From positions 620,001 to 684,000 of the forward strand of contig NZ_JAKGAM010000001.1 of NCBI RefSeq assembly GCF_023061285.1: a DNA stretch of 64,000 nt, read 5' to 3'. The first letter of the stretch is position 1. Every line of letters starts with the position of its first letter. This stretch comes from Chromohalobacter nigrandesensis. Its GTDB lineage: Bacteria > Pseudomonadota > Gammaproteobacteria > Pseudomonadales > Halomonadaceae. The notes under the pieces were generated by a model that was given only the letters and a program-made list of their open reading frames with translations, was not told the DNA's origin and did not search any database. Positions 1-64,000 of the stretch are shown here, piece after piece. A program made the translations under genes and the position numbers.

Positions 1-1
1 T

Positions 2-553
2 TGGCTGGTGGGCTTGCCATCGTTGCTGCTAGTGTGCGGTTTCATCCTGCTATGGCTGGTCATACGCCACTATGGACGCCTGCTTCAGGTTACCGGCGGC
101 TGGCTCGAGCGGCTCAAGGTACGTCGCAAGGCTCGCTTCGGCTTCGCCCGCCGCTTGCTGCATTTTCGTAATGCCTTGATCGAGACGCTACGCCTGCCGC
201 GTCTGACCTTGTTAGCAGTCTTCGCGCTGTGCTGCGCCCACTGGATGCTGCGTTACAGTGTCCTTTATCTGGCCGTAAAGGGCCTGGGTGCACACATCGA
301 CTGGGCCTGGACCTTCCTCGTACAAATGCTCTCCATGGCGGCGGGACAATTGAGTTTTCTGCCCGGCGGCGCAGGCGGTGCCGAGTTGACCTCCACCGCA
401 CTACTGACGCCGTTGATCGGCACACAAAGCGCCGCTGCCGCCGTGCTCATCTGGCGCTTCGTGACCTACTACTTCTACCTCATCGCCGGCGCGCCGGTCT
501 TCCTGGCGATGGCAGGACGCGCCTTCGCCAGGCTTCTATCCCGCCGCCGCTAA
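2..553 (+). CDS. Lysylphosphatidylglycerol synthase TM-like (UPF0104) membrane protein, 3' part
   Basis: The reading frame is open from the first bases of the window, so the start lies upstream and only the C-terminal ~183 residues are present. At least three hydrophobic segments are visible: one at the beginning, one around LTLLAVFALCCAHW, and one near the end (VLIWRFVTYYFYLIAGAPVFL). The glycine-rich stretch FLPGGAGGAELT followed by a membrane segment is typical of the YbhN/AglD/LPG_synthase_TM family of integral membrane proteins. Some members of that family make or flip lysyl-lipids; the function of this one cannot be told from the fragment. It converges on sucD with a hairpin terminator between them. 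Confidence 0.7.
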   Translation, partial: WLVGLPSLLLVCGFILLWLVIRHYGRLLQVTGGWLERLKVRRKARFGFARRLLHFRNALIETLRLPRLTLLAVFALCCAHWMLRYSVLYLAVKGLGAHIDWAWTFLVQMLSMAAGQLSFLPGGAGGAELTSTALLTPLIGTQSAAAAVLIWRFVTYYFYLIAGAPVFLAMAGRAFARLLSRRR

Positions 554-569
554 TCACTCACCCGTTTTC

Positions 570-611
570 ACGCACTATCGCGTTTTCAAGACGCACTATC
601 GTGTTTTCAAG
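570..611. repeat. Two tandem copies of a 21-bp unit
   Basis: ACGCACTATCGCGTTTTCAAG occurs at 570-590 and again at 591-611 with one mismatch (C to T), and a shorter related stretch (CCCGTTTTCACGCACTATC) lies just before. It sits between the stop codon at 553 and the terminator at 656-685. No function is apparent; a slippage duplication is the simplest explanation. Confidence 0.8.
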
Positions 612-655
612 AAAGGCAGCGAATGCAGGTCGCTTTTGTACAACACCTGAAACGA

Positions 656-685
656 CGAAGGGCATCCCCGTGGGGATGCCCTTCG
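656..685. terminator. Bidirectional hairpin between convergent genes
   Basis: CGAAGGGCATCCCC and its exact complement GGGGATGCCCTTCG are separated by two bases, giving a 14-bp GC-rich stem. It lies between the convergent upstream membrane-protein gene and sucD. The downstream base run is only weakly T-rich, so termination may be imperfect. Confidence 0.75.
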
Positions 686-733
686 TTATGTTCACTGCCC
701 GGCCACCCATGAGCCGCCGGGCCTGAAAGCGAC

Positions 734-1606
734 TTACCAGCCAGCCGCTTCTTTCAGCGCATCACCGATCTCGGCGAGCGAACGCACGGTCTTGACGCCT
801 GCGGATTCAAGCGCTGCGAACTTCTCATCCGCAGTACCCTTGCCGCCCGCGATAATGGCGCCAGCATGGCCCATACGCTTGCCGGGAGGCGCCGTCACAC
901 CTGCGATGTAGGAGACCACCGGCTTGGAAACATTAGCCTTGATATAGGCTGCCGCTTCTTCTTCGGCGGTACCGCCGATTTCGCCGATCATCACGATCGC
1001 TTCGGTCTGCGGATCCTGCTCGAACTTCTCGAGGATGTCGATGAAGGTAGAGCCCGGAATCGGGTCGCCGCCGATGCCCACGCAGGTGGACTGGCCGAAG
1101 CCATGATCGGTGGTCTGCTTGACGGCTTCATAGGTCAAGGTACCGGAGCGCGATACGATGCCGACCTTGCCGGGCTTGTGGATGTGCCCCGGCATGATGC
1201 CGATCTTGGTTTCGCCCGGCGTGATCACGCCCGGGCAATTCGGGCCGATCAGGCGCACACCCAGCTCGTCGCACTTGACCTTGACGTCGAGCATGTCGAG
1301 AGTCGGAATCCCCTCGGTGATGCACACGATCAGCTTGATGCCGGCATTGGCGGCCTCAAGGATGGAATCCTTGCAGAACGGCGCGGGCACATAGATCACG
1401 GAGGCTTCGGCACCGGTCGTGTCGACGGCTTCCTTGACGGTGTTGAACACCGGCAGACCGAGGTGCGTCTGGCCACCCTTGCCTGGCGTCACGCCACCCA
1501 CCATCCGGGTGCCGTAGTCAATCGCCTGCTCGGAGTGGAAGGTCCCCTGGCCACCGGTGAAGCCTTGGCAGATGACCTTAGTGCTTTTGTCGATCAGGAT
1601 ACTCAT
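734..1606 (-). CDS. sucD: Succinate--CoA ligase, alpha subunit
   Basis: This is the 290-residue alpha subunit of succinyl-CoA synthetase, which makes ATP or GTP from succinyl-CoA in the TCA cycle and acts with SucC. The N-terminal CoA-binding fold contains [11 protein letters not shown]. The active-site histidine that is phosphorylated is H247 in [10 protein letters not shown]. The frame is open 65 codons further upstream inside sucC, but the family start [10 protein letters not shown] is at 1606. Its ATG shares one base with the sucC stop codon (TAATG), the usual sign of translational coupling. It is the last gene of the sdh-suc run. Confidence 0.97.
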
Positions 1607-2772
1607 TACTTGCCCTCCGCTGCTTTGACGACCTGCTGGGCCGCGTCGGTCAAGCTGGTAGCAGCGATGATGTTCAGTCCGCTGGAGGCCAATTTCTCGG
1701 CACCCAGCTCGGCGTTGTTGCCTTCGAGACGCACCACGACCGGCACGTTGACACCGACCTGCTCGACGGCACCGATGATGCCCTCGGCAATCATGTCGCA
1801 ACGCACGATACCGCCGAAGATGTTGACCAGCACGGCCTTGACGGAATCGTCGGAGAGGATGATCTTGAAGGCTTCACCCACACGCTCTTCGGTGGCACCG
1901 CCGCCAACGTCCAGGAAGTTGGCCGGCTGCCCGCCGTTGAGCTTGATGATATCCATGGTGCCCATGGCCAGACCGGCGCCATTGACCATGCAGCCGATGT
2001 TGCCCTCCAGAGCGACGTAGTTGAGTTCCCACGCCTGGGCGTGCGCCTCACGTTCGTCTTCCTGGGACGGGTCACGCATGGCCTGCAGATCGGGGTGACG
2101 ATACAGCGCATTGCCATCGAGGCCGATCTTGGCATCGAGGCAGTGCAGATCACCACTTTCGTTGATCACCAGCGGGTTGATCTCGAGCAGCGCGAGGTCT
2201 TTTTCCTCGAACAGCTTGGCCAGGCCCAGGAAGATCTTGGTGAACTGCTTGATCTGTACGCCTTCCAAACCCAGAGCGAACGCCAGTTCACGCGCCTGAT
2301 ACGGCTGAGCGCCGACCAGCGGATCGACTTCGGCCTTGAGAATCTTTTCAGGCGTCTCTTCAGCGACCTTCTCGATTTCCACGCCACCTTCGGTGGAGGC
2401 CATGAAAACGATACGGCGTGTGCCGCGATCGACGACGGCGCCCAGATAAAGCTCGTTGGCGATATCGGTAAGATTTTCAACCAGAATCTTGGTGACCGGT
2501 TGTCCCTTCTCATCGGTCTGGAAGGTCACCAGGCTCTCACCAAGCCACTGCTCGGCAAAGGCCTGGGCTTCTTCTGGGCTTTTGATTAGCTTGACGCCGC
2601 CCGCTTTGCCACGGCCACCTGCGTGAACCTGGGCCTTGACGACCCACTTGTCACCGCCGATCTTCTTGCACGCCTCGGCAGCTTCCTTGGGGGTATCCAC
2701 GGCGAAACCCTTGGACACCGGTAGACCATAATCAGCAAACAGCTGTTTGCTCTGATACTCGTGAAGGTTCAT
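1606..2772 (-). CDS. sucC: Succinate--CoA ligase, beta subunit
   Basis: This 388-residue protein is the standard length for SucC. The N-terminal ATP-grasp domain begins [12 protein letters not shown], and a glycine-rich nucleotide loop is seen at [16 protein letters not shown]. The C-terminal ligase-CoA domain contains [17 protein letters not shown]. It couples with SucD in the substrate-level phosphorylation step of the TCA cycle. It lies 141 bp downstream of lpd; the gap holds a GC-rich hairpin (2856-2879). Confidence 0.97.
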
Positions 2773-2855
2773 CGTGTCATGCCATTGGTTGCATGTGACT
2801 CGAATGGTAGCGATAGCCTCGACCTTTTACGGCCTCAGGCCACCGCCACCCCTGT

Positions 2856-2879
2856 TCGCTCCCGCCTTGGCGGGAGCGA
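2856..2879 (-). other. Intercistronic hairpin between lpd and sucC
   Basis: TCGCTCCCGCC and GGCGGGAGCGA form an 11-bp near-perfect inverted repeat with almost no loop. No T-run follows on the minus strand, so it is better read as an RNA-processing or stability element, or a weak attenuator, than as a strong terminator. It could set different expression of lpd and sucCD. Confidence 0.55.
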
Positions 2880-2913
2880 CGCGTCTCTACGCAGTGGGAC
2901 GCTAACGAAGCGC

Positions 2914-4380
<1,467 letters not shown>

Positions 4381-4411
4381 TTAGTCGCAACGCATTGTTT
4401 GACGACAGCCA

Positions 4412-6022
4412 TCACACGTCGAGCAAGAAACGTGCGGGATCCTCGAGCAGTTCCTTGATCGTGACCAGGAATTGCACCGCGTCCTTGCCATCGATCATAC
4501 GGTGATCATAAGAGATGGCCAGATACATCATCGGGCGGATCTCGACCTTGCCGTCGACGGCCATCGGCCGCTCCTGGATCTTGTGCATACCCAGGATCGC
4601 GGTCTGCGGCGGATTGATGATCGGCGTCGACAGCAGCGACCCGAAGATACCGCCGTTGGTAATGGTGAAGGTGCCGCCCTGCATGTCTTCGATGCCGAGC
4701 TTGCCGTCGCGACCACGCTTGCCGAAGTCGACGATGCTCTTCTCGACATCGGCGAGCTTCATGCTGTCGGTATCACGCAACACCGGCACGACCAGGCCAC
4801 GCGGCGTGGACACGGCAACACCGATATCCTGATAGCCGTGATAGACGATATCGCTGCCATCGATCGAGGCGTTCACGTCGGGGAAGCGCTTGAGTGCCTC
4901 GGTGCACGCCTTGACGAAAAAGCCCATGAAACCGAGCTTGGTATCGTGCGCCTTGAGGAAGGTTTCCTTGTACTGACTGCGCAGGTCCATTACCGCGCTC
5001 ATGTCCACCTCATTGTAGGTGGTCAGCATGGCGGCGGTCTGCTGCGCCTGCACCAGGCGCTTGGCGATGGTCTGGCGCAAACGGCTCATCGGCACGCGTT
5101 GCTCGGGACGATCGCCCTCGACGGCAGGTGCCGGTGCAGCGGCCGCTTTGACGTCGCCACTGCCACCGGCGGGCTTGGCATCCTTCTTCGCGGAACCGTC
5201 CTTGACGGCCTTCTGGACGTCTTCCTTGAGGATACGGCCACCCTTGCCGGTACCTTCGATCTTGCTGGCGTCCAGGTCGTGTTCGGCGACCAACTTGCGC
5301 GCCGCCGGCGCGAGGATCTTGTCGCCGACCTTTTCGTCACTGCCACCACCGGTGTCTTTCGACTCACTCGCCGTATTACCGGATGCGGCAGCCTCGCCGC
5401 CCCCCGCATCACCGCCGGCGCCTTCGGCAAACAACGCGAGTACCGCTTCGGACTCGACCTGCTCGCCTTCCTGCACCTTGATCTCGCTGATGGCACCGTC
5501 GGCCGGGGCGACGACTTCGAGCACCACTTTGTCGGTCTCGATATCCGCGAGAATCTCGTCACGCTTCACTGCTTCACCGACCTGCTTGTGCCAGGTGGCC
5601 ACAGTGCCTTCCTGAACGGATTCCGGGAAGCTCGGCGCCTTGACGTCATGCTGCTTGCCGGACGCCGCCGGCTTGGCGTCGTCGGACTTGGCCGCTGCCG
5701 TGTCCTGCTTCTCGCTGGCCTCTTCTTTTTTCGAGCCCTCAGCGGATTTAGAGTCCTTGGCGGACTTTTCGCCGCCGCCTTCACTCGCGGCACCCAGCAT
5801 CCCGAGCACCTGCTCAGAATCGCATGTATTGCCTTCTTCCACCTTGATTTCAGTCACGGTGCCGGCGTCCGGCGCCACGACTTCGAGAACGACCTTGTCC
5901 GTCTCGATCTCGACAATCAGCTCATCACGTTCAACGCTATCACCGACCTTCTTGTGCCAAGTGGCGATGGTGCCCTCGGCGACGGATTCCGGGAAATTCG
6001 GCGCTTTGATCTCAGTAGCCAT
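4412..6022 (-). CDS. sucB: Dihydrolipoyllysine succinyltransferase (E2) with two lipoyl domains
   Basis: This is the E2 core of 2-oxoglutarate dehydrogenase, 536 residues against about 405 in E. coli. The extra length is a second lipoyl domain. Domains at residues ~3-77 and ~126-199 are close copies, each with the lipoylation motif [12 protein letters not shown] (K43 and K165), and each is followed by an Ala/Lys/Ser-rich linker. The E3-binding domain is at ~236-272 ([16 protein letters not shown]). The catalytic acyltransferase domain ends with [12 protein letters not shown] (H507, D511). The duplication is internal and in frame. It lies 43 bp after sucA and before lpd. Confidence 0.96.
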
Positions 6023-6065
6023 GTCGTTTCCTTAGTGTTTTCTCTCGATCCCGATGGAGAACGCC

Positions 6066-8900
6066 TCAGCCCGTAATGGCGTCTTCCACCAGCTGACGCT
6101 GCTGTTCAACATGGACGGACATATAGCCGGATGCCGGCGCGGCGGATGCCGGACGCCCTGCGAACTTCAGATCGCGCCCCAAGCCTTCTTGAACCATATC
6201 GGCGACCAGGCGCATATGATGCTGGCTTTGATACCAGGCGCCCTGGTTGAGCGGCTCTTCCTGACACCAAACGACCTGCTCGAGGTTCGGATAGGTCTTG
6301 AAGACCTCGTACAGCTCCTCCTTGGGGAAAGGATAGATCTGCTCCAAACGTACGATCGCAACATCGTCGTTGCCATTCTCGGCACGATAGCTCGTCAAAT
6401 CGTAGTAGACCTTACCCGAGCACAACACCACGCGCTTGACCGCCTCCGCGTCGAGCTTGCCTTGATCCGGCAGCACCATTTCGAAGCGGCCGTTGGCCAG
6501 ATCTTCCAGCGTCGAGGTTGCTTCCTTGTGACGCAACAGGCTTTTCGGTGACATGATCACCAGCGGCTTGCGCAGCGGGCGAATCACCTGACGACGCAGG
6601 AGATGGAAAATCTGCGCCGGTGTGGTCGGCATACAGACCTGCATGTTGTGTTCCGCGCACAATTGCAAGAAGCGCTCAAGACGCGCCGAGGAATGCTCGG
6701 GGCCCTGGCCTTCATAGCCATGCGGCAACAACATGGTAAGACCGCACAGCCGCCCCCATTTCGTCTCGCCGGAGGAAATGAACTGGTCGATCACCACCTG
6801 TGCCCCATTGGTGAAGTCGCCAAACTGGGCTTCCCAAATGATCAAGGCCTTGGGTGTGGTCGTGGAATACCCATACTCGAATGCCAACGCCGCTTCCTCG
6901 GACAGGAGGGAGTCGCGAATGGTGAAATTCGGCTGGTCTTCCTTGATGTACTCAAGCGGCACAAAGGTCGAACCGTCTTTCTGGTTATGCACGACGGCAT
7001 GACGGTGAGAGAAAGTACCGCGCCCCGTATCCTGGCCCGTCAGGCGAATTGGGTGGCCTTCATCCAGCAAGGTGGCATACGCCAGTGTCTCGCCGAAGCC
7101 CCAGTTGATGGCCAAGTCACCAGCGGCCATCTTGCGACGATCCTCGTAGATCTTGGCCACTTGGCGCTGGACTTCGACTTCCTCGGGAACCTCGCACATC
7201 TTGGTGGCAAGCTGCTGTATCCGCGTCATGTCCACCGACGTATCGGCGTCGCCAGTCCAGGTGTGCCCCAGATAAGGCGTCCAGTCGACGAACAGCTCGG
7301 TATTGGGCTCCTTGACCAACGCATTGGCGACGTGATTGCCCGCCACCAGATCATCGCGATACTTCTCGACCATGGCGGCCGCGTCATCGTCGCTGATCAT
7401 GCCCTCTTGCACCAGACGCGCCACGTAGAGCTCGCGCGAGCTCTTGTGCGACTTGATCTTCTGGTACATCAAGGGCTGAGTGCCGGAAGGCTCATCCGCT
7501 TCGTTATGACCGCGCTTGCGGTAGCAGACGAGATCGATCACCACGTCCTTGTTGAACTGATAACGATAATCCACGGCCACCTGGGTGGCATGCACCACTG
7601 CTTCGGGATCGTCGCCGTTCACGTGGAAAATCGGCGCCTGGACCATCTTGGCGATATCGGTGCAGTACTCCGTAGAGCGTGCGTCATCAGGCCGTGATGT
7701 GGTGAAACCGACCTGGTTGTTGATGACGATATGCACGGTGCCGCCGGTCTTGTAGCCACGCGTCTGGGACATCTGGAATGTCTCCATGACCACGCCTTGG
7801 CCGGCGAGGGCGGCATCACCATGCACGACGATCGGCAGTACCTTGGCGCCCTCGCCGTCTTCACGGCGGTCCTGGCGGGCACGCACGGACCCTTCGACCA
7901 CCGGCGTGACGATCTCGAGATGCGAGGGGTTGAACGCCAAGGCCAAGTGGACCTCGCCACCTTCGGTCATGACGTTGGAACTGAAGCCCTGGTGGTACTT
8001 CACATCCCCCGAACCTTGCTGGATGACTTTCTTGCCATCGAACTCGTCGATCAGTTCCGACGGGCTCTTGCCCAGCAAGTTGACCAGCAGGTTGAGGCGT
8101 CCCCGGTGCGCCATGCCAATGACGACTTCCTTGGTACCGTAATTGCCGGTGCGCTGGATGATTTCGTCGACCATCGGAATGAAAGTCTCGCCGCCTTCCA
8201 GACCAAACCGCTTGGTGCCTGGATACTTGGACGCGAGATAGTTTTCCAACCCTTCGGCGGCCGTCAAGCGTTCGAGGATGTGCGTGCGCACATCGACGCT
8301 GTAGTCCGGCTTGGAGCGCACCGATTCGAAGCGTTGCTGCAGCCAGCGCTTCTCGTCGGTGTTGACGATATGCATGAACTCGCAGCCAATGCTGCGGCAG
8401 TACGTCTTCTCCAGGACGTCGACGATTTCCCTGAGCGTCGCCTGATCCTTGCCCAGGAACAGCGAACCGGTCTGGAAGGAAGTTTCCATGTCAGCATCGG
8501 TCAGCTGATGGAAGGCAAGATCCAGATCAGGAATCGGGGTCGGGCTGCGAAGCCCCAGGGGATCGATATCGGCCCGCTGATGGCCGCGGAAGCGATATGC
8601 GTTGATCAGTTGGAGAACCTTGACCTGCTTCTTGTTCTCGCTACTGTCAGCGACACTGGCGGCGGGTTTGCCACGCTGGTTTTGTGCCAACCGATAGAAC
8701 TGATCGCGAATCGGACTGAGAGGAACATCGTGAGAGGGAGCGCCTTCCGGACGAGGTAACTGATCGAAATAGTTACGCCATTCGTCGGGAACGTCAGAGG
8801 GCTCGACGAGGTATTGCTCGTAGAGCGCTTCCACGTAGTGGGCGTTGCCGCCACTGACATGGGAAGTGCGCCACATCAACTCCATTATGCCTTCTTGCAT
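6066..8900 (-). CDS. sucA: 2-oxoglutarate dehydrogenase E1 component
   Basis: This 944-residue thiamine-diphosphate enzyme decarboxylates 2-oxoglutarate and succinylates E2. The N-terminus MQEGIMELMWRTSHVSGGNA matches the family start, which supports the first ATG. Typical motifs are GMAHRGRLNLLVN, the ThDP-binding region HVNGDDPEAVVHATQ with YRKRGHNEADEPS, and near the C-terminus LLPHGYEGQGPEHSSARLER. It opens the suc part of the cluster; 234 bp containing a terminator-like hairpin separate it from sdhB. Confidence 0.97.
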   Translation of the reverse strand: MQEGIMELMWRTSHVSGGNAHYVEALYEQYLVEPSDVPDEWRNYFDQLPRPEGAPSHDVPLSPIRDQFYRLAQNQRGKPAASVADSSENKKQVKVLQLINAYRFRGHQRADIDPLGLRSPTPIPDLDLAFHQLTDADMETSFQTGSLFLGKDQATLREIVDVLEKTYCRSIGCEFMHIVNTDEKRWLQQRFESVRSKPDYSVDVRTHILERLTAAEGLENYLASKYPGTKRFGLEGGETFIPMVDEIIQRTGNYGTKEVVIGMAHRGRLNLLVNLLGKSPSELIDEFDGKKVIQQGSGDVKYHQGFSSNVMTEGGEVHLALAFNPSHLEIVTPVVEGSVRARQDRREDGEGAKVLPIVVHGDAALAGQGVVMETFQMSQTRGYKTGGTVHIVINNQVGFTTSRPDDARSTEYCTDIAKMVQAPIFHVNGDDPEAVVHATQVAVDYRYQFNKDVVIDLVCYRKRGHNEADEPSGTQPLMYQKIKSHKSSRELYVARLVQEGMISDDDAAAMVEKYRDDLVAGNHVANALVKEPNTELFVDWTPYLGHTWTGDADTSVDMTRIQQLATKMCEVPEEVEVQRQVAKIYEDRRKMAAGDLAINWGFGETLAYATLLDEGHPIRLTGQDTGRGTFSHRHAVVHNQKDGSTFVPLEYIKEDQPNFTIRDSLLSEEAALAFEYGYSTTTPKALIIWEAQFGDFTNGAQVVIDQFISSGETKWGRLCGLTMLLPHGYEGQGPEHSSARLERFLQLCAEHNMQVCMPTTPAQIFHLLRRQVIRPLRKPLVIMSPKSLLRHKEATSTLEDLANGRFEMVLPDQGKLDAEAVKRVVLCSGKVYYDLTSYRAENGNDDVAIVRLEQIYPFPKEELYEVFKTYPNLEQVVWCQEEPLNQGAWYQSQHHMRLVADMVQEGLGRDLKFAGRPASAAPASGYMSVHVEQQRQLVEDAITG

Positions 8901-9023
8901 TTTTTGGTCACCCTATGCACTGATGGGTGTTCTTGGCGCCGGCACGACCGGACGTGCCAGCGTCACTTGGGGCCTGCGGAAGCAGGTTGGCGTCATACGC
9001 GACGCTGGGGTCCACTTATCGTC

Positions 9024-9048
9024 AAAAGCCGGTGCGCAGGGCACCGGC
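9024..9048 (-). terminator. Terminator/attenuator between sdhB and sucA
   Basis: On the minus strand GCCGGTGC, a 5-base loop and GCACCGGC form an 8-bp GC stem directly followed by TTTTGAC. This is a plausible intrinsic terminator that would separate, or partly separate, sdhCDAB from sucAB-lpd-sucCD. The remaining ~120 bp before sucA could hold a suc promoter; I could not identify one with confidence. Confidence 0.65.
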
Positions 9049-9134
9049 CAACGGCGTTCGGGGAACCGACTTCCTGCGACGCCATGTCGCATGAAGAAGC
9101 TTGTTGCCAATGATAACAAGCCACGCGGCGCGAT

Positions 9135-9845
9135 TTAAGTGGCATTGGACAGTAACATCTCACGAATCTTGCCAATCGCCCGCGTCGGGTTGAGCCCTTT
9201 AGGGCATACCGCCACGCAGTTCATGATGCCACGGCACCGAAACAGGCTGAACGGATCCTCAAGCCTCGCCAGGCGCTCATTCGTTGCGGTATCACGCGAA
9301 TCGGCGAGGAAACGATAAGCCTGCAGCAAACCGGCCGGCCCCACGAACTTGTCCGGATTCCACCAGAAGGACGGGCAGGCCGTGGAGCAGCAAGCACACA
9401 GGATGCACTCGTAGAGCCCATCGAGTTTTTCGCGCTCTTCCGGCGACTGCAAACGCTCGGTGGCCGGCGCAGCAGTATCGTTTTGCAGATAGGGCTGGAT
9501 GCTCTCGTACTGCTTGTAGAACACCCCCATGTCGACCACCAGGTCACGGATGACCGGCAAACCGGGCAGCGGACGCAGCACCAATTTGTTGTCCTTGACC
9601 ACCTCGGACAACGGCGTGACGCACGACAGGCCGTTCTTGCCATTCATGTTCATGCCATCGGAACCGCAAACTCCTTCGCGGCAGCTACGCCGGTACGCCA
9701 TGGAGCTGTCTTGCTGCTTGATCATTTCAAGCGCATTGAGAACCATGATGTCGCGGCCCTGCGTGTCCAGCTCGAACTCCTGCATGTAGGGCGCGGAGTC
9801 GGTTTCCGGGTTGTAGCGGTAGATAGATACCTGAAGCGTAGACAT
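9135..9845 (-). CDS. sdhB: Succinate dehydrogenase iron-sulfur subunit
   Basis: This is the 236-residue Fe-S subunit of complex II, which passes electrons from SdhA to quinone. The [2Fe-2S] ligands are in CREGVCGSDGMNMNGKNG and the following SC. The [4Fe-4S]/[3Fe-4S] ligands are in CILCACCSTACPS and CRGIMNCVAVCPKGL. A TTG codon three positions upstream also opens the frame, but the ATG at 9845 has AAAGGGG nine bases before it and gives the family start MSTLQVSIYRYNPE. It is 14 bp after sdhA. Confidence 0.96.
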   Translation of the reverse strand: MSTLQVSIYRYNPETDSAPYMQEFELDTQGRDIMVLNALEMIKQQDSSMAYRRSCREGVCGSDGMNMNGKNGLSCVTPLSEVVKDNKLVLRPLPGLPVIRDLVVDMGVFYKQYESIQPYLQNDTAAPATERLQSPEEREKLDGLYECILCACCSTACPSFWWNPDKFVGPAGLLQAYRFLADSRDTATNERLARLEDPFSLFRCRGIMNCVAVCPKGLNPTRAIGKIREMLLSNAT

Positions 9846-9859
9846 CTTGAACAACCCCT

Positions 9860-11632
9860 TTAATAGGTGCGAATTTTCGGCTCGAAGGTCTCGACGGTTT
9901 TCGGCGCAAAGTTCACGTCACGTTGCCCAAGCCGCTTCTCGACCGGGAAGTAAATGGAGTGCTTGAGCCAGTTGGCGTCGTCGCGATCCGGATAGTCGTA
10001 GCGCGAATGTGCGCCGCGGCTTTCCTTGCGCTCCAGTGCGGAGATCGCCGTGGCTTCCGCCACCTCGAGCAGATTGTCGAGTTCCAGCGCTTCGACACGC
10101 GCAGTGTTGAAGGCATTGGATTTATCGGCCAGATGCGCATTACTGATACGCTCGCGGAGGTCGGCCAGTTTCTTGACGCCCTCCTGCATGTTGTCTTCCT
10201 GGCGGAAGACCCCGAAATCGTTCTGCATGACATCCTGCAGTTCGGCGCGCAGCTCATGGATCGCCTCACCACCACTCGACTCATCCCAACGAGTGATACG
10301 CGCCATGGCGCTATCGATATCGGACTGCGCCGCCTCGAGATAATCGACACCCGCATTGAGCGCTTCTTCGATAAACATGCCGGCAGCACGCCCGAAGACC
10401 ACCAGGTCGAGCAATGAATTGCCACCCAGACGATTGGCGCCGTGTACGGAAACGCATGCCGCCTCGCCACAGGCAAACAGGCCGTTGACGATCTGATCGT
10501 TGCCGTCGGCATCCTGCATGATCGCCTGGCCGTGCACGTTGGTCGGCAAGCCGCCCATCATATAATGGCACGTCGGCACGACCGGAATCGGGTCCTTGGC
10601 AGGATCGACATGGGCAAAGGTCTTGGATAGCTCGACGATCCCCGGCAAGCGTTTACCCAAGACCTCTTCGCCCAGGTGATCGAGCTTGAGCATGACGTGA
10701 TCACCGTTTTCGCCGCAACCGCGCCCTTCAAGGATTTCCATGACCATGGCGCGGGCCACGACATCGCGGCCGGCCAGATCCTTGGCGTTCGGCGCGTAAC
10801 GCTCCATGAAGCGCTCGCCATCCTTGTTGATCAGGTAGCCGCCCTCGCCACGACAGCCTTCGGTAACCAGCACGCCGGCCCCGTAAATGCCGGTGGGGTG
10901 GAACTGCCACATCTCCATGTCCTGCATCGGGAAGCCGGCGCGAAGCGCCATGCCGATGCCATCACCGGTATTGATCAGGGCGTTGGTCGTGGACGCGTAG
11001 ATACGGCCCGAGCCACCGGTTGCCAATACCGTTGCCTTGGACTTGATATGTACGAGCTCGCCGGTTTCGATGCACATGGCGATACAGCCCACTACATCGC
11101 CGTTGGCATTCTTCACCAGGTCCACCGCATACCATTCATTCAGGAATACGGTATTGTTTTTCAGATTATTCTGATAAAGCGTATGCAGCAGCGCATGGCC
11201 GGTACGGTCGGCGGCGGCGCATGTGCGCGCGGCCTGGCCGCCCTTGCCAAAGTCCTTGGACTGGCCACCGAAGGGACGCTGATAGATACGGCCGTTATCG
11301 AAACGCGAAAACGGCAACCCCATGTGCTCCAACTCAAAGACCGCCTTGGGGCCTTCTGAACAGAGATACTCAGCGGCATCCTGGTCGGCGATATAGTCAC
11401 CGCCCTTGACGGTGTCGTACATGTGCCAGCGCCAATCGTCATTGGGGTCGGCGGAGCCAATGGCACAGGTAATGCCGCCCTGGGCGGAGACGGTGTGCGA
11501 GCGCGTCGGAAAAACCTTGGATAGTACTGCAGTCTTCTTGCCGGATTTGGCCAGCTCGAGCGCGGCACGCAGGCCAGAGCCACCGCCACCGATAATGATT
11601 GCGTCGAATGTCAGGCTACGCATATTGGACAT
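9860..11632 (-). CDS. sdhA: Succinate dehydrogenase flavoprotein subunit
   Basis: This is the 590-residue catalytic subunit, which oxidises succinate to fumarate with covalently bound FAD. The N-terminal dinucleotide motif is [15 protein letters not shown]. The FAD-linked histidine is H46 in [23 protein letters not shown] and the C-terminal [18 protein letters not shown] are family signatures. The first ATG (MSNM) directly follows the sdhD stop with three bases between. It is part of the sdhCDAB operon. Confidence 0.97.
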
Positions 11633-11635
11633 GAA

Positions 11636-11983
11636 TTAGGCTCCCCAAAGGACTTGAATGCCCCACACCAGAAAAACGAAGATGGCCAGCATGACGACCG
11701 CTTGAAATGCAACGCGTGCTCCCGATTGCTTGAGATAGTCGGTGGACACCGTCCACAAACCGACCCACGCGTGCGCCGCGATGGAAATGAAGGCCAGCAG
11801 GGAGAAGATGCGCATCCAGGTCTGTGAGAAGAGACCGCTCCACGTGGCATAATCGAGCCCCGGATGGAACAGTAGATACAGGACCATGAACACGGCATAG
11901 ACCGCCAGGATGATCGCCGAGACTCTCTGGATCAGCCAATCGGACAGGCCACTGCGGCCGAGGTTAGTGATGTTGGTTACCAT
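11636..11983 (-). CDS. sdhD: Succinate dehydrogenase membrane anchor subunit
   Basis: This is a 115-residue anchor protein with three hydrophobic segments: the N-terminal AIILAVYAVFMVLYLLF, a middle MRIFSLLAFISIAAHAWVGLW, and the C-terminal VMLAIFVFLVWGIQVLW. The histidine in ISIAAHAWVGLW lies where the SdhD haem ligand is found. It overlaps sdhC by 7 bp (11977-11983), so the two anchors are translationally coupled. Identification rests on hydropathy, length and position between sdhC and sdhA. Confidence 0.93.
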   Translation of the reverse strand: MVTNITNLGRSGLSDWLIQRVSAIILAVYAVFMVLYLLFHPGLDYATWSGLFSQTWMRIFSLLAFISIAAHAWVGLWTVSTDYLKQSGARVAFQAVVMLAIFVFLVWGIQVLWGA

Positions 11984-12354
11984 ACCCAGACTCCTGCCAG
12001 AACCACCAAGATGGCACTGATCACGACCGTGATCTGCGCCTTGCGATGCCCACTCTCGAGATCCACGCCAATGCCTGCATCCATCAGCAGGTGCTTGATG
12101 CCGGCCACGAAGTGAAAGCCGAGTGCCGAGAGCAATCCCCAGGCGATCAATTTGGCGAGGACGTTGTTGGCGAGGGTGTCACGCACTGCTTCGAATCCTT
12201 CGGGAGACGACAGTGACGCGTCGAGGGCCCAGAAACCGAAGATCAACCCCACGAAGAGGATGACACCGGTCACGCGGTGGGCGATGGAGGTCAGTGCGGG
12301 AAGTGGAAATTTTATCGTCGTCAGGTCTAAATTTACGGGTCTTTTGCTATTCAC
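11977..12354 (-). CDS. sdhC: Succinate dehydrogenase cytochrome b556 subunit
   Basis: This 125-residue protein has three membrane segments. The signature TSIAHRVTGVILF lies in the first helix, and FHFVAGIKHLLMDAG carries the SdhC haem-ligand histidine. It forms the quinone site and haem b pocket with SdhD. It is the first gene of the minus-strand sdhCDAB-sucAB-lpd-sucCD series and faces gltA across a 413-bp divergent region. Confidence 0.95.
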   Translation of the reverse strand: MNSKRPVNLDLTTIKFPLPALTSIAHRVTGVILFVGLIFGFWALDASLSSPEGFEAVRDTLANNVLAKLIAWGLLSALGFHFVAGIKHLLMDAGIGVDLESGHRKAQITVVISAILVVLAGVWVW

Positions 12355-12767
12355 GGCTCATCACACTCTCTTGGCCCGCCAGCGGCTAGGGCTGTACCCG
12401 GTGCGGGCGGTGGTTTGAGGGGGAGGCCTTGGTCGAGGGCTTACATGACCAAGCCATGCTCCTGCCAGTCGCGCGGATAAAGATTATAAGGACCGGGGGA
12501 TGTCATGACAAATGAGATAACCCTTGCAGCCGTTCCCTTGGACGCGTCAAATAGGGCGGCAACTCCGGGTAAAAGCCTTGCTCGACCTTTCTATATTGCC
12601 ACACCGGGACACGTCCATCGACAGGCCGCAATGCGCCTTGCACGGCGCCCCATGGGCACAGGCGCCCTAGGCCAATTGACAATCCACTGCGTGGTTCTAT
12701 AGTAGGCGCATTATTTTCGCTGGCATGGCAAGCAAGACAAAGACTTAGGTAAAAAGAGGAGGCCATA
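12355..12767. promoter_or_regulatory. Divergent control region between sdhC and gltA
   Basis: This is 413 bp with no convincing gene. It must hold the start signals of both the sdh operon (leftward) and gltA (rightward), so the entry to the TCA cycle and complex II share one control region. A good sigma70 promoter for gltA is annotated separately. I found no clear leftward promoter. A 65-codon open frame at 12505-12702 lacks a ribosome site and is not called. Confidence 0.7.
12676..12703 (+). promoter_or_regulatory. gltA sigma70 promoter
   Basis: TTGACA at 12676-12681 and TATAGT at 12698-12703 are separated by 16 bp. The predicted transcript begins near 12710, leaving a ~58-base leader before the gltA ATG, with AAGAGGAGG at the ribosome-binding position. 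Confidence 0.75.
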
Positions 12768-14054
12768 ATGGCTGACAGGAAAGCGCAGTTGACGGTAGAA
12801 GGGTTAGACAAGACGATCGAGTTCCCTGTCTACTCCGGCACCGTCGGGCCTGATGTGATCGACGTCCGCGGCCTGACCAGCGAAGGTCTGTTCACATACG
12901 ACCCGGGCTTCGTCGCCACCGCCTCCTGCGAATCAAGCATCACCTACATCGATGGTGCTGCGGGCGTCTTGCTTCACCGCGGTTACCCTATCGGCCAACT
13001 GGCCGAGCATTCCAATTACGTCGAACTCTGTTATTTACTGCTCTTCGGAGAGCTCCCCAACAAGGCGCAATACGACGACTTCGCGGCCACCGTGAGAAAT
13101 CACACCATGGTCCACGAACAACTCGTCAACTTCTTCAAGGGCTTCCGCCGCGACGCCCACCCGATGGCGATCCTGTGCGGGGTCGTCGGTGGCCTGGCTG
13201 CCTTCTACCATGACAACCTGGACATCACCAAGGAAGAAGAACGGCGTGTCAGCGCGGTTCGCCTGATCGCCAAGATGCCGACACTGGCCGCAATGTGTCA
13301 CAAGTACAACATTGGCCAGCCGTTCAATTATCCGCGCAATGATCTCGATTACGCGGAGAACTTCCTCTACATGATGTTTGGCAACCCGTGTGAAAGCTAC
13401 GAGGTCAATCCGGTCTTCGCCAAGGCCATGGACCGGATCTTCATGCTGCACGCCGACCATGAACAGAATGCCTCCACTTCCACGGTGCGTCTGGCAGGCT
13501 CGACGGGCGCCAACCCCTTCGCTTGCATCAGTGCCGGCATCGCCGCGCTATGGGGTCCGGCCCATGGCGGCGCCAACGAAGCCGTGCTCAACATGCTCGA
13601 CGAGATCGGCGATGAGTCCGAGGAGAACATCCAACGTTTCATCGACCGCGCCAAGGACAAGGAAGACCCGTTCAAGCTGATGGGCTTTGGCCACCGCGTC
13701 TATCGCAATTTCGATCCGCGCGCCAAGGTTATGAAAGAGACCTGCGATGAAGTGCTGGGCGAACTCGGCTTGGCCGACGACCCGCAGCTCAAGATCGCCA
13801 AGCGACTCGAGCAGATCGCACTGGAAGACGACTACTTCATCGAGCGCAAGCTCTACCCGAACGTCGACTTCTATTCCGGCATCATCCTCAAAGCGATCGG
13901 TATTCCGACCAACATGTTCACCGTGATCTTCGCCACGGCGCGCACGATTGGCTGGATATCCCACTGGAACGAGATGATCAGCGGCAGTTATCGCATCAGT
14001 CGCCCGCGTCAGCTCTATGTCGGTCATTCCAAGCGGGACTATCCGGCCAAGTAA
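12768..14054 (+). CDS. gltA: Citrate synthase
   Basis: This 428-residue hexameric-type (type II) citrate synthase condenses oxaloacetate and acetyl-CoA. Active-site regions are recognisable at [31 protein letters not shown] and [16 protein letters not shown], and the C-terminal aspartate region is in [12 protein letters not shown] strong ribosome site (AAGAGGAGG) lies 7 bp before the ATG. It is divergent from sdhC and followed by an intrinsic terminator. Confidence 0.97.
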
Positions 14055-14108
14055 CTCGCCAGCAGAACGCGGCTGCAACTCCCAATCAAGATGACTGCAC
14101 AAGCATCA

Positions 14109-14140
14109 CGGACCGCCTTCAGGGCGGTCCGTTGCGTTTT
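14109..14140 (+). terminator. gltA intrinsic terminator
   Basis: CGGACCGCC and GGCGGTCCG form a 9-bp stem with a TTCAG loop (14109-14131), followed by TTGCGTTTT. Confidence 0.85.
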
Positions 14141-14486
14141 GAGCCGCCTTCTCTCCTACCCCCAAGAGTGTCCTCTCCCACAGTTGAGTTTTTCCATCCT
14201 GACGCCACTGAGCGTTTTCCACACTTTCTGTGGATAAACCTGTTCAAAACCTCTAGGTAGTTCGCCAGAAACACCATGACAAGGCGGTTACGCTCAGATC
14301 GGTTAATTTTTAACCTTCCATAAGTTATTGAAAAACATAATATTTTACTATAACGCGCAGCATGACGGGCCTCATTCGGCGTTATACACAACACGATAAG
14401 GAAAACCACACGGCAGTGGACAAGATCTTGGAGGTGTCAAGGGGGAAAACGTATAAAAACGTCTAATAGCGAGTGGAGAGCAGAGA
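14141..14486. other. Intergenic stretch without recognised features
   Basis: This lies between the gltA terminator and the tRNA terminator. It includes an AT-rich patch (about 14300-14360) unlike the surrounding GC-rich DNA. A 96-codon minus-strand open frame (14119-14409) has no ribosome site and no recognisable protein features, and it overlaps the gltA terminator, so it is not called. Confidence 0.5.
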
Positions 14487-14508
14487 CAAAAAAGACGCTT
14501 TCGCGTCT
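14487..14508 (-). terminator. Intrinsic terminator after tRNA-Glu
   Basis: On the minus strand AGACGC-GAAA-GCGTCT is followed by a run of T (complement of the A-run at 14487-14493). It is a compact GNRA-loop hairpin ending the tRNA transcript. Confidence 0.8.
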
Positions 14509-14547
14509 CCGGTATCGCCATTGCTGATGCTGATAGGCAAGAAAAAG

Positions 14548-14623
14548 TGGCGTCCCATAGGGGGTTTGAACCCCTGTTACCGCCGTGAAAGGGCGGTGTC
14601 CTGGACCACTAGACGAATGGGAC
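14548..14623 (-). tRNA. tRNA-Glu (anticodon TTC)
   Basis: This is a 76-nt cloverleaf with the CCA end encoded. The anticodon arm CCGCCCTTTCACGGCGG carries TTC, and the T-arm GGGGTTCAAACCCC is intact. The sequence is close to E. coli tRNA-Glu over its whole length. It is the second tRNA of a two-tRNA unit read leftward, downstream of the glutamyl-tRNA synthetase gene on the same strand. Confidence 0.97.
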
Positions 14624-14638
14624 GCATTGCCTTGAGCT

Positions 14639-14714
14639 TGGTGGAGCCTAGCGGGTTCGAACCGCTGACCTCAACACTGCCAGTGTTGCGCTCTCCCAAC
14701 TGAGCTAAGGCCCC
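14639..14714 (-). tRNA. tRNA-Ala (anticodon GGC)
   Basis: This is 76 nt including CCA. The anticodon stem-loop AACACTGGCAGTGTT carries GGC. The D-arm AGCTCAGTTGGGAGAGC and T-arm CGGTTCGAACCCG are canonical. It lies 15 bp before tRNA-Glu and behind a good sigma70 promoter. Confidence 0.97.
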
Positions 14715-14733
14715 GTGCCTCAAGACGGTGCGT

Positions 14734-14762
14734 AGAATACTGATTCCACCTGGCTTCGTCAA
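14734..14762 (-). promoter_or_regulatory. Sigma70 promoter of the tRNA-Ala/tRNA-Glu unit
   Basis: On the minus strand TTGACG (14762-14757), a 17-bp spacer and TATTCT (14739-14734) stand about 20 bp before the mature tRNA-Ala 5' end. The heptanucleotide repeat lies directly upstream of the -35 element. Confidence 0.75.
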
Positions 14763-14770
14763 GCCTGAAT

Positions 14771-14839
14771 TCGGGCTTCGGGCTTCGGGCTTCGGGCTTC
14801 GGGCTTCGGGCTTCGGGCTTCGGGCTTCGGGCTTCGGGC
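14771..14839. repeat. Tandem heptanucleotide repeat, about 9.9 copies
   Basis: TCGGGCT is repeated without a mismatch from 14771 to 14839 (9 full copies plus six bases). The unit length is not a multiple of three, and no supported gene contains it. It lies between gltX and the tRNA promoter. Such perfect short arrays usually vary in copy number by slippage. Confidence 0.95.
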
Positions 14840-14911
14840 AAGCAGCAGTCTGGATCGTCGCCAGCCTGCTGCCAGCGGCTCGTAGCTCGTCGCCCGCAGC
14901 TCGCTCGTAGC

Positions 14912-16390
14912 CTACAGCTCCCGATATTCTTTCTCGAAGCGCTTGGCCTGTTTCTTGGAAACGCCCCCCAGCACCTGGGTGGCATGACGCAGGCGTGCCC
15001 GTGTCATGTCCGAGCCGAGAATCGCCATGGCATCCAGCACCGAGGTAGAGGTCGCACTCCCCGTGACGGCGATGAAGACCGGCGCCAGGAACGCCTTCAT
15101 CTTCATGTCGAACGCCTCGGCCAGGGATTTGACTTCGTCGAGCAATGCCTCCTTGTGCCAGCTCGAGACGCCTTCCAGGCGCCAGATCAAAAACTGCAGC
15201 AACTTGAGCAGGTCTTCATGCTCGAGCTTGACACTCTCGAAACTGGACGCCTCGAGCGGCGGCACCCCCGAAAAGAAATGCCCGGCCAGCGGCATGACAT
15301 CGGAGAGCGTCGATATCCGCGGGCGTACCTGCGGCAGGATCTGGTTGACGTATTCTTCATTGAAGGCCCATTCACGCAACGCCTGAAGCAGTGCCGCATC
15401 GTCCAGATCCTCGCGGATATAGACGCCGTTGAGCCAGGTGAGCTTCTCCAGGTCGAACACCGGGCCACCCAGCGATACGCGCTGAATATCGAAGTTCGCC
15501 ATCATTTCCTCGAGGGTAAACTTCTCGCGATCGTCAGGCATCGACCAGCCCATGCGCCCTAGATAGTTGGTCACCGCCTGCGGCAAAAAGCCCATGTGCC
15601 GATAATAATTGATCGAGGTCGGGTTCTTGCGCTTGGACAGCTTCGACTTGTCCGGGTTACGCAGCAGAGGCATATGGCACAGCGTCGGCATCGTCCAGTC
15701 GAAGTATTCATACAGCAGCTTGTGCTTGGGTGCCGAATTGATCCACTCCTCACCCCGCATGACATGCGTGATACCCATCATATGGTCATCGACGACATTG
15801 GCCAAATGATAGGTCGGCATGCCGTCAGACTTGAGGAGGATCTGGGCATCGACCTGCGCCCAGTCGACTTCGATCTCGCCACGCAGCATATCGCTGACGA
15901 TACAGCTCCCCTCGCTGGGTACCTTCATGCGCACCACGTAAGGCCACTGCTCGCGCTCGCGACGCGCTACTTCTTCGTCGGCAAGTGCCAGATCCGCAGG
16001 CTTGAGCGCCAAGTGCAGCCCTGCTGCCTTGCGCGTCTCCCGTAGCTCGTCGAGCTCTTCGCTGGTCCGATAGCACTTGAACGCATGTCCGGCGTCAAGC
16101 AGTTGCTGCGCATATTGCGCATAGATATCGCCCCGCTCGCTCTGGCGGTATGGGCCATGAGGGCCACCGATATCCGGGCCTTCATCCCACTCGAGTCCCA
16201 GCCAGCGCAGGGAGTCGAGGATCATCTGCTCCGATTCGGCCGTCGAACGCACGCGGTCCGTATCCTCGATGCGGAGAATGAACTGCCCGCCGTGCTGACG
16301 CGCGAAGCAGAGGTTGAAAAGCGCAATATAGGCCGTGCCGACATGGGGATCGCCGGTCGGCGACGGCGCAATACGTGTACGTACGGTCAT
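14912..16390 (-). CDS. gltX: Glutamate--tRNA ligase
   Basis: This class I aminoacyl-tRNA synthetase charges tRNA-Glu. The chosen ATG gives [20 protein letters not shown], where HVGT is the HIGH motif, and 492 residues; an in-frame ATG five codons upstream is less conserved. The KMSKS-type motif is KLSKRK in [13 protein letters not shown]. The C-terminal anticodon-binding helical domain is complete. It sits on the same strand as tRNA-Ala and tRNA-Glu, with the tandem repeat and a separate tRNA promoter between. Confidence 0.97.
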
Positions 16391-16471
16391 GAAGTTCCCG
16401 ATCATTGGTGACTGGCGATGGCATCATTATACGCATGCACCAACCCGGCATCAGCACCGCCGACACCTTCT

Positions 16472-17368
16472 TCACAACGCCAGGTGCTCACGAAACCAAT
16501 CGGTAATAAAATCCAGATAGGCACGGGTCTTGTCGGGCAGGTATTTACGCGAACGGAACAACACCAACATGCTGCCGTGCTCATTCCAATACGGCTGCAA
16601 GAGCGGTGTCAGCTGCCCCTCCTCCACCGCCGCGCGCGCCGCGAATGTCGGCAGATAGGCCAAGCCGAACCCCGCTTTTGCCGCTTCGACGACGCCCAGC
16701 AGGTTATTGATCACCAGGCGTGAGTTGGGCTCGATATCCAGCGGCTGCCCATTGAGCGAAAAACGCCAGTGAGCGCCGAGATCGTAATTGCCGTAGAACA
16801 CCGTATCGAACTCGGCGATATCTTTGGGATGCAGCGGCCGCCCGACACGGGCCAGATAATCCGGCGCGGCGTACAAGCCATAGACCACTTTGCACAGTGG
16901 ACGCGACACCAGGCTCGAAGGCGGCATCGGGCCCATGCGAATGGCCAGGTCCACCGATTCGTCGATGGGCTCGAAACGCTGATCCTCGAGCAGGATTTCC
17001 ACCGACATCTCAGGATAACGACGCATGAAGGCCGTGGTCGGCGCCGCCAAGTACATGAAGCCGAAGCTCACCTGGGCGCTGACCTTGAGTTGCCCCCGAG
17101 GTTGCGACGTCACCGACTGTACCTGCGCCTCCGCCGTCTGCAATTCTTCGATGACCCGCAACCCATGCTCGTAATAGATCTGTCCGGCTTCCGTGAGGCG
17201 CAGTGAACGCGTCGAGCGGTTGAGTAGACTGACGCTCAACTCATCCTCGAGCGCGGCCACACGCTTGGAAGCCAACGACTTGGAAATACTCAGACGCCGC
17301 GCCGCTGAGGTAAAACTCCCTGCTCGAACGACCTCGACGAAGACCCGCAATGCATCCAGTGTCGTCAC
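16472..17368 (-). CDS. LysR-family transcriptional regulator
   Basis: This 298-residue protein has an N-terminal winged helix-turn-helix (SFTSAARRLSISKSLASKRV, about residues 17-36) and a type 2 periplasmic-binding-like effector domain (about 90-295). A GTG start at 17368 with GGAG upstream gives the family N-terminus; the longer open frame upstream is not LysR-like. The C-terminal part resembles the AaeR/DsdC-type effector fold only generally, so the ligand is unknown. A GTTTC-N7-GAAAC inverted repeat 23 bp upstream is a candidate autoregulatory site. Confidence 0.9.
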   Translation of the reverse strand: MTTLDALRVFVEVVRAGSFTSAARRLSISKSLASKRVAALEDELSVSLLNRSTRSLRLTEAGQIYYEHGLRVIEELQTAEAQVQSVTSQPRGQLKVSAQVSFGFMYLAAPTTAFMRRYPEMSVEILLEDQRFEPIDESVDLAIRMGPMPPSSLVSRPLCKVVYGLYAAPDYLARVGRPLHPKDIAEFDTVFYGNYDLGAHWRFSLNGQPLDIEPNSRLVINNLLGVVEAAKAGFGLAYLPTFAARAAVEEGQLTPLLQPYWNEHGSMLVLFRSRKYLPDKTRAYLDFITDWFREHLAL

Positions 17369-17390
17369 GTTGAAGATACTCCGATACGCA

Positions 17391-17407
17391 GTTTCCAAAT
17401 TAGAAAC
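17391..17407. promoter_or_regulatory. Candidate LysR operator
   Basis: GTTTC-N7-GAAAC is a perfect short inverted repeat of the T-N11-A kind that LysR regulators bind, just upstream of the regulator's own start. It is also in the 411-bp gap before the rightward XRE gene. The rest of that gap (17408-17779) holds no recognisable gene. Confidence 0.45.
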
Positions 17408-17779
17408 ACTAGTTTTCGATTGTACCCTCTTATTACGCAAAGGCCGACTGCTTATACTTGCCGCTCGGGTAGGCGAGGTATCGTATCGCTCCCGACATGC
17501 GTGGCCTTTTCTCAGCGGAATTGCCGCGCGCACGCTAACGGCGCCAGGCAGCTTCGACTTTCCTGCGCCGTGTGGCGTCTTCAGTGAAACGAGCTTTTCT
17601 TTGCGCCACCAGGCTGTTCTTCGGGACGGCCGGCGCTCTTTTCCTACTCATTCTCTCCTTTCCACACTGCAATACGGATCCGACATTCGCATTGCATGCT
17701 GTTCATAACCCCCAACCCGAAACATACTTTGGCATTGGCTGGCTATGCTAACGCGTTCACCTCATGGCGAGATGTCTAC

Positions 17780-18424
17780 ATGGACGCACTGGGACCCCGA
17801 ATCAAGCAGCTAAGGATAGACGCCGGCTTGAGCAAGGCCGCCTTGGCCAGGCGTGTCGGCGTATCGGACGTCACGATTTCCTATTGGGAATCCGGCACGA
17901 TCAGACAAGTCGGACACGAGCGACTCATCGCGCTGGCCGATGCGCTGCATTGCCCGCTCGAACGATTACTCGAAGATGGCACTGCCGTCGCCAAGCCCCC
18001 GGCCTCTCAACGTACCACCGAGGACGCGCCCGGCAATGCACGCCTCTTGGCACTACACGCTACGCCCCCGGTGCCGTGGGAAGCTCAAACGCTCGCCGAC
18101 CCTCTTGCCGGCTCAGGCATCGCTATCGATGCTCTAGTTAAGGGGTGTTACCTAGTGACACCAGGCGCAGGCGAGACGTTCGCTTATCTTGAGGAAGGCG
18201 ATATCGCCGCCATTCTGCCCACCTCGCACTTCCGGCAGGAAGGGCTTTATCTGCTCGAATGGCGACATGCACTCACGATCCTGCACCTGAGCCAGCCTGA
18301 ACCGAAGACATTGCGCATTGATGCCCCTGGGCACTGCACGCTTGTCGACTCGAACAAGCCGCTCCCCTTCCGCATAGCAGGGCGCCTTCAGGCTCGCTGG
18401 CAAAAATGTAATGACAGTGAGTGA
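17780..18424 (+). CDS. XRE-family helix-turn-helix regulator
   Basis: This 214-residue protein starts MDALGPRIKQLRIDAGLSKA. A Cro/C1-type helix-turn-helix covers residues ~8-58 (LSKAALARRVGVSDVTISYWESG). The frame is open 28 codons further upstream, but homology begins here. The C-terminal half has beta-rich segments reminiscent of an S24/LexA fold (GDIAAILP, GLYLLEW, TILHL) but no Ser-Lys dyad can be identified. It stands alone before a small secreted-protein gene; its target is unknown. Confidence 0.75.
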   Translation: MDALGPRIKQLRIDAGLSKAALARRVGVSDVTISYWESGTIRQVGHERLIALADALHCPLERLLEDGTAVAKPPASQRTTEDAPGNARLLALHATPPVPWEAQTLADPLAGSGIAIDALVKGCYLVTPGAGETFAYLEEGDIAAILPTSHFRQEGLYLLEWRHALTILHLSQPEPKTLRIDAPGHCTLVDSNKPLPFRIAGRLQARWQKCNDSE

Positions 18425-18515
18425 CCTCTCCTGAAAAAAACCTCCGAGCGTCTCGGAATCCCATGCAATACGCCATGGTCCATACTGGAGAGGTACCCTC
18501 ATCGCTGGAGGCATC

Positions 18516-18809
18516 ATGATAAAAGCCATTCTGCTGATGACACTGTTCGCCCTGGCATGGCCGGTACTGGCCGACGACCCTGGCCGGCACGACTCACTTA
18601 ACGACAGTCGACAGCGCAATCAACTGCAACGTGACGTCAGCAGCAACCGTGCCACCACGATCGAGCGTCACCAGTCACTGAACCGCAGCGAACACCGCGA
18701 TGAGCGTTTCGACGAGCGCCAGCAGCAAGAGCGTCAACTCAAACGCTCTCTGCGCCGCCTGGAAGACTCGCAACACCAGCTTCGAGATAAGCGCAACCAG
18801 TCACCCTGA
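18516..18809 (+). CDS. Small secreted Arg/Gln-rich protein
   Basis: This 97-residue protein has a clear signal peptide (MIKAILLMTLFALAWPVLA, cleavage before DDPG). The mature ~78-residue part is very hydrophilic, rich in Arg, Gln, Glu and Asp, and predicted helical or disordered. GGAGG lies 5 bp before the ATG and a terminator follows. I recognise no family. A periplasmic location is the only firm inference. Confidence 0.7.
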   Translation: MIKAILLMTLFALAWPVLADDPGRHDSLNDSRQRNQLQRDVSSNRATTIERHQSLNRSEHRDERFDERQQQERQLKRSLRRLEDSQHQLRDKRNQSP

Positions 18810-18818
18810 CACAAAAAA

Positions 18819-18845
18819 ACCCGACCAATACCGGCCGGGTCTTTA
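18819..18845. terminator. Bidirectional terminator
   Basis: ACCCGACC-AATACC-GGCCGGGT forms a stem with one mismatch, flanked by an A-run upstream and TCTTTAT downstream. It ends the small secreted-protein transcript. Confidence 0.75.
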
Positions 18846-19148
18846 TGCAAATCTGCATTTCCTTGCAGTCATCACGAACGTCCTGTCCGTGCCTCCATGC
18901 TTACCTAGGCTTCCTTTTCCCTAGCTTCCTTGCTTTCCGCCCTTCCTTGGCGAACACCATCACCATGGTAGAAGAAACGCAGTAGGGCAAATAACCTGAA
19001 TTAAACAATGCCAATTTAATGTTCCAGAAAGTAAAAGAGGTCGACTCGGCCCGGCTACAAGGATATTGCCCACTCCCCCGCATGACGTACAATATGCGGC
19101 CCTTGGTGCCACTCTCGATTTTAGTTCCCCTTCATCGGAGGCCGACAA
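18846..19148. promoter_or_regulatory. Former upstream region of dusA
   Basis: No gene is seen here. It holds the native dusA promoter: TTGCCC at 19066-19071 and TACAAT at 19088-19093 with 16-bp spacing. The native ribosome site CGGAGG lies before the ATG at 19149. Since the prophage inserted, this promoter reads only the 24-codon dusA stub and whatever follows at the prophage left end. Confidence 0.6.
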
Positions 19149-19222
19149 TGGTTGAAAAATCAGCTCATGACTCGCTAGCGCGGGCCCGCCGATTTTCTGT
19201 GGCCCCGATGATGGATCGGTAA
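19149..19222 (+). pseudogene. dusA: Stranded 5' end of dusA, cut off by the prophage
   Basis: ATG at 19149 with a CGGAGG ribosome site opens a 24-codon frame ending RRFSVAPMMDR and a stop. The last residues match the DusA N-terminal motif, and the DNA is identical to the intact dusA at 57631-57645 over 15 bp (GCCCCGATGATGGAT). This is therefore the native start of dusA, separated from its body by ~38.4 kb of prophage. The body now uses a start supplied by the prophage. Confidence 0.92.
19202..19216. mobile_element. Left attachment site (att core)
   Basis: GCCCCGATGATGGAT is identical to 57631-57645 and is followed by C/T-GG at both ends. It encodes the conserved APMMD of DusA, the known target of DusA-type integrases. 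Confidence 0.92.
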
Positions 19223-20050
19223 CAAACCCTGCCAAGCTGGGCCTGGTATCGGTTGGGTACCAAATATGTTCCCTCTGTTTCTCCGTTTTCTCCCCTTCTT
19301 TCGCTAACAACGTACTCGCAACTGCGCTTCGCCAGCGACATTCGTGCGGGATACAGTCGGCGCGTGCGTGCACGCCTCATACGCGAGGCAGCTTCAGAAT
19401 CTCCGGGGGTCTCGGAAAAAGGTAACAAAGGTAATGCTTTGCCTGATTTTCTCTTAACAAACTGAATACAAAGGGATTAAAACGAGTGTTCAAAAGGTAA
19501 CAAAATGGTGATGGTAAGGTAATGCGTTACCTTTTAAAGAGGTAATAGAGAGCAAAATCCATATCCTTTTAAAACAATGACTTACAAGCGCATCACCTTT
19601 TACAGTACCTTTCATCACCTTTTGAGGGTAATGAAAAAAAGACTAAGAATCAGAAGGTTATCTCCTGATACGCCCCCTCGTGACCAACATTACCTTTCTC
19701 CGAGATACCCTCACTTTCTCAAGAAGCTCACCCATTCCTACCATCCCTCGTCGTACGCTCTGCGGGCTGCTCGGTTTCGCATGATTCCGCATGAGAATAG
19801 GCAGCCTCCTGACCATGCTGGCGCCCTGTATCTGCGCGGCCTGCGGCTAGGCGCATGGGCGCCCAAAAACCGACCGGTTTAGCGCGCAGGCGGGGCGGGG
19901 TGTCGACGGCGCGGCGCGGGCGCGCAGTGATGTAGGCAAGGCCGCTGGCGAGCTGCTTTTGTGTCCTGAAGGTTACTGAGACCAAAGAAGTGTGGCGGGG
20001 TGTCAGCCGTCAACTAGCTTGATGGCTGTACTCATAAAATAGGAGGGGTC
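19223..20050. other. Prophage left-end non-coding region (attP arm, possible cos)
   Basis: This is 828 bp with no credible gene. It holds the AAAGGTAAY repeat cluster (19417-19699), a GTACCAAAT motif (19257-19265) that recurs at the other prophage end (57467-57475), and a very GC-rich stretch around 19881-19935. That stretch includes AGGCGGGG, part of the P2 cos sequence as I remember it, next to an AAACCG-AC-CGGTTT repeat (19867-19880). The cos assignment is a guess. A 101-codon frame at 19577-19882 lies over the repeats and lacks a ribosome site. Confidence 0.6.
19417..19699. repeat. Cluster of ~12 AAAGGTAAY-type motifs, both orientations
   Basis: Plus-strand copies include AAAAGGTAAC (19417, 19492), AAAGGTAAT (19427), AAGGTAAT (19516), AGAGGTAAT (19538), AGGGTAATG (19626) and AAGGTTATC (19654). 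Minus-strand copies include 19526, 19592, 19604, 19613 and 19689. The cluster lies just inside the left att core, as arm-type integrase sites would in attP. Origin iterons are an alternative. Confidence 0.75.
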
Positions 20051-20275
20051 GTGGATAACTATCATATCGTAAAGGATGGCGACCACTGGGCCTTGAAGAA
20101 GGCAGGGGCTACACAGGCCACGCTTACCGCGCCAACCAAAGACGAGGCCATTCATAAAACCCAAGACTTTATGAAGGGCAAGACGGCCAGCGTCAAAATT
20201 CACAAAGAAGATGGCACCATCCAGGAAGAGAGAACCTACCCGCGTAGTGCGGACCCTCATCGCACACCGGGATAG
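20051..20275 (+). CDS. DUF2188 domain protein
   Basis: This 74-residue protein begins at a GTG with AGGAGGGG upstream. The sequence (MDNYHIVKDGDHWALKKAGA, then KDEAIHKTQDFMK and SVKIHKEDGTIQEERTYP) matches the small DUF2188 fold, in which a beta-hairpin is followed by a helix and a phosphate-like basic strand. The function of the family is not established. It lies alone at the prophage left end before a strong terminator and is probably a lysogen-expressed accessory gene. Confidence 0.8.
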   Translation: MDNYHIVKDGDHWALKKAGATQATLTAPTKDEAIHKTQDFMKGKTASVKIHKEDGTIQEERTYPRSADPHRTPG

Positions 20276-20285
20276 TGCTTGAATA

Positions 20286-20308
20286 GGGGCCGCCAATCGG
20301 GCGGCCCC
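20286..20308. terminator. Intrinsic terminator between convergent genes
   Basis: GGGGCCGCC and GGCGGCCCC form a 9-bp GC stem with a 5-base loop, followed by TTCC. It serves the DUF2188 gene and, in the other direction, the methylase gene. Confidence 0.8.
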
Positions 20309-20326
20309 TTCCAATTTACACACCAT

Positions 20327-21088
20327 TCAGCGATTGGTGATGATCAGCTCGCCCTTGTCTTCTGTCGGCTTGCCGCCGACGCGATAACGAAGGCTGGTTC
20401 GTTGGATGTTCAATCCATGGAAGGCACTGCGCATCTCGGGGATGTCGTTCACGCTGATGACAACTTGGCCAGCGGCGTTGCGTGCCAGATCGGCCATTCG
20501 ATCATACTGCTCGAGCCCGAAATCCCGACCGTAACCGGCGGTTCCCCAGTATGGGGGATCGAGGTAGAACAGGGTTCCTTCACGATCGTACCGGCGTATG
20601 CAGTCCGCCCAGTCGAGATGCTCGATAAGCGTCCGGGCAAGACGGAGATGCGCCGTACTGAGATCTTCTTCGATCCGCAACAGGTTCAAACGTGGCGGTG
20701 ACACGGCAGAGGTTCCGAAGGATTGCCCTTCCACCTTGCCGCCAAACGCCAGCTTCTGGAGATAGAAGAACCGCGCCGCGCGCTGTATGTCCGTCAAGTG
20801 AGCTGGATCGATGTCTCGCTGGGTCAAATACTCTTCGCGGCTGACGAGCGCCCAGCGGAACTGGCGCACCAGCTCTTCGAGGTGATGCTTGACGATGCGG
20901 TATAGATTGACGAGTTCGCCATGGGCATCGTTGATCACCTCGACCGGGCTCGGCTCCTTCATGAAGAACAGCGCCGCTCCACCGCAGAACGGCTCGACAT
21001 ACGTCCGGTGGGGTTGAAACAGCGGCATGATCTGTTTCGCAAGGCGTCGCTTACCTCCCATCCATGGGAGAATCGGTTTAGTCGTCAT
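20327..21088 (-). CDS. DNA adenine methylase (D12 class), SOS-box controlled
   Basis: This 253-residue protein starts MTTKPILPWMGGKRRLAKQI. The SAM-binding motif is FVEPFCGGAALFF-like (YVEPFCGGAALFF), and the catalytic motif is DPPYWGT, as in Dam/M.DpnIIA-type N6-adenine methylases. The target site is not deducible. The reading frame extends upstream without homology. A LexA-type box lies 10-25 bp before the ATG, so expression should rise on DNA damage or prophage induction. A phage methylase may protect its DNA from host restriction or mark its own promoters; both are inferences. It converges with the DUF2188 gene. Confidence 0.9.
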   Translation of the reverse strand: MTTKPILPWMGGKRRLAKQIMPLFQPHRTYVEPFCGGAALFFMKEPSPVEVINDAHGELVNLYRIVKHHLEELVRQFRWALVSREEYLTQRDIDPAHLTDIQRAARFFYLQKLAFGGKVEGQSFGTSAVSPPRLNLLRIEEDLSTAHLRLARTLIEHLDWADCIRRYDREGTLFYLDPPYWGTAGYGRDFGLEQYDRMADLARNAAGQVVISVNDIPEMRSAFHGLNIQRTSLRYRVGGKPTEDKGELIITNR

Positions 21089-21097
21089 CCTTAATAC

Positions 21098-21113
21098 CTG
21101 TCTATTTATACAG
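21098..21113. promoter_or_regulatory. LexA-type SOS box before the methylase gene
   Basis: CTGTCTATTTATACAG fits CTGT-N8-ACAG. On the minus strand it reads CTGTATAAATAGACAG and differs at one base from the box at 45820-45835. It lies immediately upstream of the methylase ribosome site. Confidence 0.8.
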
Positions 21114-21218
21114 CATTTGGTATACTCAAGGTGTTGCTCGAGGAGCATGGAAGGCTCCCTAGCGATCAAGGATGAACGCGAGTGACCTGCGCCCGATGGT
21201 TAACGCCTCGGGCGCTTT

Positions 21219-22295
21219 TTATTGTGCTGTAGCCGTTGCCGCGCCACCATCCAGCGAGTATTCCCGGAAGCGGATCACCTGTTCGCCCAGGATGTCGTTG
21301 ATCTCTTCGAAGACGGCTTGCAGCGGCTCGAGCTCGTTGGTGACGAAGACTTTGGCGGCCTTCTCGACGTCGCCGAATCCGCCGACGTTGTTGGGCATCA
21401 CGCCCATGAGCTGGGGCGGGACGCGGTGGCTTGCCAGTGTGTCGTCGCGGGTCTCTTGCTTGATGCCGGCGAACTCGTCCTTGGCGGCGACTTCCGAGAT
21501 GGGGATGATCTGAACGCCGTCCTTCTTGCCGCCGGGCGAGTGAAGGAACAGATTGCGGAAGTTGCCGACGCCCTTCGATTCCTTGAGCGCTGTGCGCATG
21601 GCGTCGATGTCTTCCTGGTTCTGCGCGGTGTCGCTGACGTACATCACGAAGCCCGCGTGGGAGCCGTTCAGGTAGTATTTGCGGCGGAACAGGGTGGCGT
21701 TCTCGTTGAGCAGGATCGACTGCAGCGCGCCGAGGTAGTCCGGCACGCCGTAGATCTCTTGATTGATGTCGGGCTCCATCAGGTGAATGACCGAATCGCG
21801 CTCGAACTCGCTGGCCACCTGCCAAGACGTGACCCACCAGAACTGCCCTTCCTCGACGCCCCGCCGCACGTACTTGGCCCGTGCCGGCCGCAATGCCAGC
21901 AGCCGACCCAGGCGCCCATACACCCGCTCGATATACGCATTGCCAAACACCAGGTAGTCGGTGACCAACGCGCGGAACGCCTGCCGGCTCAGTAAGCGGT
22001 GAGGGATGAACGATCGCGATAAGATGTTGCGCTTCACCTGCAAGCTGGAGCCGTGATGCGCCGTGGCGCGGTACACCTTGGCCAACGCGGGCAGATCCAC
22101 CGGCGGTTCGTACCAACGTGACGTCAGCATCCAGCAGCCGGTGTAGAGAAAGTCGGCCAGGTCGGTCACCGGGACCGGCTCGCCGAAGGTGAACGCCTCA
22201 GCCCGCGCCGGGGCTGACGCTGCCGCCTCCGCCGCCGGCTCGGATTCGGATAGCGTCGCCGGTACGCGCATGCGCGGTTTGTCTGCCGTGGTCAT
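21219..22295 (-). CDS. Q: Phage portal protein (P2 gpQ family)
   Basis: This 358-residue PBSX/P2-type portal forms the dodecameric DNA channel of the head. Characteristic blocks are FVFGNAYIER-like (LVFGNAYIERVYGRLG), YGVPDYLGALQSILLNENAT, RRKYYLNGSHAGFVMYVSD and RVPPQLMGVMPNNVGGFGD. The N-terminus is Ala/Glu-rich and variable, as usual. It overlaps the terminase gene by 4 bp (ATGA). It is the distal gene of the leftward late operon read from the 24122-24145 control site. Confidence 0.95.
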   Translation of the reverse strand: MTTADKPRMRVPATLSESEPAAEAAASAPARAEAFTFGEPVPVTDLADFLYTGCWMLTSRWYEPPVDLPALAKVYRATAHHGSSLQVKRNILSRSFIPHRLLSRQAFRALVTDYLVFGNAYIERVYGRLGRLLALRPARAKYVRRGVEEGQFWWVTSWQVASEFERDSVIHLMEPDINQEIYGVPDYLGALQSILLNENATLFRRKYYLNGSHAGFVMYVSDTAQNQEDIDAMRTALKESKGVGNFRNLFLHSPGGKKDGVQIIPISEVAAKDEFAGIKQETRDDTLASHRVPPQLMGVMPNNVGGFGDVEKAAKVFVTNELEPLQAVFEEINDILGEQVIRFREYSLDGGAATATAQ

Positions 22296-24076
22296 TCGGA
22301 CATCTCCATGATGGCGCCGCCGCGCTCGCCCTCGGCGAGCACGTCGATGGGTTCGTTATTGAGGGCGTGCATCGTCGCCCACGCGAGATCCGCGTGGCCG
22401 GTCTGGGCGTTGCGCCCGGCGGTGAAGGTGAATTGGCGACCGCTCGCGGTCAGCTCGCGACGAATGGCGGTGAACGACTGCGCGACGATCACGTCGCGGC
22501 TATCGAATTCCAGTCGCCCGCGCTCGATGATGTGCTGCGCCTGGCGCACCAACGCGGCCTTGCTGTCCGGCGTGTAGCGATAGCGCGTGACGCGCGGGAA
22601 GAATTTCGCGACCAGCTGCGCCACGGCCTCGCCCATCCCGTTGGTGTCGATACCGATGAACTGGACGTTGTAGCGCCGCGTCACCTGCTCGATGAACCCG
22701 GCTTGCTCTTCGTAGTCCTGCCCCTTGATGCGGTGCTTCTCCAGGATGCGATGCCGGTCGTTGCGGTTCTTGGCCGGTGCCAGAACGACCAGGCCCGCGC
22801 CGTCACCGTCCAGGTTGTCCCCCGCCGGGTCGTAGCCCAGCCACACCGGCTTGTCGCCGAACGGCCGCGCGGCGAAGGGCTTCCAGTCGCGCCAGATATC
22901 CCAGCTGTCCACCATGCAGCGCTGCATGGTCATCATCGGGAACGCCGACTGCGAGTCGTCGACGAACTCGCACATCAGCAGGTTGGCGAATTCCTCATCG
23001 CTGTATTCCAGTCGCAGCTGATCGAGATCGAACAGATCGCAGCCGCCGTCGATGGCGTCCTCGATGGTCACGATCTGGCGCCACTGGCCATCGGCACCGC
23101 GTGCGCCACCGGCGAGCGCTGCATGGCTGACGTCGATCTCGACGCGCTCGTCTTTCTTGCGGCGCTTGTTGAAGCGCTCCCCGGTCCAGAACGGGTACGC
23201 CTCATGCGCCACGGATGACGGCGTGCTGAAGTAGGTCTGTTTCCACTTCTTGTGCATCGCCATCCCGCTGGTCACCTTGCGGAACTGCTCGAAGCCGTTG
23301 ATCCAGAAATACTCATCTAAATACGTGTCGCCGTGGTAGCCCTGCGCGGTCTTGGCGTTCGTCCCCAGAAAGTGCAACTCGGCGCCATTGCTCAAAACGA
23401 TGGGATCGCCCTTGAGCTCCACGCCGGTGGTTTCCTTCACGAACTGCACGATGTAGTGCTTGAAGATGTGTGCCTGTGCCTTACTCGCCGACATGAAGAC
23501 CTTGTTCTTGCCGGTCTCCACCGCATCGGCGATGGCTTCCCTCGCGAAGTACCAGGTTGCACCGATCTGCCGCGACTTGAGCAGGTTGCGGATGCGCTCG
23601 TGCTGGCCAGCGCGGTACCAGCCGCGCTGGTAGTCGAACAGCGAGGCCTCGAAAGCCTCGACGATCTGGATCACGCCCTCGTCGCCGACATCGTTACGCG
23701 CCGGCTTGCGCTTTTCGCCGGCGTTGCGCCGTTCGATGTTGGGGTTGAGATCGCTTTCCTTGCCCGAGCCTTCGTACTTGTGCACCCGCGCCAGGCGCTC
23801 GACCTGGCGACCCAGCAAGTCGATCTCTTTGAAGTCCTTGCCTTCCTTCGAATCCTTCCAGATCAGTTGCACCATGCGCGCCTCGAGCGCGCCCTCGATG
23901 CGTTGACTGGGAGAGGCATCTTCCCAGGCGTCGCGCTTCTTCCAGCTATCGATGGTCGCGCGGGGCAGGTCGAGGAACTCGGCGATACGCGCGATGCGCC
24001 ACCCCATCCAGTAGAGGTGGCGGGCAGAGAGGCGCGAGGCGTCGTGGGTATCCAGTTCGGGCGTCGGTGTCGTCAT
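22292..24076 (-). CDS. P: Terminase large (ATPase) subunit, P2 gpP family
   Basis: This 594-residue protein matches the family length. The start MTTPTPELDTHDASRLSARH agrees with gpP-type N-termini, which carry a small helix-turn-helix (WRIARIAEFLDLPRATIDSW). The Walker-like ATPase segment is LKSRQIGATWYFAREA, followed by TYLDEYFWI, and a C-terminal nuclease-like domain begins around WLGYDPAGDN. With gpM it cleaves cos and packages DNA. It starts the leftward late operon; the ATG is only 46 bp from the Ogr-type site. Confidence 0.95.
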   Translation of the reverse strand: MTTPTPELDTHDASRLSARHLYWMGWRIARIAEFLDLPRATIDSWKKRDAWEDASPSQRIEGALEARMVQLIWKDSKEGKDFKEIDLLGRQVERLARVHKYEGSGKESDLNPNIERRNAGEKRKPARNDVGDEGVIQIVEAFEASLFDYQRGWYRAGQHERIRNLLKSRQIGATWYFAREAIADAVETGKNKVFMSASKAQAHIFKHYIVQFVKETTGVELKGDPIVLSNGAELHFLGTNAKTAQGYHGDTYLDEYFWINGFEQFRKVTSGMAMHKKWKQTYFSTPSSVAHEAYPFWTGERFNKRRKKDERVEIDVSHAALAGGARGADGQWRQIVTIEDAIDGGCDLFDLDQLRLEYSDEEFANLLMCEFVDDSQSAFPMMTMQRCMVDSWDIWRDWKPFAARPFGDKPVWLGYDPAGDNLDGDGAGLVVLAPAKNRNDRHRILEKHRIKGQDYEEQAGFIEQVTRRYNVQFIGIDTNGMGEAVAQLVAKFFPRVTRYRYTPDSKAALVRQAQHIIERGRLEFDSRDVIVAQSFTAIRRELTASGRQFTFTAGRNAQTGHADLAWATMHALNNEPIDVLAEGERGGAIMEMSE

Positions 24077-24121
24077 GCCGCCCAGCGTAACCTTGCGAGG
24101 GAGTGCGCCATTGCGGGCCCC

Positions 24122-24145
24122 GGTGTAGACAGGCCGACTCACACC
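24122..24145. promoter_or_regulatory. Candidate Ogr-homologue site at the P/O divergence
   Basis: GGTGT at 24122-24126 and ACACC at 24141-24145 are separated by 14 bp. The same symmetric pattern occurs before V (29736-29759) and FI (36971-36994). Here it can serve both the leftward P-Q and rightward O-S operons. P2 Ogr is known to bind a TGT/ACA dyad upstream of each late promoter. Confidence 0.8.
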
Positions 24146-24221
24146 CGGCCCGCGTTGAGCCCGGCCGCCGGTGCGCGGAACCTGATGCCAATACGCATCC
24201 CGCACCGCTCGAGGACACTTC

Positions 24222-25037
24222 ATGAAATGGTTTCGCATCGCAACCGAAGGCGCGACGACTGACGGCCGCAACATCAGTGCCGCCTGGCTGCAGCAGATGG
24301 CCGACAACTTCGACCCCAATACCTACGGATGCCGGATCAACCTGGAGCACATGCGCGGCATGATGCCGGATGGCCCGTTCAAGAGTTACGGCGATGTCAC
24401 CGCGTTGAAGGCCGAGCAAGGCGAAGACGGCAAGCTGCAGCTGTACGCATCCATCGACCCCACCGACGAGTTGAAGGCACTCAACGACAAGCGCCAGAAG
24501 GTCTACACCTCGATGGAAGTCGACCCCAACTTCGCGGACTCCGGCGAAGCGTATCTCGTCGGCCTGGCCGTTACCGACTCGCCTGCCTCGCTGGGTACCC
24601 AGATGCTCCAGTTCGCCGCCGGCGCGGGTAACGAGTCGCCGCTGGCCGGACGCAAGCAGCGCGCGGACAACCTCTTTTCCGCCGCCGTCGAAACCGCGTT
24701 CGACTTCACCACCGAGCCACCGGCCGATCCCGGCCCGTCACTCACCGAGCGCGTCAAGGCGCTGTTTCGCAAGCACGACGCCAAAAGCGAGGCGGGATTT
24801 ACCGCGTTTCGCGACGAGCTCGAGCAGACCCTGGGGCTATTCGTCGAGAAGCATCAGGCCCTGGCCGACGATCTCAACGCGCGGCCCAGCGCCACGGCTT
24901 TCAATGAACTGAAAGCCGCCCACGACACCCTGCAAACCCGCTTCGACGAGCTGTATCAGCGCATCGACAACACACCGCGCCACACTCCACGCCAGCGCGC
25001 CACCGGCGACGACGGCACCATCGAAACCGACTGCTGA
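24222..25037 (+). CDS. O: Capsid scaffolding protein / prohead protease (P2 gpO family)
   Basis: This 271-residue protein has a two-part layout like gpO. The N-terminal ~140 residues form a herpesvirus-type serine protease (D14 in TTDGRN, H43 in INLEHMRG, with a serine in VYTSMEVDPNFADSGEA the likely nucleophile). The C-terminal part is a helical scaffold rich in Ala, Glu and Lys. P2 gpO uses an Asp-His-Ser triad with a D-to-H spacing of 29 residues, the same as here. It guides assembly of the capsid protein and cleaves it. It is the first gene of the rightward late operon. Confidence 0.93.
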   Translation: MKWFRIATEGATTDGRNISAAWLQQMADNFDPNTYGCRINLEHMRGMMPDGPFKSYGDVTALKAEQGEDGKLQLYASIDPTDELKALNDKRQKVYTSMEVDPNFADSGEAYLVGLAVTDSPASLGTQMLQFAAGAGNESPLAGRKQRADNLFSAAVETAFDFTTEPPADPGPSLTERVKALFRKHDAKSEAGFTAFRDELEQTLGLFVEKHQALADDLNARPSATAFNELKAAHDTLQTRFDELYQRIDNTPRHTPRQRATGDDGTIETDC

Positions 25038-25052
25038 GGAATCCCGACGCTC

Positions 25053-26066
25053 ATGCGTAACGATACCCGCAAACTCCTGAACAACTACGCCCAGCGGCTC
25101 GCCCAGCTCAACGGTGCCCCGAACGCGTTCGCAACGTTCGATGTCGATCCGTCGGTGCAGCAGACGCTGGAAACCAAGATCCAGGAATCAAGCGAGTTCC
25201 TGAACCGCGTCAACATGGTCGGTGTGCGCGACATGGTCGGCGAAAAACTCGGGCTCGGTATCAGCGGCCCCATCGCTGGGCGTACCGATATCAGCCAGCG
25301 CGACCGCAATCCCAGCGATCCCACCACGCTGGACGAACACGAATACCGCTGCCAATCCACCGAGTTCGATACTTTCCTGAGCTGGGCCAAGTTGGATGCC
25401 TGGGCCAAATTCCCGGACTTTCAGGCCCGCGTGCGCGACGCGATCATTCGCCAGCAAGCCCTCGACCGCATCATGATCGGGTTCAATGGCACTAGCGCTG
25501 CCAAGCAGACCGACCGTAGCGCGAACCCAATGCTCGAAGACGTCAACGCGGGCTGGTTGCAGCAATACCGCGCCAATGCCGCCGCGCGCGTGATCGACGG
25601 TGTCCAGATCGGCAAGGGCCAGGAATTCCAGAACCTCGACGCGCTGGTGTACGAGGCGGTCAACTCGCTGATTGACCCGTGGTACCGCGACAACACCGAC
25701 CTCGTCGCCATCGTCGGCCGCTCGCTGATGACCGACAAGTACCTGCCCAAGATCAACGAGTGGGAACAGCCCACGGAATCGCGCGCCCTGGATCTCATCA
25801 TGGCTGCCAAGCGCCTCGGCGGGCAGAACGCCATGCAGGTGCCGTTCATGAAAGACAACGCCATCTTCATCACCAGCACCGAGAACCTCTCGATCTACTG
25901 GCAGGAAGGCTCACGCCGGCGCCACCTGGTCGAGAAGCCGGAGCGCAAGCGCATCGTCAACTATGAATCCAGCAACGATTCCTACGTGATCGAAGATTAT
26001 GGCTTCGGCTGCCTGATCGAGGGCATCGAGTTTGCAGACGCAGACACCAGCGGTAGCGGGGAATAA
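25053..26066 (+). CDS. N: Major capsid protein (P2 gpN family)
   Basis: This 337-residue HK97-fold coat protein has the gpN hallmarks: the N-terminal LLNNYAQRLAQLNG, then TDISQRDRNP, EHEYRCQSTEFDTFLSWAKL and the C-terminal RRRHLVEKPERKRIVNYES. The N-terminal region is expected to be removed by gpO during maturation. It lies 15 bp after O and 2 bp before M. Confidence 0.96.
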   Translation: MRNDTRKLLNNYAQRLAQLNGAPNAFATFDVDPSVQQTLETKIQESSEFLNRVNMVGVRDMVGEKLGLGISGPIAGRTDISQRDRNPSDPTTLDEHEYRCQSTEFDTFLSWAKLDAWAKFPDFQARVRDAIIRQQALDRIMIGFNGTSAAKQTDRSANPMLEDVNAGWLQQYRANAAARVIDGVQIGKGQEFQNLDALVYEAVNSLIDPWYRDNTDLVAIVGRSLMTDKYLPKINEWEQPTESRALDLIMAAKRLGGQNAMQVPFMKDNAIFITSTENLSIYWQEGSRRRHLVEKPERKRIVNYESSNDSYVIEDYGFGCLIEGIEFADADTSGSGE

Positions 26067-26068
26067 CG

Positions 26069-26734
26069 ATGGTCAGTTCCATTCGTCGACACTTCGAACG
26101 CGTCAGCGCCGCGCAAGCGGCGCGTGACGCCGGCGACGCGCCCATGCACGGCGACGAATACCACCTCATGCAAGCCAAGCTCTTCGAGGACTATCGGCGC
26201 CTGAAAAGCGTCCAGTCTGTCGAGCGCAAGGTCGCCATCAAGCGCGAGATTCTTCCCGACTACGCCGATTATGTCGACGGCGTGCTCGAGGGCGGTGCCG
26301 GCGCACAAGACGAGGTACTGATGCGCGTCCTGCTCTGGCGCATCGACATCGGCGATATCGATGGCGCGTTGGGCATCGGCCGCTATGCCCTGCGCTACGG
26401 GCTCGAGCCTGGCGATCAGTTTCAACGCTCCACCGCTGCGATTCTCGTCGAGGAAGCCGCCGATCAGGCGCTCGCCCTGGAAGAGGACGACGCCAGCCTG
26501 CTCGCAGCACTTCAGGAGATCGAACGCCTTACCGAAGGTGCGGACATGCACGACCAGATCCGCGCGAAATTGCACAAGGCCCTGGGCAATGCCCATCGCG
26601 CCGCCGGCGAACCGCAAGAAGCGCTGACGCATTTCCGCCGTGCACTGGCGCTCAACGAGCGCGCCGGCGTCAAGAAAGACATCGAGCGCCTCGAACGCGA
26701 GGTGAAGAACGCAGGCGATCAGGCCAACTCCTGA
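26069..26734 (+). CDS. M: Terminase small/endonuclease subunit (P2 gpM family)
   Basis: This 221-residue protein has the gpM pattern: the N-terminal SSIRRHFERVSAAQAA, then HLMQAKLFEDYRRLKSVQS and VLMRVLLWRIDIGDIDGAL. With gpP it recognises and cuts cos. The C-terminal third is charged and helical, with a TPR-like ending. It sits in the conserved O-N-M-L order. Confidence 0.93.
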   Translation: MVSSIRRHFERVSAAQAARDAGDAPMHGDEYHLMQAKLFEDYRRLKSVQSVERKVAIKREILPDYADYVDGVLEGGAGAQDEVLMRVLLWRIDIGDIDGALGIGRYALRYGLEPGDQFQRSTAAILVEEAADQALALEEDDASLLAALQEIERLTEGADMHDQIRAKLHKALGNAHRAAGEPQEALTHFRRALALNERAGVKKDIERLEREVKNAGDQANS

Positions 26735-26845
26735 CCGTCGCCAACGAGTCGCACGCCGACGTCAGGGGGCGCGACGCCAGAGTAGCGACTTATCACTGCT
26801 CGACGCGTCGCCCACCCCCTTCATACACGAACACCAGGAGCCACG

Positions 26846-27316
26846 ATGAGCAGCTTCGTTTCGACCGGCACCACAAGCACCACCACCGCCGAGCCCGTCA
26901 CGAATAACGGCTTCTGGCCGGACATCGAGCCCAGCGAGTTTCGCGACACGCATCGCCTCGACGGCACCATCACCGCCGTGCGCATCGAAGGCGCCCTGCT
27001 CGCTGCCATGGCCACGGTCAACCGCACCCTGCGTGACTGGCAGACCAAACAGGTCGACGCAGGCTACGCCACCGTTGATGCCGTGCCGGTACCGATCTGG
27101 CAGGCACCGGGCGTATTCGATGCGTTGTATCGCCGCGCGGTCTTCTCCACGGCGCATGCCAGCCTGGTCGAGCGTTATCGCGATTACGACGCCACCGCCT
27201 CGACCCGTGACCGGGGCGATCTCAACGAGTACACCGGCGAAAGCTACCGGCGCGACGCCGCCTGGGCGATCAGCGAGATCGAGGGTCGCCCGCACAGCAC
27301 GGTCGAGCTGATATGA
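26846..27316 (+). CDS. L: Head completion/stabilisation protein (P2 gpL family)
   Basis: This 156-residue protein contains FWPDIEPSEFRDTHRLDGTI and the helical core LLAAMATVNRTLRDWQ, as in gpL. It closes filled heads before tail joining. CAGGAG lies before the ATG. Its end overlaps the X gene by 4 bp. The 111-bp gap after M shows no gene. Confidence 0.93.
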   Translation: MSSFVSTGTTSTTTAEPVTNNGFWPDIEPSEFRDTHRLDGTITAVRIEGALLAAMATVNRTLRDWQTKQVDAGYATVDAVPVPIWQAPGVFDALYRRAVFSTAHASLVERYRDYDATASTRDRGDLNEYTGESYRRDAAWAISEIEGRPHSTVELI

Positions 27317-27525
27317 GCCGCACCGTGCACGCGCGCCAGGGCGACACGCTGGATGCCATTTGCTATCGCGCCTACGGCCGCACCGCCGCCGTCACCGAAC
27401 GCGTGCTGGAGGCCAATCCCGGCGTCGCCGACCTGGGGCCGATATTGCCGCATGGCACACCCGTCACGCTGCCCGAGATCACCCGACAGCCCAGCCGCGC
27501 GCTCGCCGTGCAGCTCTGGAACTGA
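27313..27525 (+). CDS. X: Tail protein X (P2 gpX family)
   Basis: This 70-residue LysM-like protein starts MSRTVHARQGDTLDAICYRA and has the LysM core VTERVLEANPGVADLGPILP. GpX is needed for tail assembly, probably at the baseplate hub. It overlaps L (ATGA) and precedes the lysis cassette, as in P2. Confidence 0.92.
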   Translation: MSRTVHARQGDTLDAICYRAYGRTAAVTERVLEANPGVADLGPILPHGTPVTLPEITRQPSRALAVQLWN

Positions 27526-27569
27526 ACGTTTTACCGCGCCGACACCGCGCGATTGCCGACGAGGACAGC

Positions 27570-27761
27570 ATGGCCCAGCCGCTCGAAATTACCACCGAAA
27601 GCCTCAAGGCAACCCCGCCGGCATTCGTCACCGCCTTGTACATGGGCGGCATGACGCCGGCCGACTGGGTCACGGCCCTCACCCTGCTCTATCTGGCGCT
27701 GCAAATCGGCCTGCTGATTCCGCATTACGTGCGCAAGTGGAAACGCTGGAGGGCGAAATAA
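27570..27761 (+). CDS. Holin
   Basis: This 63-residue protein starts MAQPLEITTESLKATPPAFV after GAGGA. One clear membrane segment (WVTALTLLYLALQIGLLIPHYV) is followed by a basic tail KWKRWRAK; a second, weaker hydrophobic stretch lies in the N-terminal half. Size, charge pattern and position directly before the endolysin identify it as the holin or pinholin. It is smaller than P2 gpY and not clearly related to it. The stop overlaps the endolysin ATG (TAATG). Confidence 0.75.
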   Translation: MAQPLEITTESLKATPPAFVTALYMGGMTPADWVTALTLLYLALQIGLLIPHYVRKWKRWRAK

Positions 27762-28234
27762 TGTCGATCAAACGCCGCCTCATCGTCGGCGGTACCGCCG
27801 GCGCCCTCAGCCTCGCCACAGCGGTGGTATCCCAGTTCGAGGGCTACCGGTCGGAGGCCTACCGCGACCCGGTGGGCATCCCGACCATCTGCTATGGCCA
27901 CACCGGCGATGTCGATATGGGTCAGACCCTGAGCCAGGCCAAGTGCAAGGAGCTGCTCGCAGAAGACCTCGGCGATGCTTTCGACGCCGTCGACCAACGC
28001 GTCGATATCGAGCTTCCCCCGGCGCGCCGCGCGGCTCTCGCCTCATTCGTCTACAACGTCGGCGAAGGCGCCTTCGCCCGCTCCACGCTGCTCGAGCGAC
28101 TCAACGCCGGCAAGATGCGCGCCGCCTGTGACGAGCTCACCCGTTGGGTCTACGCCGGGGGCCGAAAGCTCGCCGGCCTGGTCAAGCGCCGCGCCGCTGA
28201 ACGCAAGCTATGCCTGCGAGGGCTCAATCCATGA
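27761..28234 (+). CDS. SAR-type endolysin (glycoside hydrolase family 24)
   Basis: This 157-residue T4-lysozyme-type muramidase cleaves peptidoglycan. The catalytic triad is E27 (QFEGYR), D36 (YRDPVG) and T42 (IPTICYGHTG), with canonical spacing. The N-terminal VGGTAGALSLATAVV is a weakly hydrophobic Gly/Ala-rich segment typical of signal-anchor-release endolysins, which are exported by Sec and activated when released from the membrane. This would suit a small pinholin upstream. P2 gpK is of this family but lacks such an obvious SAR segment. Confidence 0.92.
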   Translation: MSIKRRLIVGGTAGALSLATAVVSQFEGYRSEAYRDPVGIPTICYGHTGDVDMGQTLSQAKCKELLAEDLGDAFDAVDQRVDIELPPARRAALASFVYNVGEGAFARSTLLERLNAGKMRAACDELTRWVYAGGRKLAGLVKRRAAERKLCLRGLNP

Positions 28235-28698
28235 TGGTGCTGGGACGCCTGCTCGGCGCCGTGCCGCTCAAGGTCTGGCTGGTGCTGATCGGCACCGGGG
28301 TGATCGGCGCCGGCGGCTGGTTCGCTTGGCAGGAATACCGCGCTGCCCTGACCGATGCATCCAGCGCCCAGCAAGCGCTTGATTCCGCCCAGGCCGAAAA
28401 CGCCCAACGCCAACTGGTGATCGACGCCTTGTGGCAAAACGCCCAGCGCCTCGAGGACCAGCGCCGGCAACTGGCCGAGACGAAAGCCGACCTCACCCGC
28501 ACCGCATCCAACCGCCTCGCCCACATCCGGGAACTACAGCATGACAACGATCAGATTCGCCGCTGGGCTGACACTCGCTTGCCTGACCGGGTTAGCCGGT
28601 TGCGCGAGCGCCCCGCCGTCACCGGCGCCGCCGCTTATCATCAATCAGTGCTCGACGCCCAGCCCGTGCACGCTACCGGCCAGCCACCCGACGACTAA
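28231..28698 (+). CDS. Rz-like inner-membrane spanin (LysB position)
   Basis: This is a 155-residue protein counting from the second of several candidate ATGs (28231, overlapping the endolysin stop). One N-terminal membrane segment (VWLVLIGTGVIGAGGWFAW) is followed by a long periplasmic coiled coil (about residues 40-110, AlaGlnGlu-rich). It ends in a Pro-containing tail. Rz1 is embedded in the +1 frame at its 3' half. Together they span the periplasm and fuse the membranes in the last step of lysis. Confidence 0.85.
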   Translation: MMVLGRLLGAVPLKVWLVLIGTGVIGAGGWFAWQEYRAALTDASSAQQALDSAQAENAQRQLVIDALWQNAQRLEDQRRQLAETKADLTRTASNRLAHIRELQHDNDQIRRWADTRLPDRVSRLRERPAVTGAAAYHQSVLDAQPVHATGQPPDD

Positions 28699-28831
28699 CG
28701 GCGAATTGCACCTGCAACTAGAGCACACCGAAGCCGCCTGGGCGCAATGTGCGGCCGAGGTCGATGCCATCATTCAATGCCACGAGCACACCGATGAAAA
28801 AACTCCATCTGCTACGCACGCACCTGATTAA
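28541..28831 (+). CDS. Rz1-like outer-membrane spanin lipoprotein (LysC position)
   Basis: This 96-residue protein overlaps Rz in another frame. The signal peptide ends in the lipobox LAGC (MTTIRFAAGLTLACLTGLAG, then Cys), followed by a proline-rich stretch ASAPPSPAPPLI, as in Rz1 proteins. The lipidated o-spanin pairs with Rz. The overlap architecture is conserved among P2-type phages. The C-terminal end runs into the start of R. Confidence 0.85.
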   Translation: MTTIRFAAGLTLACLTGLAGCASAPPSPAPPLIINQCSTPSPCTLPASHPTTNGELHLQLEHTEAAWAQCAAEVDAIIQCHEHTDEKTPSATHAPD

Positions 28832-29294
28832 CGCCGTGCCAGGGCTCGCCCGCGATCCCGACAAGCTGCTGACATTCGTCGAGGACGGCAGCCTCGAGTT
28901 TCGTCGCGGCCCCAACCTGTCCCACGAATACCAGTTCGCCGCGCAGCTGGTGCTGACCGACTTCGGCGACGACCTCGACACCGTGATGGTGCCATTGCTG
29001 CAGTGGCTGGCCGAGTATCAGCCCGACGCCGCCCCCGGTGAGGCAGTGACGTTCGAGGCGGAGATCCTCAGCAATCAGGCGGTAGACGTCGCGCTGCGCG
29101 TGCGGCTCACCGAGCGCGTGATCGCCAAGGTCGATTGCGACAGCGGCGCGATCCACGTCGACCATGTGTTGTCACGGTTCGAGCGCGATGCCTGCCCCAT
29201 CACGCATTGGCAGTTGCTACTGCGCGACGCCGAGGCCGACGACGACTACACCCTAGCCGCCGAATGGGGCGAGGAACCCACCGATGACGGATGA
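28794..29294 (+). CDS. R: Tail completion protein R (P2 gpR family)
   Basis: This 166-residue protein starts MKKLHLLRTHLINAVPGLAR. Family blocks include LLTFVEDGSLEFRRG, LVLTDFGDDLDTVMVPLLQWL and QPDAAPGE. GpR, with gpS, is needed to finish the tail so that it can join the head. An ATG 15 codons upstream in the same frame lies inside Rz1 and lacks homology. It overlaps S by 11 bp. Confidence 0.9.
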   Translation: MKKLHLLRTHLINAVPGLARDPDKLLTFVEDGSLEFRRGPNLSHEYQFAAQLVLTDFGDDLDTVMVPLLQWLAEYQPDAAPGEAVTFEAEILSNQAVDVALRVRLTERVIAKVDCDSGAIHVDHVLSRFERDACPITHWQLLLRDAEADDDYTLAAEWGEEPTDDG

Positions 29295-29742
29295 CCTGCA
29301 AGCCCTGGAGGACTGGGCAGCCCCGTTGCTCGCCCAGCTCGAAGCCAAGGAACGCCGCCGCCTGGCGCGCGTCATCGCACGCGACCTGCGCCGCAGCCAA
29401 CGCCAGCGCATCCGCGCGCAGACCAATCCCGACGGCACGCCCTACGCGCCCCGTAAGCCCCAGAAGTGGCGTTCCCGCCAAGGCGGCATCCGCCGAAGCG
29501 CCATGTTCGACAAGCTCTCCACCGCGAAATGGATGAAAGCCACCGCGCACGGCGATACCGCCGTGGTCGCTTTTATGGGCAACGTCGCGCGCATCGCCCG
29601 CACCCACCAATACGGCCTACGCGATCGTGTCGACCGCGACGGCCCCACCATCGACTACCCGCAGCGCGAGCTGCTCGGTTTTACTGACGCCGACCGTGAA
29701 CTCGTCATCAATTCGCTGTTCAACCATCTGGACCCGGTGTAA
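29284..29742 (+). CDS. S: Tail completion protein S / virion morphogenesis protein
   Basis: This 152-residue protein of the P2 gpS family shows the motif RRLARVIARDLRRSQRQRI, PDGTPYAPRKP and the C-terminal RELLGFTDADRELVINSLF. It acts in tail completion and resembles the Mu/P2 virion morphogenesis family. It ends the O-to-S operon. The next Ogr-type site (29736-29759) overlaps its stop codon. Confidence 0.93.
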   Translation: MTDDLQALEDWAAPLLAQLEAKERRRLARVIARDLRRSQRQRIRAQTNPDGTPYAPRKPQKWRSRQGGIRRSAMFDKLSTAKWMKATAHGDTAVVAFMGNVARIARTHQYGLRDRVDRDGPTIDYPQRELLGFTDADRELVINSLFNHLDPV

Positions 29743-29759
29743 GACGCCCGCGCCACACC
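29736..29759. promoter_or_regulatory. Candidate Ogr-homologue site before V
   Basis: GGTGT-N14-ACACC, with the left half overlapping the S stop codon and the right half 44 bp before the V ATG. GCACGATA (29791-29798) follows at a 31-bp distance, as it does downstream of the FI site. Confidence 0.8.
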
Positions 29760-29803
29760 CGCCGCCGCTTCGCCTGTCGCCGTAGCCCACGCACGATAGC
29801 GGC

Positions 29804-30322
29804 ATGCACAACGTCGCCGAACTTCTCCGCCTGATTCACAACCTCATCCGCACCGGCACTATCGCCGAAGTGGATCACGACGCCGCGCGTGTGCGCGTCA
29901 AATCCGGCGAGCTGCTCACCGATTGGCTGCTGTGGATCGAAGGCCGCGCCGGGACGACGCGTGACTGGGATCCGCCCACCGTGGGCGAGCAGGTCATCGT
30001 CTTCTCGCCCGGCGGCGATCCCGCCGCCGGCGTGGTGCTTACCGGCCTCTATCGCAGCGCACACCCGGCGCCTTCGAGCGATGCCAACGTCATCGGCCGC
30101 TGGTACCCGGACGGCACGCGCATCGAGTACGACCACGCCAAGCATCGGCTCTTCATCGACTGCGTGGGCGATATCGCCGTCAAGGCCACCGGTACCGTCA
30201 CCGTCGACGCCAAGTCGATCCACCACAACCAGGGCAACCCGGTCGTCACCACGGGCCACATCTGCCACTTCACCGGCAACCCGCACGGTGACGGCTCATC
30301 AACAGTCACGGCGGGGAAATAA
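29804..30322 (+). CDS. V: Baseplate spike protein V (P2 gpV family)
   Basis: This 172-residue protein has an N-terminal OB-like domain (LLRLIHNLIRTGTIAEVDHD, LLTDWLLWIEGRAGTTRDWDPPTVGEQV) and a C-terminal beta-helical spike ending in THXH-type residues (TTGHICHFTGNPHGDGS), where iron is bound in P2 gpV. The trimer is the membrane-piercing spike. It is somewhat shorter than P2 gpV (211). The ATG is so close to the activator site that the message may have little or no leader. Confidence 0.93.
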   Translation: MHNVAELLRLIHNLIRTGTIAEVDHDAARVRVKSGELLTDWLLWIEGRAGTTRDWDPPTVGEQVIVFSPGGDPAAGVVLTGLYRSAHPAPSSDANVIGRWYPDGTRIEYDHAKHRLFIDCVGDIAVKATGTVTVDAKSIHHNQGNPVVTTGHICHFTGNPHGDGSSTVTAGK

Positions 30323-30325
30323 GCC

Positions 30326-30523
30326 ATGGCACTCAGCAAGTCTCAGCTCAAAAGCCGCATAGTCAGCGAGATGCGCGCCCAGGGCGCCACCGCGACCGGG
30401 GAATACAGCTGGGTCAACCGCATGGCCGAGGCCATCGCCAATGCCGTGGTCGACGAAGTCCAGTCCAACGCCGAGGTGCCGGTCACCGGCGGCTCGAGCT
30501 CCGGCACTTACGAGGTGAAATGA
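30326..30523 (+). CDS. Small conserved phage protein between V and W
   Basis: This 65-residue hydrophilic, mostly helical protein (ALSKSQLKSRIVSEMRAQG, then WVNRMAEAIANAVVDEVQSN) is followed by a Gly/Ser/Thr-rich tail. It has no signal or membrane segment. Small genes occur here in several P2-like phages; I know no function. It overlaps W by 4 bp (ATGA), so it belongs to the operon. Confidence 0.75.
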   Translation: MALSKSQLKSRIVSEMRAQGATATGEYSWVNRMAEAIANAVVDEVQSNAEVPVTGGSSSGTYEVK

Positions 30524-30873
30524 TGGCAGGCATGTCGCGCACTACTGGCCAGCGCCTCGACGCCCTCGAGCACCTTCGGCAGTCGATCACCGACATTCTC
30601 ACCACGCCGCTGGGCTCGCGCGTAATGCGCCGCGACTACGGCTCGCTGCTGCCTGAACTCATCGACCAGCCGCTCAACGGGGCGACCGCACTGCGTGCCT
30701 ACTCCGCCACCGTCGTCGCGCTGATGAAGTGGGAACCGCGCGTCCGCGTGACACAGATCACCCGCATCGTCTCCACCACACGCCCAGGGCGTTTCGACCT
30801 GCGCATCGCAGGGCGTCGCGTCGACACCGGCGACGACGTCGCCATCGACGTCCCATTGGGGGCCGCCGCATGA
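30520..30873 (+). CDS. W: Baseplate assembly protein W (P2 gpW, gp25-like)
   Basis: This 117-residue baseplate wedge protein is homologous to T4 gp25. The core ITDILTTPLGSRVMRRDYGSL is diagnostic, followed by KWEPRVRVTQI. Two adjacent ATGs (30520, 30523) are possible. It overlaps J by 4 bp. Confidence 0.94.
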   Translation: MMAGMSRTTGQRLDALEHLRQSITDILTTPLGSRVMRRDYGSLLPELIDQPLNGATALRAYSATVVALMKWEPRVRVTQITRIVSTTRPGRFDLRIAGRRVDTGDDVAIDVPLGAAA

Positions 30874-31781
30874 GCTCCCCCATCGACCTTTCGCAACTGC
30901 CCGCGCCGGACGTCGTCGAGGAACTCGATTACGAAGACATCCTCGCCGAGCGCAAGGCGCGTCTGCTCGAGCTGACACCCGAGGATGAACGCGCGGACGT
31001 CAAAGCCACGCTCGCGCTCGAGTCCGAGCCGATCACCAAGCTGCTACAGGAAAACGCCTATCGGGAGCTGACATGGCGCCAGCGCGTCAACGAGGCCGCC
31101 CGGGCGGTGATGCTGGCCTACGCCGATGACGATGACCTCGATAACGTGGTGGCCAACTTCAACACCCAACGCCTCGAGGTCGATCCCGGCGACCCCGATA
31201 CTTCCCCACCGGTACCGCCGAACTACGAGAGCAATCGCGAGCTTCGCCTTCGTGCCCAGCGAGCCTTCGAGGGGCTGAGCGTCGCCGGCCCCACGGGTGC
31301 CTATGAATTTCACGCACTCAGCGCAGACGGCCGTGTTGCCGATGTCACCGCGATCAGCCCCCAACCCTGCGATGCACTGGTCACCGTGCTCTCGCGCCTC
31401 GCTGATGGCACTGCCGACCAGGAACTGCTCGACATCGTATATGCCGCGCTCTCTGCCGAGACCGTCCGCCCGGTATGCGACCGGCTCACCGTACAATCCG
31501 CCGAGATCGTCGATTACGCCATCGACGCCACGCTCTATCTCTACCCCGGCCCCGAGCAAGATCCGATTCGGGACGCCGCACAGTCACGTGCCGAGACCTA
31601 CGTGAAGACGCAACGCCGGCTCGGGCGCGATATCCGCCTCTCGGCGATCTACGCCGCGCTGCATGTCGAAGGCGTCCAGCGCGTCGAACTCGATGCCCCC
31701 ACCGAGGATGTCGTCCTCGACGACACCCAAGCCTCCCACTGCACCGAGATCGCCTTGCGCATTGGGGGCACCGATGAATAA
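30870..31781 (+). CDS. J: Baseplate assembly protein J (P2 gpJ family)
   Basis: This 303-residue protein equals the P2 gpJ length. It starts MSSPIDLSQLPAPDVVEELD, with the family block RQRVNEAARAVMLAYADDDDLDNV and PPNYESNRELRLRAQRAFEG. It forms the outer baseplate wedge with W and I. The frame is open upstream inside W without homology; the ATGA overlap fixes the start. Confidence 0.95.
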   Translation: MSSPIDLSQLPAPDVVEELDYEDILAERKARLLELTPEDERADVKATLALESEPITKLLQENAYRELTWRQRVNEAARAVMLAYADDDDLDNVVANFNTQRLEVDPGDPDTSPPVPPNYESNRELRLRAQRAFEGLSVAGPTGAYEFHALSADGRVADVTAISPQPCDALVTVLSRLADGTADQELLDIVYAALSAETVRPVCDRLTVQSAEIVDYAIDATLYLYPGPEQDPIRDAAQSRAETYVKTQRRLGRDIRLSAIYAALHVEGVQRVELDAPTEDVVLDDTQASHCTEIALRIGGTDE

Positions 31782-32406
31782 CCGATCTCTGCTACCGCCC
31801 AACGGTACCGAGCTCGAACGCGATGCGGCACAAGCGCTGGCCGAGATCGAGCGTGTGCCGGTACCGCTACGGCAACTGTGGAACCCCGACACCTGCCCCA
31901 TGCCCCTACTTCCTTACCTGGCGTGGGCGTTCAGCGTAGACCGTTGGGACACGACCTGGCCGGATACCACGAAACGCGGCGTAGTCCGCTCAGCGTTCTA
32001 CGTGCACCAGAAGAAAGGGACCATTTCGGCGCTCAGGCGCGTCGTCGAGCCGCTGGGCTACCTACTGGAAGTCGAGGAATGGTGGCAGATGGAACCGCTC
32101 GGCGAGCCCGGCACCTTCGCGCTGCGCATCGGCGTGCTGGATACCGGCATCACCGATGCGATGTACACCGAGCTCACCCGCCTCGTCGAAGACGCCAAGC
32201 CGCTGACACGCCACATCGTCGGGCTCGACCTGCTCGGCGAAACGCGCGGGCCGTTCTATCTGGGCGCGGCTACCTATGACGGCGACATCACCACCGTTTA
32301 CCCCTACGCCGCCGGCGACACCGAATCTACCGGCCCGATCTACATCGGCGGCGCGCTCGACGTCATCGACACTACCACCGTCTACCCGCAACCCGCGCAA
32401 CCATAA
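31774..32406 (+). CDS. I: Tail protein I (P2 gpI family)
   Basis: This 210-residue protein has LLPPNGTELERDAAQALAEI, LWNPDTCPMPLLPYLAWAFS and KGTISALRRVVEPLGY, all typical of gpI. It is a baseplate wedge component that attaches the tail fibre. The last ~60 residues contain two Thr/Val/Tyr/Pro repeats (TTVYPYAAGDTEST, TTTVYPQPAQP). It overlaps J by 8 bp. Confidence 0.93.
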   Translation: MNNRSLLPPNGTELERDAAQALAEIERVPVPLRQLWNPDTCPMPLLPYLAWAFSVDRWDTTWPDTTKRGVVRSAFYVHQKKGTISALRRVVEPLGYLLEVEEWWQMEPLGEPGTFALRIGVLDTGITDAMYTELTRLVEDAKPLTRHIVGLDLLGETRGPFYLGAATYDGDITTVYPYAAGDTESTGPIYIGGALDVIDTTTVYPQPAQP

Positions 32407-32421
32407 GAGGAGCTGTCGCCC

Positions 32422-33750
32422 ATGCCCCAGTTCTACACGCTGCCCACCATCGTTGGAGAGGCGAAGATCGCCAACGCCATCGCCCTGGGCGGCGCCGTCG
32501 AAATCACCGACCTCGCAATCGGCGACGGCGGCGGCAGCCTACCGACGCCGGACAGCGACCGCGAATCGCTCGTCAACGAAGTCCGCCGCGCCGCGATCAA
32601 CACCAGCGTCGTCGACGAGGACAACCCCAACTGGATCGTCGTCGAGCAGGTTCTCCCGCCGGACATCGGCGGCTGGACCATTCGCGAGATCGGCCTATAC
32701 GACACCGACGGCGATCTCATCGCCTACGGCAACTACCCCGAGACCTACAAACCGGTGCTGTCGGAAGGCTCAGGCAGAACGCAGACGATCCGCTTCGTCA
32801 TGCAGGTCTCGGACACCGCCGCCGTCACGCTCAAAGTCGACCCGTCGGTAGTGCTCGCTACCCGCGAATACGTCGATGACGAGATCACCGAACACGCCCA
32901 AAGCCGGAATCACCCCGACGCCACGACAACGGCCAAGGGAATGGTGCAGTTCGGTACCAGCGAGGAGACTCGGCAGGGCAACCGCACCGACCGCGCTGCC
33001 CATCTTGCTGGGGTGAAAGCGGCGGTTGATAAGCACAAAGAAGAATCTCAAGCGCATAACGCGTCAAAAATCGCGCTTAGCAATCCTGTTAAGCAAGCAC
33101 CTGATGCCGAAAACGTTGATGAAGCGCTTGCCGCCTTGGGGGCGTTTGCCGCTGATGGATACCAGAACATCGCCGTGTTCGATACCGCTGGGGTTACCGA
33201 GTGGAAAGTCCCGCAAATTCTGAAAGATGGCCGCCGCAAGGCTTACGTAGTCGTTGACGGGGCCGGAGCTGGTGCGGGAAGAAATGACACCGGCGGTGGC
33301 GGTGGCGGTGGTGGCGGTCACGCAGAGAAGGTGATCGATTTGACGGGGGTCGAAACTGTCACGATCACTATTGGGCTCGGTGGAGAAGGGGCCCCCGATG
33401 GTATTGGAAAAGCAGATGGAACTAATGGCGGTACAAGTTCATTCGGAGAATATCACAGTGCTGAAGGGGGGCGCGGCGGTACGAACTGGTTCGGCGGTCC
33501 CAGTGGTATTGGCATCGGAGGTGACATCAACACAAGCCTGGGGTGCGGTGGATCTGCGGCACGTAACGATGGCAACAGTAACGGCCGGTACCGAGGGGGC
33601 ATAGGAGGCGGTCCCGGTGGCAACACTACAGGCGCTGACGCGAGTTCCACAGGCGGTAATGCGACTGGCCCCGGCGGCGGCGGTGGCGGTGGTAACGAGA
33701 ACGCACCAGGTGGAAACGGCGCCGATGGACAGGTCATAGTGAGGTGGTAA
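32422..33750 (+). CDS. H: Tail fibre protein H with a polyglycine C-terminal domain
   Basis: This 442-residue protein's N-terminal ~150 residues are the phage tail-collar domain (TLPTIVGEAKIANAIALGG, GWTIREIGLYDTDGDLIAYG), which anchors the fibre to the baseplate. A middle part has a YPD-type repeat (NHPDATTTAKGMVQFGT). From about residue 285 to the end it is extremely Gly-rich (GGGGGGGGGH, GPGGGGGGGNENAPGGNGAD), as in phage adhesins that form polyglycine-II bundles with exposed receptor-binding loops. It is therefore the probable host-range determinant. It is shorter than P2 gpH (669). Confidence 0.9.
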   Translation: MPQFYTLPTIVGEAKIANAIALGGAVEITDLAIGDGGGSLPTPDSDRESLVNEVRRAAINTSVVDEDNPNWIVVEQVLPPDIGGWTIREIGLYDTDGDLIAYGNYPETYKPVLSEGSGRTQTIRFVMQVSDTAAVTLKVDPSVVLATREYVDDEITEHAQSRNHPDATTTAKGMVQFGTSEETRQGNRTDRAAHLAGVKAAVDKHKEESQAHNASKIALSNPVKQAPDAENVDEALAALGAFAADGYQNIAVFDTAGVTEWKVPQILKDGRRKAYVVVDGAGAGAGRNDTGGGGGGGGGHAEKVIDLTGVETVTITIGLGGEGAPDGIGKADGTNGGTSSFGEYHSAEGGRGGTNWFGGPSGIGIGGDINTSLGCGGSAARNDGNSNGRYRGGIGGGPGGNTTGADASSTGGNATGPGGGGGGGNENAPGGNGADGQVIVRW

Positions 33751-33752
33751 GC

Positions 33753-34289
33753 ATGTGGGCACGTATCAATAACAACGGCATCGTGACCGAAATCACGGAC
33801 ATTGACCCGACGGGACGTTTTCATCCGTCGCTAACATGGATCGAATGCGGTGATGACGTGCGCCCGCGTTGGCACTACGACGGCGAGGCGTTCTCAGCGC
33901 CGCCCAGTGAATCGCTCGCCGACCTCGCACAGCGCAAACGCCACGAGATCGACGCCGCCCGTGACCAGGCCTTCGCCACCGGCCTCGACTACGACATCGC
34001 TGGCGAGCCCGACGTCGTCCAAACCCGCGCCCAGGACCAGATCAATCTGCTCGGCCTACGCGCAAAGGCCGAGTCGCGCGCCGCCGCCGGCGTCACCGAC
34101 GCGGTCATGGAGTTTCGCGGCAAGAGTAACGTGACGCATCAGCTCACGCCCGAGGACATGATCGCACTGACCACTGCCGCGCTCGATCACATCGAAGGGA
34201 TCTATAAGAGATCATGGGAACGGAAGGACGCCGTCGATGCCGCGCTTGAGAATGAAGATCGGGAGGGGATTGAAGCGGTGGCGTGGTGA
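33753..34289 (+). CDS. Tail fibre assembly-like protein (gpG position)
   Basis: This 178-residue protein has a GAGGTGG ribosome site before ATG 33753; a GTG at 33744 overlapping H is less likely. The N-terminal ~55 residues are beta-rich (MWARINNNGIVTEITDIDP). The C-terminal part is a helical DUF4376-like domain (LAQRKRHEIDAARDQAF, then LTPEDMIALTTAALDHIEGIYKRS). The place after H fits a fibre chaperone. A decayed second copy of its 3' half lies at 34837-35050, beyond the YegP-like gene. Confidence 0.75.
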   Translation: MWARINNNGIVTEITDIDPTGRFHPSLTWIECGDDVRPRWHYDGEAFSAPPSESLADLAQRKRHEIDAARDQAFATGLDYDIAGEPDVVQTRAQDQINLLGLRAKAESRAAAGVTDAVMEFRGKSNVTHQLTPEDMIALTTAALDHIEGIYKRSWERKDAVDAALENEDREGIEAVAW

Positions 34290-34314
34290 ACGCTATCACC
34301 TCCGGGAATGAAGA

Positions 34315-34334
34315 AGCCCGCCTATTGGCGGGCT
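34315..34334. terminator. Hairpin ending the V-to-G operon and the YegP-like gene
   Basis: AGCCCGCC-TATT-GGCGGGCT is a perfect 8-bp stem between two convergent genes. The minus-strand side is followed by TCTTCATT, so it should terminate the YegP-like gene best. Confidence 0.7.
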
Positions 34335-34344
34335 GCCATGCTCG

Positions 34345-34677
34345 TCAATCTTCCTTGAACTTCATCACACCCTGACCATTCGTCTTCACAGATTCGATGC
34401 CATTTTCTCTCGCTGCATCGGACGAGTACATCTCGCTGGTCCCGATCACCTGACCGTTTGCCGCCTTCAGGTTGAAGAAAGGCTGACCGCTCTTGGACTC
34501 TTTCCGATCATAGCGATCATCGTTACCGCTGTTGGTGCGGCAGGACTCGATGCCGTTCTCGGCAGCCCCTCGTGTCGTGTAGCGCTCGCTGGATAGGATC
34601 ACCTCATGGTTACCCGCCTTGAGCGTGAAGTGGTACTGGCCATCAGTAGCCTGCTTGAGTTCGTAATAACCCGCCAT
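34345..34677 (-). CDS. YegP-like DUF1508 protein (cargo gene)
   Basis: This 110-residue protein consists of two tandem ~50-residue DUF1508 repeats: AGYYELKQATDGQYHFTLKA with GAAENGIESCRTNS, and GQPFFNLKAANGQVIG with AARENGIESVKTNG. GGAG lies 8 bp before the ATG. It stands opposite to the late operons, so it can be expressed in the lysogen. E. coli YegP is of the same two-repeat type and has no firm function. It interrupts the G gene neighbourhood: the intact G gene lies on one side and a decayed G remnant on the other. Confidence 0.88.
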   Translation of the reverse strand: MAGYYELKQATDGQYHFTLKAGNHEVILSSERYTTRGAAENGIESCRTNSGNDDRYDRKESKSGQPFFNLKAANGQVIGTSEMYSSDAARENGIESVKTNGQGVMKFKED

Positions 34678-34836
34678 CGTTCGATCTCCATGCTGGTTGT
34701 ACAACCAAAAGAACCCCGTCCAGCGAAGACAAGGCCCTACCACTTCTAGTACCCATGGGGCGAGTCTGCCACCGTTCCGTTGTATACCCGCGATCCACAA
34801 TGCCGACCCCGGCGAGGCTCCCCGACATCGTCCTGT

Positions 34837-35050
34837 AATACGACATCGCCAGCGAGGTGAGCTTCGCGGCAAAAGCAACAAAACGCGCATGCTCACGCCC
34901 GAGGAAATGATCAAGCTGACCACCGCCGCGCTCGATCATATCGAGAGGATCTATAAACGCAGTTGGGATCGGAAGGACGCCGTCGCTGATGCACTTGAGA
35001 ATGAGGATCGGGAGGGGGTTGAAGCGGTCGCCTGGCTATCGGGAGCATAA
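34837..35050 (+). pseudogene. Decayed second copy of the gpG-position gene 3' end
   Basis: Two segments match the gene at 33753-34289. TACGACATCGCCAGCGAG at ~34839 matches the middle of that gene, and 34858-35040 matches its last ~60 codons (LTPEEMIKLTTAALDHIERI, then KDAVADALENEDREGVEAVAW). The region between is deleted and no start signal is present, so this is a remnant. It marks the far edge of the YegP-like insertion. Confidence 0.82.
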
Positions 35051-35135
35051 AAGGGAACCGGCCTGAAATTGACGCTGGACGAGAAAGTAGCGAAGATAAT
35101 GAACGCTATACGCAACACCCTACTCAGGTGCCCTC

Positions 35136-35942
35136 ATGCCTCAGCCGCAGCCCCGCGCCACCGCCATCGCCGAGATCATTGACGAACTTAGACGCATGGA
35201 AAAGAGGCGTGGCCACACGACCCAACTGGATGAGCGGCGTTTGCATAGATCGCTCGCCAGGCTAGACGATAGCGCCGAGAGTCAAGCTGCGCGTAAGGCC
35301 ATCTGGGCCCAGTGGAACAGGGACCATGAGTCGTTCGATTCAGCCGTCACGACCCTGCTCAAGATGGAGAATCTGAGCCGACCTCACAGTCTCTACGTCA
35401 ATTTTGCGCTAATGTCTATGCACGCCCTGAACCCCGTTCTCTCCAGCCGTTTGAACCGCGCGGCATTCCGGACCGAGCAGCATAATCTGGAGTTCCTTCG
35501 TCATGTGCTGCGAAACGCCTGGCACGCGGCGGATCTGGAATGTTGCGAGGAAGTGATCATACAGCTCGGCCGACTCAAGGCCGATGACTACGACAAACAC
35601 AACAAACCACTCCAGATAGCCAAAGATTTGCTCGAAACTCACGGCATCACGCTGGCCGAGTTCCAGCAGCATATTCAACGCGTCTTTGACCAGATGCGTG
35701 GCTTTCTGACGAACCGGCCCGATGCCTACATGGGCACCGGGATCGCCACCAACATCTATGACGACGGCCACCGGGAATTCGTTCTAGAGTTCCAGCTCGG
35801 CGTGGACGACGAGACCCTCGATACCATCGATGAAGCGCTACTGGAACTGCTCTCGGACACCAACCGGGTGCGGCCGGCGCTCAACAAGTGCGTGGGCGTG
35901 CTGGTTCGGGACCATCCCAGCGAGATCACCGAGGCCTGCTGA
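35136..35942 (+). CDS. Unknown protein paired with a HEPN gene (cargo)
   Basis: This 268-residue soluble protein has no signal or membrane segment. The N-terminal ~55 residues are charged and helical (IAEIIDELRRMEKRRGHTT). A helical middle follows, and the C-terminal ~80 residues look alpha/beta (MGTGIATNIYDDGHREFVLE). I recognise no family. Its stop overlaps the ATG of the HEPN gene (TGATG), so the two are co-translated. The pair lies between G and FI, the slot where P2 carries fun(Z), a phage-exclusion gene. A role in defence or toxin control is inferred from context only. Confidence 0.7.
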   Translation: MPQPQPRATAIAEIIDELRRMEKRRGHTTQLDERRLHRSLARLDDSAESQAARKAIWAQWNRDHESFDSAVTTLLKMENLSRPHSLYVNFALMSMHALNPVLSSRLNRAAFRTEQHNLEFLRHVLRNAWHAADLECCEEVIIQLGRLKADDYDKHNKPLQIAKDLLETHGITLAEFQQHIQRVFDQMRGFLTNRPDAYMGTGIATNIYDDGHREFVLEFQLGVDDETLDTIDEALLELLSDTNRVRPALNKCVGVLVRDHPSEITEAC

Positions 35943-36304
35943 TGCCGGACCGCTTGCTTACCATTGCCCAGGAACAACTCGACGCTACCCCATACGATCA
36001 AGCGCGACTGCGCAGCGCGGTCAATCGCGCCTATTACGCCGCCTTCCTGACCGGCCGAACCTATTGCGACGAAAAGGCGCTGGTCACGGGTACGGGCGCC
36101 AGCCACGAGAAGGTGATTCATGCCCTGCTGGACCACCCCAATCTTGCCAAGCGCGGAAACCAGCTCAACGAAATGAAGCGGCTACGCCACAAAGCCGATT
36201 ACGACTGGGACCGAGACATCTCCCCTCGAGATGCCAAGAAGACGCTGAAAACCTGCAGGGAACTGGTCGCCTTTTTCCAATTCATCGACCCGCCTGTCGA
36301 ATAG
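35942..36304 (+). CDS. HEPN / UPF0332-family protein (cargo)
   Basis: This 120-residue all-helical protein has the family signatures LRSAVNRAYYAAFLTGRTYC and MKRLRHKADYDWDRDI, the latter carrying the conserved Arg...Ala-Asp-Tyr. HEPN proteins include RNases and partners in toxin-antitoxin, Abi and CRISPR systems. UPF0332 members often pair with nucleotidyltransferases, whereas the upstream partner here is of unknown type. Translation is coupled to the preceding gene. Whether this is the effector or the regulator of the pair cannot be told. Confidence 0.82.
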   Translation: MPDRLLTIAQEQLDATPYDQARLRSAVNRAYYAAFLTGRTYCDEKALVTGTGASHEKVIHALLDHPNLAKRGNQLNEMKRLRHKADYDWDRDISPRDAKKTLKTCRELVAFFQFIDPPVE

Positions 36305-36314
36305 ACCCGCCGTC

Positions 36315-36366
36315 TGAACTGACCCCCGAAAGCTGGACATCGGTCCAACTGTAGGGGGTCAGTTCA
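36315..36366. repeat. Abutted inverted repeats resembling both ends of an IS3-family element
   Basis: TGAACTGACCCCC (36315-36327) and its exact complement (36354-36366) enclose 26 bp that continue the symmetry imperfectly (AGCTGGAC / GTCCAACT). Read from each side this gives TGAACTGACCCCC-N3-AG-Y-TGGAC, the look of IS3-family terminal repeats. Only ATCG lies between the two ends. It may be an IS remnant reduced to its ends, or a stem-loop terminator of the HEPN operon. Confidence 0.6.
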
Positions 36367-36389
36367 ATGGGTAGCGGGCTTTAGGTCCT

Positions 36390-36866
36390 TCAATCAAAGG
36401 CGCTAGGCCTGACCACTGGCTTGGGCGGAAATTCAGCGTAGGTGGTTTTTATACCCAACTTCATCCCTATCTTGTTCAAGCTACGGATAACCCTATCTGG
36501 GACTCGTACGCCGGGCATGTATGTCTGATCTTCGCCATGTAGAACATCGTTAGCCATCAAGTTCAGGAGCATGGAGGTCTCTGTGACATCTCCCGCCTTG
36601 GGTACAAAGCGCAGCAGGGCCCACAATTTATAAAATGGTATCGCCTGCATCTTGGCTACGTTGATCGCTCCCATTTTTTTCAGCGAATTTGACATATCTT
36701 CTGTCGCGTTACAGTTAGTTATAGATGACTGATTAGAAAGAAGATAATAACTTAGCTGACCAAAAGCCTCACGAAGATCCAAAATAGGTTTGATCATAAA
36801 TTGTTCAATCAATTTGCCGAGCACGAAGACCGAAACCCCAGTCACCACCGTTGCGAATATTTCCAC
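36390..36866 (-). CDS. Membrane-anchored protein of unknown function (cargo)
   Basis: This 158-residue protein is read from a GTG at 36866 with AAGGGGAGG just upstream; the frame is open further but without a better start. One N-terminal membrane segment (FATVVTGVSVFVLGKLIEQF) is followed by IKPILDLREAFGQLSYYLL and a soluble helical part of ~115 residues. It is AT-richer than the phage structural genes. Its position before FI, opposite to the late operons, fits lysogen expression. Superinfection exclusion is a possibility without direct evidence. Confidence 0.7.
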   Translation of the reverse strand: MEIFATVVTGVSVFVLGKLIEQFMIKPILDLREAFGQLSYYLLSNQSSITNCNATEDMSNSLKKMGAINVAKMQAIPFYKLWALLRFVPKAGDVTETSMLLNLMANDVLHGEDQTYMPGVRVPDRVIRSLNKIGMKLGIKTTYAEFPPKPVVRPSAFD

Positions 36867-36970
36867 TGGCCTCCCCTTTTTTATCGGACACCGTTCTACA
36901 ACCTTCACCAGTCTACCAGCCCCGACACCATGAACGCCTGACGCCCCCTGACCAGAGCACACAATGGCTA

Positions 36971-36994
36971 GGTGTAAACCCCGCCTCTCACACC
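36971..36994. promoter_or_regulatory. Candidate Ogr-homologue site before FI
   Basis: GGTGT-N14-ACACC, 94 bp before the FI ATG. GCACGATA follows at 37026-37033, the same 31-bp distance as at the V site, and could contain the -10 region. Confidence 0.8.
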
Positions 36995-37088
36995 CTGCCC
37001 CACTAACACCCTAACCGCTCACCCCGCACGATACCTGCGTGAATTCACGTCTTTTTTGAAGACTCGCTGAACCTGCGCAGGAGCCACC

Positions 37089-38273
37089 ATGGCACTCGAC
37101 CAATACCACCACGGGGTGCGCGTTACCGAGGTCAATGACGGTACCCGCACCATCCGCACGATTTCCACGGCGGTCGTCGGCGTGGTCTGTACCGCGTCGG
37201 ACGCCGACGAAAAAACCTTCCCCCTCAACCGCCCGGCGCTGGTCACCGATGTCGATGCCGCGATCGGCAAGGCTGGGACCCTGGGCACGCTGAAAAACAC
37301 CCTCACCACCATCAGCAATCAATCCAAGCCGATCATCGTCGTGGTGCGCGTGGCCGAAGGCATCGACGACATGGAGACCACCGCCAACGTCATCGGCACG
37401 ACCGACGAGACTGGCCAGCGCACCGGCCTGCAAGCGTTGCTCACCGCCAAGCAAAAGCTGGGCGTGACGCCGCGCATCATGGGTTGCCCGGATCTCGACA
37501 CCCAGGAAGTCGCCACCGCCCTGGTCTCGGTGCTGCAGCAGCTACGCGGCTTTGGCTACGTCCATGCCCACGGCTGCGAGACGATCACCGATGCCACCGC
37601 CTACCGCGACGAATTCGGCGCGCGGGAACTCATGGTGATCTGGCCGCAGTGGGAGGCGTTCGACACCGACGATGCCGACACGGTCACCGTCAGCCCGGTC
37701 GCCGTGGCCCTGGGTCTGCGTGCGAAGCTCGACCAGGAAGTCGGCTGGCATAAGACACTCAGTAACGTCGTGGTCAACGGCGTCACCGGCATCAACAAAG
37801 ACGTGTTCTGGGATCTCCAATCGCCGAATACCGACGCCGGCATCCTCAACGCGGCGGACGTCACCACGCTCATCCAGCAGGGCGGCTATCGCTTCTGGGG
37901 CTCGCGCACCTGCGCCGGGCCGGAGTCGCTGTTCCCGTTCGAGAACTACACCCGCACCGCGCAGATTCTCGCCGACACCGTCGCCGAGGCGCACCTGTGG
38001 GCCGTCGACAAGCCGATGCACGCCTCCCTGGCCCGCGACATCATCGAGGGCGTCAACGCCAAGTTTCGCGAGCTCAAGAATCTGGGCCTGATCGTCGACG
38101 GCTCGGCCTGGCTGAACGAAACGCTCAACACGCAAGAGTCGCTCAAGGCCGGCAAGTTGCGCATCGACTACGACTACACGCCGGTGCCGCCGCTCGAGGA
38201 TCTCGGGTTCCAGCAGCGCATCACCGATTCGTATCTCGCCGACTTCGCCGAGCGCGTCGCCGCCACCGCCTGA
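37089..38273 (+). CDS. FI: Contractile tail sheath protein (P2 gpFI family)
   Basis: This 394-residue protein is nearly identical in length to P2 gpFI (396). Signatures are YHHGVRVTEVNDGTRTIRTI, WGSRTCAGPESLFPFENYTR and ESLKAGKLRIDYDYTPVPPL. It polymerises around the tube and contracts on infection. CAGGAG precedes the ATG. It is first in the operon FI-FII-E-T-(cargo)-U-D. Confidence 0.97.
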   Translation: MALDQYHHGVRVTEVNDGTRTIRTISTAVVGVVCTASDADEKTFPLNRPALVTDVDAAIGKAGTLGTLKNTLTTISNQSKPIIVVVRVAEGIDDMETTANVIGTTDETGQRTGLQALLTAKQKLGVTPRIMGCPDLDTQEVATALVSVLQQLRGFGYVHAHGCETITDATAYRDEFGARELMVIWPQWEAFDTDDADTVTVSPVAVALGLRAKLDQEVGWHKTLSNVVVNGVTGINKDVFWDLQSPNTDAGILNAADVTTLIQQGGYRFWGSRTCAGPESLFPFENYTRTAQILADTVAEAHLWAVDKPMHASLARDIIEGVNAKFRELKNLGLIVDGSAWLNETLNTQESLKAGKLRIDYDYTPVPPLEDLGFQQRITDSYLADFAERVAATA

Positions 38274-38296
38274 ACTGACTAGATAGGGACCGATCA

Positions 38297-38809
38297 ATGG
38301 CACTCCCCAAGAAGCTCAAGGATCTCAACCTGTTCAGCAACGGTGACAGCTGGCAGGGCATCGTGCAGTCCGTCACCTTGCCGACGCTCACGCGCAAGAT
38401 CGAGGAATGGCGCGGCGGCGGCATGGACGGTCCCGTCGGTATCGACATGGGCCAAGACGGCTTGCTGACCGTTCAATGGACCGTCGGCGGCCTGGTCGAA
38501 AGCATTTTCGATAACTTCGGCAGCTCAACCATCGACGCCGACATGCTGCGTATGACCGGCAGCTACGAACGCGACGACGTCGACGACGCCTCAGCGGTCG
38601 AGGTCGTCATGCGCGGCCGTCACACCGAAATCGACATGGGAGATGCCCAGTCCGGCGAGAACACCGAGCACCAGGTCACCAGCACGCTCAGCTACTACAA
38701 GCTCAGCATCGACGGCGCCCCGAAGGTCGAGATCGACCTCGTCGGCCAGGTCTTCAAGGTCAACGGCGAAGACCGCCTCGCCGGCCGTCGCCAGCGCCTG
38801 GGCATCTAA
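38297..38809 (+). CDS. FII: Major tail tube protein (P2 gpFII family)
   Basis: This 170-residue protein contains LPKKLKDLNLFSNGDSWQG, KIEEWRGGGMDGPVGIDMGQ and the C-terminal VEIDLVGQVFKVNGEDRLAG, all diagnostic of the P2 tube protein. It lies 23 bp after FI. Confidence 0.96.
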   Translation: MALPKKLKDLNLFSNGDSWQGIVQSVTLPTLTRKIEEWRGGGMDGPVGIDMGQDGLLTVQWTVGGLVESIFDNFGSSTIDADMLRMTGSYERDDVDDASAVEVVMRGRHTEIDMGDAQSGENTEHQVTSTLSYYKLSIDGAPKVEIDLVGQVFKVNGEDRLAGRRQRLGI

Positions 38810-38893
38810 GGCTTGTCAATGGTCGCCGAGCGAAGAGACCCACCCAAGCGGCCCCGCACGGGGCCTTATGCCATACACCAGGAGCACCACCGC

Positions 38894-39202
38894 ATGACCA
38901 AAGCCCAAGTCGCCCAAGCCATCAGCGCCACCGTCGAGCTTGACACGCCCATCCAGCGCGGCGAGCAGATCATCGACAGCATCACCCTGCGCAAACCCAG
39001 CGCCGGCGAACTGCGCGGCGTGAACCTCGCCGACGTGCTGCAGATGCAAACCGACGCGCTGATCAAGTTGATCCCGCGCCTGTCCACGCCCTCGCTCACC
39101 GACAAGGAAGCGGGCCGCCTCGATCCCGCCGACCTGGTGCAATGCGGCGGTGAAATCGCCGGTTTTTTGCTCTCGAAGCGGGCCAAGGGCGAGGACGCGT
39201 AG
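38894..39202 (+). CDS. E: Tail assembly chaperone E (P2 gpE family)
   Basis: This 102-residue product of zero-frame translation starts MTKAQVAQAISATVELDTPI and contains SITLRKPSAGELRGVNLADV. It is the short form of the tape-measure chaperone. Ribosomes that slip at TTTTTTG (39163-39169) make the longer E+E' product instead. Confidence 0.93.
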   Translation: MTKAQVAQAISATVELDTPIQRGEQIIDSITLRKPSAGELRGVNLADVLQMQTDALIKLIPRLSTPSLTDKEAGRLDPADLVQCGGEIAGFLLSKRAKGEDA

Positions 39203-39372
39203 ACCTCCCCGCGAGTGTCGAGGATGCGATGGCCGACCTGGCCATCGTCTTCCACTGGACGCCCACCGACTGCGCGGCATTCACCCTGCGCGAACTGATG
39301 GAATGGCGCGAACGCGCGCGCAAGCGTAGCGGCGCCGACAGCAACGGAGCCGGCCATGGCGCGCGATCTTAA
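38894..39372 (+). CDS. Tail assembly chaperone E+E' made by -1 frameshift
   Basis: Zero-frame codons run up to TTG at 39167-39169. After a -1 slip, reading resumes at GCT (39169) and continues to TAA at 39370-39372, for a product of about 159 residues. The E' part contains DLAIVFHWTPTDCAAF and LRELMEWRERARKRSG, the conserved E' motifs of P2-like phages. The E' end overlaps the start of T by 17 bp. Both forms are needed for tail assembly in P2. Confidence 0.9.
39163..39169 (+). other. T6G slippery site for programmed -1 frameshift
   Basis: TTTTTTG stands in the X-XXY-YYZ phase of the E frame, the same heptamer used by P2 for E/E'. Confidence 0.92.
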
Positions 39373-41989
39373 ACTCCAGGTAGTCCTCGACGCGGTCGAT
39401 AAGGCCACCGGTCCGCTCAAGAAGATTACCCAAGGCAGCAGCAAAACCGCCGACGCCCTCAAAGCCAGCAAGGATGAGCTGCGCAAGCTCGAACGCCAAC
39501 AGCGCGACCTGGGCTCGTTTCGCAAACTCAAGGAAGCCACCCGCGAGAATGGCGAAGCGCTGGCCACCGCGCAGGAACGCCTGCGCAACATGCGCGGCGA
39601 GCTCAAGCGCACCGATGCCCCCACCGAGAAGTTCCAGCGCCAGTTCAAGCAGGCCCACGATGAGGTCGAACGCCTGAACGGCAAGCTCGGCGACCAGCGC
39701 CGCCGCCTGGGCGAGCTGCGGGGCAGCCTGCGTCAGGGCGGCGTTAGCACCGACAACCTCGGGCGCAGCGAAGACCGACTCGCCGAGCAAATCCGCGACG
39801 CCAACACCCAGTTCGATGCGCAAAAGCGCAAGATGGGGCAAGTCGCCGAGGCACAACGCAAGGCCAAGCGCGCCAACGACCAGTTCCATCGCGGTATCGG
39901 CCGCGCCAATGGCATGCGCGGCGCGGGCATGACCGGGCTGGCCACCGGGGGCGCCGCGCTCTACGGTGCCAGCCGCCTGCTCTCCCCCGGCGTCGAGTAC
40001 GGCCAACAGATGAGCGCCGTGCAGGCCGTGGGGCGCTTCAACGCCGACGACGAGCGGTTCAAGGCCCTCAAGCAACAATCTCGCGACCTGGGCTCAAGCA
40101 CCCAATTCAGCGCCGGTGAAGTCGGCTCCGGGCAAGAGTTCCTATTGCGCGCGGGGATGAGCGCCAAGGCCATTAAGTCCTCGATGAAGGACGTGCTCAG
40201 TCTCGCCGTCGCCAACAACACCGAACTCGGCCGCACCGCCGACATCGCCTCGAACATCGCCGGTACCTTCAAGATCGATCTCGAAAAAGAAGGCGCCATG
40301 GGCCACGTCGCCGACGTTCTCTCGGCCACGGCCAGCCGCGCCAACGTCGATCTGGAAAAGCTCGGCAACACGGTGAAGTACCTCGGCGGCGCCGAAGATC
40401 TCGACCTAACGCTCGAGCAGGCCAGCGCCATGGCCGGGCTACTCGGCAACATCGGCATTCAGGGCAGCCAGGCCGGCACCACGCTGCGCGGCATGATGAA
40501 TCGCCTCACCGACCCCACGGCGGAAGCTGCCGGCGTCATCGACCGGCTCGGTGTGAAGGTCTCCAACGCCGACGGCGAAATGCGCGCCATGCCCGAGATC
40601 CTGCGCGACATCAACGCCGACACGAAGGATCTCGGCAACGCCGACCGCAAACAGGCCCTGCAGCAGATCTTCGGCGCCGAGGCAGGCTCAGGCATGGCCG
40701 AGCTGGTCAGCCAGATGAGCACCGGCAAGCTGGATGGCCTGATCGAAAAGCTCCGCGTTGCCAACGGCGAAAACGAGCGCATGGCCACCACCATGAAGGA
40801 CAACATCGGCGGCGACCTCAAGGCCCTCAATAGCGCCTGGGAAGAGGTCGGGATCTCGATCACCGACACCAATAACGGCCCGCTACGTGAGCTCATCCAG
40901 AACGTCACCGCGATCACCCGCTGGGTCGGCGACTGGATCAAGCAGAACCCGGAATTGGCCAGCAGCATCGCCAAAGCCGCCGCCGGCCTCGCCGCCCTGG
41001 TCGCCGTGGGTGGCGCATTCACCATCATGATGGCGTCGATCCTCGGGCCTATTGTCACCGTGCGCTACGGCCTCGCCATGCTCGGCGTTCAGACCGGCGG
41101 CCTTGGTGGCAAGATCTACTCATTGACCAGCAAAATACTACCGGCGTTGGGCCGTGGCATCCTGATGATCGGCCGCACGCTCGCCCTGGCCGGCCGGCTG
41201 CTGCTGATGAATCCCATCGGCCTGGCCATCACCGCGCTCGCGACCGCCGCCTACCTGATCTACAAGAACTGGGAGCCCATCAGCCAGTTCTTCAAGGACC
41301 GCTGGGCCGACGTCAAAGCCGCCTTCAGCCAAGGCACCGGCGCCGTGCTGCAGTTGCTGCTCAACTGGAACCCCATCGGGTTGCTCTATCGCGGTATCAC
41401 CGCCGCACTGTCCGCGCTCGGCGTCGAGATTCCCGACAAGTTCAAAACCCTGGGCAGCGCCATCGTCGATGGGCTGATCGGCGGTCTGACCGGCAAACTC
41501 GGCGAACTCAAAAATCAAGTCGTCGGCATGGCCGACAGCGTGGGCGGCTGGTTCAAGGACAAGCTGGGCATCAACTCGCCCAGCCGCGTCTTTGCCCAGT
41601 TCGGCGGCTATACCGTGGACGGTCTCAACCAGGGCCTTGATGCGCAGCGTAACGAGCCCGCACGACGCATCGCGCAGATCGCCAAGAGCGTCACCCGCGC
41701 CGGCGCCGGAATGGCCCTGGGCGCCGCGACGTTACCCGCTGCCGCGTCGCCCGACATCGCCCAGCAAGAACCGATCCGCTTCGACACCCGGCCGCCACTT
41801 GCCGCCGGCGGTGGGCAGCAAAGCGTCGATAACAGCGTCAACATCGGCGACATCCACGTCCAGGCCACCCCCGGCATGGACGAACGCCAGCTCGCCCAGT
41901 ACGTCGCCCAGGAAATCCAACGCGCCCTGGCCGACGCCCAGCGCGAGCAAGACGCCCGCAACCGATCGTCAATGTTGGACAGAGACTGA
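39356..41989 (+). CDS. T: Tail tape measure protein (P2 gpT family)
   Basis: This 877-residue protein has a long N-terminal coiled coil (about residues 20-170, with repeated Arg/Lys/Glu heptads). A TP901-type core follows (LGSSTQFSAGEVGSGQEFL, LGNIGIQGSQAGTTLRGMMN). A hydrophobic segment of ~110 residues (about 535-645) and a C-terminal DKLGINSPSRVFAQFGGYTV complete it. It sets tail length and is ejected through the tube. It is slightly longer than P2 gpT (815), predicting a slightly longer tail. Confidence 0.95.
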   Translation: MARDLKLQVVLDAVDKATGPLKKITQGSSKTADALKASKDELRKLERQQRDLGSFRKLKEATRENGEALATAQERLRNMRGELKRTDAPTEKFQRQFKQAHDEVERLNGKLGDQRRRLGELRGSLRQGGVSTDNLGRSEDRLAEQIRDANTQFDAQKRKMGQVAEAQRKAKRANDQFHRGIGRANGMRGAGMTGLATGGAALYGASRLLSPGVEYGQQMSAVQAVGRFNADDERFKALKQQSRDLGSSTQFSAGEVGSGQEFLLRAGMSAKAIKSSMKDVLSLAVANNTELGRTADIASNIAGTFKIDLEKEGAMGHVADVLSATASRANVDLEKLGNTVKYLGGAEDLDLTLEQASAMAGLLGNIGIQGSQAGTTLRGMMNRLTDPTAEAAGVIDRLGVKVSNADGEMRAMPEILRDINADTKDLGNADRKQALQQIFGAEAGSGMAELVSQMSTGKLDGLIEKLRVANGENERMATTMKDNIGGDLKALNSAWEEVGISITDTNNGPLRELIQNVTAITRWVGDWIKQNPELASSIAKAAAGLAALVAVGGAFTIMMASILGPIVTVRYGLAMLGVQTGGLGGKIYSLTSKILPALGRGILMIGRTLALAGRLLLMNPIGLAITALATAAYLIYKNWEPISQFFKDRWADVKAAFSQGTGAVLQLLLNWNPIGLLYRGITAALSALGVEIPDKFKTLGSAIVDGLIGGLTGKLGELKNQVVGMADSVGGWFKDKLGINSPSRVFAQFGGYTVDGLNQGLDAQRNEPARRIAQIAKSVTRAGAGMALGAATLPAAASPDIAQQEPIRFDTRPPLAAGGGQQSVDNSVNIGDIHVQATPGMDERQLAQYVAQEIQRALADAQREQDARNRSSMLDRD

Positions 41990-41992
41990 AAG

Positions 41993-42403
41993 TTACTCAC
42001 TGGAATGCGACTGGCCGGGGCGCGTCAAAAGAGCTTGACAGGAGCTGGCCACCAATAGAACCAAAGCTCCGTAGAAAATGATCGAGAGAAATATACTGAG
42101 GATGGTCACGCAGACAGAAGCCAATGATTCATCCGGCAGCGCTTTGATAAAAAGAGACGTCACCGAGACTGTCAGGCCGCTTAAAAATGCGAGCTCTATA
42201 TGCCCCCTATTAGAAGTTTTCGCCTGTATCCCCAACACGGCACCAACGAAGAGAAGCAGTCCCTGCAGGTCAACGTTATGAACGATTTTGACCAATAACA
42301 GTTTATCCGGTCCCAATAAGGAAATAATGAACAGGATTAAAAGCAGAATGACGGTAGATATTGCTACAACCGTTGCAATCTTATCTTGAGAGGAAATCTT
42401 CAT
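41993..42403 (-). CDS. Membrane protein inserted antisense between T and U (cargo)
   Basis: This 136-residue protein starts MKISSQDKIATVVAIS; an ATG two codons upstream is possible, but AAGGG fits 42403 better. Four hydrophobic segments are seen: TVILLLILFIISLL, LQGLLLFVGAVLGI, AFLSGLTVSVTSLFI and LSIIFYGALVLLVASS. It is AT-rich against its neighbours. It lies opposite to the FI-D operon, with its start codon overlapping that of U in head-to-head fashion and its end 3 bp beyond T. No family is recognised; lysogen-expressed exclusion is one possibility. Confidence 0.75.
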   Translation of the reverse strand: MKISSQDKIATVVAISTVILLLILFIISLLGPDKLLLVKIVHNVDLQGLLLFVGAVLGIQAKTSNRGHIELAFLSGLTVSVTSLFIKALPDESLASVCVTILSIFLSIIFYGALVLLVASSCQALLTRPGQSHSSE

Positions 42404-42845
42404 GCTCATGGCCCTTGGAATGTTCGTATTTGAAGTCGGCAGCGTCCCCTACCAGCAACTCAAGCGCGCCACCGAATGGCGGCACGCCAGCCAGTCGCGC
42501 GTCGGGGATCGCCCTGCGTATCAATTTATCGGCCAGGGGAGCGATACCATTACCCTCAGCGGCACCTTGCTCCCCGAATTCACCGGTGGCCGGCTGGACC
42601 TCGACGAGATCCGCGACATGGCCGACCAGGGCCAGGCGTGGCCGCTGGTCGAGGGAACCGGGCGGCAGTACGGCCTGTGGGTGATCACCAAGGTCGACGA
42701 AACCTCGAGCGCGTTTTTCCGTGACGGCGCGGCGGCGAAGATCGAATTCACCCTCTCGCTCGAGCACGTCGACGACCGACGCACCGACCTGATGGGCGAC
42801 CTCACCACCTCCACCCTCGCCCGTCTCGCCGGGGCCTACGCATGA
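42402..42845 (+). CDS. U: Tail protein U (P2 gpU family)
   Basis: This 147-residue tail terminator-like protein starts MLMALGMFVFEVGSVPYQQL, matching the P2 start. It contains YQFIGQGSDTITLSGTLLPE, DMADQGQAWPLVEGTGRQYG and KIEFTLSLEHVDD. GAGAGGAAA precedes the ATG. It overlaps D by 4 bp. Confidence 0.95.
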   Translation: MLMALGMFVFEVGSVPYQQLKRATEWRHASQSRVGDRPAYQFIGQGSDTITLSGTLLPEFTGGRLDLDEIRDMADQGQAWPLVEGTGRQYGLWVITKVDETSSAFFRDGAAAKIEFTLSLEHVDDRRTDLMGDLTTSTLARLAGAYA

Positions 42846-43846
42846 ACGACACCACCCCGCGGCGTTACAGACGCCCCAGCTACCGCATCACCCTGGCCGG
42901 GCGCGACATCACCCCCAAGATCGACGGCCGACTCGTCTCGCTCACCCTGCGCGAGCGACGCGGCATGGACGCCGACCAGCTCGACCTGACGCTAACCGAC
43001 CACGACGGCGCCCTCGCCCTGCCCCCACGCGGCGCCGAGCTGCATGTGGCATTCGGCTGGCAAGACGAAGGGCTCGTCGACAAGGGCGTGTTCACGGTCG
43101 ACGAAGTGCAGCACAGCGGCACGCCGGACCAGCTCACGATCCGCGCGCGTAGCGCCGACATGCGCGGTCGCCTGCCCGGCAAACGCACCCAGAGCTGGCA
43201 CGACATCATCCTCGGCGATCTCGTCGACACCCTCGCCAAGCGCCACGACCTCGACCCGGTGGTCGGCAACACCCTGCGCGGCATCCGTATCGCCCATATC
43301 GACCAGACCGAAGAATCGGACCTGAACTTCCTGACGCGCCTGGGCGAGCGCTTCGACGCCATCGCCGCGATCAAATCACAGCGCATGCTCTTCACCCGCG
43401 CCGGCGAAGCATTGACCGCGAGTGGCCTGGCCATGCCCGCCGTGACCCTCACGCGCCGCGACGGCGACCAGCACCGCTACAGCGTCACCGATCGCGACGC
43501 CTATACCGGCGTCGTCGCTTACTGGAGTGACAAGGCCAACGCCGAACGCCAACGCGTCATCGCCGGCAGCGACGACGACGCCAAGGAACTACGCCCCACC
43601 TACGCCAGCCAGGCCGACGCCCTGGACGCCGCCCAAGCTGAATGGCGGCGCGTGCAACGCGGCGAAGCCAAGTTCAACATCACCCTCGCCCAGGGGCGCC
43701 CCGACATCCTCCCCGAATCACCGCTACGGGTGAGCGGCTACAAGCCCGAGATCGACGCCACCCCCTGGTTGGTAACCGAGGTGGAACACTCGCTAGGCGA
43801 TAGTGGCTTCGGGACCAGGGTGCAGTGTGAGGTGCTAGAGATTTAA
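42842..43846 (+). CDS. D: Baseplate hub / late control protein D (P2 gpD family)
   Basis: This 334-residue protein contains ITLAGRDITPKIDGRLVSL, LTDHDGALALPPRGAELHVA and RGMDADQLDLTL, and ends DATPWLVTEVEHSLGDSGFG. It forms the hub under the spike V. A decayed copy of its last ~75 codons lies at 45130-45343 beyond the nucleotidyltransferase module, so the present 3' end may have come in with that cargo. Confidence 0.96.
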   Translation: MNDTTPRRYRRPSYRITLAGRDITPKIDGRLVSLTLRERRGMDADQLDLTLTDHDGALALPPRGAELHVAFGWQDEGLVDKGVFTVDEVQHSGTPDQLTIRARSADMRGRLPGKRTQSWHDIILGDLVDTLAKRHDLDPVVGNTLRGIRIAHIDQTEESDLNFLTRLGERFDAIAAIKSQRMLFTRAGEALTASGLAMPAVTLTRRDGDQHRYSVTDRDAYTGVVAYWSDKANAERQRVIAGSDDDAKELRPTYASQADALDAAQAEWRRVQRGEAKFNITLAQGRPDILPESPLRVSGYKPEIDATPWLVTEVEHSLGDSGFGTRVQCEVLEI

Positions 43847-43861
43847 GGCCGACACTACTTT

Positions 43862-44728
43862 CTAAATGACTTTTAAAGGTTGCTGTTGTTTCCTATTCTC
43901 TCGGTGTCGCTGTATGGTCTTAACTTTCCCATCAAGCCAGCAAAACCATCCAGGCAATGCATAATCATAAAGTTCTTGCCGAAGAAAACTGAGCTTCGGA
44001 ATAGTTCGATAAAAACACTCGCACAACTCCGGAAAGTCAGCCAACACATAGCGAGTAATATTTTTCTTTGAAATATCCCTATATATAAACGCACACCTAT
44101 TATACACTTCTCTCTCAATGACCTTCTTTTCATCAGGGGCAAGTGTATCTCTCATTTCCAGCGCATGGCTCGTCAAATCTTGCTTAACTGCTCGGCACAA
44201 GAACATTGCCCGTTCAACATCTCTTCTTATTTTTGCTTGCCCCATATGCCCTAAACGAACGTTGGCTATTCGAGTCCATAATAGCATTTCAGGTGAGACA
44301 ACACGAAATCTAAGAGTGCGACCACGTTGGGACCACTCAATTTCAACAGACGATTTCACCAACTGGCTCGAGCGTGCACCGTGAACATCACCCATAACAT
44401 CAATTGTGTAGCTCTCACCATCTGCCATTTGGGGTCGACGAACCTGGATTAAAGCTCTATTCGGGGTATGGTCACCTATGGAAGGAAACTTAGACTGGCC
44501 ATTCCAAGCTCTAGCTAGAATTCTTATACTCTCGTTATTGTCGGCAACAATATCCAAGTCCGAAGAGGTTAGTATGTTGGACTCTTTTTCAGATATTTCG
44601 TTTTCACCAAACAGATAATATGCCCAAAAAGAAATCGCTTGGCCTCCAATGAGTACCAAGCGATTTTGATCTTCTAACGACAACTCTGCTATAAGATCTA
44701 ACGCAATATTTAGCTGTTCTTCAGCCAC
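43862..44728 (-). CDS. Nucleotidyltransferase-fold protein (AbiEii-like, cargo)
   Basis: This 288-residue protein shows the nucleotidyltransferase pattern: VLIGGQAISFW (G28-G29), SSDLDIVAD (D57, D59) and a third acidic residue in SYTIDVMGD (D110). The fold resembles AbiEii-type toxins and other NTase effectors. The C-terminal half is helical and rich in aromatic and basic residues. The gene is markedly AT-rich against D. It follows a 62-codon gene with 6 bp between and is read opposite to D. A toxin role is inferred from the fold and from the small partner; a metabolic or tRNA target is possible. Confidence 0.78.
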   Translation of the reverse strand: MAEEQLNIALDLIAELSLEDQNRLVLIGGQAISFWAYYLFGENEISEKESNILTSSDLDIVADNNESIRILARAWNGQSKFPSIGDHTPNRALIQVRRPQMADGESYTIDVMGDVHGARSSQLVKSSVEIEWSQRGRTLRFRVVSPEMLLWTRIANVRLGHMGQAKIRRDVERAMFLCRAVKQDLTSHALEMRDTLAPDEKKVIEREVYNRCAFIYRDISKKNITRYVLADFPELCECFYRTIPKLSFLRQELYDYALPGWFCWLDGKVKTIQRHRENRKQQQPLKVI

Positions 44729-44734
44729 AAAATA

Positions 44735-44923
44735 TCAGCCAAGATGAGCGACGCGTCCGCGCCTTACGATACGTGCATGCTCGCGCGCACCATGAAAATA
44801 GGATTTTCCACTGGACGAGGCCGCATTACCCTTCTGCTCTAGCTCTGCTTGGCGAATGCGTTCCTTTTCCTGCACGCGTAGGTCGAAGCAGTCAATACGG
44901 CCGAGGCTTACTTGAGAGACCAT
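44735..44923 (-). CDS. Small partner of the nucleotidyltransferase
   Basis: This 62-residue basic protein starts MVSQVSLGRIDCFDLRVQEK and ends REHARIVRRGRVAHLG. A short helix (VQEKERIRQAELEQKG) is followed by a basic, probably flexible tail. The frame is open 20 codons further up, towards the palindrome. I recognise no family. Size and order (small gene first, larger NTase second) fit an antitoxin-toxin pair, but the role is not shown. Its start lies 43 bp below the 54-bp palindrome. Confidence 0.6.
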   Translation of the reverse strand: MVSQVSLGRIDCFDLRVQEKERIRQAELEQKGNAASSSGKSYFHGAREHARIVRRGRVAHLG

Positions 44924-44965
44924 AAAATTTACCCGATAGATCAGTGGGTTAAAGGAAAGCCTGCT

Positions 44966-45019
44966 TGGCAGTCCCCTGCCCATACTGGCGCTAGCGCCAG
45001 TATGGGCAGGGGACTGCCA
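44966..45019. repeat. 54-bp perfect palindrome
   Basis: The 27-bp arm TGGCAGTCCCCTGCCCATAC, TGGCGCT is followed at once by its exact complement (centre between 44992 and 44993), without a mismatch or spacer. Each arm also contains a smaller GGCAG-TCCC-CTGCC hairpin. It lies upstream of the small partner gene and beside the D remnant. As RNA it would form a very stable rod; as DNA it could extrude a cruciform. Confidence 0.95.
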
Positions 45020-45129
45020 TCTGTCAACACTCCTATAACATCCATAATGTTAGATGGTTTTACCTAATTTCGCAATTGTCTGTGCGAGTGCTCTACCTTA
45101 CATCCGTCGGCACAACAATTTTGGTAGCT

Positions 45130-45343
45130 GCAACGCCGGCAGCCAAGCCGACGCTCAAGCCGAATGGCAACGCGGCAACGCGGCGAAGCCGAGTTCGACC
45201 TCACCCTCGCCCACAACCGCCCCGACTTCAATGCCACGCCCTGGCTGGTGACCGAGGTGGAACATTCGTTGGGCGACAGTGGGCTGGGCACACGATTGCA
45301 GTGTGAAGTGAGTGGCGCCTCAGCCGATCAAAGCACCAACTAG
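45130..45343 (+). pseudogene. Decayed second copy of the D 3' end
   Basis: The stretch matches the end of D with small deletions and a frame change. QADAQAEWQRGN corresponds to DAAQAEWRRVQRG. Then FDLTLAHNRPD, a deletion, and ATPWLVTEVEHSLGDSGLG with TRLQCEV match the D terminus, followed by a different tail and a stop at 45341. There is no start signal. It is probably the old end of D, pushed away by the cargo module. Confidence 0.88.
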
Positions 45344-45362
45344 ACGCGCTCTCGCGAAAAAA

Positions 45363-45396
45363 GTGGGACCGGTGGCCCCACGAACGTATTTTTTTT
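45363..45396. terminator. Terminator at the end of the late region
   Basis: GTGGGACC-GGT-GGCCCCAC forms a stem with one mismatch (45363-45381), followed by GAACGTA and eight T. It is the likely end of the FI-D operon and of leftward transcripts from the S24-like gene. Confidence 0.78.
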
Positions 45397-45413
45397 GCGA
45401 ATACGCGCGCTTA

Positions 45414-45776
45414 TCACATCACCGCTAACCGCCGCGCCTGGCTCACCACCACGCCCCGTAGATCCGACTGCCGTGCCCAAAGCGACTCACGCGGCCCGGC
45501 GGTCGGCATCAGCCGCAAACGCCCGCCGATGCGATGGCTGCTGAATAGCAGCGTCTCTCCCTGCCAGTCCATCACCACCAGGTCGGCATGCTGCGCGGGG
45601 CGTTGCTCATCCACCACCAACACGTCGCCCTCGATGATCGGCCCCTCGACGCCGGCATCCTCGCTCACTTCGACGAGATAGCACCCCGGCGGAAACTGCG
45701 AGATGTCGTAGCCCCGCATCGCCGGATGTGTAGCACCCCTGCGTTTGATCAATGGCCCCAGGTAGTTCACCCGCAT
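45414..45776 (-). CDS. S24/UmuD-like protein lacking the catalytic dyad, SOS-box controlled
   Basis: This 120-residue protein matches the S24 (LexA/UmuD/CI) C-terminal fold. GPIIEGDVLVVDEQRPAQHA aligns with the strand following the active serine, and ADLVVMDWQGETLLF with the segment holding the active lysine. The usual Ser-Met is replaced by Ala41-Gly42 and the lysine region reads LLFSSHR, so self-cleavage is not expected. There is no DNA-binding domain. A LexA box lies ~45 bp upstream. In coliphage 186 a LexA-controlled antirepressor (Tum) inactivates CI; this protein could act likewise by pairing with the repressor's S24 domain. That is inference. Confidence 0.75.
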   Translation of the reverse strand: MRVNYLGPLIKRRGATHPAMRGYDISQFPPGCYLVEVSEDAGVEGPIIEGDVLVVDEQRPAQHADLVVMDWQGETLLFSSHRIGGRLRLMPTAGPRESLWARQSDLRGVVVSQARRLAVM

Positions 45777-45819
45777 GATGCCCCCTGCCGTTTTCGTGTG
45801 GTTTTCGGCTAGCCTAATA

Positions 45820-45835
45820 CTGTATAAACAGACAG
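45820..45835. promoter_or_regulatory. LexA-type SOS box before the S24-like gene
   Basis: CTGTATAAACAGACAG fits CTGT-N8-ACAG and differs at one base from the methylase box at 21098-21113 (read on the minus strand). It lies in the promoter position of the leftward S24-like gene. The rest of the 45836-46030 gap shows no gene. Confidence 0.82.
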
Positions 45836-46030
45836 TTCAAGACCGGCGCAGGCAACGACCGGGCACAAAAAAGGGGCCGTATAGGCCCCCACACGTTAGC
45901 TAATCTGGCTCCCTGCCATAATACATTATATAAAACTTATTAAAATATAATCAATAAAAGGGAGAGCAAGCCGCTGCTAGTTATCTATGACGACACGGCC
46001 TTGCAGGACACTTTATCAGTCACCAACAAT

Positions 46031-46903
46031 TTAAGCCGCTTCATCTACGCACCAGTGTTTAATAGCATCAGTCAATTCATCTGTATCCTTGCCTAGATAA
46101 TGAGGCACACGAAGGCTCTTCAGGTAAAGAGAAAAATCTCTTACTTCTTCTTCAGCGACTCTCAAGTCGGCATCCTTCATATTGCCACCTGGGCGAAGAA
46201 TGAAAATTTTTCCATTACAGAAGGCTTTTTCCGTGGTGGCCACAGAAACATCTCTATGTCCAAGGTAAAGCTCGCCCTGAATCTTTTCAGGCTTCGTGAA
46301 GTCCGCTGACACAATAGTGGCAGCTTCATGCCCATCACGCTCCCTTCGAAAGGGCAAAAAAAGATTGATACCTAACTCCGTTTTAATTTTAGGATTTTCA
46401 GGTACATGTTGACGGTACTCACTACCTAGCCTGAAAGCCAAGGAATCACCAATCCTTCTGTAAGCGCGCTTCTTTGTAACAGGAGAGTGCCGGGTAGAAC
46501 GGTGACCACGTGGAGCGCCAAGAGGAACAAGGTCCTCCATCATTCGCTCGACGACCTCTTCAGCGCTTTCACCTTGGGCGAACCCACCTTCGACAATGCT
46601 CAGTTGTGGAGAGGTCCAGTTTTCAGGATTCGGTTCAGACTCGATCATCATTTCTGCCACACGACAAGCAAGCTTCGCATGAAACTCGGCTCTATCATCA
46701 AAAAGACAGCGAAGACGACCAAAGTCGTCAATCGTCCGAACATACGGAGCGCCCTGTTGTGGAAGAAAAGCAACACCTAAGTTTAGCCTCTCTCCAGCCG
46801 AAAGGTCTGGTGTCCACTGGACACGGTACCACTTCCCTTTAACCAAGCACGGAGCAACACTTTGTTTTTCCCGGAAAATATCATCAATGTTAAGCATAGT
46901 CAC
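46031..46903 (-). CDS. DUF3037-like protein paired with a HipA-type kinase (cargo)
   Basis: This 290-residue soluble protein's N-terminal part (GKWYRVQWTPDLSAGERLNL, GVAFLPQ) resembles the start of DUF3037 proteins, which are often encoded beside small HipA-family kinases. The remaining ~200 residues are not recognised. They contain a basic stretch (GHRSTRHSPVTKKRAYRRIG) and a possible ligand-binding beta region. It overlaps the kinase gene by 4 bp (ATGA), so translation is coupled. It could be a kinase substrate, inhibitor or co-effector. It is AT-richer than the structural genes. Confidence 0.65.
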   Translation of the reverse strand: MTMLNIDDIFREKQSVAPCLVKGKWYRVQWTPDLSAGERLNLGVAFLPQQGAPYVRTIDDFGRLRCLFDDRAEFHAKLACRVAEMMIESEPNPENWTSPQLSIVEGGFAQGESAEEVVERMMEDLVPLGAPRGHRSTRHSPVTKKRAYRRIGDSLAFRLGSEYRQHVPENPKIKTELGINLFLPFRRERDGHEAATIVSADFTKPEKIQGELYLGHRDVSVATTEKAFCNGKIFILRPGGNMKDADLRVAEEEVRDFSLYLKSLRVPHYLGKDTDELTDAIKHWCVDEAA

Positions 46904-47727
46904 ACCGGCATAGTCGAAAGTTTTTGGCTTAGCCGATCGGAACCATTTTCGGATCGATTTTGGAAAAATGATTCAATCGCAGCCCTACGCGAGGGATCAT
47001 TACCAAGAAAGGCTTGCCACCAAGGCCTCAGCTCATCCTTTATAGAATGATAGACGTCCGGGTGACGCTCTGCAGCTCTTACTACAAACCCTTCTTCAAT
47101 GGGGGCGCTGCCGCCTAAGGTCATAATTTCAATCAAGATGTTACGAAAACGACCTTCTGGTGCGAGAGAATCAGCAGTCCAGCATATACCAACCGGCATG
47201 TTGCTATGATCAATGATGAATATTTCACCTTTTTCATCAATCAAAAAATTTCCCAGGTTTCTGTCCTGATTTGCAGCCCAGTCGTCGAATGCCATCAATG
47301 GGGATAGACCCCGCCATCCCTTGAGAATCTCACGTGTCGCCGTAGCAGCTAATGCTGCGGGAAGACCTGCGTAAATAGAATTGGGAGACCGTCCAGGCGA
47401 CTCACTCACCGCAAATGCATAGCGATACACGCCCTCCGGACAATTTTTAATATTCATGGAATCAATCAGAGATTGATTCAATTGTACGACTGCAGCCCGT
47501 TTTGGAACAGGCAAGCCACAGGCTTTTGCAATGAGATACCCTGTCAGCTCATTCACCACGCCCAAGCTACGCGAGGATGAAAAACATTTTAGAAACCCCC
47601 GCTCCTGAGTGTTATCCTCCCACGAAATGTCACATGCATACGTTTCAGCCATTAGGCCATCAGGGGTTCTACCACGAAGACTTCTTATGGACTCTGGTTC
47701 TAAGATTTCAATGGATGAATCATTCAT
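46900..47727 (-). CDS. HipA-family protein kinase (cargo)
   Basis: This 275-residue protein is read from MNDSSIEILEPESIRSLRGR; an ATG eight codons upstream is possible. The HipA-type kinase core is seen: ATP lysine K47 (RGFLKCFS), helix-C Glu E60 (VVNELTGYLIAKACGLPVP), catalytic loop AANQDRNLGNFL (D155, N160) and metal site IFIIDHSN (D173). It is shorter than HipA (440) and lacks the N-subdomain-1 that binds HipB; no HipB is encoded next to it. The target is unknown. A phage-encoded kinase next to the repressor suggests host control or exclusion in the lysogen. Confidence 0.82.
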   Translation of the reverse strand: MNDSSIEILEPESIRSLRGRTPDGLMAETYACDISWEDNTQERGFLKCFSSSRSLGVVNELTGYLIAKACGLPVPKRAAVVQLNQSLIDSMNIKNCPEGVYRYAFAVSESPGRSPNSIYAGLPAALAATATREILKGWRGLSPLMAFDDWAANQDRNLGNFLIDEKGEIFIIDHSNMPVGICWTADSLAPEGRFRNILIEIMTLGGSAPIEEGFVVRAAERHPDVYHSIKDELRPWWQAFLGNDPSRRAAIESFFQNRSENGSDRLSQKLSTMPV

Positions 47728-47761
47728 AATATCTACCCACGTCCTCGACATAGCCACTTTC

Positions 47762-48094
47762 TTATGACTTGGGTCGAGTGAACATAACAAATAGCCCCAG
47801 GATCACGTCCCCTAGCGCCCAGAACACCAATAGCATGCCGACACCCAAGGTGCTACCAATGGCTGTGCCGGCCTGTTCTGCCTCACTGGTGGCGCCATTC
47901 ATGCTCTCACCGATGAAACCAAAGTAGGAGAACATCCATATCGCCATCAGTAGATTAAACAGGATGAACCCCCACTTAAAAAACTTCCCGATGATACTCC
48001 GCCTGGGTTTGCGTAGTTGCATGCCGCACTGGCTACATTTCAGTGCGGTATCACTCACTTGATGATCACACTCCGGGCAGGATATTAATGCCAT
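47762..48094 (-). CDS. Zinc-ribbon membrane protein
   Basis: This 110-residue protein's N-terminal zinc ribbon has two CxxC pairs (CPECDHQVSDTALKCSQCG). A basic linker (RKPRRSIIGK) and two membrane segments follow (WGFILFNLLMAIWMFSYFGF and GVGMLLVFWALGDVILGLFV). The architecture is common in small bacterial membrane proteins without assigned function. It lies in the leftward, lysogen-expressed block between the HipA-type kinase and another membrane protein. Confidence 0.8.
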   Translation of the reverse strand: MALISCPECDHQVSDTALKCSQCGMQLRKPRRSIIGKFFKWGFILFNLLMAIWMFSYFGFIGESMNGATSEAEQAGTAIGSTLGVGMLLVFWALGDVILGLFVMFTRPKS

Positions 48095-48218
48095 GCTATT
48101 GCTCCCTTGCGTATCAGGCCCTCTCGCGGAGCCTATTGTGTTATCCGGGCAAAGCCCTAGATCGTGAAATCGGCCCTAACCAGGGCGGCACTTGCCAATA
48201 CCAACACATGCACAGGGT

Positions 48219-49052
48219 TCAAATCTTTATATCCACCGCATCAGGGTTGCGAGGTTCGGCAGTATAGTAGTTACCATTATCGCTCCAGAACTGCAGATCG
48301 CCCTTTTGGGTGATGACGAAATACTCACCAAAGGTATCATCCGGCTTCTGCAAGCGAAGCCCGCCTCCTTCTGCCTGAGAAGTGACGTAGCGCGAAGTAT
48401 TGACTCCGTCACCTGGAAAAACATCATCAATGAAGACCTCGTCATTTTTCTGGTAGGCAACAGCGATGTAGTTGAACCCTCTTTCGATACGCCATGAGCC
48501 GATGGGATCTTGGTAATGTTCAGATGGATCGTAGGATTGGTATGCCTGAAGCTGACTTGGGGTGAGCCCAGAAATGTCTACGCTAAGCTCAGGGTTATAA
48601 TGCGTAGCCCCCCAGTAGGCCGACTCGGGATTCTGCGATTCAAGGCGATAGCCGATAAAGGTACGCTCCACATCTTTATCGCCCATCTTCTTGATAGACC
48701 TGCCAATGGACTCTAAATCATCTTTGCTGACCCTTTGGTGGAGAGTCACTTCAACGCTGCGCTTATACGGAGCGTTGGTTTCGTCGCTAGCAATGCTATA
48801 GAGCTGTGTGAGATCTCTATCACCTGCCGCCTTATCAGCAGCTTGAGGCCCTGTAGAAGTGGATTCAGAATCAATAAGCCCCATAGCGGCTACAACGATG
48901 CCTGCGACAAAAAGGGCGCCGATACCACACACAAAGCCAGCGAAATGGCGGGTGATAGCCCCCGACCCTTTCTGACGAAATTTATTGGCGATCCAGTACC
49001 ACGCGGCAACGAGTGCGCCCAGCATGATCAATGCGGCGATGATGTCCTTCAT
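48219..49052 (-). CDS. Two-TM membrane protein with a large soluble domain (cargo)
   Basis: This 277-residue protein has two N-terminal membrane segments (IIAALIMLGALVAAWYWIA and FAGFVCGIGALFVAGIVVAA). A Ser/Thr-rich linker leads to a ~200-residue soluble domain, probably periplasmic (NAPYKRSVEVTLHQRVSKDD, GSWRIERGFNYIAVAYQKND). The domain looks alpha/beta and resembles no family I can name. It is directly downstream of the repressor gene on the same strand, so it is probably expressed in the lysogen; surface exclusion or host modification is possible. Confidence 0.72.
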   Translation of the reverse strand: MKDIIAALIMLGALVAAWYWIANKFRQKGSGAITRHFAGFVCGIGALFVAGIVVAAMGLIDSESTSTGPQAADKAAGDRDLTQLYSIASDETNAPYKRSVEVTLHQRVSKDDLESIGRSIKKMGDKDVERTFIGYRLESQNPESAYWGATHYNPELSVDISGLTPSQLQAYQSYDPSEHYQDPIGSWRIERGFNYIAVAYQKNDEVFIDDVFPGDGVNTSRYVTSQAEGGGLRLQKPDDTFGEYFVITQKGDLQFWSDNGNYYTAEPRNPDAVDIKI

Positions 49053-49165
49053 GTTGGTTCCCTTGCGTTTACGTTTTTAAATGCCCTTTCCAGGCGAATT
49101 CTTATAAGCGGCTGCATTCCACCATTCATGCAGTTCTGTGGCGATGCAGTCATGCAGTTTTACAG

Positions 49166-49855
49166 TTACGCGATCCTGCCAATACGCACTTCACACCGCC
49201 CGAGAATCTCCACTTCGCGCATCTGCTCAGGCGGGATCATCTCAGGTTCGTAGTGCTCGTTATCGCTGATGAGATACAGCGCCCCACCAGCCAGGCGCTG
49301 CACGCGCTTGATGCGGCGTTCGCCGCTGATCAGTAGCAGGAAGATCCCCTCCTGCCGGTAATCCGTATCGGCCTGATTGACCAATACCCAATCGCCATCA
49401 TTCAAGGTGGTTTCCATCGAGTCACCGCGCACCTTGATGCCCGCCAGGTGTTCGGGGCTCAGGCCCAGGGCGGTGAGCTGCGTTTCGGGAAAGTGAAGGA
49501 CACCTTCGACGCGTTCTTCCTCGAGCGATCGTCCGGCACCTGCCGCACCTTCCACGTCGTACATCTTCACCGCTACGCCGTCATTCGACGCGCCAGAGGA
49601 CGCAGCCACCGGGGCGCCATCGCTCACGCGCTGGGCGCTGACGCCTGGCGTTGAATCGTGGCGGCCGGTCAGGACATAGCCCACGTCGATCCCTACAGCG
49701 TCCAGCGCTACCAAATAGTCCGCCTTGGGGCTTCGCTGATCGCTCTCATAGAGCATCTGGGTACGCTTTGTTACCCCCGCGAGTTCACCAAAACCAGCCT
49801 GACTAAGGCCCTTTTGGTTCCTGATCTCACGCAGGCGCTCGCCGATGCTGCTCAT
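49166..49855 (-). CDS. CI-type phage repressor (HTH plus S24 peptidase)
   Basis: This 229-residue protein has an N-terminal XRE helix-turn-helix (IGERLREIRNQKGLSQAGFG, GVTKRTQMLYESD). A linker with an Ala-Gly cleavage candidate follows (VEGAAGAGRSLEE, about 102-113). The S24 domain carries the Ser-Lys dyad, S146 in VRGDSMETTL and K183 in ERRIKRVQR. It should maintain lysogeny and be cleaved with RecA in SOS. This is of the lambda/186 type in logic and unlike the small non-cleavable P2 C repressor, so the prophage is probably UV-inducible. It diverges from the early operon across the operator region. Confidence 0.94.
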   Translation of the reverse strand: MSSIGERLREIRNQKGLSQAGFGELAGVTKRTQMLYESDQRSPKADYLVALDAVGIDVGYVLTGRHDSTPGVSAQRVSDGAPVAASSGASNDGVAVKMYDVEGAAGAGRSLEEERVEGVLHFPETQLTALGLSPEHLAGIKVRGDSMETTLNDGDWVLVNQADTDYRQEGIFLLLISGERRIKRVQRLAGGALYLISDNEHYEPEMIPPEQMREVEILGRCEVRIGRIA

Positions 49856-49877
49856 AAGTTTCCTATTCCTTCTTGAC

Positions 49878-49942
49878 AGGTAATCAAACGATCACCTAAT
49901 CTCGCTTCCACAAGGCAACACAAAGCATCCTTATAGGTGCTT
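49878..49942. promoter_or_regulatory. Repressor operator region between CI and the early operon
   Basis: Two dyads lie in the divergent gap. AGGTAATC-AAAC-GATCACCT (49878-49897) has one mismatch between its arms. A weaker AAGCATCC-TTAT-AGGTGCTT lies at 49923-49942. Both centre on a 4-bp spacer and carry an AGGT half, as expected for CI/Cro operators. TTGACA at 49874-49879 could be a -35 element for the early promoter. Confidence 0.6.
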
Positions 49943-49965
49943 ATTTGTTTACCAGGAGCGCATCC

Positions 49966-50064
49966 ATGACTCATACAGCACTCGACCCTCGCGATCACTT
50001 GCTAGCTCGCCAGATCTTGATGGAGGTCATGGCTGATCTGGCTAAACACGAAGGATTGCAGTAA
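49966..50064 (+). CDS. Very small first gene of the early operon
   Basis: This 32-codon frame starts MTHTALDPRDHLLARQILME and ends KHEGLQ. AGGAGC lies 7 bp before the ATG and it directly follows the operator region. It is too short for a Cro repressor and probably forms one helix. It may be a real small protein or only a leader; no homologue is recognised. Confidence 0.45.
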   Translation: MTHTALDPRDHLLARQILMEVMADLAKHEGLQ

Positions 50065-50135
50065 GCACCCCACGCGCTGCACTGACCACCTTGCTCATTT
50101 GAATTGCTTAGAAGTCCACAAGGGAAGCCTAACCC

Positions 50136-50357
50136 ATGAATACTCCGGACACCATTCGTAACCCCCACACCGGCTATTCGCGTAGCCCCAACGGCTGCAG
50201 CCAACAGGTGATGACCCAGATCACCCCTGATGAGCGTGAGCGTCTCAAGCGCATCGCGGAGCTCGAGATGCGCAGCGTTTCCGCCACGTTGCGGATGCTG
50301 ATGCTGCGGGGTGTCGAGCAGTACGACGCCGAGACCGAGCAAGCCGCTCGCAGTTGA
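50136..50357 (+). CDS. Arc-like ribbon-helix-helix protein
   Basis: This 73-residue protein has an N-terminal basic arm (NTPDTIRNPHTGYSRSPNGC) followed by a ribbon-helix-helix: strand QQVMTQITPDERERLKRIAE, then MRSVSATLRMLMLRGVEQY. The fold is that of small DNA-binding dimers such as Arc. Its place as an early gene suggests a Cro- or Cox-like switch function, which is inferred. P2 Cox itself is a winged helix, so this would be a non-homologous counterpart. Confidence 0.75.
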   Translation: MNTPDTIRNPHTGYSRSPNGCSQQVMTQITPDERERLKRIAELEMRSVSATLRMLMLRGVEQYDAETEQAARS

Positions 50358-50398
50358 TAACCCTTTTGTCCTGTCTTGCCGCATAAGGAAGCTCCGCC

Positions 50399-50602
50399 AT
50401 GTACCAGGACCCAAAACGTGTTCGCACCAAGGCCACCGTCTACCTGGACCAGTACGAGGCCGACGTCATCACCGCGCTGGCCAATTACCTGGGCGTGCCC
50501 AAGGCCGAGGTCATGCGCCAGATGATGATGAAAGAAGCCCGCGACGTGCTGGGCGTCGACCTCGCCGCGCTTGCCGACACTATCGCCGCCTGCGCGGGCT
50601 GA
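50399..50602 (+). CDS. Second ribbon-helix-helix protein
   Basis: This 67-residue protein has the CopG-type pattern KRVRTKATVYLDQYEADVI, TALANYLGVPKAEVMRQMM: a short beta strand then two helices. It is followed by a third small gene 38 bp on. It is probably a DNA-binding dimer of the early operon; its target is unknown. Confidence 0.75.
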   Translation: MYQDPKRVRTKATVYLDQYEADVITALANYLGVPKAEVMRQMMMKEARDVLGVDLAALADTIAACAG

Positions 50603-50639
50603 GCACAGCACCACATCCACCGTGCATCCGAGGTGCCGC

Positions 50640-50825
50640 ATGCCGGAAAAAGCCTTCGAGCTCGACCCACAGCTACAAGACGTGCTCGACGCCGTCCGTG
50701 AACAGCAAGGGCTGGAAAGCCGCGAACAAGCCGCCGAGTGGCTGTTGCGCCGACGGATTCGCCGAGGCGCGCAGGAGCTCACCGGACGTGGCCGCGCCCT
50801 TTACCCCGCAGGGAGGAACGATTGA
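50640..50825 (+). CDS. Small helical early protein
   Basis: This 61-residue protein starts MPEKAFELDPQLQDVLDAVR. Two helices, the second reading EQAAEWLLRRRIRRGAQELT, resemble the tail of ribbon-helix-helix proteins, but no clear beta strand precedes them. Its stop overlaps the ATG of the Ogr-like gene (TGATG), so the two are coupled. Confidence 0.65.
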   Translation: MPEKAFELDPQLQDVLDAVREQQGLESREQAAEWLLRRRIRRGAQELTGRGRALYPAGRND

Positions 50826-51088
50826 TGACCATCCAAAACCGACACCGCATTCCATGCCCGCACTGCGGCGAGAACCTGCGGGTTCGCAAATCGCAGGGTC
50901 TGACGCCGCTGTACCGCGAGGCGATTTTTGAATGCCGCAACGAGGACTGTGGCTGGCGTGGCAAGGCGTCGATCGAGATCACCCACACCATCGCGCCGAG
51001 CGACATCCCCAACCCCACGGTGGCATTGCCGTTCGTGCCACGTCTGCGGGAACTGATCACCAAGCAAGCCCCCATCGCCAACAACTGA
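50825..51088 (+). CDS. ogr: Ogr/Delta-type zinc-finger late activator
   Basis: This 87-residue protein has the Ogr/Delta finger with ligands in PCPHCGENLRVRKS and FECRNEDCGWRGKAS (CxxC...CxxxxC), followed by ITHTIAPSDIPNP. The family activates P2/P4 late promoters together with the host RNA polymerase alpha subunit. In P2 ogr lies after D; here it is inside the early operon, so late transcription is timed by early transcription. Its expected targets are the three GGTGT-N14-ACACC sites. Confidence 0.9.
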   Translation: MTIQNRHRIPCPHCGENLRVRKSQGLTPLYREAIFECRNEDCGWRGKASIEITHTIAPSDIPNPTVALPFVPRLRELITKQAPIANN

Positions 51089-51105
51089 TACCGGAGAACA
51101 ACACC

Positions 51106-51501
51106 ATGAACAGCACCGCCATGAACAACGTCACCACGATCGCCCCGCACCAAGACGCGCACAACCTGGCCATCGCGCAGCTCTGGCGGAACCGCTGGGC
51201 AAACCGCGTCAACGCCCTGGCCAACTGCATCGAACACTTGGTCGTCGATCACGACATGACCGAGGCCAACGCCGAGTTGGTCGCTATTCAAGCCTATGCG
51301 GAACTCGAATCCACCAATCAGCTCGCCAGCATCGATGTCGATGCCACCACCTCCAGCGTGGTGGTGCTACGCACCGAGGGCGGCCGCCCGGTTGTGTTCA
51401 CCGCCCTCGACCTGATGCGCGTGCTCGAGCAGGCCCGGAATGACGGCCGCGCCGTGGTCGTTGATCGCGACCGCCGCCGCCCCGTCGTCCTCGAGCACTG
51501 A
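51106..51501 (+). CDS. Early protein of unknown function
   Basis: This 131-residue soluble protein starts MNSTAMNNVTTIAPHQDAHN after GGAGAA. The N-terminal half is helical (LAIAQLWRNRWANRVNALAN) and the C-terminal half has two beta-like stretches (SSVVVLRTEGGRPVVF and RAVVVDRDRRRPVVL). No family is recognised. It lies between ogr and the replication gene in a compact operon. Confidence 0.7.
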   Translation: MNSTAMNNVTTIAPHQDAHNLAIAQLWRNRWANRVNALANCIEHLVVDHDMTEANAELVAIQAYAELESTNQLASIDVDATTSSVVVLRTEGGRPVVFTALDLMRVLEQARNDGRAVVVDRDRRRPVVLEH

Positions 51502-51537
51502 AACGGGTAACCACCGCCTTCACCGCGTTCTCTATTC

Positions 51538-54225
51538 ATGAGCAAAAGGAGGCCCAGCGTGAATCCATCGCTGCGCCAGGACATTCTTGCGCGCTTGCAG
51601 CGCGACTATCAGGCCGAGGAACGGGGCGAGTACCTACAGAAGGTGCAATGCCCCGAGTGCGGCAAGCGTGAGGCGTTCATCAACGCCGAGTCGCCGTGGA
51701 TGCTCAAGTGTGGGCGGGAGAACAACTGCGGGGCACAGCTTCACGTCAAGGCGCTGTTCCCGGAGCTATTCGAAAGCTGGACCGAGCGTTACGACGTCCC
51801 CGAGCAACGTGCCGAGAGTGCCACGCCAGTGGCCGATGGCTACCTGCGCGATGGGCGGGGTTTCGAGCTCGAGCGCATTCAGGGCTGGTACACCCAGGAG
51901 AGCTACTGGAAGCCGGGCATCGGCGGTACCGCGACGGTGCGCTTCGTCCTACCCGGCGGCGCTTACTGGGAACGTCTGCTCGATAAGCCCGAGCGTTTCG
52001 GCAAGCAGAAGGCCAACTTCGTCGGCAAGTACAAGGGCGAGTGGTGGCAGCCCCCGGTATTGACCGAAGCCGACATGGTCGAAGCCGGCGAGGTGTGGAT
52101 CGTCGAGGGCATCTTCGACGCCATCGCGCATTACCACCACGGCAAGGCCGCAGCGGCGGCGATGAGCTGCGGCAATTATCCCGATACCGCGCTAGCGCGA
52201 CTGGCCGATGCCGCGCATGCGGCCGGCACCGCGCGCCCGACGCTGGTGTGGGCGCTGGACAGCAACCGCGCCGGCCAGAACGCCACGCTCAAGCACGTCA
52301 AACGCGCACGGGCCGCAGGCTGGGATTGCCGTGCCGCGCAGATCCCCGGCGGTGGCCAGTACGACTGGAACGACGCTCACCAACGTGGCGAGCTGACCGA
52401 CGAACACTACGCCACTTATCGGCACCACGGCGCCCTGCTACTCGCCCCGTCGGCCATGGCCAAGGCGTTGATTCTCTACAAGCGTAGCGAGCGCCGCGAG
52501 TGCTGGTTCGAGTACAAGCGCCAGATCTGGTGGTGGAAGCTCGACGTCGACGCCTTCGATCGCGCGCTTCGCGCCGAGGGCGAAGACGGGGCCGATCAGC
52601 AAAGTCTCGACCCAGCGATTCGCGATGCTGCCCTGGAACAAGCCGGCAGTGTGAAGCGCATCTGCACCTGTTTTCCCACGGCACTCTACTACCAGGCCAA
52701 CGCCGTCACCGACGAAAGCTGGTACTACTACCGCGTCGAATTTCCCGATGGCCGGGCCCCGGTGAAGAACACCTTCAGCGGTGGCCAACTGGCCAGCGCC
52801 AGCGAGTACAAGAAACGCCTGCTCGGCGTGGCGCCGGGCGCGGTATGGACCGGGACCAGCCAGCAGCTCGACACCCTGCTCCAGGACCAGATCGGCAACA
52901 TCAAGACGGTCGAGACGATCGACTACATCGGCTACAGCAAGGAACACGGGGCCTATGTATTCGGCGATCTGGCCGTGGCCGGCGGCAAGGTGGTGCCGAT
53001 CAACAGTGAGGATTACTTCGAGCTGGGCCCGCGCAAGCACCTCAAGACCTTGAGCCAGTCGGTGACCTTGCATCTCAACCCTGAGCGCGACGACTACCAG
53101 ACCGGCTGGACGCACCAGCTATTGGGTGCCTTCGGCGCCAAGGGTGTGGTGGCCACCGCCTATTGGCTGGGCAGCCTGCTCGCCGAGCAGATCCGCGCCG
53201 CCCAGGGGAGCTTCCCGTTTTTGGAGATCGTCGGCGAGGCCGGCGCAGGCAAGTCCACGCTGATCGAGTTCCTGTGGAAGCTGGTCGGCCGGCGCGATTA
53301 CGAGGGCTTCGACCCATCCAAGGCGACCATGCCGGCGCGCTCGCGCAACTTCGCCCAGGTCGCCAACTTGCCGGTGGTACTGATCGAGTCGGACCGTGAG
53401 CAGGAAGGCGGCGTCAAGCAGAAGCAGTTCGACTGGGACGAACTCAAAACCGCCTTCAACGGCCGTTCGATCCGTGCACGCGGCGTGAAAAGCAGCGGCA
53501 ACGAAACCTACGAGCCGCCCTTTCGCGGCAGCATCGTCATCAGCCAGAACGCCCCGGTGCAGGCCGGTGAAGCCATCCAGACCCGCATCTGCCATCTGCA
53601 TTTCACCCGCGAAGGCCAAACCTCTCAGACCAAGGAACTCGCCGAGGCCTTGGAGAAAACCGAGCTCGAGCACGTTAGCCAGTTCGCCCTGGACGTGGCC
53701 AAGCGCGAAAGCGCCCTGCTCGAGCTGATCAACGCTCGCTCGCGCGAGTATGGCAACCGCCTAACCGACGACCCCGATATCAAGGTGCTGCGCATCGCCA
53801 AATGCCACGGCCAACTCATGGCCCTGGTGGACTGCCTCGGCCCCGAGGGCTTGGGCCTGTTCGACGCACAGACCATCGACATGGCCGCCGGCCATATTTG
53901 GCAGATGGCCCGCGAACGCCAGCAAGCCATCAACGCCGATCACCCGCTTGTCGCCGAATTCTGGGAAGCCGTCGAGTACCTGGAGGGCCTTTCCGAAGAG
54001 CCGGTGCTCAACCACTACGGCAAGAACACCGACCTCATCGCCATCAATCTCAAGGACTTCGAGCGCCGCTGCGCTGACTTCAAGTTGCGGCTCCCCGAAG
54101 TGCGCGAACTCAAGCGCTATTTGAAATCCAGCAAGAGCCGGAAGTTCGTCGACGCCAACCGCACCGTGCGCAGCCAGATCCGCATGGGCAACACCAGCGT
54201 CAAGTGCTGGGTGTTTCAGGGCTGA
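51538..54225 (+). CDS. Phage replicative primase-helicase
   Basis: This 895-residue protein's N-terminal zinc finger (QCPECGKREAFI, LKCGRENNCGAQ) belongs to a primase. A Toprim-like domain follows (EVWIVEGIFDAIAHYH, LVWALDSNRAGQNATLKHVK). The C-terminal half is a AAA/SF3-type helicase with Walker A GEAGAGKSTLIEF (about residue 565) and the acidic VVLIESDRE. It should open and prime the phage DNA in theta replication. No gpA-type rolling-circle nickase, which drives P2 replication, is present anywhere in the prophage. Confidence 0.9.
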   Translation: MSKRRPSVNPSLRQDILARLQRDYQAEERGEYLQKVQCPECGKREAFINAESPWMLKCGRENNCGAQLHVKALFPELFESWTERYDVPEQRAESATPVADGYLRDGRGFELERIQGWYTQESYWKPGIGGTATVRFVLPGGAYWERLLDKPERFGKQKANFVGKYKGEWWQPPVLTEADMVEAGEVWIVEGIFDAIAHYHHGKAAAAAMSCGNYPDTALARLADAAHAAGTARPTLVWALDSNRAGQNATLKHVKRARAAGWDCRAAQIPGGGQYDWNDAHQRGELTDEHYATYRHHGALLLAPSAMAKALILYKRSERRECWFEYKRQIWWWKLDVDAFDRALRAEGEDGADQQSLDPAIRDAALEQAGSVKRICTCFPTALYYQANAVTDESWYYYRVEFPDGRAPVKNTFSGGQLASASEYKKRLLGVAPGAVWTGTSQQLDTLLQDQIGNIKTVETIDYIGYSKEHGAYVFGDLAVAGGKVVPINSEDYFELGPRKHLKTLSQSVTLHLNPERDDYQTGWTHQLLGAFGAKGVVATAYWLGSLLAEQIRAAQGSFPFLEIVGEAGAGKSTLIEFLWKLVGRRDYEGFDPSKATMPARSRNFAQVANLPVVLIESDREQEGGVKQKQFDWDELKTAFNGRSIRARGVKSSGNETYEPPFRGSIVISQNAPVQAGEAIQTRICHLHFTREGQTSQTKELAEALEKTELEHVSQFALDVAKRESALLELINARSREYGNRLTDDPDIKVLRIAKCHGQLMALVDCLGPEGLGLFDAQTIDMAAGHIWQMARERQQAINADHPLVAEFWEAVEYLEGLSEEPVLNHYGKNTDLIAINLKDFERRCADFKLRLPEVRELKRYLKSSKSRKFVDANRTVRSQIRMGNTSVKCWVFQG

Positions 54226-54255
54226 ACGCCAACCGTGAGGAAAGAGGAGATCGTC

Positions 54256-54585
54256 ATGCAGCAACGCACCTACACCCTCGACCAAGCAGCGGCGCTGCTC
54301 AACCTGGGCCGCAACACGCTGGCCCGCCGCCTGCGCGGCGCTGGCGTTCTCGGAACGGACAACCTGCCCGCCGGCGCGTACCGAGGCCGCGCCACCCTGG
54401 TGACCGTGGCCACCGGTACTTACTGGCACCCCATCTGCGGCTGGACGCACTACGGCCGCACCGAATTCACCGATGCCGGGCTCGATCACATCGCCGACCG
54501 GCTGGGCATCGAAATCGACCACCTGCCCGCGCACCACACGTACCGGGCAGCACCGCAACCCCAGCACGCAAGGAGCACCACATGA
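54256..54585 (+). CDS. KilAC-like / antirepressor-type DNA-binding protein
   Basis: This 109-residue protein, after GAGGAG, has a helix-turn-helix YTLDQAAALLNLGRNTLARR and a wing-like C-terminal WTHYGRTEFTDAGLDHIADR. Both fit the C-terminal domain of phage antirepressors (KilAC/Ant family) without the usual N-terminal domain. It could modulate the switch or replication initiation. It overlaps the next gene by 4 bp. Confidence 0.68.
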   Translation: MQQRTYTLDQAAALLNLGRNTLARRLRGAGVLGTDNLPAGAYRGRATLVTVATGTYWHPICGWTHYGRTEFTDAGLDHIADRLGIEIDHLPAHHTYRAAPQPQHARSTT

Positions 54586-54920
54586 CCATCAAGAATCAAG
54601 CCGTTTTCGACGCACTGCGCGTTGCCGCCACTGACGCGGCGACGATCGACTTCACCCGTCACCTACTCGATCAGAAGATCCAGCAAGCGGAAGTGGCGAA
54701 AGGCCACGCCCTGGAAGTCATCGAACGCGAGCTGTGCGAGGACGATATTGCCGAACTGGTCGACGCAGGCGCCATCGAGTACGGCGACACTCGCCTGACC
54801 CTGAAATACCTCAACGATGGCCTTGCCTTGTTTATCGACGTTCAGCCCCCGACCGGAATGAATCTTTTGAACCTGAAGCCGGTTAAGGACAACGACCAGG
54901 AGGACCACGCCCATGGCTGA
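54582..54920 (+). CDS. Early protein of unknown function
   Basis: This 112-residue soluble protein starts MTIKNQAVFDALRVAATDAA. A helical N-terminal half (HLLDQKIQQAEVAKGHALEV) is followed by an acidic, beta-containing C-terminal half (DTRLTLKYLNDGLALFIDVQ). It overlaps both neighbours and no family is recognised. Confidence 0.68.
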   Translation: MTIKNQAVFDALRVAATDAATIDFTRHLLDQKIQQAEVAKGHALEVIERELCEDDIAELVDAGAIEYGDTRLTLKYLNDGLALFIDVQPPTGMNLLNLKPVKDNDQEDHAHG

Positions 54921-55128
54921 TAACGCCGACCGCGCCACGGACCTGGCGCAACAACACGTTGATACCTCACTCGCCAGCCGGACATGGATCGGCGTCGACT
55001 GGGCCCGCGCCGAGTGTGAGGAATGCGGCGACGAGATCCCCGCAGCACGTCGCGAGGCTGCGCCCTGGGCGCGGACCTGCATCGAGTGCCAAAGCATTCG
55101 TGAACAACGAGGGCGGCATGTGCGCTGA
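54913..55128 (+). CDS. TraR/DksA-type zinc-finger protein
   Basis: This 71-residue protein has a C4-type finger in CEECGDEIPAARREAAPWAR and TCIECQ, and a short acidic helix before it (MADNADRATDLAQQHVD). TraR-like proteins bind the secondary channel of RNA polymerase and mimic DksA with ppGpp; phages often carry one. It is translationally coupled to the preceding gene (8-bp overlap). Confidence 0.88.
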   Translation: MADNADRATDLAQQHVDTSLASRTWIGVDWARAECEECGDEIPAARREAAPWARTCIECQSIREQRGRHVR

Positions 55129-55411
55129 ACAAACCAAAGGCGGGAAGATGGCTAGGCAAGCCGCCATGCTCTGCCAGGACGCAGTGTTTCGCCTCTACCT
55201 GGATCACCGCCGGCGTCACAAATTCAACATGACGGAACACGATCTACCCGATGGCACGCATGACGAGCAGGACGCGCGAGACTGGCTGTGCCAAGCCTGT
55301 GGTATCGAGAGCCGCGCCGAGCTGAATCATAACCAACGCGCCACCGCCACATTTCTAAGTATCCGGCAGCGTTTCAATCGCTGGAAAACCCAACAAGGAG
55401 GCCGCCCATGA
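55118..55411 (+). CDS. Early protein of unknown function
   Basis: This 97-residue protein is read from ATG 55118 inside the end of the TraR-like gene; an ATG at codon 11 (MARQAAMLCQDAVF) is an alternative. It is helical, with DARDWLCQACGIESRAELNH and TATFLSIRQRFNRWK; single CxxC only. No family is recognised. It overlaps the PrtN-like gene by 4 bp. Confidence 0.65.
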   Translation: MCAEQTKGGKMARQAAMLCQDAVFRLYLDHRRRHKFNMTEHDLPDGTHDEQDARDWLCQACGIESRAELNHNQRATATFLSIRQRFNRWKTQQGGRP

Positions 55412-55665
55412 ACACCTATTTTGGCTTGCTCGCCGAATTCAACGGCCGCGCGGAACTGCCCCTGGAAGAGGTCGCCCCGCGTTACTTCGGTATCAGCGCC
55501 CGTACCGCCGGCATGCGAGCCGGTGCCCAGGCCCTGCCGGTGCCCGCCTACCGCGCCGGCGACTCACAAAAGGCACCTTGGCTGGTCAGTGCCGTGGATC
55601 TCGCCAGGTACTTAGATAAGCGGCGGACAGAAGCGCATGACATGTGGCGCAAGGTCAACAATTGA
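55408..55665 (+). CDS. PrtN-like (pyocin activator family) regulator
   Basis: This 85-residue protein resembles PrtN: MNTYFGLLAEFNGRAELPLE, RYFGISARTAGMRAGAQALP and a C-terminal DLARYLDKRRTEAHD. In Pseudomonas PrtN activates pyocin genes after DNA damage. In temperate phages such small proteins lie at the end of early operons and often next to int, where an excisionase or regulator role is plausible. A terminator follows. Confidence 0.8.
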   Translation: MNTYFGLLAEFNGRAELPLEEVAPRYFGISARTAGMRAGAQALPVPAYRAGDSQKAPWLVSAVDLARYLDKRRTEAHDMWRKVNN

Positions 55666-55687
55666 CTTATTGAGTAAAAAAGAATAA

Positions 55688-55711
55688 AAAGCCACCTTAA
55701 ACGGTGGCTTT
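55688..55711 (+). terminator. Terminator of the early operon
   Basis: AAAGCCACC-TTAAAC-GGTGGCTTT (9-bp stem) lies 22 bp after the PrtN-like gene, with A/T-rich flanks on both sides. Confidence 0.82.
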
Positions 55712-55725
55712 AACCTGAGAGCAGC

Positions 55726-56403
55726 ATGATTAAAAACTGGTTTTATGAACTATTTCGTCCCATCGAAGAAGAAGGTCCACGGGCTTTTTTCCCTAACAGC
55801 AACTTCAAAGAAACCGTAAAAGAAATCATCAAACTATATGTACTTCCTTGGGCAACCGCAGGCGCCATCATGTACATATTTGGATTTTTGCTTTCCCTCA
55901 TAACTTCTAACGATTATTTTTGCCTTGCTGCAATCGAAATTTTATCTTTAAAGCTGTGGAATACAACAAGTTCACTAGGGATAGTAATAATAACCGCCTC
56001 AGGACTTCTCTTTCATATTTACAAACAGGTAAGCGACAGGCTATTCCGCCTTGGCTGCAGGCTGCTTCGTTTCTGCTCAGAGCTAGGCGCCATGGCCTTT
56101 GGAACATTTACTGCAATGTTCTTAATTGCGTTGTTTTACACTGATTTCGTAGCACTAAAATCTTACCTAGCGACCTTTATCTCTTTATTACTTATCATTA
56201 CATTGTTTATTATCAACATGATAGTATGGTGGGCGAGATACTGCACCGAAGAGAACGTATCAAAACCAACTTTCCTTCTGCATATTCGTGACAACAGATC
56301 TTACATGGCTTTATTTGGGAGCATCGTGATAACTATTTTCATCATCGCATTACTTTTTAGCGAGTCATCTACCACGTCTAACACAATGTGCGTATTCACT
56401 TGA
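55726..56403 (+). CDS. Multi-TM membrane protein next to int (cargo)
   Basis: This 225-residue protein has four to five membrane segments: YVLPWATAGAIMYIFGFLLS, SLGIVIITASGLLFHIY, ELGAMAFGTFTAMFLIALF, FISLLLIITLFIINMIVWW and FGSIVITIFIIALLFS. It is strikingly AT-rich against the early operon, so probably a later acquisition. It lies just after the early terminator and its 3' end overlaps the end of int by 8 bp. No family is recognised; superinfection exclusion is one possibility. Confidence 0.75.
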   Translation: MIKNWFYELFRPIEEEGPRAFFPNSNFKETVKEIIKLYVLPWATAGAIMYIFGFLLSLITSNDYFCLAAIEILSLKLWNTTSSLGIVIITASGLLFHIYKQVSDRLFRLGCRLLRFCSELGAMAFGTFTAMFLIALFYTDFVALKSYLATFISLLLIITLFIINMIVWWARYCTEENVSKPTFLLHIRDNRSYMALFGSIVITIFIIALLFSESSTTSNTMCVFT

Positions 56404-57451
56404 GAACTAAGTTTTCCGGCCGCAAATGAGTGTAGCGCTTCAGCACATCCCAGCTTTCATGTAACGTGAACTGCTGCACCTCTACGATCTCGTACCCAGC
56501 CTCGAACAACCGCGAGGTCGCTTCATGGCGCAAGTCATGAAAGCGAAGATCCTCGATGCCGCAGGCTGCGGTCGCTGCACGCCAGCGCGTGCCGATCGAC
56601 TTGCCACTGTAGGGAAAGATCCGACTTTCCTTATGAGCTTTGGGCTGACGTTGAATGATGGCCATCGCTTCGTGAGTCAGCTTGAAGCGCTTGTGATTGC
56701 CCCACTTTTCGCGCGGATGTTTCGCGTCCCGCACCCAGCAAGTCATCGCCTGCGTGTCGAGATCGTCCCAAGTAAGGCGGGTGATCTCTTCCTGGCGCCT
56801 CGAGGAGGCGATGGCGAAGTCCATGATGTCTTCCATCGGGATAATCGCGCTCGGCCGGATCTTCTGCGAGCGTTGGAAGTAGGCGCGCAGCTTCTCAATC
56901 TCCTCCGACTCCGGCCGCCGGTCTCGCGACTTGGATTTCCCGATTAGCCCCTTCGAACGCAGCAGCAGCTTGGCCGCTTCGAACTCGTTGAGATTGACCG
57001 GCATTTTCCAAGCGGCGACGGCCGTCTTCAGAATGATGCCCAGCCACACGACATCCTGGTTGATGGTGGCTGGCTTGATCCCGCTATTACGACGCATCAC
57101 GCCATGCTCGATGATCTGCTCGCTGGTCAGGTCAGCGATCTGCACCCGTGCGACCGGGAAGCGTTGCAGCTGTTCGATAGTGGCACGCTTCGACCGGCCC
57201 GCGTCCTGGGCAAACTCATGAAGATACCGCTCCATGGCATCGTGCAGGGTTACCCCCTTCCACTTCGCGGACAAGACACCGCCGGGGCTACTAAGCTCCA
57301 GCTCCCGACGCTTGGCCCACTCCTCTGCCATCGCTTTCTTGGGGAATGTCCTTGACTCGGAGTGATCTGGTTGCCCACGCCGGGCGATGCGAACCTGAGC
57401 AAGATATGAGAAACTGCCGTCCTTTCGTCGGCGCTTCCTGATCGTCGCCAC
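56396..57451 (-). CDS. int: Tyrosine integrase of the DusA-targeting type
   Basis: This 351-residue protein uses a GTG start at 57451 with AGGGAGG upstream, giving VATIRKRRRKDGSFSYLAQV; the open frame beyond (to 57535) lacks homology and covers promoter symmetry. The arm/core N-terminal domain (about 1-170) precedes the catalytic domain with Arg in ASSRRQEEITRL, HDLRHEATSRLFEAG and the nucleophile Tyr in RYTHLRPENL. It lies ~100 bp from the att core in dusA, the standard layout for DusA-type integrases. Confidence 0.95.
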   Translation of the reverse strand: MATIRKRRRKDGSFSYLAQVRIARRGQPDHSESRTFPKKAMAEEWAKRRELELSSPGGVLSAKWKGVTLHDAMERYLHEFAQDAGRSKRATIEQLQRFPVARVQIADLTSEQIIEHGVMRRNSGIKPATINQDVVWLGIILKTAVAAWKMPVNLNEFEAAKLLLRSKGLIGKSKSRDRRPESEEIEKLRAYFQRSQKIRPSAIIPMEDIMDFAIASSRRQEEITRLTWDDLDTQAMTCWVRDAKHPREKWGNHKRFKLTHEAMAIIQRQPKAHKESRIFPYSGKSIGTRWRAATAACGIEDLRFHDLRHEATSRLFEAGYEIVEVQQFTLHESWDVLKRYTHLRPENLVLK

Positions 57452-57483
57452 GCAAACCTCCCTGATGTACCAAATTGCCGACG

Positions 57484-57516
57484 CACCATGTGCCAAATTT
57501 GTACCAACACATGGTG
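57484..57516. promoter_or_regulatory. Perfect 9-bp inverted repeat before int
   Basis: CACCATGTG (57484-57492) and CACATGGTG (57508-57516) are separated by 15 bp that contain a second, smaller AAATTT dyad. It lies between the int start and the att core. It is a candidate operator for int or an integrase/excisionase binding site. The motif GTACCAAAT at 57467-57475 is shared with the left end (19257-19265). Confidence 0.6.
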
Positions 57517-57552
57517 AAAAACATGGCATAAACACTGTAAATATGAACAGTT

Positions 57553-58599
57553 ATGAGTGATAACGCAACTGCTACAACCGGCATGGATACTGGCACCAAG
57601 CGCCGTAAGCTGGATAGAACTTTCTCCATCGCCCCGATGATGGATTGGACGACTCGCGACTACCGTGCGTTCGCCCGTACGCTGACGCGTGAAGCGCTGC
57701 TGTATACCGAAATGGTCACCACCGGGGCGATTCTGCATGGCTCGCCGCGCGAGCGCTTTCTCGGGTATAGCGACGTGGAGCATCCGGTGGCGCTACAGCT
57801 TGGCGGTAGCGATCCTGCTGCGCTGGCGGAATGCGCCGCTATCGCCGAGGCCTGGGGCTACGATGAAGTCAATCTGAATGTGGGATGCCCCAGCGATCGG
57901 GTACAGAACAACCTGATCGGCGCCTGCCTCATGGAGCATCCGGACAAGGTGGCGGCGGCGGTCCGCGCCATGCAAGCGGCGACCTCGATTCCGGTCACGG
58001 TCAAGTGCCGTATCGGCATCGACGAGCAAGACGAGGACGCCGACCTGGCGCGCTTCATCGAACGCGTCGCCGATGCCGGCTGCGGTGTCTTCATCGTGCA
58101 TGCCCGCAAGGCCTGGCTCGAGGGGCTCTCGCCCAAGGAAAACCGCGACGTGCCGCCGCTCAATTATCCACGCGTGCATCGTCTCAAGGCGCAGCATCCC
58201 GAGCTGCATATTGGCATCAACGGCGGCATCAAGACGCTGGACGAGTGCCAGGCTCAGCTCGAGAAAGTGGATAGCGTGATGATCGGGCGTGAGGCGTACC
58301 AGAACCCTTGGCTACTGGCCGGGGTAGACGCCGCCCTCTACGGCGGCACCTCGCCCGTGAGTAGCCGCCATGCGGCCGCGCGCGCCTTTCGTCCCTATAT
58401 CGCCGAACGCCTGGCCGAGGGGGCGAAGCTTAATCACATCACCCGCCATCTGCTCGGCCTGTTTCAGGGCTGCCCGGGCGGGCGTCAGTTCCGTCGCCAC
58501 CTGTCGGAAAACGCCCACCGCGACGGCGCCGGGCTCGAGATCTTCGACGCAGCACTGGCCAAGGTGCGCGAACTCGACACTGCAAGTGCCGTTGCCTGA
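57553..58599 (+). CDS. dusA: tRNA-dihydrouridine(20/20a) synthase with a prophage-supplied 5' end
   Basis: This 348-residue FMN enzyme reduces U20/U20a of tRNA. Motifs are FSIAPMMDWTTRDYR (att core inside), the catalytic cysteine C112 in NLNVGCPSDRVQ, and VKCRIGIDEQDEDAD. The first ~26 codons (from MSDNATATTGMDTG) are phage DNA and replace the native start, now at 19149. No strong ribosome site is seen before ATG 57553; MDTGTKRRKL at 57583 is an alternative. Transcription must now come from prophage DNA. Confidence 0.94.
   Translation: MSDNATATTGMDTGTKRRKLDRTFSIAPMMDWTTRDYRAFARTLTREALLYTEMVTTGAILHGSPRERFLGYSDVEHPVALQLGGSDPAALAECAAIAEAWGYDEVNLNVGCPSDRVQNNLIGACLMEHPDKVAAAVRAMQAATSIPVTVKCRIGIDEQDEDADLARFIERVADAGCGVFIVHARKAWLEGLSPKENRDVPPLNYPRVHRLKAQHPELHIGINGGIKTLDECQAQLEKVDSVMIGREAYQNPWLLAGVDAALYGGTSPVSSRHAAARAFRPYIAERLAEGAKLNHITRHLLGLFQGCPGGRQFRRHLSENAHRDGAGLEIFDAALAKVRELDTASAVA
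57631..57645. mobile_element. Right attachment site (att core)
   Basis: GCCCCGATGATGGAT is identical to 19202-19216 and lies within the dusA codons for APMMD, 180 bp from the int start. Confidence 0.92.
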
Positions 58600-58618
58600 G
58601 CCGCAGCAACCATCCTGA

Positions 58619-59644
58619 CTACAGTTCCGGGCGCGTCTCGAAATCCGAGTGAAAGGTTTCGACGGCGTTCTCGGCCTCTTCGATTTCATCGAAGCGCGCC
58701 ACATGAAAGAGCGCCTCGCCTTCATTGGCGAGCGGCAGATTACTCATGCCGATGACGATGCCATCGGCGTTGGCGAGCACTTCCTGCTCGGCATTACCGA
58801 AGGGATCGGCAACGCGCCCCAGAACATCGCCCCGTGCAACGCGCGCGCCCAACCGCGCCCGTGGCCGCAGAATGCCATCGATCGGTGAGCGCGCCCAGCT
58901 CGACCCATTGGCCACCTCCGCCGAGGCGGTCGCATGCCGACGCCGGTCGGTGGGCAACATGCCCAGCAGACGCATCACGCGCTGCACGCCTCTGACCCCC
59001 GGGGCGATGGCCCACTCGTCGAAACGCAGCGCCTCGCCGGCTTCATAGGTCAGCACCGGCACGTCTCGCGACTGCGCATATTCCCGCAGACTCCCCTCGC
59101 GCAGCTCGGCATTGAGGATCACCGGCACTCCGAACGCCTCGGCCATGGCCTGTGTCGCGGGTCGGTCCTTCAACTGCGCCCGCACCTGTGGAAGATTGGT
59201 GCGATGAAGTGCCCCGGTATGCAAATCGACGATGTGTGTCGCCAAGTCGACGATCTGCTCGCGGAACAACGCCGCCACCCGCGAGCCAAGAGATCCGGTC
59301 TCACTGCCCGGAAAGCAGCGATTCAAGTCACGCCGATCAGGCAAGTAACGCGTCTGCTGCACGAAGCCGAAGACATTGACGATGGGCACCGCGATCAGTG
59401 TGCCCCGCAAGCGCGATAGCGACGCCAGGCGCAACATGCGACGCACGATCTCGACGCCATTGAGCTCGTCACCGTGAATCGCCCCGCACACCAACAGCAC
59501 CGGCCCTGGCTGACGGCCATGAACGACCTCGACGGGAATATGCAACGGTGCATGAGTGTAAAGCTTGGCCACCGGCACATCGATCTGTGCCCGGCTGCCG
59601 GGCGGAATACGCGTACCGGCGAGTTCGAAGGGAGCGCGAGCCAT
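58619..59644 (-). CDS. Succinylglutamate desuccinylase/aspartoacylase-family hydrolase
   Basis: This 341-residue zinc amidohydrolase has the AstE/ASPA signatures: zinc ligands in CGAIHGDELNGVEIV (H-x2-E) and THIVDLHTGALHR (second His), plus RRDLNRCFPG for substrate binding. The C-terminal ~110 residues form a biotinyl-lipoyl-like beta domain (SPIDGILRPRARLGARVARG). AGGAAC precedes ATG 59644. The substrate could be an N-acyl amino acid; position next to polyamine genes suggests, but does not prove, a link to polyamine or osmolyte breakdown. Confidence 0.88.
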   Translation of the reverse strand: MARAPFELAGTRIPPGSRAQIDVPVAKLYTHAPLHIPVEVVHGRQPGPVLLVCGAIHGDELNGVEIVRRMLRLASLSRLRGTLIAVPIVNVFGFVQQTRYLPDRRDLNRCFPGSETGSLGSRVAALFREQIVDLATHIVDLHTGALHRTNLPQVRAQLKDRPATQAMAEAFGVPVILNAELREGSLREYAQSRDVPVLTYEAGEALRFDEWAIAPGVRGVQRVMRLLGMLPTDRRRHATASAEVANGSSWARSPIDGILRPRARLGARVARGDVLGRVADPFGNAEQEVLANADGIVIGMSNLPLANEGEALFHVARFDEIEEAENAVETFHSDFETRPEL

Positions 59645-59809
59645 AAGTGTTCCTATACCCAAGGTGGCGGATTCTTTATACCCGCCATGGCGCCTCATGA
59701 TACCCAGTCATGCAAGCGATTCTTTGTTGAGTCATCGATTGAGGGGCCACGCATGGTAGCTTCTCTACTGAGAACCTCGCGTGACCTGCCTGGACGGCTT
59801 GCTCGTAAA

Positions 59810-59829
59810 ATATACCCAAGGGGGTATAT
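59810..59829. promoter_or_regulatory. Perfect 8-bp inverted repeat upstream of the PuuB-like gene
   Basis: ATATACCC-AAGG-GGGTATAT lies about 104 bp before the oxidoreductase start and is the clearest operator-like symmetry in the 288-bp divergent gap. A second, imperfect ACTGG/CCAGT hairpin with an inner CCTTTA/TAAAGG lies at ~59878-59904. The regulator is not known. Confidence 0.5.
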
Positions 59830-59932
59830 CACAGGGTTGCTCCCCCTTCGTAACGTTATCCCAACGCTAATGCTCAACTGGTCAGCCTTTAATAAAGGCC
59901 AGTAAGATACAACAACGTTTCGGGAGCAAACC

Positions 59933-61216
59933 GTGCAGGTAACGTCTCATCCCCACTCTTATTACGCGGCTTCAGCGAATGACAAGCGCGTGCGTCCGAC
60001 CCTGCAGGGTCACGTGAAGGCAGATATTTGCATCGTCGGCGCCGGCTTCACCGGCATGTCTACAGCCCTACACATGGCCGAAAATGGCTACAAAGTGGTC
60101 GTCCTGGAAGGCAACCGCATCGGATTCGGCGCATCCGGCCGCAATGGGGGGCAGATCGTCAACAGCTACAGCCGCGATATCGACTTCATCGAACGCCATT
60201 ACGGCCAGAAAGTCGGCGCAGAGATGGGCCGAATGGCCTTCGAGGGCGGTCATATTCTGCGGCGTTTCGTCAAAGACTACGACATCCAATGTGACCTGAA
60301 GGAAGGCGGTATTTTCGCCGCGTGCAACCGCAAGCAGTTCGATGAGCTGGTCGGGAAAAAAAAGCTCTGGGAAGCCCACGGCCACGAACGATTGGAACTG
60401 CTCGACGAGAATGCCATCCAGCAATACGTCGGCACCCAGCGCTACGCGGGTGGTCTGATCGATCACAGCGGGGGACATTTCCACCCGCTGAACCTGGTGC
60501 TGGGAGAAGCCGCCGCCGTGGAATCCCTGGGTGGGATCATCTACGAAAACTCTCCGGCATTGAAGATTCATGAGGGTGACGAGCCAGTTGTCCATACCTC
60601 GGAAGGCGAGGTCGAAGCAGACTACGTACTGATCGCCGGTAACGCCTATCTCAATGGCCTGTTGCCAAAGCTGGAATCCAAGGCCATACCTTGCGGCACC
60701 CAGGTCATCGCCACCGAGCCCCTGGCCGAAAGTGTGCAGCAGCGTTTGTTGCCGAAAGACAACTGCGTCGAGGACGGCAACTACCTGCTGGACTATTTCC
60801 GTCTATCTGGAGACGGTCGCCTGATCTACGGCGGTGGCGTCACCTACGGTGCTCGCGAGCCGGAAAAGGTCGAAACGCTGATCGTGCCGAAGATGCTCAA
60901 GACATTTCCGGAGCTCGAGGGCGTGAAAGTGGATTTCGCCTGGACCGGCAATTTCCTGCTAACGCTGAACCGCTTGCCCCAGTTAGGACGCATCGGAAAA
61001 AACATCTACTACGCGCAGGGGTATAGCGGCCATGGCATCACCTGCACCCACTTGGCAGGCAAAGTGATCAGCGACGCGATTCAGGGTCAGGCAGAACGCT
61101 TCGATATTTTCGCCGGCCTACCCCAGCACTCGTTCCCTGGCGGACGGGCCATGCAGATCCCGCTGACCGCCATGGGCGCCTGGTACTACGACTTGCGCGA
61201 CAAGCTCGGGATTTGA
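59933..61216 (+). CDS. Gamma-glutamylputrescine oxidase-like FAD oxidoreductase
   Basis: This 427-residue DAO-family flavoenzyme begins at a GTG after GGGAG. The dinucleotide motif is ICIVGAGFTGMSTALHMAE, and GFGASGRNGGQIV is typical of PuuB/OrdL. The C-terminal GKNIYYAQGYSGHGITCTHL closes the FAD site. PuuB oxidises gamma-glutamylputrescine in putrescine breakdown. A close paralogue follows (61394) and a polyamine transporter after that, which support the role; the exact amine is inferred. Confidence 0.87.
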   Translation: MQVTSHPHSYYAASANDKRVRPTLQGHVKADICIVGAGFTGMSTALHMAENGYKVVVLEGNRIGFGASGRNGGQIVNSYSRDIDFIERHYGQKVGAEMGRMAFEGGHILRRFVKDYDIQCDLKEGGIFAACNRKQFDELVGKKKLWEAHGHERLELLDENAIQQYVGTQRYAGGLIDHSGGHFHPLNLVLGEAAAVESLGGIIYENSPALKIHEGDEPVVHTSEGEVEADYVLIAGNAYLNGLLPKLESKAIPCGTQVIATEPLAESVQQRLLPKDNCVEDGNYLLDYFRLSGDGRLIYGGGVTYGAREPEKVETLIVPKMLKTFPELEGVKVDFAWTGNFLLTLNRLPQLGRIGKNIYYAQGYSGHGITCTHLAGKVISDAIQGQAERFDIFAGLPQHSFPGGRAMQIPLTAMGAWYYDLRDKLGI

Positions 61217-61393
61217 TTTTTGTAGATCGACCACCGCCGCAATGAACAGCAAAACGCGACGGCATTTAAGCGATGAACTGAATAAGTGGAAGGTAACTGA
61301 CTCGCAAGCCCCTCCAGGGGATTTCTCCTCCCTGGCGCGAAACGTTTGTCGTATTATTGCCAATTATTCAACAAAAACAAAAGGATGGAATTT

Positions 61394-62683
61394 ATGTGCA
61401 GTACCGTCTCGGATACTCCCAATTCTTGGTACCGTGCCTCCATTGCCGTAGACCTCGAACCCACCATGCCCCTTGAAGGCGACACGAGGAGCGATGTGTG
61501 CGTGATCGGTGGTGGAGTGACAGGCTGTTCGACGGCCCTGCACCTCGCCGAACGTGGCTACTCGGTGACATTGCTCGAGGCCGGCGAGATCGGCCATGGC
61601 GCCTCCGGACGTAGCGGCGGGCAGATCCTACCGGGGCTAGGTACCGACATCACCACCGTCCAGCAGGCCCTCGGCTTGCCTCGCGCCCGCGAGGTATGGG
61701 AAATGAGCCGCGAAGCGGTACGCCTCACCGCCGAGTTGATCGAGCGCCATGCTATTCCCTGCGAGCTGGCCTGGGGCTACCTTCACGCCGCGGTCAAGCC
61801 GCGTCATATCAAGGAGCTCACCGCCTTCCGCGAACAGATGACCCGTGACTACGACTACGAAGCTCTCGAATGGCTGGAGGGCGATGCCCTGCGCGAGCAC
61901 GTCGTCACCGATGCCTACCCGGCGGCCCTGTACGACCGGGAAGGCGGCCATCTTCATCCTCTCAACTACACCCTGGGCCTGGCGCGGGCGGCGCAGCGCG
62001 CCGGGGTACGCGTGCATTCGCATAGCGCCGCGTGCACGATCCGCCGCGGTCAACCGGCCACGGTCACCACCGAGCATGGCAGCGTGACTGCAGATTTCGT
62101 GGTCCTGGCCACCAATGCGTATCACGGCGGCCTGGTGCCGGAACTCTCCGGCCGCGTCATGCGGGCCGCCAACTACATGATCGCCACCGCACCGCTGAGC
62201 GAGACACAGGCGGCACAGGTACTGCCGAAGAACGACGCCCTGGCCGATGCCAACTTCGTGCTCGACTATTACCGGCTCAGCGCCGACAGACGCCTGATCT
62301 ACGGTGGCGAGGTCAGTTACGACGGCCGCGAACCCCCGCAGTTGCAGGCGCGTATGGACGCCAAGATCACCCGACTGTTCCCGGTACTCGAAGGAGTGCC
62401 CATCGAGTACCGCTGGGGCGGCGATGTGGCGATCACCCTCAATAGAGCCCCCGATTTCGGCCGTCTAGGCGATAATCTCTACTATGCCCAAGGGTATTCC
62501 GGCCATGGCATGGCTATGGCCGGGCTGGCCGGCAAGCTGATGGCCGAAACCATCGCCGGCCAGAGCGAGCGCTTCGATGTCTTCGCCGCCATACCGCATC
62601 GTCAGTTCCCGGGCGGTCGCGCTCTGCGCAAGCCGCTGCTGGTGCTGGCGACCAACTTTTACAAACTGCGCGACCGGCTCTGA
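61394..62683 (+). CDS. Second PuuB-like FAD oxidoreductase
   Basis: This 429-residue paralogue of the preceding gene is read from MCSTVSDTPNSWYRASIAVD with AAGGATGG before the ATG; two ATGs upstream are in frame but less well placed. Motifs are VCVIGGGVTGCSTALHLAER, GHGASGRSGGQILPG and GDNLYYAQGYSGHGMAMAGL. The 177-bp gap before it and its own ribosome site suggest that it may be transcribed with the transporter (31 bp to the next gene). A different polyamine substrate from the first paralogue is likely. Confidence 0.86.
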   Translation: MCSTVSDTPNSWYRASIAVDLEPTMPLEGDTRSDVCVIGGGVTGCSTALHLAERGYSVTLLEAGEIGHGASGRSGGQILPGLGTDITTVQQALGLPRAREVWEMSREAVRLTAELIERHAIPCELAWGYLHAAVKPRHIKELTAFREQMTRDYDYEALEWLEGDALREHVVTDAYPAALYDREGGHLHPLNYTLGLARAAQRAGVRVHSHSAACTIRRGQPATVTTEHGSVTADFVVLATNAYHGGLVPELSGRVMRAANYMIATAPLSETQAAQVLPKNDALADANFVLDYYRLSADRRLIYGGEVSYDGREPPQLQARMDAKITRLFPVLEGVPIEYRWGGDVAITLNRAPDFGRLGDNLYYAQGYSGHGMAMAGLAGKLMAETIAGQSERFDVFAAIPHRQFPGGRALRKPLLVLATNFYKLRDRL

Positions 62684-62714
62684 GAGAAGTCTTCAACAAT
62701 AAAGAGGTATCCCC

Positions 62715-63839
62715 ATGAGCGAGACCATGACGGCAGATATCGCCGACCATCCGGACGCTCGCCCGGCCGCCGATGAACGCGACCGGTCGAACCATAAGGC
62801 GTCTTCGATCGAGATGCAGGGCCTGCACAAGCGCTTCGGGCGCGATACCGTCGCCTTGGATGGCGTCGATCTGAACATCCGGGCCGGCGAGTTCTTCACC
62901 CTGCTGGGGCCCTCCGGCTGCGGCAAGACCACATTGCTGCGCATCCTCGCCGGCCTCGAGGAACCGGATGCTGGATCGCTGGTGGTAGGCGGCAAGGACA
63001 TCACCGAGATGCCTCCCCATCAACGCAGCGTCAATACCGTCTTCCAGTCCTATGCGCTTTTCCCGCATCTTTCGGTACGCGAGAACCTGGCTTTCGGGCT
63101 GAAGATGCGCGGCATGCCGGCCGCCAAGCGCCACGCCAAGGTCGACGAAATCGCCGACTTCATCAAGCTCGGTGATCTCGTCGATCGCCATGTCGACCAG
63201 CTCTCCGGTGGCCAACGCCAGCGCATCGCACTGGCCCGAGCGCTGATCTGCGAACCCGACGTGCTGCTGCTCGACGAACCACTCTCGGCACTGGATGCCG
63301 GGCTGCGCAGCCAGTTGCAGGTAGAACTGCTGCGGGTGCAGAAGCGACTCGGCATGACCTTCGTCTTCGTGACCCACGACCAGCAGGAGGCGATGGTCAT
63401 GTCCGATCGCATCGCCGTGCTCAATGGCGGCACCATCCAGCAGGTAGGCCCACCGCGTGAAGTCTACGAGCGCCCGGTGAATGCCTTCGTGGCGCACTTC
63501 ATGGGCCACGACAATCTCTATCCGATCAGCGCTCGCCAGGGCGACCGTTTGACCACGGCACTGGGTGAACTGACCGCCGAGGAGGCCGGCGACGGCGAAC
63601 TGTTGCTGATTCGCCCCGAGACGCTGGATCTATTGCCCGGCGCGGTCGAGGGACCCAACCATCTGACGGCGACCGTCACCGAGCGACTCTATCGTGGCAG
63701 CCATGCCGAGTTCCGCCTGGCCATCGGCGATACCACCCTGCAGGCCACGGTCAACAACCGCGGCCGTCATCTTCCCGAGGTCGGCGAAACGGTGACGGTA
63801 GCAGTAGCGCCGGAAGACCTGGTCACCCTGAGCGAGTGA
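62715..63839 (+). CDS. potA: Spermidine/putrescine ABC transporter ATP-binding protein
   Basis: This 374-residue ATPase of the PotA/PotG group powers polyamine import. It has Walker A LLGPSGCGKTTLLRIL, the signature LSGGQRQRIALARAL, Walker B VLLLDEPLSALDA and an H-loop FVFVTHDQQEA. The C-terminal ~110 residues form the TOBE regulatory domain. GAGG-like sequence lies before the ATG. It is followed at 10 bp by a permease gene, so the order is oxidoreductase-ATPase-permease. Confidence 0.9.
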   Translation: MSETMTADIADHPDARPAADERDRSNHKASSIEMQGLHKRFGRDTVALDGVDLNIRAGEFFTLLGPSGCGKTTLLRILAGLEEPDAGSLVVGGKDITEMPPHQRSVNTVFQSYALFPHLSVRENLAFGLKMRGMPAAKRHAKVDEIADFIKLGDLVDRHVDQLSGGQRQRIALARALICEPDVLLLDEPLSALDAGLRSQLQVELLRVQKRLGMTFVFVTHDQQEAMVMSDRIAVLNGGTIQQVGPPREVYERPVNAFVAHFMGHDNLYPISARQGDRLTTALGELTAEEAGDGELLLIRPETLDLLPGAVEGPNHLTATVTERLYRGSHAEFRLAIGDTTLQATVNNRGRHLPEVGETVTVAVAPEDLVTLSE

Positions 63840-63849
63840 GGAGGCGAAC

Positions 63850-64000
63850 ATGTCCTATCCTGGAGCAGTACCCACTGCCCGCAGCCGGGCCATGGTCCGC
63901 GAGACCCGCCATCTGCTGTTCACGGTGACGCCGGGGGCGTTATGGATATTCATCTTCCTGGTATTGCCCAGTGCGTACCTGATGGGTGTGGCTTTCATGA
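63850..64000 (+). CDS. Polyamine ABC transporter permease, 5' part
   Basis: The frame opens at ATG 63850 after GGAGGCGAAC and runs off the window (50 residues seen). A hydrophilic N-terminus (MSYPGAVPTARSRAMVRETR) is followed by the first membrane segment LLFTVTPGALWIFIFLVLPS, typical of PotB/PotH permeases. Its position behind potA supports the call. Confidence 0.82.
   Translation, partial: MSYPGAVPTARSRAMVRETRHLLFTVTPGALWIFIFLVLPSAYLMGVAFM

What the first reader, a model, noticed from the sequence alone, without database searches (positions are those of the whole stretch)
24122..36994. GGTGT-N14-ACACC before three late operons: likely site of the phage's Ogr homologue
The same symmetric sequence stands at 24122-24145 (between divergent P-Q and O-S), 29736-29759 (before V) and 36971-36994 (before FI), exactly the places of P2 late promoters. 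A scan by eye found no other full copy. The dyad is TGT/ACA as for P2 Ogr, but as I recall the P2 spacing is 12, here 14. The prophage encodes an Ogr/Delta finger (50825-51088).
Basis: partly seen in the sequence, partly recalled or inferred. Interest (0 to 1): 0.78.

Follow-up and report, generated by a model that had tools for sequence, protein, structure and literature searches.

The report
Late-gene switch sites of halophile phage
Three identical mirror-image DNA signs in a dormant virus of a salt-loving bacterium are very probably where the virus's own zinc-finger protein switches on its late genes; it looks like the known phage P2 switch with two extra bases between the half-signs.

Summary
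Observation confirmed: GGTGT-N14-ACACC stands exactly at 24122, 29736 and 36971, with no other exact copy in the window and 4 elsewhere in the 3.64-Mb host genome. The prophage is P2-like, in a Chromohalobacter-like host, and encodes an Ogr/Delta finger. Interpretation supported by comparison. Of 29 phages (the window and relatives), 28 share a dyad before O, V and FI that beats all 40 shuffles; 85 of 86 sites read TGT-N13-ACA or TGT-N14-ACA. GGTGT-N14-ACACC is the form of 14 phages with related Ogr, 38 of 42 sites exact. A(-11) and T(-7) of a -10 lie at one fixed distance from the dyad centre in 107 of 115 promoters, as in P2. Dyad form follows Ogr better than virion genes. In 28 of 29 phages V and P start codons lie at the predicted start, so both mRNAs are probably leaderless; P2's record implies this for V. 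New here: the N14 class, the 12/13/14 spacing series tied to Ogr, leaderless P. No binding or transcript data were available. Verdict: new variant of a known kind.

The parts
24122..24145 (.). Dyad GGTGT-N14-ACACC shared by the divergent promoters of the P-Q and O-S operons
   Evidence: exact match; same place in relatives
29736..29759 (.). Dyad before the V operon; left arm overlaps last codon and stop codon of S
36971..36994 (.). Dyad before the FI operon
24084..24089 (-). Predicted -10 of the P promoter (TACGCT)
   Evidence: A(-11)/T(-7) phase, 27 of 29 phages
24178..24183 (+). Predicted -10 of the O promoter (GAACCT); predicted start near 24190
   Evidence: 29 of 29 phages
29792..29797 (+). 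Predicted -10 of the V promoter (CACGAT); predicted start near 29804, the A of the V ATG
   Evidence: 25 of 29 phages; ATG distance
37027..37032 (+). Predicted -10 of the FI promoter (CACGAT); predicted start near 37039
   Evidence: 26 of 28 phages
22292..24076 (-). P, terminase large subunit; ATG 57 bases from the dyad centre, predicted leaderless
   Evidence: PHROG; start position
21219..22295 (-). Q, portal protein, second gene of the P-Q operon
   Evidence: PHROG 68
24222..25037 (+). O, head scaffolding protein, first gene of the O-S operon; purine-rich stretch (GAGGA) before the ATG
   Evidence: PHROG 73; sequence
29284..29742 (+). S-like tail completion protein, end of the O-S operon
   Evidence: PHROG 26
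29804..30322 (+). V, baseplate assembly protein; predicted leaderless
   Evidence: PHROG 9992
37089..38273 (+). FI, tail sheath; ATG preceded by AGGAG
   Evidence: PHROG 23; sequence
42842..43846 (+). D tail protein, end of the FI operon
   Evidence: PHROG 52
50825..51088 (+). Ogr/Delta zinc finger, 87 aa, CX2CX22CX4C, in the early region, about 450 bases before the primase gene
   Evidence: PF04606 E 1e-13; PHROG 603; sequence

Best explanation
The three dyads are the binding sites of this prophage's Ogr protein (50825-51088), in four late promoters P, O, V and FI; the P/O site serves both directions. Ogr, made from the early region, would bind the TGT half-sites, probably as a dimer on half-sites 14 bp apart, centred about 56 bp upstream of the start. 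From there it would recruit host sigma-70 RNA polymerase, probably through its alpha subunit (recalled from P2 work), to promoters that have a -10 but no recognisable -35. Shown here: the sites, their conservation, the fixed distance to the -10, and the co-variation of dyad with Ogr. Inferred: binding, dimer, polymerase contact, start sites. The V and P messages probably begin at the A of their ATG or a base or two away, and so lack a leader.
For: Three exact copies where 0.03 are expected. The same dyad at the same three places in 14 phages: 38 of 42 sites exact, 3 with one mismatch, 1 with two. In 28 of 29 phages the best shared dyad before O, V and FI beat all 40 shuffles; 85 of 86 sites read TGT-N13/14-ACA. 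A(-11)/T(-7) at one phase in 107 of 115 promoters, at most 17 at any other offset scanned. P2's annotated starts lie 55.5 (O, P), 56.5 (V) and 56.5-58.5 (F) from its dyad centres, its sites being read as GTTGT-N12. In the window the composite TGT-N14-ACA plus -10 pattern hits the four promoters and one other place. Spacing needs 2 changes on the Ogr tree (100 shuffles: 6 or more) and 4 to 6 on trees of P, N, J, O. Partial Mantel, 28 phages: spacing with Ogr given virion distance 0.598, p 0.00025; reverse -0.239. G056 has virion proteins 73% identical to the window's on average (P 86%) but an Ogr only 33% identical, and its dyads are TGT-N13-ACA with T before the TGT in 5 of 6 half-sites. Three held-out phages had exactly one TGT-N11..15-ACA in about 730 bp before FI, with a -10 in phase within one base: N14, N14, N13; their nearest surveyed Ogr relatives have N14, N14, N13 (looked up afterwards).
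Against: No wet data. Two of four phages from other hosts (Acica, KL3) gave no shared dyad over 20 shuffles; only V has an N13 dyad there. Many IMG/VR loci, with asymmetric TTGTG half-sites like those of 186, gave no clear symmetric dyad. The Ogr tree rests on 86 columns with long branches (G056, G216, G067, L012). Half-site likeness keeps a small link to virion distance given Ogr (0.202, p 0.004). Mantel p-values ignore shared descent. Dyad type names and one spacing (G145) were set by hand.
Confidence: 0.91

Rival explanations
1. The dyads are sites of another regulator, for example the prophage CI-like repressor (49166-49855) or a host factor, which times late transcription; Ogr acts elsewhere.
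For: A symmetric site suits any dimeric regulator; the prophage encodes a CI-like repressor.
Against: Dyad form and spacing follow Ogr; the position relative to the -10 equals that of the activator sites annotated in P2; no exact copy lies beside the repressor gene. CI and host factors were not tested as predictors.
Confidence: 0.05
2. The dyad is an RNA stem or terminator at the end of the upstream operon.
For: Inverted repeat between operons; one lies at the end of S.
Against: The 14 inner bases differ at each site and do not extend the stem; arms are conserved as sequence; the P/O copy lies between divergent genes, where no operon ends; the terminator scan did not list these sites.
Confidence: 0.02
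3. Shared descent only: the dyads are copied along with the late genes and have no function.
For: The phages are related.
Against: The arms are kept while inner bases change; phages with close virion genes but different Ogr have different dyads, e.g. G056 against the window; the same places hold different dyads in different Ogr lineages.
Confidence: 0.01

Closest known systems
Ogr-activated late promoters of phage P2 (and 186 B)
   Same: Four promoters PP, PO, PV, PF; one activator site shared by P and O; sites centred about 55.5-58.5 from the annotated starts; V start codon equal to the annotated transcription start (record NC_001895). 186 also has one shared B site.
   Different: P2 spacing is given as 12 (PMC3931495, passages), here 14; arms GGTGT instead of the GTTGT type; P2 P has a leader of 23 bases by its record, here none predicted; P2 ogr lies behind D, here in the early region.
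Late-promoter motif of Ralstonia phages RSA1/RSY1, TGTTGT-(X)13-ACAACA
   Same: Symmetric TGT...ACA motif before four late operons (PMC5694545, passages read)
   Different: Spacing 13 and TTGT arms; the same class is seen here in AP3 and several Halomonadaceae-family phages.
Late promoters of Stenotrophomonas phage Smp131
   Same: Single site read in both directions between P and O (PMC3931495, passages read)
   Different: Given as similar to TGT-N12-ACA; operon make-up differs.

Membership tests
Ogr/Delta-dependent late promoters of P2-like phages (wide sense) | Sites before P-Q, O-S, V and FI operons of a P2-like phage | tested here: met
   PHROG hits; sites
Ogr/Delta-dependent late promoters of P2-like phages (wide sense) | TGT...ACA dyad centred about 55 upstream of the start, with -10 and no -35 | tested here: met
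   -10 phase in 107 of 115; P2 starts; no sigma-70 pair listed at these sites. The start itself is predicted, not measured.
Ogr/Delta-dependent late promoters of P2-like phages (wide sense) | Phage encodes an Ogr/Delta C4 finger, CX2CX22CX4C | tested here: met
   PF04606; sequence; cysteine pattern as quoted in PMC3931495
Ogr/Delta-dependent late promoters of P2-like phages (wide sense) | Ogr binds the dyad and late transcription depends on it | not testable with these tools
   needs footprint, reporter or deletion
P2-type site in the strict sense | Half-site spacing of 12 (TGT-N12-ACA) | tested here: not met
   spacing 14 at all three sites
Leaderless late mRNA (V, P) | Transcription starts at the start codon | tested here: inconclusive
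   ATG at 56-57 (V) or 55-57 (P) from the centre in 28 of 29 phages each, in frames that match V and P in 28 of 28 each; the start of transcription is inferred from the -10 phase

The most novel reading that the evidence does not exclude
The Ogr family has changed the geometry of its DNA site step by step, 12 to 13 to 14 bp between half-sites, with lineage-specific arms, while the distance from dyad centre to -10 stayed fixed; site and activator move together as a module (G056). In the Halomonadaceae-family lineages two of the four late messages (P and V) are kept leaderless. This gives a natural series of activator-site pairs for a zinc-finger family for which no solved structure was found here.
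Probability: 0.6. Interest if true: 0.62.

Novelty: new variant of a known kind. Interest (0 to 1): 0.5.

Why it matters
How Ogr/Delta proteins recognise DNA seems open: the only PDB chain listed for this Ogr by sequence had E 0.49, and the fold matches of the model, NrdR and ZPR1 among the best, are weak (E 0.31 and above). Twenty-nine natural phages that pair an Ogr with predicted sites of spacing 13 or 14, plus the N12 class, make recognition and dimer geometry testable by swaps. The fixed -10 phase gives a practical way to predict late promoters, start sites and leaderless genes in P2-like prophages beyond the enterobacterial models.

Tried and rejected
Rejected: RNA hairpin or terminator; chance; a simple residue code (a Gly in the finger loop seemed to go with N14, but Pseudomonas phage Dobby has that Gly and N13). 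A first assignment of the Ogr of G056 was wrong: the copy taken lies outside its late genes on the opposite strand; the prophage's own Ogr is at L176 5276-5581. (29-phage trees) used the wrong copy; one search is the corrected run and gives the same change counts.

Led nowhere: K139 (the TTGT and GTGT dyads of spacing 11-15 listed are not in its P-O region); KL3 and Acica; Rfam on window 18000-60000 (0 matches); PADLOC on ten accessory proteins (0 matches); primase as a control gene (no power: on 16 phages every tree needs 1 change); literature searches for leaderless P2 late genes listed no paper on the point. one search failed on a syntax error and was run again.

Rows dropped or chosen: one search was given 49 of the 80 IMG/VR loci plus two phage records; 28 of those 51 have an Ogr match. 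Of the top 40 Ogr hits, 25 gave late regions with O, V and FI; 15 did not (contig ends, or no such genes in the stretch), and two of these 15 (G083, G178) were used for FI only. L012 has two regions only. G290b failed, because its FI start had been set wrongly, and was then used as held-out. My expectation for G083 and G178 came from the Gly idea that I later rejected; their nearest Ogr relatives were looked up only. The 16 IMG/VR phages were chosen because one search had shown the TTGTG dyad, so their dyad is not blind; the -10 phase is.
Full report
WHAT IS THERE. GGTGT-N14-ACACC occurs exactly three times in the window, at 24122-24145, 29736-29759 and 36971-36994. In window 20001-57600, 3 copies stand against a mean of 0.03 and a maximum of 1 in 300 Markov sequences. 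The whole host genome has 7 places, three of them these; 6 same-genus genomes without an Ogr match have 3 to 7 (its table of places was cut, the counts per genome were not).

SETTING. PHROG hits give the P2 order: DNA methylase, Q, P on the minus strand; O, N, M, L, spanin, R, S; V, W, J, I, tail fibres; FI, FII, E, T, U, D on the plus strand. A CI-like repressor (49166-49855), Ogr (50825-51088), primase (51538-54225) and integrase (56396-57535) follow. Ogr is 87 aa, matches PF04606 at E 1e-13 and has CX2CX22CX4C. The three relatives with 90-94% identical Ogr are Chromohalobacter; two of their contigs have the lengths of contigs of same-genus genomes, from which I take the host to be Chromohalobacter or very near it.

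SURVEY. Ogr was sought in 250 genomes drawn from the host family; 73 have a match. Stretches around the top 40 hits were fetched; 25 gave late genes. With the window, phages 4908 and ZY1 and two IMG/VR contigs (L011, L012) this makes 30 phages, 29 with all three regions. A search that was not told the motif, for an inverted repeat shared by the regions before O, V and FI, found in 28 of 29 a dyad over all 40 mononucleotide shuffles; G290b failed, 20 of 40 shuffles reaching its score. 85 of 86 sites read TGT-N13-ACA or TGT-N14-ACA; the exception is the FI site of G145, which ends in ACC (G145 was set to N14 by hand). 19 phages have N14 and 10 have N13 (L012 with two sites included, G290b not). 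GGTGT-N14-ACACC belongs to 14 phages, 38 of 42 sites exact. Other forms: GTTGT-N13-ACAAC (L012, G100, G158, G273, G154, G087, G219), CTGTAAG arms N13 (G052, G168), TGTAC arms N14 (G261, G181, G112), and G056, G067, G216 with looser arms. A further set of IMG/VR contigs has TTGTG-N10-CACAA, that is TGT-N12-ACA.

PROMOTER GEOMETRY. Counted from the dyad centre, the -10 has A at -11 and T at -7 in one phase in 107 of 115 promoters: P 27 of 29, O 29 of 29, V 25 of 29, FI 26 of 28; no other offset from 25 to 64 has more than 17. In 16 N12 phages 56 of 64 promoters have it one base nearer and the other 8 at the same phase. In P2 the annotated starts lie 55.5 (O, P), 56.5 (V) and 56.5-58.5 (F) from the dyad centres. 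The window's four -10s are TACGCT (P), GAACCT (O), CACGAT (V) and CACGAT (FI); the promoter scan listed no -35/-10 pair there. The composite pattern hits these four and one other place in the window.

LEADERLESS V AND P. The V ATG is 56 or 57 from the centre in 28 of 29 phages, the P ATG 55-57 in 28 of 29; G056 is the exception in both. All 28 frames of each match the window's V or P. In G056 the start codons lie about 26 bases further down. P2's record puts the V start of transcription on the V ATG and the P start 23 bases before the P ATG, so leaderless V is already in the record, and leaderless P is the addition here. In five of the 16 N12 phages a P ATG also stands at the start position (L034, L045, L049, L077, L085, seen by eye).

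DYAD FOLLOWS OGR. After the Ogr of G056 was put right, on 29 phages spacing needs 2 changes on the Ogr tree (100 shuffles: 6 or more) against 4 on the P tree and 6 on each of N, J and O, where some shuffles do as well; dyad type needs 5 against 7-9 (types were named by me). The N14 phages, G216 apart, form one clade of 18 with support 95/95. Partial Mantel with 28 phages: half-site likeness with Ogr given virion distance 0.564 (p 0.00025), the reverse 0.202 (p 0.004); spacing 0.598 (p 0.00025), the reverse -0.239. Of 196 pairs between the GGTGT class and the rest, 168 have closer virion proteins than the most distant pair inside the class. In a tree with P2, 186 and the N12 set, three changes explain 12, 13 and 14 (made with the wrong G056 Ogr). 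On the 16 phages with a long primase hit all trees need 1 change, so that control has no power.

HELD-OUT CHECKS. Three phages outside the set had one TGT-N11..15-ACA each in about 730 bp before FI: G083 N14, G178 N14, G290b N13, with the -10 in phase 44, 44 and 45. Their nearest Ogr in the set has N14 (72%), N14 (63%) and N13 (96%), looked up afterwards. From other hosts, Burkholderia AP3 (GTTGT-N13-ACAAC) and Pseudomonas Dobby (TGT-N13-ACA) had the dyad and the phase at all three places; Acica and KL3 did not, apart from V.

MECHANISM. Most likely: Ogr, expressed with the early genes, binds the dyads and brings sigma-70 polymerase to four promoters without a recognisable -35; one site serves both P and O. 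That Ogr contacts the alpha subunit is recalled from the P2 literature, not from a call. A model of Ogr (mean pLDDT 82.9) has three strands and a C-terminal helix, which I read as a zinc ribbon; none of its PDB matches by Foldseek is significant, and NrdR entries and ZPR1 are among the best (E 0.31-0.38).

PRINT. P2 N12 and Smp131: PMC3931495; RSA1/RSY1 N13: PMC5694545; passages of both were read. The passages seen of PMC3091744, PMC5312081, PMC8537503, PMC11131426, PMC11448403 and PMC8628076 gave no Ogr site motif. Searches of the open library listed no title or abstract start that reports an N14 class or leaderless P; the listed papers were not all opened, and subscription papers are mostly not held.

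Noticed in passing
46900-47790 (-): Prophage gene with a match just under the cut-off to HipA_2, a HipA-like kinase (E 3.8e-06, 26.8 bits against 27), next to a gene of a PHROG family of unknown function at 46031-46903.
   Followed up: partly
34345-34923 (-) and 35136-35942 (+): Genes between the tail fibre genes and FI, where P2 carries fun(Z): one DUF1508 protein with two matched stretches and one with no PHROG or Pfam match.
   Followed up: partly
L177 15989-16243, L181 15974-16243, L175 3752-4075, L179 15950-16240, L183 15974-16243, L173 15992-16246: A second Ogr type (RKSQQ loop) in six genomes; in L181 it stands near a CI-like repressor, an integrase and a D-protein fragment, which looks like a P2-like remnant. 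Its target dyads are unknown.
   Followed up: partly
L176 and L177 (G056): The one phage of 29 where V and P are not predicted leaderless: the start codons lie about 26 bases further on.
   Followed up: partly
L009 (phage ZY1, recorded host Bacillus pumilus): Its Ogr, dyads and late genes belong with phages of the Halomonadaceae family; the recorded Bacillus host looks doubtful.
   Followed up: no
L075: A dyad CTTGC-N10-GCAAG before O and FI with a looser form before V: possibly a further, non-TGT site class.
   Followed up: no
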